Below, piece after piece: positions 1 to 24,707 of a stretch of 24,707 bases of DNA. The notes beneath the pieces are model-generated. The model was given only the letters and a program-made list of their open reading frames with translations, searched no databases and had not been told where the DNA came from. Both the position numbers and the translations under genes were made by a program. Location of the stretch: the IMG/VR virus record IMGVR_UViG_3300009185_001801, positions 1 through 24,707 of that record; one strand, given 5' to 3'. The stretch comes from a virus. Within the stretch, counting starts at the first letter, position 1, and each line of letters starts with the position of its first letter.

Positions 1-2
1 AA

Positions 3-974
3 AAAATTTTAAAATTTGCTGAATGGGCTAAAAATATCTATGAAAAAAGAGATATTACAGAAATTATAATTCCAGGCGACATCTTTCACAATAGAAGTGA
101 AATTTCTGTTAACACATTAGCAACTGCTGCAGCCTTTTTTCAAATTTTTAAAAATTTTAATTTATATATTTCCACTGGAAATCATGATTGCCATTTTAAA
201 AATTCATCAGATATAAATTCCATTTCAATTCTTAAGGGATGGACCAACATTACTTTGGTTGATGAAGAACCTGTGGTATTTGACACCCCAGTAAATAAAA
301 CTTTATCCTTAATACCTTGGGGTATAAAGGTAGAGGATGTGCCCAAGACAGATATTTGTGTTGGTCATTTTGAAATTAATTCATTTAAAATGAATGTTCA
401 AAAAATTTGTGATCATGGGGTAAACTCTTCTGATCTCTTAGACAGATCTCCATATATTATATCCGGTCATTTTCATCACAAAGATCATCGAAAATATGAA
501 AGAGGGGATGTATTGTATCTTGGCAGTCCATACCAACAAAATTTTGCCGACTCTGGATCAGAAAGGGGAATTTATATTTTTGATTTAAAAACCAATGAAT
601 TTGAATTTATAGTCAATAATATTTCACCACAACACTGGAAAATTTCTTTACAGAGAATCTTAGATCAAACTTTAACTAGCCAACATTTAAAAAATATTAT
701 TCCTAATAATATGATTAGCTTCGTAATTGATACCAAACATGCTTCTGAGAAAATTTCTTTATTAGCATCCAAATTACAAAGTCTTAAACCTAAATTTTTT
801 AGAATTGATTATCAAACCGTAGATAATAATTTATCTTCCACTGAAGGAGAATTAAATTATAATAGTATAGATATTCCAAAAAGTTTACAAGATTTTGTAA
901 ACACTCTAGAAACCTCAAATAAAGAAGATACTATTAGTTATCTTTCAGATCTTTACACCAAATTAACAGCATGA
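3..974 (+). CDS. 47: gp47-like recombination nuclease (Mre11/SbcD family), 5'-truncated
   Basis: Metallophosphoesterase subunit of the phage Mre11-Rad50 (gp47-gp46) complex, which processes DNA ends for recombination-dependent replication. The frame is open from the window edge, so the first metal-binding motif (the N-terminal D-x-H) lies upstream. The fragment has 323 residues; T4 gp47 has 339. Visible family motifs are GDIFHNR (fragment residues 25-31), GNHD (59-62), a GHFE element near 121-124 and GHFHH near 155-159; together they supply the metal-binding Asp, Asn and His residues. A TTG at 255 could be taken as a start, but it would remove the GD and GNHD motifs, so it is not the real one. 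The stop codon overlaps the next start (ATGA). Its partner gp46 lies about 9.3 kb downstream, beyond the glycosyltransferase island, instead of close by as in T4. Confidence 0.9.
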   Translation, partial: KILKFAEWAKNIYEKRDITEIIIPGDIFHNRSEISVNTLATAAAFFQIFKNFNLYISTGNHDCHFKNSSDINSISILKGWTNITLVDEEPVVFDTPVNKTLSLIPWGIKVEDVPKTDICVGHFEINSFKMNVQKICDHGVNSSDLLDRSPYIISGHFHHKDHRKYERGDVLYLGSPYQQNFADSGSERGIYIFDLKTNEFEFIVNNISPQHWKISLQRILDQTLTSQHLKNIIPNNMISFVIDTKHASEKISLLASKLQSLKPKFFRIDYQTVDNNLSSTEGELNYNSIDIPKSLQDFVNTLETSNKEDTISYLSDLYTKLTA

Positions 975-1726
975 ACGAAAAAATTTCAATTGGAATTATA
1001 GACATATATTCCCAAGAAACTCTCAATAAATGTCTGGAAGCAATTCCCAATTCTTTAAAAGAAAATATTGTAGTTATTTCCAATACAGATAATAAAATTC
1101 CCAATAACATTAAAAGTATTAAATTTAGCAGAGCCGTTTCCTTGGCTTCTATGAGAAATATTTTTCTTACATCAGAAAGGAGTAAAGGTAATAAAAATTA
1201 TTTTTTCATTATTAATTCAAATTTAATTTGTATCAAAGAAGATTTTTTTGAACATGTAATTAAAACCGCTTCGGTCTTTGGTACCTGGGTTATGTTTGGC
1301 CCTAACAAGAAAGTTATATCGTTGGAGGAAGACAATCATAAAATTTCTTTAGATCTTGGTTATACAATGAATCCAGATTTTATTTTTCTACATTCTGGAA
1401 TTATTAAAAATGTTGGGTTTTTTAATGAACAAATACCTAGTAATGAATCTTTAGATGTTTTAGATTATATTATCAGATGTCATAAACTTGGTGTATGTAC
1501 TCCAATGCCACACGCCCCAAGTGTTAATTATGGTTTGTATGTTATGGAAGAAGAGGTTTTAAAAATTAAATTTTCAGATGAACAAAAAATAACCAACATG
1601 AGTTATGGAATGTTTTATCATTTGCATAAATTTATTCCAGATCCCAAGGAATTTCCTAATAGAAGTCAGGATGAACTTTTTAATATTGTAGAAACTCTTC
1701 AACAAAAATATTCAAAACCTTTATAA
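971..1726 (+). CDS. GT-A-like protein, possibly degenerate glycosyltransferase
   Basis: Predicted 251-residue cytoplasmic protein with no signal peptide or membrane segment. The start resembles the first half of a family 2 glycosyltransferase: a beta strand (ISIGIIDIYS), a second strand (NIVVISNTDN, about 32-41) and a hydrophobic strand FFIINSNL (78-85). Where active GT2 enzymes carry the metal-binding DxD, this protein has N-S-N (82-84). It may use another residue, be metal-independent, or be an inactive partner of its neighbours. The later part (HSGIIKNVGFFNE) resembles the acceptor-side region of GT2 enzymes. It is first in the island and overlaps gp47 by four bases (ATGA) with no SD, suggesting translational coupling. 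Family assignment is inferred from pattern and context only. Confidence 0.5.
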   Translation: MNEKISIGIIDIYSQETLNKCLEAIPNSLKENIVVISNTDNKIPNNIKSIKFSRAVSLASMRNIFLTSERSKGNKNYFFIINSNLICIKEDFFEHVIKTASVFGTWVMFGPNKKVISLEEDNHKISLDLGYTMNPDFIFLHSGIIKNVGFFNEQIPSNESLDVLDYIIRCHKLGVCTPMPHAPSVNYGLYVMEEEVLKIKFSDEQKITNMSYGMFYHLHKFIPDPKEFPNRSQDELFNIVETLQQKYSKPL

Positions 1727-2517
1727 TGAAAAAAATTGGATTAGGTATAACAACTTATAAAAGACCAGATTATTTTTTAAAAGTAATTAATAGTATACCT
1801 TTAAAAGATTCTGGTATAGAGGTGGTAGTGGTAAATGATGGTACTCCATATGAGGACATTCATCATGTTTTTAATCATATTCAACATCCAGTTAACAAAG
1901 GTGTGGGTATATCAAAAAATAGTGCCTTAAAATTCTTATTAGAACAAAAATGTGATTACTTCTTTTTGATGGAAGATGATATAATCATTAAAGATCCTGC
2001 AGTATTTGAACAGTATATCAAAATGCATGTAGATACCGGTATACATCATTTTAATTATAGTCAGCATGGTTTAATGAACAAGTATCCAGGTTCCGATACC
2101 CCTTCACCAAAAACAGTTATTCAATATAAAAATAGTAAAGTAGCTCTGTATCCTCACTGTGTAGGAGCTTTTAGTTTTTATACTAAAGAGTGTTTGGAAA
2201 AAGTAGGATTAATGGACGAAAAATTTTACAACGCCACAGAACATTTAGAGCATACCTACAGAATCATTCAAAATAAAATGCATCCTTCATTCTGGTGGTT
2301 TGCAGACCTACCAAATGCTAATGATTTTCTGACGGACATACCGTGGACTCAAGAATCTAGTACTATATCATCTCATTATAATCATCATAACACTGTGATA
2401 AAATCTCTTCAATATTTTTATGAAAAACATAAAGTAGATTTATTACAAATTCCACAAAGTAATCTAGAAGAAATTAAATTAAATCTCAAAGAAATTTATA
2501 AATTATGGAAAATCTAA
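1726..2517 (+). CDS. Family 2 (GT-A) glycosyltransferase
   Basis: Predicted inverting glycosyltransferase of 263 residues that would move a sugar from a nucleotide-sugar to an unknown acceptor. The N-terminus has the GT2 pattern: strand IGLGITTYKRP (4-14), strand VVVVNDG (33-39) with the nucleotide-binding Asp, the segment NKGVGISKN (57-65), and the metal site FFLMEDDI (79-86), where E83-D84-D85 stands for DxD. A later FYNATEHLEHTYR stretch resembles the region holding the catalytic base in GT2 enzymes. Its ATG overlaps the upstream TAA by one base and no SD is present. The last 13 bases overlap the next gene. Donor and acceptor cannot be predicted. Confidence 0.8.
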   Translation: MKKIGLGITTYKRPDYFLKVINSIPLKDSGIEVVVVNDGTPYEDIHHVFNHIQHPVNKGVGISKNSALKFLLEQKCDYFFLMEDDIIIKDPAVFEQYIKMHVDTGIHHFNYSQHGLMNKYPGSDTPSPKTVIQYKNSKVALYPHCVGAFSFYTKECLEKVGLMDEKFYNATEHLEHTYRIIQNKMHPSFWWFADLPNANDFLTDIPWTQESSTISSHYNHHNTVIKSLQYFYEKHKVDLLQIPQSNLEEIKLNLKEIYKLWKI

Positions 2518-3236
2518 CCCTAGCATCATGTTCTTATAACACTCCAGAAGTAACATTAACAATGTTGCGATCTTTTTTTAAACATCACAATGTTACAAAT
2601 GTTTTAATATGTGAAAATTCTACTAATAACGAAACAGTCGATTTTTTAGTCAAAGAAAATGTTCCATTTATTAGAAATCAAAAAGGATTACATTCTCCTT
2701 CTGTAGATATTCTTTTAAATATGTGTACTACAGACTATATGTTGCTTGTGGATACTGATATTGTCTTTCTTAAAAACCATCAAGACATATTTGATCAATT
2801 TGTTAATATGGACTTAACTCTTTTTGGTGAAGTGTGTGGAAGTCGCGGGGGCAAATCTTTATATAACAGAGTACATCCATGGCATTGTTTGATTAATGTT
2901 AAACACATTAATCAACACAATATTAAATTTCATGACCATATTAGGCTTTCAGACAGAACCTCACCAAAGATTTATGATGTAGGGGCTAGTTTCTTTGAAG
3001 ATATCAGAAAGGCTGGTTTAAAGGTGGGTAATGCTAAATTAGAAGACATTTATTTTAAACATTATGAAGGAATGTCTTGGAGAACTAAAAAATTTGGAAA
3101 TTTAGATGGAAATATTGATATTGATCCAACAGCCACTCACAACAATTCAGAAATGTTAAAATACGGTCAATTTATAGAACGTATATACCAGGCGGAAATT
3201 CCAAGTTATAAAGATATTAAAATAAATGCAAGATAA
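2505..3236 (+). CDS. Family 2-like (GT-A) glycosyltransferase
   Basis: Protein of 243 residues with a GT2-type start: TLASCSYNTPEVTLTMLRSF (5-24), strand NVLICENS (32-39), and a clear D-T-D metal motif in YMLLVDTDIVF (78-88). A GAS-F-ED-like stretch (about 160-167, VGASFFEDIR) lies in the second half. No membrane segment is visible, so it is probably cytoplasmic. It overlaps the previous gene by 13 bases and the next by 11, and has no SD, so it is likely translated by coupling. Together with the flanking genes it forms a run of GT-A enzymes with different nucleotide-binding motifs, as if each adds a different sugar or linkage. Substrates are unknown. Confidence 0.75.
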   Translation: MENLTLASCSYNTPEVTLTMLRSFFKHHNVTNVLICENSTNNETVDFLVKENVPFIRNQKGLHSPSVDILLNMCTTDYMLLVDTDIVFLKNHQDIFDQFVNMDLTLFGEVCGSRGGKSLYNRVHPWHCLINVKHINQHNIKFHDHIRLSDRTSPKIYDVGASFFEDIRKAGLKVGNAKLEDIYFKHYEGMSWRTKKFGNLDGNIDIDPTATHNNSEMLKYGQFIERIYQAEIPSYKDIKINAR

Positions 3237-3972
3237 TATTATTTTTGCTATAGTTGTTCATAGTAAACAAATTATAGAGTTATTTGAATCTTCGCAGAGA
3301 TACAAAGATCTTAAAAATTATGTTTATATTTTAGTAGGCATACATAATGAAGATTATACTTCAGATAAAATTATCCAATGTGATCGTTTAATGGATAATA
3401 TAGAAGATAATAAAAATTATTTAGCATATACTGGATGGTATGCAGTTGCCAAAAATTTAAATTTAATTGGAAAACAATTTAAATACATTTATTTTCTCGA
3501 ATATGATACCAACATTACAGAACCATCAGATTTAAAAACCATGATCTTTAATATATTTGAAGGAGATAAAAAGGTATATGGATTTCATGCGTTTGAATTA
3601 CATTCTTGTTTCTTAGATAATAGCATATTTAATAGTTTAATGGTTTCTTTTCTAAAAGAAAAGGGTTATCGTTCAGTTAGAGGCAACAATAACAATTGGA
3701 TGGCTACTAATAATATGGTTTTTGAAAGAAATTTTTTAGTAGATTTTTTCAATGATGAAATGACAATTGATTTTTTAAAATACTTAAAAAATGATAAAAT
3801 GTCCGGACACAATTTAGAGAGATATTTAAGTGTATATTGTTTTTTAAAAAATGTTCAATTTGATTTTGTAAATCCTAATTGTTTTAAACACGAAGCAATG
3901 GATAGTCATAACACACAGGGAAGAAATAATGTATATGAAGGATTTAAAACTGTTAATAAAATTTCCGACTAG
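3226..3972 (+). CDS. Putative GT-A glycosyltransferase
   Basis: Protein of 248 residues. The first strand (IIFAIVVHSKQ, 5-15) and the hydrophobic strand followed by acidic residues, YIYFLEYDTNI (87-97, E92-Y93-D94), match a GT-A nucleotide-sugar binding core, although the D-x-D is replaced by E-Y-D. The second half is rich in aromatic residues and Asn. I do not recognise a precise family; it may be closest to the phage and bacterial GT-A proteins that carry a LEYD strand. It overlaps the upstream gene by 11 bases and the downstream gene by 44, the longest overlap in the island. No signal peptide or membrane segment was seen. Confidence 0.6.
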   Translation: MQDNIIFAIVVHSKQIIELFESSQRYKDLKNYVYILVGIHNEDYTSDKIIQCDRLMDNIEDNKNYLAYTGWYAVAKNLNLIGKQFKYIYFLEYDTNITEPSDLKTMIFNIFEGDKKVYGFHAFELHSCFLDNSIFNSLMVSFLKEKGYRSVRGNNNNWMATNNMVFERNFLVDFFNDEMTIDFLKYLKNDKMSGHNLERYLSVYCFLKNVQFDFVNPNCFKHEAMDSHNTQGRNNVYEGFKTVNKISD

Positions 3973-4600
3973 AAGTAGACCATCAAAATTTTTTAATATT
4001 TTAGACAAATATTATCTTTTATTAAAAAATCTTAATGTTGAATTTGTTATATCTTGTGACACAGATGATATAACAATGAACAATGAAGAAGTTATTGATA
4101 AATTAAATTCTTATCCCTATTTAAGATATTATTTTGAAAATAACAAATCAAAAATAGAAGCCATAAACAATAATCTAAAAGATAAAAATTTTGATATTTT
4201 GTTATTGGCTTCAGATGATATGTTGCCAGTACAAAAGGGTTATGATGAAGTTATTCGAGCCAAAATGATGGAAACGTTCCCAGATACGGACGGAGTATTA
4301 TGGTTTGATGATGATTTTCAAGGATCCAATCTAAACACTTTATGTATTCTTGGTAAAAAATACTATGACAGATTTGGTTACATTTATCATCCAGATTATA
4401 AATCATTATATAGTGACACAGAATTTACTTTAGTGAGTCAACAATTAAACAAAGTAAAGTATTTTGATCAACTTTTAATAAAACATGTGCAATATTCCAT
4501 AGTCAAAGATCAACCGGATGAATTGTACATAAAAAATGATAGTTTAGAACAAGAAGATAGAATGGTTTTTGAAAAACGCAGATTAAACAATTTTAAATGA
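3929..4600 (+). CDS. Putative GT-A glycosyltransferase with TRSRP motif
   Basis: Protein of 223 residues. The start KLLIKFPTRSRPSKF (7-21) is typical of a subgroup of family 2-like glycosyltransferases in which strand 1 is followed by T-R-x-R-P. Strand FVISCDTDD (39-47) and the metal-binding strand ILLLASDDM (90-98, with D96-D97) complete the nucleotide-sugar site. A second acidic run, WFDDDF, falls near 125-130. The start lies 44 bases inside the upstream gene; it is supported by an AGGGAAG element at 3917-3923, five bases before the ATG, one of the few SD-like sites in the window. The second ATG at 3935 is also possible. A later start would remove strand 1, so the overlap is real. The stop overlaps the next start (ATGA). 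Confidence 0.65.
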   Translation: MYMKDLKLLIKFPTRSRPSKFFNILDKYYLLLKNLNVEFVISCDTDDITMNNEEVIDKLNSYPYLRYYFENNKSKIEAINNNLKDKNFDILLLASDDMLPVQKGYDEVIRAKMMETFPDTDGVLWFDDDFQGSNLNTLCILGKKYYDRFGYIYHPDYKSLYSDTEFTLVSQQLNKVKYFDQLLIKHVQYSIVKDQPDELYIKNDSLEQEDRMVFEKRRLNNFK

Positions 4601-5322
4601 AAACAATACTAATATCTTTTGCCAATAATGAAAAATGGTATAGATCTCAAAATGTTCTTAATCAAAGTGCTGTAAAATTTGGAATTAAACATTATATTTC
4701 CTTTAATCCATCAAATTTGGATAAAGAATTTTCAGAAAAATACTCCCATTTATTAACACCAACCACTAGAGGATATGGATATTGGATGTGGAAATCAGCC
4801 ATTTTGGAACAAACTTTTAACATAGCAAATGACAACGACATTATTTTGTACATTGATAGTGGCAATCAAATTATTAGCAATTTGGATTATATTATATCCG
4901 TATGTAATCAAAAAGAGGTAGTATTATTTGATAATAGAGATGGCAATCCCCGTGGAATACCACATATAAATCAAGATTGGACTAAGAGAGATTGTTTTAC
5001 TCTAATGGATTGTGATGAAGAAAAATATTACAAAGCACCACAAATTGATGCTTCTTATCTTTTCTTTAAAAAAACACTTTTTACACAGTCTTTAATAAAA
5101 GAATTTAAAACATTTTCTGAAAATGAAAATATTATTTCAGATTTACCCAATATTACAAAACCAAATTTGACATCTTTTGCAGACCATCGACATGATCAGT
5201 CCATTATGTCCTTGTTAGCGGTAAAACATAATATAGAATTATTACCCGAACCGTCTGAGTGGGGTAATCATTTAAAACGGCCTTATCCACAATTATTCTG
5301 GCACCACAGAGGAGTATTTTAA
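4597..5322 (+). CDS. Putative GT-A-like glycosyltransferase (RGYGYWxWK family)
   Basis: Protein of 241 residues. It has the motif RGYGYWMWKSAIL (58-70) followed by DIILYIDSGN (81-90). I know this pair from a group of bacterial and viral proteins near capsule and LPS genes, in which the D-x-G stretch stands for DxD. A conserved SFADHRHDQSIMSLL stretch (about 196-210) follows, resembling the His/Asp-rich region that closes the active site in this group. No membrane segment was seen. The start overlaps the upstream stop (ATGA) and the stop overlaps the next start by one base (TAATG). The function as a sugar transferase is inferred from motif and context; the substrate is unknown. Confidence 0.6.
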   Translation: MKTILISFANNEKWYRSQNVLNQSAVKFGIKHYISFNPSNLDKEFSEKYSHLLTPTTRGYGYWMWKSAILEQTFNIANDNDIILYIDSGNQIISNLDYIISVCNQKEVVLFDNRDGNPRGIPHINQDWTKRDCFTLMDCDEEKYYKAPQIDASYLFFKKTLFTQSLIKEFKTFSENENIISDLPNITKPNLTSFADHRHDQSIMSLLAVKHNIELLPEPSEWGNHLKRPYPQLFWHHRGVF

Positions 5323-6164
5323 TGAAATTTTTAATTATACAGGAAAACGGTAGGCATGAAATTAGCAAACATTTGAGAGAATGCAACAGCATGCAAAGAG
5401 CTCTGATTTATAATGAAGTAGAGTGTGATGTTTGGGGTTTGGGACATGATAATTTTCAAACAATTCCAGATTATGAAAAATATGATGTTATTATTAATCT
5501 AGAAAATTATGATACTGGATGGATGCCTAATTTGGCTCATGTTAAATCTCCATTAAAATTTTTATGGGCTATAGACAGCCATTGCAAAGGACAAGACTAT
5601 TATGATATGGTTTACAGAGAAGGAAAATACAATTATATCCTACAAGCTACAAAATATTTTTGTAATAAAGATAGTCTTTGGTTTCCCAATTGTTATGATG
5701 AAGATTATTTGTTTCCTACAGATGTAGAAAAGAAGTATTTAATAGGTTTTTGTGGTAATATAGTTAATAGAGGGTCTCTGTTACAACACTTGGCTTCTAT
5801 CATGTCTTTTAAAATAGACATAGATGTCCGCGGAGAAGAGATGATTAATGCTATAAAATCATATAAGATTCATTTTAATAAAAATATTAGTGTGGATGTA
5901 AATTATAGAAATTTTGAAACCATGGGATGTGGAACTTTATTACTGACAGATCACAATGAACAATATTCAGAACTTGGATTTAAACCAGAAACTAATGTAT
6001 TTGTTTATAAAAATATAGAAGAAGCAGTTGAAATTATTAACTATTTAAAAGATAAAGAAGATGTTATTTCAGAAGTGGCGACAAAGGGTCAAGAATTTGT
6101 TAAATCTAAACACACTTTTAGGAATAGAGCAAAACATTTAATTAAATTTATTAATTCTCTGTAA
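5322..6164 (+). CDS. CgeB-like GT-B glycosyltransferase
   Basis: Protein of 280 residues resembling the CgeB / glycosyltransferase 1-like group (GT-B fold). The C-terminal nucleotide-binding half is diagnostic: YLIGFCGNIVNRGSLLQHL (139-157), then NYRNFETMGCGTLLLTD (194-210), in which the Glu is the usual donor-binding residue, and a C-terminal helix around 265-277 (HTFRNRAKHLIKF) typical of the family. The N-terminal acceptor domain is short, with a VIINLENYDTGW strand. The start is preceded by AGAGGAG at 5308-5314, seven bases from the ATG, the best SD in the island. CgeB relatives in phages and bacteria accompany surface glycan genes. The acceptor is not predictable. Confidence 0.75.
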   Translation: MKFLIIQENGRHEISKHLRECNSMQRALIYNEVECDVWGLGHDNFQTIPDYEKYDVIINLENYDTGWMPNLAHVKSPLKFLWAIDSHCKGQDYYDMVYREGKYNYILQATKYFCNKDSLWFPNCYDEDYLFPTDVEKKYLIGFCGNIVNRGSLLQHLASIMSFKIDIDVRGEEMINAIKSYKIHFNKNISVDVNYRNFETMGCGTLLLTDHNEQYSELGFKPETNVFVYKNIEEAVEIINYLKDKEDVISEVATKGQEFVKSKHTFRNRAKHLIKFINSL

Positions 6165-6165
6165 T

Positions 6166-6942
6166 ATGGAAATTAACATCAACTTTTTTGTTATTGCTTA
6201 TGATTTATTGTTAGACAAAGTTGTGCAACAATTATCAGAAGATGAACTTAATAAGTTAACCAGTTATACTGTACAAAAACGGATTCCAAAGCAAATAAGT
6301 GCAAAGATAAATAACAGAATTAATGAATGGAAATTGCCGTGGAATGATTACTTTTATCAAACTAATCAGTGTTATGAGTATGGAGCTATGGTTCATTTAT
6401 TTAAAAACAAAGAATTAATAGAAAATTTGACACATATAGGAATACTTCACTATGATGTTATTTTTAATAAAAACTCAATTAATAATATTCTTTTAGAATT
6501 GACAAAAAATCCAGATACTATTTTTTATCAAATGATAAGACCGAGAGAACAGCTTTCTTTATCAAAATATGAGGTGTTTAAGTTGTGTGAATTTATGGAA
6601 GAAAGAATGGATATAATGATAGACGGGTCCATTGCGTGGAATGATGGCTGGATAAGTGAAGCACTGAGTTTAACACCTAAATATATTTTTGAAAAATTTG
6701 CTCTTTTCCTGTATAAACATCATTTAGAAATTAAAGACATCTTAAAAACTAATAGATGGAATATCATGGATCATTGTCCACATCGCATGTGTGGAATTTT
6801 GGAAAGAATGTGGGGTTTTTATCTGGTATCACGTGACTTACCACTAAGGCAACTAGATATTATACATGACTGGGATTCTTACCAACATAAACACATGGAA
6901 ACTAATGGTTCCGGAGCTTCTACTTTATGTCACTTCATATAA
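6166..6942 (+). CDS. Putative DUF4422-like glycosyltransferase
   Basis: Protein of 258 residues. Two blocks suggest the DUF4422 exopolysaccharide glycosyltransferase group: an aromatic block YEYGAMVHLFKN (70-81) followed by strand HIGILHYDVIF (about 91-101), and the late block DHCPHRMCGILERMWGFYL (202-220), which corresponds to the conserved His...ER-W segment of that family. The HYD in the strand is the likely counterpart of the DxD site. One base separates it from the upstream stop, and no SD is visible. The last 16 bases overlap the next gene. It is probably cytoplasmic, with substrates unknown. The match rests on short patterns, so family membership is moderately supported. Confidence 0.55.
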   Translation: MEININFFVIAYDLLLDKVVQQLSEDELNKLTSYTVQKRIPKQISAKINNRINEWKLPWNDYFYQTNQCYEYGAMVHLFKNKELIENLTHIGILHYDVIFNKNSINNILLELTKNPDTIFYQMIRPREQLSLSKYEVFKLCEFMEERMDIMIDGSIAWNDGWISEALSLTPKYIFEKFALFLYKHHLEIKDILKTNRWNIMDHCPHRMCGILERMWGFYLVSRDLPLRQLDIIHDWDSYQHKHMETNGSGASTLCHFI

Positions 6943-7715
6943 ACAATATTTTAAATGCAGCTAATTATGAAGATATTTGTGATTATTCTATTGTGCCACC
7001 TTATGGAAAATATTTTAATCCAGAAACCTTAACAAGAGATGCTACTATTTTTTGTAAAACAGATTTTATAGGATATCTTTTTAATAACATTAAAGACTCT
7101 AAACAAAAATACAATTTAATTACTCATCACAGTGACTATCCCATTGATGAATCTCGTTGGAATTTAAAACCTTCTTGTATTAAGAAATGGTTTGCTATAA
7201 ATCCAACAGTAGAACATTCAGATCTCATTGCCATACCATTAGGTCTTAAAACTCATAAAGGTGATTATCTAGAATCTAAATATATGACGTGTTGGTTTGC
7301 AGAAAACTTTAAGTCCTTAAAGGAAAATTTTAAATCAAATACAGTATACTGCAATTGGAATATAACTAATATAAATCGCAAAGAAATCTTAAATGTACTT
7401 AAAATCAATAAAATTAATTACATACAAGATGACAATTTACCTTTTAATGAATACATTGAAAGAATGTCTCAAAGCAAATTTGTAATTTCTCCTCCCGGAA
7501 ACGGAATAGACTGTCACCGAACTTGGGAAGCTTTATATGTTGGTTGTATTCCAATTGTGTTAAAAAATCATATCTATAAAGATTGGAATTTGCCTATCTT
7601 ACAGGTTAATGATTTTGGTGAAATAACTACAGATTTATTAAACTCTTTTGTATCAGAAAATAATTTAGAACAATTAGACATTAATTATTGGAAAACAAAA
7701 TTATGGACAAATTAA
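6927..7715 (+). CDS. Exostosin-like (GT-B) glycosyltransferase
   Basis: Protein of 262 residues. The decisive block is FVISPPGNGIDCHRTWEAL (185-203) followed by YVGCIPIVL, the donor-binding segment of exostosin-type (GT47-like) and ribitol-xylosyltransferase-like enzymes, where the His-Arg and Glu contact the nucleotide-sugar. The upstream region has an AIPLGLKTHKG strand (102-112) that commonly ends the N-terminal domain in this group. The protein is shorter than eukaryotic members and carries no membrane anchor. It overlaps the upstream gene by 16 bases; a GGAG at 6913-6916 may help initiation. The next gene starts within its last codons. Confidence 0.7.
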   Translation: MSLHINNILNAANYEDICDYSIVPPYGKYFNPETLTRDATIFCKTDFIGYLFNNIKDSKQKYNLITHHSDYPIDESRWNLKPSCIKKWFAINPTVEHSDLIAIPLGLKTHKGDYLESKYMTCWFAENFKSLKENFKSNTVYCNWNITNINRKEILNVLKINKINYIQDDNLPFNEYIERMSQSKFVISPPGNGIDCHRTWEALYVGCIPIVLKNHIYKDWNLPILQVNDFGEITTDLLNSFVSENNLEQLDINYWKTKLWTN

Positions 7716-8800
7716 AAGTATTAGTGTTGGGAAGTTGTAATTTACAACAATTTCCTTTAATTGATTACGGTGGCATAGAATCTTCTGTGGAGCATCTTTG
7801 TTCTGGATTGAATACCTATTTTAAAGATGAAATAACTTTTAATGTAATAGTCCCTAAAATTTTAGAAAACAATCATTTAACAAGTCAATATAATTTTAAT
7901 ATTATAGAAACTAATTATGTGGGATGCAGCAACTCAGGAATACATCCTATTAATTTTGCTCTAGAAGCTAGAGAAATAATTCAATCTTCTTCCTCTAAGC
8001 CAGATATAATTTGGGCTCAAGGAGATTGGTCTGCAAAAGGTCTTTATGATTTAGGTATACCTATAATTTCAACTATTCAAGATAGTGGTCCGTGGGTTGA
8101 AGGAAAGTACATTTTTCATAAAAATGTTTATTATAGATTTGTATCAAAATTTTTATATGATTTGGTTTTAGAAGACTCTGAAAAAAGAGAAGATGTAAGA
8201 AATATTAAATTAAAAAGTTTCTGGGCTCATACTGGATTAGATGATTCTGAATTTATCTTTGAACCTTGCAAAGAAAATTACATACTCTGGGTAGCTGGTT
8301 TACATTGGGGAATTGAAGGAAAGGGATTAGATGTCTTTATAGAATTGGCAAAGCAATTACCAGAAGAAAATTTTATAGCCTATGGAACGGGTAATGAAGA
8401 TGTTGCTAATTACCTGAAAAAAGTAGCCACAGAATTACCAAATTTAGAATTTAGAGGCAAATTAATGAGAGGAGAAGAGCATAAAAATGCATTTAAGAAT
8501 GCAAAATTTTTTGTAATGTTCACCAGGATTCCAGAAGCTTTCGGAAGAACCAATATAGAAGCTCTTTCCAAAGGTACACCGGTTTTGGGATCTTTGTATG
8601 GTTCAGTACCAGAATTAATATCTGATAAAAATGCTGGAATTAGTTCAAATAGCTTAGAAGATTTGATTAAAGTTATTAAAGACAATAAAATAGATCATAA
8701 AAAATGTTATGACTATGCTCTTAAAAATTTTCATGTAAAACAAGAAATAGAATTCTTGATTAAAAAATCCAAACAAATATTAAACTATGAGAGTATTTAA
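7703..8800 (+). CDS. GT4-like (GT-B) glycosyltransferase
   Basis: Predicted retaining glycosyltransferase of 365 residues. The N-terminal domain has KVLVLGSCNL then GGIESSVEHL (23-32), the usual acceptor-side glycine loop of family 4. The C-terminal domain has WVAGLHWGIEGKGLDVFIELA and the EX7E motif EAFGRTNIE (278-286), followed by KGTPVLGS and SVPELI, all standard for family 4 donor binding. I chose the ATG at 7703 over an in-frame TTG at 7688 because it gives the usual few residues before strand 1. Either start lies inside the upstream gene. The last 14 bases overlap the methyltransferase gene. This is the clearest and largest enzyme of the island. Confidence 0.85.
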   Translation: MDKLKVLVLGSCNLQQFPLIDYGGIESSVEHLCSGLNTYFKDEITFNVIVPKILENNHLTSQYNFNIIETNYVGCSNSGIHPINFALEAREIIQSSSSKPDIIWAQGDWSAKGLYDLGIPIISTIQDSGPWVEGKYIFHKNVYYRFVSKFLYDLVLEDSEKREDVRNIKLKSFWAHTGLDDSEFIFEPCKENYILWVAGLHWGIEGKGLDVFIELAKQLPEENFIAYGTGNEDVANYLKKVATELPNLEFRGKLMRGEEHKNAFKNAKFFVMFTRIPEAFGRTNIEALSKGTPVLGSLYGSVPELISDKNAGISSNSLEDLIKVIKDNKIDHKKCYDYALKNFHVKQEIEFLIKKSKQILNYESI

Positions 8801-9326
8801 AACTAGAAATGATTTATTAGATAAACTTCCTAAAAATTTAAAAATAGCCGAATTAGGAGTTTTTAAGGGAGAATTTGCTCAAGAAATTTATAGAAGAATG
8901 ATTCCTAGGGAATTAAATTTAGTGGATATCTGGTTGGGAGAATTTGGTTCTGGTGATAAAGACGGAAATAATCACACAGTTGTTAGTAACATGGAGGAGG
9001 TGTTTTTTAATCTTAGAGACACTTATAAATTTTTTAGCAATGTAAATGTAATACGAAGTGATACAGAAAATTTTTTAAATTCATGTGCGGATAATTCTTA
9101 TGATATGATTTATGTGGATGCGGATCATTCCTATGAAGCAGTCTCTAGAGATTTAGAACTATCATTCTTGAAAATTAAAAATTCTGGAATTTTATCAGGA
9201 CACGATTATATTAAGAATACTCAAATAGAGGCTGCTGTTAATAATTTCTGTCATCAATATAAACAAGATATTGTAGCAATAACCGAAGATGGTTGTCCTA
9301 CTTTTGTTATACAAGTAACTAAATAA
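8787..9326 (+). CDS. SAM-dependent methyltransferase (Methyltransf_24 type)
   Basis: Class I methyltransferase of 179 residues. The SAM-binding loop is AELGVFKGEF (21-30) and the acidic residue after strand 2 is D47. YDMIYVDADHSYEAVSRDLE (105-124) then GHDY (138-141) are the hallmark metal- and SAM-site motifs of the group that includes macrocin O-methyltransferase-like enzymes and many sugar-modifying enzymes next to glycosyltransferases. It may cap or methylate a sugar built by the neighbouring genes; the substrate is inferred from context only. The start overlaps the upstream gene by 14 bases without an SD. The next gene begins directly after its stop (TAAATG). Confidence 0.8.
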   Translation: MRVFKTRNDLLDKLPKNLKIAELGVFKGEFAQEIYRRMIPRELNLVDIWLGEFGSGDKDGNNHTVVSNMEEVFFNLRDTYKFFSNVNVIRSDTENFLNSCADNSYDMIYVDADHSYEAVSRDLELSFLKIKNSGILSGHDYIKNTQIEAAVNNFCHQYKQDIVAITEDGCPTFVIQVTK

Positions 9327-10274
9327 ATGAAAAATATTTTATTCCATTCTAATCAACTTTGTATCAGAGGTACAGAAGTGGCTATGTATGACTATGCTCA
9401 TTATAATGAAACATTGTTAAATAATAAATCCTATATTGTTTCCAGAAAAGACAGTGACTTAGGAGCTCTTAAAAAATTTGAAGATAGATTTGAAGTATTT
9501 TTATATAATGACTTTGAAGAAATAGAAGATATTATTAAAGACAAAAAAATAGATTATACCTATTTAACAAAAGCTGGAGATATAGATGGCAGAGTCTCTA
9601 AAAGTTCTAAAAATTTAATACATGCAGTATTTCAGCATTATAATCCACACGGAGACAAATATGTTTACATATCAAAATGGCTATCTCAAAAAATGGCCAA
9701 TAATCCTAATAACTATATTCCTTATATAGTAACATTACCCGAACCTCAAAAAAATGATCTGCGTAAAAAATTAAACATACCCGAAGAAGCCACTATTATT
9801 GGAAGACATGGAGGATTTGAAGAATTTAACATAGGATTGGCTATACAGGCTGTATATGACGTAGTAAATAAAAGAGAAGACATTTATTTTGTTTTTATGA
9901 ATACTCGAGAATTTTGTAAACATAAACAAATTTTTTTTATTAACCCCACTTACAATCTTCAAAACAAATCCAATTATATTAACATGTGTGATGGTATGAT
10001 TCATGCTAGACAATTTGGTGAATCTTTTGGATTGGCTATTGCAGAATTTTTATTTTTAAACAAACCAGTAATAAGCTGTAGACAAGGAATAGACTCTGCA
10101 CATTTAGATATGTTAGGAGATAAGGGTTTATGGTACTCTACCCATCAAGAGTGTTTTGATATTTTATTAAATTTTGACAGACAATATCATAAAGCTATAA
10201 ATTACAAAGAATTAGTTTTAGAATTTACTCCAGAAAATGTAATGAAACGATTTAATAATTTGTTCTTATCGTAG
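9327..10274 (+). CDS. GT-B glycosyltransferase (family 4-like)
   Basis: Protein of 315 residues. The N-terminus has the strand ILFHSNQ followed by RGTEVAMYDYAHYNE (14-28), a form of the family 4 glycine loop that I associate with viral glycosyltransferases. The middle strand ATIIGRHGGFEEFN (155-168) begins the nucleotide-binding domain, and the EX7E motif lies in GESFGLAIAE (231-240), followed by FLNKPVIS. It is the last gene of the island: its stop is followed by a 44-base gap with a promoter-like sequence before gp46. It starts directly at the upstream stop (TAAATG) and has no SD. Confidence 0.8.
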   Translation: MKNILFHSNQLCIRGTEVAMYDYAHYNETLLNNKSYIVSRKDSDLGALKKFEDRFEVFLYNDFEEIEDIIKDKKIDYTYLTKAGDIDGRVSKSSKNLIHAVFQHYNPHGDKYVYISKWLSQKMANNPNNYIPYIVTLPEPQKNDLRKKLNIPEEATIIGRHGGFEEFNIGLAIQAVYDVVNKREDIYFVFMNTREFCKHKQIFFINPTYNLQNKSNYINMCDGMIHARQFGESFGLAIAEFLFLNKPVISCRQGIDSAHLDMLGDKGLWYSTHQECFDILLNFDRQYHKAINYKELVLEFTPENVMKRFNNLFLS

Positions 10275-10284
10275 TTTATCTTTC

Positions 10285-10312
10285 TTGATATTTTTAAATT
10301 GTCTAGGATACT
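10285..10312 (+). promoter_or_regulatory. Promoter-like sequence before gp46
   Basis: A TTGATA box (10285-10290), a 16-base spacer and GATACT (10307-10312) sit in the only clear gap between the glycosyltransferase island and gp46. A second possible -10, TATACT, lies at 10312-10317 but would be 21 bases away. With the first box, transcription would begin close to the GTG at 10319, giving a leaderless or very short-leader message. This would let gp46 be expressed independently of the island. In DNA this AT-rich such matches occur by chance, so support is modest. Confidence 0.35.
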
Positions 10313-10318
10313 ATACTA

Positions 10319-12136
10319 GTGAAGCGAGTAATTTTTAAATCTGTAAAAATACAAAATTTTCTCTCTGTAGGAGAAACACCTCTAACATTAAATTTTCAAA
10401 GTGGTATCTCTATTATAACTGGAGAAAATAGAGACAAAGGAGGGAGGAATGGTGTAGGTAAAAGCACTATTGTAGAATCTTTATATTGGTGTCTGTTTGG
10501 TAACACCATGAGAGAAATTAAAAGAGAGAGAATAGTTCATAGACAGTCAGATGGCAATTGTTGTGTGGTGTTAGAATTTGATGTAGTCTCATCAAATAAA
10601 GTAAATGTATACACTTTAATAAGAACTATTTCTCCCAATTCTGTAAAACTGTACTGCAATGAAGAGGATATTACTCTCTCCTCAATGCCCAAGACGGATG
10701 AAAGGGTTAAAGAACTCATTGGAGCTAATGAAGAAGTGTTTCGTAACGCAGTCATTATGGCTGCTAATAACACCTTACCTTTCATGGCTCAAAAGAAAGT
10801 AGATAAGAGAAAATTTGTAGAAGGCATATTACAGTTAGGTATTTTTAGTGAAATGCTTTTACAGATCCGGCTGGATCATAATGATTTAAAAAAGGAAAAT
10901 GATCTCTGTAGTACAAAATTTATAGAAAAACAGAAAAATTTAGAAATTTACAATAAACAATTTCAAAAAACAGAAAATGTTAAAATTGAAAAAATAGATA
11001 ATTTAAAAACCAAAATATCTATAAATAAAGAAAAAATAGAAACTGAATCTAAATTAGATTTAAATGCTTTGGAACAAGAAAAAAATGACTTGTTAAATTC
11101 AATTTCTAAAAAAGAACAAAAAATTAAAAAATTAGAAGAATTATCTTTAGATTGTTCTGGATCATCAGACTTTCTGAAAAAACAAGAAAATTTGTCTTCA
11201 TTTAAAATTGCTCAATTAAAAAAAGAATTAGAGGCATTAAAAGAAAAAACTCAAACATGTCCTACCTGTAAGAGATCTTATGAAGACCATGATAAAAAAC
11301 ACATAGAAGAATTGTGTAATGATATTGATGTAAAAATTAAAACAGAAGAAGAATCTAAAAAATTATTAACAGCAGATATTAAGCAAAAAAATAAAGATTG
11401 CAAAGATATAGTAGAAGCAATCAAAACATTAAACACACAAATTAAAAAAGATTCAGACAGTATACATAATTTTTCTATAATTTCTAAAGAAATCAAACAC
11501 TTAACAGACATAAACAATTCTCTTCAAAAAGAAATTGAAGAAATTCAAAATTCTAAAAATGAATTTGAAAGTTTGATATCAAATATTAAAGAAGAAATTG
11601 CAGAACAAGAAACTAAATTGGAAGATTTACAAAAAAAAATTTCAGTTCTAGAGGTGGCAAAGTATGTAGTATCAGAAGAAGGAGTGAAGACCTACATTAT
11701 CAAGAAAATGTTAGTCATTCTCAATTCTAGATTAAATCATTATTTACAAATTTTAGAAGCTCCGTGTAAATGTGAATTCAATGAAGTGTTTGAAGAGACT
11801 ATTCATGATGAGTATGGAAAAGAAAGTTCTTATTTTAACTATAGTGCCGGAGAACAAAAACGAATAGATCTGGCAATTCTTTTTATGTTTCAGGATTTGT
11901 TAAGACAACAAACTGGCACCTCTTTTTCTTTGAGTATGTATGATGAATTATTTGATTCTGCTATAGACGAGAAAGGTGTAGATAAAATTTTAGACATTTT
12001 AAAAGATAGAGTTGAAAAATTTCAAGAAAACATTTATATTATCTCACACAACACTCATACCTCTAAATCAGGTGTGGATCAGATTATTCTTTTAGAAAAA
12101 CACAACGGAGAAACAAAATTAATTGAACAAATTTAA
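10319..12136 (+). CDS. 46: gp46-like recombination endonuclease subunit (Rad50/SbcC family)
   Basis: ATPase subunit of the gp46-gp47 complex, 605 residues (T4 gp46 is about 560). Order of parts: N-terminal strand VKIQNFLSVGE; Walker A in GGRNGVGKST (41-50), preceded by an ENRDK insertion also known in marine T4-like phages; Q-loop region near 158; Lys/Glu-rich coiled coil from about 185 to 300; zinc hook CPTC (314-317); returning coiled coil to about 450; ABC signature SAGEQKR (509-515); Walker B SMYDELFD with D542-E543; and SHNTH near 577. The start is GTG: a stop (TAG at 10304-10306) lies five codons upstream and no ATG intervenes. An AGGA at 10305-10308 may act as a weak SD. An A9 run lies in the second coiled coil. 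Confidence 0.93.
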   Translation: MKRVIFKSVKIQNFLSVGETPLTLNFQSGISIITGENRDKGGRNGVGKSTIVESLYWCLFGNTMREIKRERIVHRQSDGNCCVVLEFDVVSSNKVNVYTLIRTISPNSVKLYCNEEDITLSSMPKTDERVKELIGANEEVFRNAVIMAANNTLPFMAQKKVDKRKFVEGILQLGIFSEMLLQIRLDHNDLKKENDLCSTKFIEKQKNLEIYNKQFQKTENVKIEKIDNLKTKISINKEKIETESKLDLNALEQEKNDLLNSISKKEQKIKKLEELSLDCSGSSDFLKKQENLSSFKIAQLKKELEALKEKTQTCPTCKRSYEDHDKKHIEELCNDIDVKIKTEEESKKLLTADIKQKNKDCKDIVEAIKTLNTQIKKDSDSIHNFSIISKEIKHLTDINNSLQKEIEEIQNSKNEFESLISNIKEEIAEQETKLEDLQKKISVLEVAKYVVSEEGVKTYIIKKMLVILNSRLNHYLQILEAPCKCEFNEVFEETIHDEYGKESSYFNYSAGEQKRIDLAILFMFQDLLRQQTGTSFSLSMYDELFDSAIDEKGVDKILDILKDRVEKFQENIYIISHNTHTSKSGVDQIILLEKHNGETKLIEQI

Positions 12137-12140
12137 TATT

Positions 12141-12893
12141 ATGACAGAAAACAATTACCTATTGATTAGTGATGATGGTCCTGGATTTCACACCATTGAA
12201 GGAGAAGGCCGATTAATCGGAAAACCTAGTATCTTCTTGCGTTTATTTGGATGTAATTTAACCTGTAAAGGTTGGGCTACTCCTGATTCTCCTTGGGGAT
12301 GTGATTCTTTTATCTCATGGTCCAAGAAAAACAAATGGACATTTGAAGATATCTTTAAATTTTATGAAGAAAATGGTCTTGTTGAGAAGCTTTTAAGAGG
12401 AGATATATGGAAATTGACTGGCGGAGAACCTTTCTTACGCCAAGAACCACTATTAGATTTTGTAGAAGAATTTGTCTGTCGTTATAAGCAAATTCCAACT
12501 ATTGATTTTGAAACCAACGGCACCATTAAACCTAATGATACTTGGTATGATACCTACGAAGCATCCTTTACAGTATCACCGAAGTTATCTAGTAATGGAG
12601 ATCCAAAAGAAAGAAGGTATCAACCAGAAGTTTTAGATTGGCATGCTAAACACAATTCTTGTTTTAAGTTTGTAGTTAATTCTAAAGAAGACATGGATGA
12701 ATTGTTTGAAAATTACATTAATTCTAAAGAATTTTATATTCATCCAAGCAATGTATGGCTTATGGTATGTGCGGGTTCTCGAAAAGAACATGTAGAGAGA
12801 GCAGCATATGTAGCAGAGTTAGCCAAGGAACATGGTTTTAATTTTTCACCAAGACTTCAGTTAGTAATTTGGGATAAAGCTCTTCGTGTATAA
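12141..12893 (+). CDS. queE: QueE-like radical SAM enzyme (7-carboxy-7-deazaguanine synthase)
   Basis: Predicted 4Fe-4S radical SAM enzyme that turns 6-carboxytetrahydropterin into 7-carboxy-7-deazaguanine, the third step towards preQ0. Its 251 residues fit the family. Motifs: FHTIEGEG (16-23), RLFGCNLTC (34-42), third cysteine at C54, GGEP (94-97) for SAM binding, FETNGT (123-128) and SPK near 152. The cluster cysteines are spaced C-x3-C-x11-C, with an insertion between the second and third relative to the usual radical SAM CX3CX2C. Start: an in-frame TTG at 12123 lies inside gp46; the ATG at 12141, four bases after the gp46 stop, is more likely, though it has no SD. It should act with the QueD-like and TGT-like genes further on. 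Confidence 0.82.
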   Translation: MTENNYLLISDDGPGFHTIEGEGRLIGKPSIFLRLFGCNLTCKGWATPDSPWGCDSFISWSKKNKWTFEDIFKFYEENGLVEKLLRGDIWKLTGGEPFLRQEPLLDFVEEFVCRYKQIPTIDFETNGTIKPNDTWYDTYEASFTVSPKLSSNGDPKERRYQPEVLDWHAKHNSCFKFVVNSKEDMDELFENYINSKEFYIHPSNVWLMVCAGSRKEHVERAAYVAELAKEHGFNFSPRLQLVIWDKALRV

Positions 12894-12925
12894 GTGATTT
12901 TTTCACACCTTAACTATATATTTCA

Positions 12926-14236
12926 ATGGCTTTAAAAATTAAAAATCAAAACAACAATATATCTAAAGATTCTATTGTTTATCAGTATAATATAGTAGAA
13001 GGTAGAATCCCTAATCTACCAGTTGGTGCTTTGGCGGAATTTTTACCAGTATATCGTTATATACTGTTGACACCCATTCATGTACCAGCAGCTCCCGCAG
13101 TAGAAATGCCAGAAGCATCTACACCCAGAGCTTTGAATTATTACGCAGATTATGGTGGTTGCGGGTTTTGGAGAATGGTTTGGCCAGAAGTTGCATTAAA
13201 TGCGTATCAAAAGGCAAGTATTTCTGGACTAACTAGTATGGTTTTGGATATGAGATTCTATCACGGTATAAAATCTATCAGATTTCAAAGACAAGCCACT
13301 CCTATTCAAGAACAATTCATAGCAGAACTGAAGAAAGCTCAGAAAGATATGGGTTATCGCATGTTATATGAGGTAGATGATATTGTTTTCAGACACGATA
13401 TTCCAGATTACAATAGATGCAAAGAGGCCTTTGCTACTAAAGAAACAGAAGACACAATTTTGCGTATTCTTGGGCACATGGATGAGATGACAGTTACTTG
13501 TCAATTCATGAAAGATTATTATATTGAGAAGACTGGACTTAAAAATATTACAGTCATACCCAACTATGCTCCAAAATCTTGGCTAGGTAGATTTTATAAT
13601 CCAGAAAGAATTGCCAGATTGTATGATCAACATAAAAAGAGACCAAGGGTTTTGTATTCTGGGTCTGGAACTCATGTTGATATGATCAATAAAACCAATT
13701 TCAAGGATGATTTTGAACATGTTGTTCAAGAAATTATTAAAGCTCGTAAGAAATTTAAATTTGTGTGGAAAGGTACCTATCCACTAGCAGTTAAACCATT
13801 TATTGATAATGGTGAAATGGAATTTTTGGGATGGACACCTTTGTTTGAATTGCCACAAGCTCAATATGATGCTGGTTGTAATGTAACCTTTGCTTCACTT
13901 CAAGATAATATCTTCAACAAATCAAAGAGTAATATTAAAATGATTGAATCTGGGGCAATAGGCATGCCTGGAGCATTTCAAGATCTGTGTACCTATGCAG
14001 ATGCCGAGGTAAAATTCAAAAGTGGAACAGATTTAATTAACCAATTAGAATATATTACATCAGATGTAGATAGATATATGAAATTGTCTAGTAATTTGTA
14101 TCAATTTACAGACAAATTGTGGTTAGAGGATCATTTAGATTGTTATGAAGCCGTTTATTTTACTCCTTGGGGTAGTAAAGAACGACAACTCAAGTCTCCA
14201 GAGCTCATAAGACTCAATCCAGATCAAAAATTGTAG
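12926..14236 (+). CDS. GT-B glycosyltransferase next to the polymerase gene
   Basis: Protein of 436 residues. The core resembles GT-B enzymes found in marine T4-like phages: NYYADYGGCGFWRMVWP (71-87), MLYEVDDIVF near 159-168, TVIPNY, a VLYSGSGTHVDM strand that begins the nucleotide-binding domain, FVWKGTYP, and SNIKMIESGAIGMP (about 335-348) with the donor-binding Glu. No membrane segment was seen. Its base composition looks like the core genes around it rather than the AT-richer island upstream, so it may have been part of the replication region for longer. It lies between a QueE-like gene and gp43. Modification of DNA bases is possible but unproven; a virion or cell-surface acceptor is the alternative. 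There is no SD; TATATATT (12915-12922) lies just before the ATG. Confidence 0.72.
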   Translation: MALKIKNQNNNISKDSIVYQYNIVEGRIPNLPVGALAEFLPVYRYILLTPIHVPAAPAVEMPEASTPRALNYYADYGGCGFWRMVWPEVALNAYQKASISGLTSMVLDMRFYHGIKSIRFQRQATPIQEQFIAELKKAQKDMGYRMLYEVDDIVFRHDIPDYNRCKEAFATKETEDTILRILGHMDEMTVTCQFMKDYYIEKTGLKNITVIPNYAPKSWLGRFYNPERIARLYDQHKKRPRVLYSGSGTHVDMINKTNFKDDFEHVVQEIIKARKKFKFVWKGTYPLAVKPFIDNGEMEFLGWTPLFELPQAQYDAGCNVTFASLQDNIFNKSKSNIKMIESGAIGMPGAFQDLCTYADAEVKFKSGTDLINQLEYITSDVDRYMKLSSNLYQFTDKLWLEDHLDCYEAVYFTPWGSKERQLKSPELIRLNPDQKL

Positions 14237-14279
14237 AAATTAACTTGATTTCCTTACTTAAAACAGAGAAAATATAGGC

Positions 14280-16850
14280 ATGTATCGAAATGTCTTTTAT
14301 GATTCTGCCAGACAAAGCATCCATTTATGGACTTGGGATGAAAGTGGTAAGAGAATCAAGTTAGAAACCAGCTACGAACCATATCTTTATGTAGAATCCG
14401 CATCCGGAACCGATGCGGTTTCTATTTTTAATACACCTTTGAAGAAAATTAAGTTCAAAAACCAGTTTGATCGTAATCGTTTTGTTAATGAAACACCAAT
14501 TAAGCGCTTATTTCATAATTTAAGTTGCGAACAAGACTTTCTTTTGACTACTTTCAAGGATGAATTACACAAATCTGAAGCGCTGCAGCGCTTTTTGAAG
14601 GTCTTTTGGCTGGATATTGAGACGTATAGTCCAGATAGAATGCCGGATCCACACAATCCAGAGGACCCAATCAATCTAATCACCCTATGTGATTCACTTT
14701 CCAACCATTATTACTCGTGGGGTACGGGTCCTTACAAACCAAAAGACAGCAATGTTACCTATGTTCAGTGTAAAAGTGAGCGGGATCTATTGCAAAAGTT
14801 CCTAAATTTTTGGTCATCAGACCATCCAGATGTGTTAGCTACCTGGAATGGAGAGGGATTTGATGTTCCTTACATCATGAATCGCCTCGGAAACCTTCTT
14901 GGAGAAGAGGAAACAAGCAGAATGTCTCCGGTCAATTCCATTTACTATAGGGAAAATGTGGCAATGAATAAGTTCGGGAAGATGATTAATAGATGGTACA
15001 TCCGAGGAGTTAGCAACATTGATTATATGGAAGTGTATAAGACATTTTCCCGTGGGGATAGAGAATCTTATTCATTGAATTACATCGGAGAACATGAATT
15101 AGGTGAAGGGAAAACAGATGTAGGTGGTCAAAATCTTGCGAGTTTAGCTGATGAAAATTGGGAATTGTTTGTGGATTACAACATTCAGGACGTTAAATTG
15201 CTAGTTAAATTAGATGAAAAACTTAAATTTATTAAATTGATTAGAGCTCTTTCCTATAAAGGATTCATCCCATTTGAACAATCATTGGGTAAAGTGTCTA
15301 TGATCACAGGAGCAGTGGCTCATCAAGCAGTAATACAGGGTTATAGAATTCCTACCTTCAAGAATGATGGCTTGAGAGATGAATATGTAGGTGGATATGT
15401 GCACGAACCAGAAAGAGGTTTAAGTAACGCCGTAGTCAGTTATGATGCAAACAGTTTGTATCCTAATACAATTATCACATTAAACATCTCTCCGGAGACT
15501 AAAGTTGGTCGCATACTAGAAGTAATTGATGGAGAATATACTATTAGACTGGCTAATGAGAAGACTATAACCATTGATAAAGAAAAATTTGCTAGACTTT
15601 GTCAAAAAGAACAATTAGCGGTGTCAAAGTATAATGTCCTTTATACCCAGAAATTCAAAGGTGTTGTACCTAATTTGATTGATAGGGTTTATGGAGAGCG
15701 TGTTTCTACACGAGCAATGGTATCCAAATTAATGGATCAAGCTAGTGAAACAATAGACCAGAAAATTAAAACAGATCTAGAAGCAGAGATATTAAATTTA
15801 GATACGATTCAAAATGTATTAAAATTAATCTTAAATTCTATCTATGGAGTATTTGCACAGAAGTATTCTCCGTTGTTTGACATTGATCATTCAGCAAGTA
15901 TTACATTAACAGGTCAGGCAGTAGCTAAACAGGCATCAGAAATTGCCTATCAATTTGCAAAAGACAAGGGTGTAACAGAAGATAAGAAGAAAATATACAT
16001 TTACGGAGATACAGACAGTTGTTATTTTAGTATAGCTCCAATTTTATCTAAGTTAAATGCCAAACTCTTAATAGACAACAAGCTTACTAACGAAGCTCGA
16101 AATGTTTTGAAGGAGATTGATGTCTATCTCAATACAAAAATTATTGATTGGGCTGAAATAGAGCTACAATCAATAGATCCTCGCTTCGTATTTAAACAAG
16201 AAGCCGTATGTGATGTAGCATTCTTCCAAGAAAAAAAGAGATACATCCTGCATGTTATAGAACAAGAAGGTAAAATTCCTAAGAAACCATTCAAATATGT
16301 AGGAGTAGAAGTAGCAAGATCGACAATCTCTAAGCCAGTTAAGAATTTAATCATGCGAGTGATTGAAAATGCAATGTTGGCTCAAGATAAAAAGAAAGCA
16401 GATGAAATCTTTCGCAAGGCTTATGATGAATTTTGTACTTTTAAAATAGAAGATGCTTCGATTCGCAGTAAAATTTCAGATTATGAAAAGTATGAAGCCA
16501 GAATTGGAGAGATGGGTCAGGTCGGAAAAGGTACTCCTATAGGACCTAAGGCTGGTATCAGTTATAATTCTTTGCTTAAAAAATTAAAATTAGAACACAA
16601 GTATGAACCAATTGGTAGTGGAAGAAAGATCAAATACTTCTATACTTCTCGTAACAATTACAATTATAAAGTCATGGGATTTAATGAAAGTTATCCTCCA
16701 GAACTAAAAGAAGTAGTTGGATTGAATTATCAATTTATGTTTGAAAAAATACTTGCACCTCCTATCCAACGGTTTTATGATGGTGTAGGTTGGATATTGC
16801 CAACTCCGGGCAGAGAAGTACAGACAGATTTATTTGACCTTTTCCAATAA
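14280..16850 (+). CDS. 43: Family B DNA polymerase (gp43-like)
   Basis: Replicative polymerase with proofreading exonuclease, 856 residues (T4 gp43 has 898). Exo I is FWLDIET with D112 and E114; Exo II is WNGEGFD with N190 and D195; Exo III is YNIQD with D304. Polymerase motif A is DANSLYPN (389-396), motif B is KLILNSIYG (515-523) and motif C is YGDTDS (575-580), followed by EKKRYIL. All catalytic residues are present, so it should be active in both functions. The C-terminus ends in QTDLFDLFQ, a short hydrophobic-acidic tail like the clamp-binding tail of T4 gp43. Codon positions are visibly richer in G and C at the 5' end than in the island. The start has an AGG just before the ATG and no clear SD. 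Confidence 0.97.
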   Translation: MYRNVFYDSARQSIHLWTWDESGKRIKLETSYEPYLYVESASGTDAVSIFNTPLKKIKFKNQFDRNRFVNETPIKRLFHNLSCEQDFLLTTFKDELHKSEALQRFLKVFWLDIETYSPDRMPDPHNPEDPINLITLCDSLSNHYYSWGTGPYKPKDSNVTYVQCKSERDLLQKFLNFWSSDHPDVLATWNGEGFDVPYIMNRLGNLLGEEETSRMSPVNSIYYRENVAMNKFGKMINRWYIRGVSNIDYMEVYKTFSRGDRESYSLNYIGEHELGEGKTDVGGQNLASLADENWELFVDYNIQDVKLLVKLDEKLKFIKLIRALSYKGFIPFEQSLGKVSMITGAVAHQAVIQGYRIPTFKNDGLRDEYVGGYVHEPERGLSNAVVSYDANSLYPNTIITLNISPETKVGRILEVIDGEYTIRLANEKTITIDKEKFARLCQKEQLAVSKYNVLYTQKFKGVVPNLIDRVYGERVSTRAMVSKLMDQASETIDQKIKTDLEAEILNLDTIQNVLKLILNSIYGVFAQKYSPLFDIDHSASITLTGQAVAKQASEIAYQFAKDKGVTEDKKKIYIYGDTDSCYFSIAPILSKLNAKLLIDNKLTNEARNVLKEIDVYLNTKIIDWAEIELQSIDPRFVFKQEAVCDVAFFQEKKRYILHVIEQEGKIPKKPFKYVGVEVARSTISKPVKNLIMRVIENAMLAQDKKKADEIFRKAYDEFCTFKIEDASIRSKISDYEKYEARIGEMGQVGKGTPIGPKAGISYNSLLKKLKLEHKYEPIGSGRKIKYFYTSRNNYNYKVMGFNESYPPELKEVVGLNYQFMFEKILAPPIQRFYDGVGWILPTPGREVQTDLFDLFQ
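14398..14418. repeat. Inverted repeat inside the polymerase gene
   Basis: CCGCATC (14398-14404) and GATGCGG (14412-14418) are perfect complements around a seven-base loop, inside codons about 40-46 of gp43. It could fold in RNA near the 5' end of the coding region, but coding constraint may also explain it. Confidence 0.4.
14578..14593. repeat. 16-base perfect palindrome in the polymerase gene
   Basis: AAGCGCTGCAGCGCTT reads the same on both strands and is unusually GC-rich in this AT-rich phage. It lies in gp43, between the N-terminal domain and Exo I. It may be a binding site, a cruciform or simple chance; only its presence is certain. Confidence 0.5.
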
Positions 16851-16861
16851 CAATTATTTTT

Positions 16862-17710
16862 ATGAAAAAACCTTTAATAGCACATGAAGCTCCTTATATG
16901 ATTATGAGAGAGGTACAACAAATGACAGACTATGATTACTGTCTCGTACATCTCTTGGAAGAAGATCCCAAATACCTAGAATACTTTAGAGAAGCTAAAG
17001 AAAAGGGACGATACATCATTATGGATTGTAGCTTGTTTGAACTTGGACATGCGTTTAATCCGGAATTGTATTATAATTGGATTAAAGAAATTCAGCCAGA
17101 TGAATACATTGTTCCTGATGTATGGCAAGATTATGAAGACAATCTAAGATCGTTCAAAGCATTTTCAGAATTATTTGACCTTACTAAATTAAAGGGCAAA
17201 CGCATAGGTGTCTTACAAGGAAGAACCTATAGAGAATTTATAAACGCCTATCAATTTATGGAAAAAGAATGTGATAAGATTGCTGTAAGTTTTGGGTATG
17301 ATTATTTTTGGGATAAACATTCAGAAGATTGGAAAGATAATCCTTACTGGAAAGATACAGAATATACACTAGAGTTTGAAAAAACAGTAGCCAAACCAAC
17401 CTCATATGCTAGTGGAAGAAATCATTTGATAAAAAGTTTAATCTCCAGTGGAGTGTGGAATAAAAACAAACCACATCATTTATTGGGTTGTGGTATTCCT
17501 ACAGAATTTGAAACACATTTTGAAGGAGTGGAAAGCATTGATACATCTCATCCAGTTATGACCGGATTTTTCGGTAAATCTTATAAAAATATAGAATCCA
17601 CTTACAGCAAAATTCATAACAAGATGGTGGATGTATATGATGCAGAGGTTGACCTTATTCAAAGAATCTTAATTAAAGAAAATATAGAACTTTTTTCCAC
17701 ACTACTATGA
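16862..17710 (+). CDS. tRNA-guanine transglycosylase-like protein (candidate DpdA-type base exchanger)
   Basis: Protein of 282 residues with the pattern of the TGT superfamily, which swaps guanine for a 7-deazaguanine. Comparison by eye with archaeal TGT: YIIMDCSLFELG (51-62) matches the D-S-G-S-F active-site loop (D55); VPDVWQDYEDNL (84-95) matches the DIPT...A..DL segment; GVLQGRTYREFINAY (116-130) matches the AVQGSTYPDLR segment; LLGCGIP (207-213) matches the LFGAGHP loop; and SIDTSHPVMTG (225-235) matches the DLFDS/FDCVMPT segment, with D227 as the likely nucleophile. The C-terminal zinc-binding Cys set of tRNA-type enzymes is absent, as is an RNA-binding PUA domain. That, plus QueE- and QueD-like genes nearby, suggests a DpdA-like DNA enzyme. 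It overlaps thyX by four bases (ATGA). Confidence 0.72.
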   Translation: MKKPLIAHEAPYMIMREVQQMTDYDYCLVHLLEEDPKYLEYFREAKEKGRYIIMDCSLFELGHAFNPELYYNWIKEIQPDEYIVPDVWQDYEDNLRSFKAFSELFDLTKLKGKRIGVLQGRTYREFINAYQFMEKECDKIAVSFGYDYFWDKHSEDWKDNPYWKDTEYTLEFEKTVAKPTSYASGRNHLIKSLISSGVWNKNKPHHLLGCGIPTEFETHFEGVESIDTSHPVMTGFFGKSYKNIESTYSKIHNKMVDVYDAEVDLIQRILIKENIELFSTLL

Positions 17711-18468
17711 AAGTAACCCTACAAGCAATAACCCAGCCATTGGTTCGCACCGAAGATAATTTACGATTCTTAACTGCTGAAGAATTTATCGTGTATTGTG
17801 CTCGTGTATCCAATCCTGACAACCAATTAAATTTAGATACAGCTCCAAAGTTGTTAAAATATTGCATAGATCATGAACATTGGTCTATCTTTGAACAATG
17901 TTCGGTGACATTTGAAATCCAAACTAGCAGAGATATCTCTGCTCAAATTATTAGACACAAAAGTTTTGCCTTTCAAGAATTTAGCCAAAGATATAGCCCA
18001 GCGTTCGGATTAGAATCATTTGATGTTCGCAAACAAGCTGATAAAAATAGACAATCTAGTACAGAAATTTTAGACTTGGAGCCACAAGAAAATGAAAGAA
18101 TACGTAAACATTTGCTAGATAGTGTAGAATTATATACCTGGATGTTAGAAAAGGGGGCAGCAAGAGAAAGTGCTCGAAAGGTACTTCCTTTATGTACCCA
18201 GACGGTCTTGTATATGACCGGTTCTGTAAGGTCATGGATTCATTATATTTTGTTGAGAACCAAACCAGATACTCAACAAGAACATCGAGAAATTGCAGAA
18301 AAAATTAAAGAAATTTTCTTTGATATGTTTCCATTTATTGCTGCAGCATTGACTCCAGTAGATGTAGAGGCAATAGAAAATTTAACAGAAGAGATTAAAA
18401 AAACACACGAAGAAAACTTTAAAGTAAAACAAACAAAAATTAAAAAACAAAAAGTTGAAAACCAGTAA
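17707..18468 (+). CDS. thyX: Flavin-dependent thymidylate synthase
   Basis: Makes dTMP from dUMP using methylene-tetrahydrofolate and FAD. It has 253 residues. The family signature RHKSFAFQEFSQRYS (83-97) fits the ThyX motif RHR-x7-8-S-x-RY except for R-to-K at the third position. HEHWSIFEQ (56-64) and the second-half block ARESARKVLP (151-160) with SVRSWIHYILLR (173-184) supply the remaining flavin and dUMP contacts. The Lys-rich tail (about 225-253) extends beyond the usual core. The start overlaps the TGT-like stop (ATGA), so the two are probably co-translated. ThyX is common in phages and supports dTTP supply during replication. Confidence 0.93.
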   Translation: MKVTLQAITQPLVRTEDNLRFLTAEEFIVYCARVSNPDNQLNLDTAPKLLKYCIDHEHWSIFEQCSVTFEIQTSRDISAQIIRHKSFAFQEFSQRYSPAFGLESFDVRKQADKNRQSSTEILDLEPQENERIRKHLLDSVELYTWMLEKGAARESARKVLPLCTQTVLYMTGSVRSWIHYILLRTKPDTQQEHREIAEKIKEIFFDMFPFIAAALTPVDVEAIENLTEEIKKTHEENFKVKQTKIKKQKVENQ

Positions 18469-18482
18469 AATTAGTTTAGTAT
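18455..18482 (+). promoter_or_regulatory. Promoter-like sequence before the small barrel protein gene
   Basis: TTGAAA (18455-18460), a 16-base spacer and TAGTAT (18477-18482). An overlapping TATAAAT (18480-18486) also resembles the T4 late promoter box TATAAATA. Either would start transcription only a few bases before, or at, the ATG at 18494. This is the junction between the thyX group and the uvsX group. Confidence 0.3.
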
Positions 18483-18493
18483 AAATCAATCAT

Positions 18494-18877
18494 ATGAGTG
18501 AAACCAACAACAACATCACAGTGTTCCTCGATTTCGTAGGACGCACCATCGTAGGCGAATTAATTGAAAAGACAGATTCTATTTGGAGGGTAAAAAATCC
18601 TGTAGTTTTGAATGTCGTTCCAGAAAAGGACGGTCGTTTGTCTATTCAGCTCTTTCCTACATTCTTTAAGGAATTTTTGGCAGATAAGTCAGAGCCAGTA
18701 ATTTTTGATTATCATGTAGGTCAAATTACACCAACCAGTATTTCTGCTTTGGATTTCCGTTTGCAAGCACAATACTTGCAAATGTTTAATCCATCTAATG
18801 TCTTGGTACCACCTCAAGGACAGCCCACTCCTCAGCAACAGGGCAATTCTCCAGTAATCAATTTATTTGAAGAATAA
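18494..18877 (+). CDS. Conserved small protein before uvsX, possible Sm-like barrel
   Basis: Protein of 127 residues, not firmly recognised. The first 70 residues look all-beta: ITVFLDFVGRTIVGELIE, then IWRVKNPVVLNVVPE, then RLSIQLFPTFFKEFL. The V-K-N-P-V-x-L segment with alternating hydrophobics suggests an Sm-like or small barrel fold, and similar short genes occur next to uvsX in T4-like cyanophages as I recall them. The C-terminal 30 residues are Pro/Gln-rich and disordered, ending in the acidic hydrophobic tail INLFEE, reminiscent of peptides that bind replication partners. The stop is one base before the uvsX ATG. No SD is present. A role with UvsX or in RNA binding is conjecture. Confidence 0.7.
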   Translation: MSETNNNITVFLDFVGRTIVGELIEKTDSIWRVKNPVVLNVVPEKDGRLSIQLFPTFFKEFLADKSEPVIFDYHVGQITPTSISALDFRLQAQYLQMFNPSNVLVPPQGQPTPQQQGNSPVINLFEE

Positions 18878-18878
18878 T

Positions 18879-20012
18879 ATGGCTAAAAAGAAGCTTAGTA
18901 ATCCAGATGTAGCAGCTGCGTTTAAGGTTTTAGATGATCTTAATCCAGATGCAACATTCCTTAATGAATCTGCTCTTTCCAATATTAGTTCTTTCATTGA
19001 TACTGGCTCTATGGCTCTTAATGCAATCATTAGTGGCTCCCTCAAAAAAGGGGGAGTCCCTTCTGGTCGTATTATTGGTTTTAGTGGTCCTACCTCTTGT
19101 GGTAAAACCTATATCATTAATCGTATTTTAGCCAATGCTCAAAAGGCTGGTCGCTATGTAGTTATTTTTGATACAGAAAATGCTGTAGATGATAAGAGTG
19201 CTACCAATATGGGCATGGATACCTCCAAGGTAAAATATTGTCCGGTTGAAACTGTAGAACAATGCCGTAACCAAATTAGCCAATTCTTGGATTCTGTAAT
19301 TGCTAAAAAATTAAATGGTCAATTTATTATCTCCATTGATTCTCTTGGTAATCTTGTTTCTACAAAAGAAATGGCAGACGTTGCTGCAGGCAAGGAAGCC
19401 ATGGACATGGGAACTAGAGCCAAGGGATTGAAGAGTATGTTAAGAGTATTAACTCATAAAGCAGCTAAAGCAGATGTACCCATTCTTTTTTCCAATCATG
19501 TCTACGACAACCCAGCTGCCATGTTTCCATCTTTGGTCAAGCAACAGTCTGGTGGTTCTGGTCCTTTGTATATGTCTTCTGTGCTTGTACAGATGTCTGT
19601 AAAGAATGAAAAAACCAGTGGAGGGTCTTCTGGTAGCCGGGATGCAGTGGAAGATACTTCACCGATGTCCAAGGATATTAATGGAGTAACCCTCAGAGCA
19701 TTAACCACTAAAAATCGAGTAGTTCCTCCGTTTATGGAAACAGAAATGTATTTAAACTTTAAAACCGGTTTAGCAAAACATTCCGGTCTACTAGACATGG
19801 CTGTTGGTTATGGTATTGTAATTCAAAATGGAGCAACATTTGCCTTGGCAGATGGTACCAAATTAGGATATTATAAGGTATGGAGAGATAATGAAGAAAT
19901 TTGGGATAAAATTCTTCCTCTTCTAGAAGACAAGCTTCAACAAGAATTGCAATATAAAAAAGAAGATACTTCTCCAGAAATAGAAGAAGACGAAGAGACT
20001 ACGGAAGAGTAA
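18879..20012 (+). CDS. uvsX: UvsX-like RecA-family recombinase
   Basis: Strand-exchange protein for recombination-dependent replication, 377 residues (T4 UvsX has 391). Walker A is GPTSCGKT (70-77); Walker B is FIISIDSLG with D154; DTEN at 98-101 matches the RecA catalytic Glu region. The SNHVYDNP segment and the Gly/Ser-rich stretch after it (GGSGPLYMSS, then KTSGGSSGSR) correspond to the DNA-binding loop region. The C-terminus is strongly acidic (EIEEDEETTEE), as in RecA proteins. A TTG at 18867 in frame lies inside the previous gene; the ATG at 18879 is preferred because it starts the conserved MAKKKLSNP stretch. GAAG at 18869-18872 may serve as a weak SD. The next gene begins three bases after the stop. 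Confidence 0.95.
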   Translation: MAKKKLSNPDVAAAFKVLDDLNPDATFLNESALSNISSFIDTGSMALNAIISGSLKKGGVPSGRIIGFSGPTSCGKTYIINRILANAQKAGRYVVIFDTENAVDDKSATNMGMDTSKVKYCPVETVEQCRNQISQFLDSVIAKKLNGQFIISIDSLGNLVSTKEMADVAAGKEAMDMGTRAKGLKSMLRVLTHKAAKADVPILFSNHVYDNPAAMFPSLVKQQSGGSGPLYMSSVLVQMSVKNEKTSGGSSGSRDAVEDTSPMSKDINGVTLRALTTKNRVVPPFMETEMYLNFKTGLAKHSGLLDMAVGYGIVIQNGATFALADGTKLGYYKVWRDNEEIWDKILPLLEDKLQQELQYKKEDTSPEIEEDEETTEE

Positions 20013-20015
20013 AAA

Positions 20016-20471
20016 ATGAGCATTTTATTAGAAAAAAGTCAATTTGAATCCACCAAAGTAATTGAATTGGGTAGCTGCGCATTTAGACAATGGAAAGCAA
20101 ATTCTCATTGTAAATTTATTCATGGCTATCAATTAAAAGCTAAGCTTTGGTTTGGCTGTAAGGAGCTGGATGACAAGAATTGGTCTGTAGATTTTGGAGG
20201 ATTGAAAGATCTTAAAAAAATTCTACAAGAACAATTTGATCACACTCTTTGCATAGATTCTGCAGATCCTCTGCTGCCAATATTCAAGACCATTCATGAT
20301 ACAGGTGGGTGTGATCTTCGTATCATGGAAGGAGTTGGTATTGAGAAAACTGCAGAATGGTGTTTTAAGGTCTCTAATAAATTTATTCGAGATCTTACAC
20401 ATGATCGTTGTTGGGTAAACAAAGTAGAAGTGTGGGAACATGCAGAGAATTCTGCAATTTATTCTGAGTAA
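20016..20471 (+). CDS. QueD-like 6-pyruvoyl/6-carboxytetrahydropterin synthase family protein
   Basis: Protein of 151 residues of the PTPS/QueD fold, which makes 6-carboxytetrahydropterin, the substrate of QueE. Matches: FRQWKANSHCKFIHGY (23-38), corresponding to the F-x-AAH...C..HGH region; NWSVDFGGLKDL (55-66), corresponding to the DF..LK segment; FDHTLC (74-79), corresponding to the catalytic D-H; and VEVWEHAENSAIY (137-149), corresponding to the late Glu segment. Catalytic C32 is kept and H36 is kept, but the first zinc His (AAH) reads Q-W-K and the second His of HGH is Y38. The family also contains a proteobacterial subgroup with this altered pattern, so the change is probably real. It has an SD-like GGAAGAG at 20003-20009. 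A strong hairpin follows the stop. Confidence 0.72.
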   Translation: MSILLEKSQFESTKVIELGSCAFRQWKANSHCKFIHGYQLKAKLWFGCKELDDKNWSVDFGGLKDLKKILQEQFDHTLCIDSADPLLPIFKTIHDTGGCDLRIMEGVGIEKTAEWCFKVSNKFIRDLTHDRCWVNKVEVWEHAENSAIYSE

Positions 20472-20490
20472 ATTTAACAATATAAACCCC

Positions 20491-20533
20491 ATAAAGGCCA
20501 TTGATCTTCCCGTCAATGGCCTTTATACTTTTT
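20491..20533 (+). terminator. Rho-independent terminator-like hairpin between the QueD-like gene and gp41
   Basis: A perfect 14-base stem (20491-20504 with 20513-20526) around an eight-base loop, followed by AC and five T residues (20529-20533). The stem contains AAGGCCATTGA. It is the strongest hairpin I see in the window. It begins 19 bases after the QueD-like stop and ends nine bases before the gp41 ATG at 20536. The T run is interrupted at its start, so termination may be partial. The complement has A residues first and a weaker T run, so it would not be a good terminator in reverse. Confidence 0.8.
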
Positions 20534-20535
20534 AA

Positions 20536-21918
20536 ATGAAGTCTTCTCTACCGATCGATTTAATTCTCTTTGAAAAATTGATGATATATAATGCGTTGAC
20601 CGATTCTTCTTATTTAGAAGCTATCATAGAACATGTCAAACCGTCTTATTTTGAGACAAAAAATATTAAAGCAGTATTTGAATCTTTAGCTTTATATTTT
20701 GGAGCCTATCATAAGGCTCCCAACATTACAGAACTCAAGGTTCATATGATAGAACCAGAAAAAAGACAAGCTCTTAAAGAAGTTGCTATGTCTTTTTCGG
20801 ATATAGATAAGAATTACGACAAAGAAATTTTACTTAAAAATACAGAAAGATTTTTTAGAGAAAAGGCTGTATACAACACAGCTCTTAAAACCTCTATAGA
20901 AGTTCAATCAGGTGAGATAGATACATCAAAAATTTTAGAACAATTTGAAAAGGCTTGTAATATTAATTTAATTGAAAATTGGGGGTTTGATTATCTAGAA
21001 GAAATTGACACACACTGCAAAGAATTGCAAAAAACCTCTAAGACAATTTCCACTGGATGGAAATGGTTAGATGAGCGAATTGGAGGAGGATTTTTAACAG
21101 AAGGAAGAGCTTTATATGTCTTTTATGGAGTTACTAATGTAGGTAAATCTATCTTTCTAGGTAACATTGCTACTAATATATTAAGCCAAAACAAAACAGT
21201 CATTCTAATTTCTTTAGAAATGTCCGAGCAAGTATATGCCAAGCGTATTTCGGCTCAATTATCCAAAATTCCAATGAATGATTTGTCCATGCAAATTGAA
21301 CCGTTAAAGAACAGTTTGAACGGATACAAATTAAAACACAAGGAAGCCAAGCTTATTATTAAGGAATTTCCTCCTAAGTCGATAACTCCATTGCAGATCA
21401 AAACCTATATTGAAAGACTATCCAGAAAGGGTATTAAACCTGATGCTATTGTATTGGATTACATCAATCTTCTAGCTCCACCAGAACGTGGAAAGAATTC
21501 TTATGAAGCTATAAAAGACATCACAGAAATGGTTAGAGCTTTATCTTATTACTTTAGTTGTCCGGTGATATCAGCTACACAAACCAATAGAAGTGCTTAT
21601 GGAGAAGCCAATCCAGGGTTAGAAACCATGAGTGAATCTATGGGATTAGCCCACACTGCAGATGCTCAGTTTCCTATTTGGACAGAAGAAGAGGATTTTG
21701 AATTAGGCATCATTCATATGGGCATTACCAAGAACCGATTCGGACCTCGAGAATGCCATACAGTATTGGAAATTGATTATCCAACTCTAACCTTAAGAGA
21801 TCCAGATAGTGTGTCTAGTTCTTTTGCACTTCCGAGAACCAATCTACCAGGTTCTAATTCCAACCTAGGCAGTATATCCGATACCTTGAAAGCCTTAGAA
21901 TCTCTGGACAATGAATGA
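20536..21918 (+). CDS. 41: Replicative DNA helicase (gp41-like, DnaB family)
   Basis: Ring helicase of 460 residues (T4 gp41 has 475) that drives the replication fork. The N-terminal helical domain (about 1-145) is followed by a linker with STGWKWLDERIGGGF (172-186). Walker A is GVTNVGKS (198-205), the sensor region is ISLEMSEQVYAKR (225-237), Walker B is AIVLDYIN with D308, and motif H3/H4 is ISATQTNRSAYG (346-356). The C-terminal tail is Ser- and Asn-rich. The start lies only nine bases after the terminator hairpin, so the transcript must begin in, or read through, that region; no SD is visible. The stop overlaps the next gene by eight bases. Confidence 0.94.
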   Translation: MKSSLPIDLILFEKLMIYNALTDSSYLEAIIEHVKPSYFETKNIKAVFESLALYFGAYHKAPNITELKVHMIEPEKRQALKEVAMSFSDIDKNYDKEILLKNTERFFREKAVYNTALKTSIEVQSGEIDTSKILEQFEKACNINLIENWGFDYLEEIDTHCKELQKTSKTISTGWKWLDERIGGGFLTEGRALYVFYGVTNVGKSIFLGNIATNILSQNKTVILISLEMSEQVYAKRISAQLSKIPMNDLSMQIEPLKNSLNGYKLKHKEAKLIIKEFPPKSITPLQIKTYIERLSRKGIKPDAIVLDYINLLAPPERGKNSYEAIKDITEMVRALSYYFSCPVISATQTNRSAYGEANPGLETMSESMGLAHTADAQFPIWTEEEDFELGIIHMGITKNRFGPRECHTVLEIDYPTLTLRDPDSVSSSFALPRTNLPGSNSNLGSISDTLKALESLDNE

Positions 21919-22840
21919 GTTAATGGTTAGTATGGGAGATATGAATTGCATCAATGCATATACTCACAATGATTTAGATGGAGCTGTAAGTTTACTTGCA
22001 TTGATGTGGGCTCTCCCAGGATCCTGCATAACCTATCAAGCCATCAATAATATGGAGATGGACAAACTTAAAAATGGGGTACAAAGTGTTAATAATCCTT
22101 CTAAAACTTTTATCTTAGATCTGGCTTTGAGAGAAGAATTCTTACCGGAGACTGATTTGGATCATGTGACGTTTATAGATCATCATGAGACTTCTTTAAA
22201 TTTTATTCCTCGATTTAAGAAGGCTAAAATTATTCATAAAGAAATTACCTCTAATGCTCTTTTGATGGCTCAAATTTTTAAAGGAGATAAATTTCCGATC
22301 AGAACAGATGCTCAAAAAACACTCATCGCTCTGGCTGATGATTATGATTGTTATAGATTAAACATTCAGGAATCTTATGATTTAAATTTATTGTTTTGGT
22401 CTGAATATAAAAATAATTTTTCTAAATTTATCAAAGATTACTATGATGGATTTAAACCATTTACCAATGCTCAGAAAAAACACATAGCATTTTTAAAACA
22501 ATCAGCTAGGGAAGATGCTTCTAAATTGCCGGTGTATGAAGGATATGTAAATTTTGGATCCAAGAAAAAGAAAGTCATAGCTGCTATGGGAGAAAAGTTT
22601 ACTAGTGGTCTTTTAGATGTCATTGCTCAAACATACAAGCCAGACATTCTGTTTTTTATCAATTCTAAATCTGAAAAGATCTGTATCAGGCAACATACCT
22701 TTGAAGATCCGATAGATGTTGGAAATTTTGCTGAAAAAATTTGTGAAGGGGGAGGTCATCGACACGCTGGTGGTGGTAAAATCACCCCTTTGTTTATGGA
22801 AGTGACAAAGAATTTATCCCCACTAAATAGCAAGTTATGA
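21911..22840 (+). CDS. DHH family phosphoesterase
   Basis: Predicted nuclease or nucleotide phosphoesterase of 309 residues related to RecJ and NrnA. Metal-binding motifs: THNDLDG (18-24), FILDLAL (67-73), FIDHHET (88-94) and ALADDYDCY (140-148). The C-terminal DHHA1 domain has GGGHRHAGGGK (280-290), which binds the substrate. The likely role is degradation of short oligonucleotides or 5' ends. It occupies the place that RNase H (rnh) has in T4, ahead of the 33-59-32 group, so primer removal is a reasonable guess. It overlaps gp41 by eight bases and the next gene by four (ATGA). Several Met codons occur near the start (1, 5, 8, 11), so the exact N-terminus is uncertain. Confidence 0.85.
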   Translation: MNELMVSMGDMNCINAYTHNDLDGAVSLLALMWALPGSCITYQAINNMEMDKLKNGVQSVNNPSKTFILDLALREEFLPETDLDHVTFIDHHETSLNFIPRFKKAKIIHKEITSNALLMAQIFKGDKFPIRTDAQKTLIALADDYDCYRLNIQESYDLNLLFWSEYKNNFSKFIKDYYDGFKPFTNAQKKHIAFLKQSAREDASKLPVYEGYVNFGSKKKKVIAAMGEKFTSGLLDVIAQTYKPDILFFINSKSEKICIRQHTFEDPIDVGNFAEKICEGGGHRHAGGGKITPLFMEVTKNLSPLNSKL

Positions 22841-23148
22841 TCATCACTTCTTCTCAACAAATCGAAGAGCTATTAAGACCTCAAGATGCTACAGATCTTG
22901 CTGAATTTGAAGATATTGTTTTAAAATTTGGCTCTTTTGTTTGTATTGCCAAAAATAAAAAATTAAATCACCTTGCTTTCCTCAAACATTTAGTGGATGA
23001 TAAGAAGACACAAAAAATACTTTTTGAGTTGCTCGGAGATTACAATTTGCAAAATATAATTAAAACATATTTAAGTTTAACTCCGAACATTTATAAGAAA
23101 ATATTTAGATTTAAACAAAATGCACGAAAAGGAACAGAAGATCTATAA
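22837..23148 (+). CDS. Unrecognised small helical protein in the position of T4 gene 33
   Basis: Protein of 103 residues, predominantly helical and Lys-rich at the C-terminus (ends KGTEDL). No family was recognised. It starts inside the DHH gene (ATGA) and its last 29 bases overlap the next gene. In T4 the order is rnh-dsbA-33-59-32; here DHH, this gene, a 211-codon gene and gp32 occur in the same order. The length is near that of T4 gp33 (112 residues), a late-transcription co-activator, but the clamp-binding tail (LDFLL-like) of gp33 is not visible. Treat equivalence as a guess. Confidence 0.7.
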   Translation: MIITSSQQIEELLRPQDATDLAEFEDIVLKFGSFVCIAKNKKLNHLAFLKHLVDDKKTQKILFELLGDYNLQNIIKTYLSLTPNIYKKIFRFKQNARKGTEDL

Positions 23149-23755
23149 CACCTTTTTAAAATATTCTCGCTTTGGACAAGCTTGGAAACCGCGTCAAAAT
23201 TTTGAGGACATTCCTCTAGAAACCTCGACTCTATTAGTCAGGCTTCATCAGTTTTTTGAAAAATTCAAACACATTAGAATAGATGAATTTTTTGCTGCTA
23301 CTAGACATTTGCATCCAGAAGAAAGCTATCCTCCATTAAAATTTTTTATCTCACGAGTAGCAATTAAAAATTATACACTATTCTTGAAGCAACAAGAAAA
23401 TCAATCTCCAGATAATCAGATCGAATTTATCAAATCCAGTTTTTCTCATATAGCCAATTTTTGTATTGATAATCGTCTCTGTTTAGATGATTATATAGAA
23501 CAACGAGAAGACTTATGTCCAGTGTGGATAAATGACTATCGTCAACACCTCATTAGCATTTATAGTATAATGGAATTAGGACCAGATCTTAGTAAATATA
23601 ATCAAGAAGACCTTGATGTATGGGTGCCTAATTTAGTAGATAATTTTTCTACTTTTAAATACCGATATCACAATTCTTCCCAAACCAAAAACCTAGTAAA
23701 ACAAGCAACCAACAAAATACGCAATTTAATCAACCAAACATTGACTAAACCCTAA
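23120..23755 (+). CDS. Unrecognised helical protein in the position of T4 gene 59
   Basis: Protein of 211 residues, helical, with aromatic-rich segments such as YPPLKFFISRVAIKNYTLFL (70-89) and DYRQHLISIYSIMEL (about 149-163). No catalytic motif was seen. T4 gp59, the helicase loader, has 217 residues and also lies directly before gene 32, so this could be a diverged loader for the gp41 helicase; sequence likeness to gp59 is not evident to me. The gene starts 29 bases inside the previous gene and ends 29 bases before gp32. A promoter-like sequence for gp32 overlaps its 3' end. Confidence 0.75.
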   Translation: MHEKEQKIYNTFLKYSRFGQAWKPRQNFEDIPLETSTLLVRLHQFFEKFKHIRIDEFFAATRHLHPEESYPPLKFFISRVAIKNYTLFLKQQENQSPDNQIEFIKSSFSHIANFCIDNRLCLDDYIEQREDLCPVWINDYRQHLISIYSIMELGPDLSKYNQEDLDVWVPNLVDNFSTFKYRYHNSSQTKNLVKQATNKIRNLINQTLTKP

Positions 23756-23768
23756 AAACAACTAATAT
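23741..23768 (+). promoter_or_regulatory. Promoter-like sequence before gp32
   Basis: TTGACT (23741-23746), a 16-base spacer and TAATAT (23763-23768). The -35 box matches five of six bacterial consensus positions. The predicted start is about ten bases before the gp32 ATG at 23785. A dedicated promoter would fit the high demand for single-strand-binding protein. There is no SD, so the short leader would be unusual for a proteobacterial host. Confidence 0.4.
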
Positions 23769-23784
23769 TAAAATACAAACCAAC

Positions 23785-24657
23785 ATGAGCAAATACACAT
23801 CCAACCTATTCGATTCCATCAAAGAAGCACTAAACAAAAAATCATCATCCGAATCTTCCGGTTTCCGTGATTTCATGAAGCTTGAAATTGGAAAAAACTA
23901 CCTGGTCAGGTTAATTCCAAACCTAAAAAACCCAGAACGCACAGTATTCCATTACTATCATCACTTGTGGAGTAGTGCTATCACCAATCAATTAACCTCT
24001 ACACTATGTCCATGTACCTATGGAGAGCGCTGCCCTATTGATGAATATCGTTCCAAGATTTATCGCACACAAGATAAGGCAGAAATCGAACGCATTAAGC
24101 CCGTTAAGCGCAATGAAAATTGGCTAATTAATGCTTATGTAATTTCAGATCCTACCAATCCGGAAAATAACGGTCAGGTTAAGATTATTCGTTATGGTAA
24201 ACAATTGAATGAAATTATTACTGCAGCTATCTCAGGAGATGATGCAGATGATTTTGGTTCAAAGATTTTTGATCTTTCAGAAAAAGGATGCAATCTTCGC
24301 ATTTCTGTTAAAGAAAATGAAGGAGGTTATCCTACCTATGTTTCCTCTAAATTTGTACCAGCAAGTGTTCTTCCTGGAGAACCAGATACAGATGAAATTT
24401 ATGAATCTATTAAGGATTTGGATGGAATTTTTGAACACAAGTCTTATGATGACATTCAAAAATTGTTTACCCAACATTTTCTCGGGGAAGTAGAATCTAC
24501 AACCACTACAAAGACTTCTCCAGTTGTGGAAGATGATTTTGAAGTAGAGACCTACACATCAAAAACCAATCCTAGTAGATTACCAGAAGAAACCCATAAT
24601 GAAGAAACTGAACCTTCTGTCAGTGATCGCATTTCCGATATTCTCAAAGATCTGTAA
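23785..24657 (+). CDS. 32: gp32-like single-stranded DNA-binding protein
   Basis: Covers single-stranded DNA at the phage fork, 290 residues (T4 gp32 has 301). The N-terminal region is Lys-rich and helical for cooperative binding, then the core starts at GKNYLVRLIPN (36-46). The zinc-binding area has H56/H59/H60, then CPCTYGERCPID (75-86) with C75, C77 and C83; the fourth Cys of T4 (CPVC) is replaced by Asp, so the ligand set differs. IIRYGKQLNEII resembles the core strand-helix that follows in T4-like gp32. The acidic C-terminal tail (about 245-290, ending SDRISDILKDL) is the usual partner-binding region. A promoter-like sequence lies just before it. The 50 bases after its stop to the window end show no feature. 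Confidence 0.92.
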   Translation: MSKYTSNLFDSIKEALNKKSSSESSGFRDFMKLEIGKNYLVRLIPNLKNPERTVFHYYHHLWSSAITNQLTSTLCPCTYGERCPIDEYRSKIYRTQDKAEIERIKPVKRNENWLINAYVISDPTNPENNGQVKIIRYGKQLNEIITAAISGDDADDFGSKIFDLSEKGCNLRISVKENEGGYPTYVSSKFVPASVLPGEPDTDEIYESIKDLDGIFEHKSYDDIQKLFTQHFLGEVESTTTTKTSPVVEDDFEVETYTSKTNPSRLPEETHNEETEPSVSDRISDILKDL

Positions 24658-24707
24658 TTCTGCGAGATATCTAAACAAAATATTATATTCTAAATTAACA
24701 AAACTTA

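Follow-up and report, generated by a model that had tools for sequence, protein, structure and literature searches.

A compact phage protein with a predicted tRNA-guanine transglycosylase fold is very probably a 7-deazaguanine transglycosylase

Genes at the locus

The window, that is, the whole stretch of DNA analysed here, is a virus record of 24.7 kb. Its replication region encodes a 282-residue protein, flanked directly by a DNA polymerase gene and a thymidylate synthase gene, and two enzymes of preQ0 synthesis are encoded on the same strand. The genes on which this work centres are as follows.

12123..12893, plus strand: QueE-like radical SAM enzyme (7-carboxy-7-deazaguanine synthase); phrog_2076, E 1.3e-46; TIGR03963, E 5.5e-14, below the cut-off of that model
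14280..16850, plus strand: family B DNA polymerase, directly upstream of the transglycosylase gene; phrog_262, E 3e-178; replication context
16862..17710, plus strand: putative TGT-fold 7-deazaguanine transglycosylase (DpdA-like, phrog_19058); 282 aa, ATG start
17707..18468, plus strand: ThyX thymidylate synthase, directly downstream of the transglycosylase gene; TIGR02170, over the cut-off; nucleotide metabolism context
20016..20471, plus strand: QueD-like 6-carboxytetrahydropterin synthase; PF01242, E 1.1e-15; phrog_2389, E 3e-34

The open reading frame at 16862-17710 was recovered exactly as the first-pass annotation had given it, strand and length included, and its 3′ end overlaps thyX by 4 nt. 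When it is compared with three near-identical metagenome copies, the differences at codon positions 3/1/2 number 22/3/1, 19/1/0 and 19/1/0, so that third positions hold 19-22 of the 20-26 differences. Because the differences are concentrated at third codon positions, 16862-17710 is a real gene under purifying selection. A longer contig from a sister phage (G001, 131.5 kb; via L009) is 94% identical to the window over 11.4 kb.

Several other features of the window were recorded. About twelve consecutive same-strand genes at 255-10274 include several glycosyltransferases (GT2, GT1, GT47-like and Glyco_trans_1_2) and a Methyltransf_24 protein, a sugar cluster that is unusually large for a phage contig. 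Between the QueE and DNA polymerase genes, at 12926-14236, lies a 436-aa glycosyltransferase of phrog_7162, which could decorate either DNA or a surface. The family libraries searched offered nothing convincing for three open reading frames of the replication region (18494-18877, 22837-23148 and 23120-23755). Few genes of the window are preceded by a Shine-Dalgarno-like sequence, and its GC content is 31%; both are compatible with a host from the Bacteroidota. Relatives of the phage infect Flavobacterium and Chryseobacterium.

Family and relatives

The 282-aa protein is matched over residues 5-264 by phrog_19058 (E 2.6e-35), a family listed with unknown function. A two-motif scan returned 351 related IMG/VR loci, while relatives in cellular genomes were confined to one contig among 84,980; hence, this is a phage family. 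The mixed alignment A2 proved too heterogeneous to serve for pattern scanning, an IMG/VR scan with the Youna2 protein gave no relatives, and a plasmid search produced one short match, which was set aside. Annotated relatives comprise gp64 of Flavobacterium phage vB_FspM_immuto (hereafter immuto), proteins of Campylobacter phages CP220, CPt10 and others, and those of Youna2, the Bacillus BSTP phages and Chryseobacterium phage MA9V-3. The CP220 and CPt10 proteins match at E 9e-33 and 7e-33, respectively. In the family tree, the 282-aa protein falls in a subclade separate from both immuto and CP220 (support 99/86). A classical TGT (PF01702) was not found in six related phages, CP220 among them.

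Predicted fold

From an input alignment of 65 sequences, AlphaFold2 predicts an eight-stranded barrel for the 282-aa protein (mean pLDDT 96.4, pTM 0.92), with strands at residues 5-7, 25-28, 52-55, 81-83, 113-117, 139-143, 205-208 and 223-227. The model is a (beta/alpha)8 barrel of the type found in the TGT superfamily. A Foldseek search of the PDB with this model gave 177 matches at E <0.001, the best at E 1.2e-7, and the best 50 of the 177 are all tRNA-guanine transglycosylases; VIA-align superposes the model on TGT with a Z of 17.4 and an rmsd of 3.0 over 229 residues. Among viral models (BFVD), the matches include proteins of Cellulophaga phage phiST, DpdA2 of Vibrio phage nt-1 (R9TGF0, E 1.3e-4) and several phage queuine transferases.

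This relationship was visible to the fold search alone. Pfam returned no family for the protein up to E 1, PF01702 included; the PDB yielded no TGT at significance, whether searched with the single sequence or with a profile, and sequence-profile comparisons with TGT, DpdA1 and DpdA2 did not reach significance.

The protein had been described at first pass as a compact relative of TGT that lacks the zinc and PUA parts of the tRNA enzymes, and both absences were borne out. The C-x-C-x2-C zinc site of tRNA TGT is absent, and no Cys-x-Cys occurs in 68 of 69 family sequences, the 282-aa protein included. Neither a PUA nor another C-terminal tRNA-binding domain is present: all 282 residues lie within the barrel domain, and the model ends where the barrel does. 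As to the line-up with archaeal TGT proposed in the same annotation, the key residues do align with TGT, but the closest solved folds among the matches listed are bacterial enzymes (Z. mobilis and T. maritima).

Conserved residues of catalytic type

Conservation was counted in a set of 69 sequences, cut at 80% identity. The invariant positions are D55, D86, G120, D138, R186, H206, L208 and G209; Q119 is kept in 99%, and D227 is present in all but one member, which is cut by the end of its contig. In alignment A3, which holds some 65 diverged relatives, D55, D86, Q119, G120, D138, R186 and the HLLG segment at 206-209 are likewise invariant and D227 nearly so. The positions that matter for the comparison with TGT are all on the plus strand.

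17024..17026, plus strand: D55 codon, last residue of strand 3; aligned to D89 of E. coli TGT, the general acid/base position
17117..17119, plus strand: D86 codon, just past strand 4; invariant; putative base-binding Asp position, judged from strand order
17216..17221, plus strand: Q119-G120, just past strand 5; aligned to the TGT residues QG
17294..17413, plus strand: residues 145-184, a stretch of 40 residues in this subclade versus 20 in most of the family
17477..17488, plus strand: HLLG 206-209, strand 7; aligned to the TGT segment YLMG
17540..17542, plus strand: D227 codon, last residue of strand 8; aligned to D264 of E. coli TGT, the nucleophile

The equivalences come from a profile alignment to 31 TGTs that is itself weak (hhalign P 0.0099), taken together with the order of the strands, and they should be read as probable. 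In it, D55 falls on E. coli D89 of DSGGFQ and the QG on the QG of GIIQG. The same alignment places KPHHLLGCGIPTEF on KPRYLMGVGKPEDL; the strand before D227 lies on the strand before D264, with a common proline four residues on. D102 and D280 of the Z. mobilis enzyme are the equivalents of E. coli D89 and D264, and the base-binding Asp of TGT, whose position D86 would take, is E. coli D143. A weak profile match to Salmonella DpdA (7ui4, E 0.27) also sets D227 on the Asp of SIDS.

D55 ends strand 3 and D227 ends strand 8, the two places that the catalytic aspartates of TGT occupy; both residues are found at the C-terminal ends of their strands in one predicted barrel, which is compatible with the common pocket that had been anticipated for them from the sequence. 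D55, the QG at 119-120 and the HLLG loop were also found as first described.

Linkage to preQ0 synthesis and the expected base

QueC, QueD, QueE, FolE or QueF is encoded within the fetched flank of 56 of the 64 representative family loci, and preQ0-pathway genes are present in every annotated relative inspected. QueE and QueD are encoded in the window itself, while the sister contig adds QueC and a glutamine amidotransferase (GATase).

L190:8360-9169, minus strand: QueC of the sister phage, with the glutamine amidotransferase gene immediately after it
L190:7720-8358, minus strand: class II glutamine amidotransferase of the sister phage (starts MCG), a separate gene beside QueC

The same pairing of QueC with a separate MCG-type amidotransferase recurs in three further contigs of this subclade (G034, G038 and G035). 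In immuto, a formyltransferase gene (L002:15942-16469) adjoins the transglycosylase gene, and homologues of it occur in 41 of the 64 family loci; it is a candidate for the enzyme that makes formylated preQ1. An end product of the preQ1 or formyl-preQ1 kind, likely in immuto, was dropped for the present lineage, QueF (PF14489) and the formyltransferase (PF00551), companions of most family members, not having been found on the sister contig. FolE was not found there either, on a contig that may be incomplete.

Since QueC and a class II glutamine amidotransferase are encoded by separate, paired genes in the sister phage, the base in this lineage is probably preQ0 or its amide or amidine. In phage 9g, Gat and QueC are fused and give 2′-deoxyarchaeosine, dG+ (PMC6884629), whereas in the sister phage they are split into two genes. 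Given the product of the fused enzyme, dG+ appears the most likely final base here as well.

Reaction and substrate

We conclude that the 282-aa protein very probably serves the phage as a 7-deazaguanine transglycosylase. The first-pass view of it as a TGT-like minimal base exchanger is supported by the confident model, the TGT matches, the conserved residues and the linkage to preQ0 genes. In the proposed mechanism, D227 would be the nucleophile that attacks a guanine nucleotide at C1′, with D55 as the general acid/base; guanine would be expelled and a 7-deazaguanine from the phage's own QueD/QueE/QueC route installed. The modified base would end up in phage DNA, where it may guard against restriction. 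In CP220 and CPt10, 100% of dG is replaced by dADG (7-amido-7-deazaguanine) (PMC8306585). Because homologues occur in these phages with fully replaced dG, and CP220 is without a classical TGT, the product of the transglycosylase most probably goes into phage DNA and not into tRNA.

As for the level at which the exchange occurs, it is likely, in our judgement, that this single-domain enzyme would put 7-deazaguanine into phage DNA by acting on polymerised DNA after replication, like other DpdA proteins. The absence of any nucleic-acid-binding extension from the barrel is a point against exchange on DNA, and the neighbours found in the family, a thymidylate-kinase-like enzyme and a MazG-like pyrophosphohydrolase, are no less well suited to a reaction at the nucleotide level.

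Such a reaction, in which the same exchange takes place on free deoxynucleotides (for example dGMP), a thymidylate-kinase-like enzyme then phosphorylates the product to modified dGTP for the polymerase to incorporate and pyrophosphohydrolases would deplete dGTP, is unlikely overall, though a serious candidate. It would account both for the complete G replacement in CP220 and for the lack of DNA-binding parts. A thymidylate-kinase-like gene (phrog_2107) is present in 46 of the 64 family loci, at most 2 kb away in 45 and always on the same strand; in CP220, it lies directly downstream of the transglycosylase gene, with an HD/AAA_33 protein encoded upstream. In the distant members Youna2 (phrog_761), BSTP12 and MA9V-3, the gene immediately upstream encodes a different, P-loop kinase-like protein, and a MazG-like gene is nearby in 23 of the 64 loci, mostly just upstream. 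Around DpdA1 the picture is reversed: a kinase is found at 0 of 12 loci and a DnaN clamp at 10 of 12, compared with DnaN at 0 of 64 family loci (Fisher p 3e-6, a value that overstates independence, the DpdA1 loci coming mostly from related phages). Hutinet 2019 also cites an earlier suggestion that the Campylobacter phages follow a modified-dGTP route (PMC6884629).

However, this case is one of gene neighbourhood, and large phages often carry kinases of this sort; the kinase profile also matched NadR of nt-1. No kinase was found in the window, while the sister phage has two elsewhere, one of them about 2.5 kb from QueC. Moreover, all characterised TGT-fold enzymes act, to our knowledge, on polymers, and Cui et al. 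reportedly concluded in 2023 that insertion is post-replicative. The gene neighbours are thus circumstantial support for a nucleotide-level step, and they are insufficient to displace exchange at the DNA level. In our estimation, it is doubtful that the family exchanges the base at the level of free deoxyguanosine nucleotides and supplies modified dGTP for replication together with the thymidylate-kinase-like enzyme encoded next to it, aided in some phages by a hydrolase of the MazG or HD type. If true, it would account for complete G replacement, the genome of the window lineage could have its G replaced by deoxyarchaeosine, and the protein would be the first TGT-fold enzyme known to us to work at the monomer level.

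Action on host or phage tRNAs, as an aid to translation, is improbable. The fold is that of TGT and tRNA enzymes are the best structural matches, and it has been suggested that phages can boost Q precursors (PMC6884629); against this, the zinc site and the PUA part are missing, the window has no tRNA genes, homologues are present in phages whose DNA is fully modified, the genes are linked to DNA polymerases, and QueA, QueG and QueH are reported absent from viruses (PMC6884629). Finally, a TIM-barrel enzyme that kept the TGT fold, lost base exchange and took on another activity (DNA glycosylase or nucleoside hydrolase) would suit the very weak sequence similarity to TGT and the drawing of equivalences from alignment and strand order, but it is most improbable in view of the conserved D, D, Q-G, HLLG and D at matching strand ends and the tight linkage to preQ0 synthesis.

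Comparison with known systems

The TGTs of bacteria and archaea (PF01702) have in common with the 282-aa protein the fold, the strand order and the catalytic-type residues, while the latter has no PF01702 match, zinc subdomain or PUA. The DpdA of Salmonella Montevideo (PDB 7ui4), at 436 aa, gives the weak profile match noted above; bacterial DpdA is part of a restriction-modification island (PMC6884629). DpdA2 of Vibrio phage nt-1 (464 aa) has a common fold with our protein, although the profile alignment is not convincing. DpdA1, known from Enterobacteria phage 9g and Escherichia phage CAjan, is likewise a compact TGT-type protein accompanied by preQ0 genes, and the 9g protein (317 aa) has the Asp residues of LDSGAF and CDSSSW at comparable places; however, the sequence match to 9g is not significant (hhalign P 0.077-0.23), and DpdA1 loci have DnaN next door and no kinase.

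The apparent counterpart is DpdA3, reportedly described by Cui et al. in 2023 as a subfamily of phage DNA transglycosylases that allows complete replacement of G. Proteins of the CP220/CPt10 type, which we take to be the published DpdA3, are the enzymes of fully G-replaced phages, and the 282-aa protein is homologous to them; judged by sequence, it apparently belongs to that subfamily. It differs from them in its separate subclade, in the longer 145-184 stretch and in its PolB and ThyX neighbours. Also unlike CP220/CPt10 DpdA3, it has neither QueF nor a formyltransferase nearby, and its sister phage has QueC with a separate GATase. The immuto relative, gp64 (264 aa, annotated as DpdA), is 39.6% identical over 97% and sits in a QueD/QueE/FolE/QueF cluster; since immuto adds QueF and a formyltransferase, its final base is expected to differ from that of the window lineage. 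Compactness is therefore already known, both from the 317-aa DpdA1 of 9g and from this 264-aa relative labelled DpdA.

In Hutinet 2019, the Campylobacter phages are listed as having preQ0 genes but no DpdA (PMC6884629). The homologues in Campylobacter phages fill that gap, and this is consistent with DpdA3 having reportedly been defined by Cui et al. for phages of this kind. Taken together, our results describe a distinct subclade within a known kind of phage enzyme, and they tie phrog_19058, a family of about 350 IMG/VR loci that had been left unannotated, to the TGT fold and, in all probability, to 7-deazaguanine modification of DNA. What is new is the contrast with DpdA1 in the neighbouring gene, a kinase in the one and the DnaN sliding clamp in the other, which poses a specific question: whether the exchange takes place on DNA or within the nucleotide pool.
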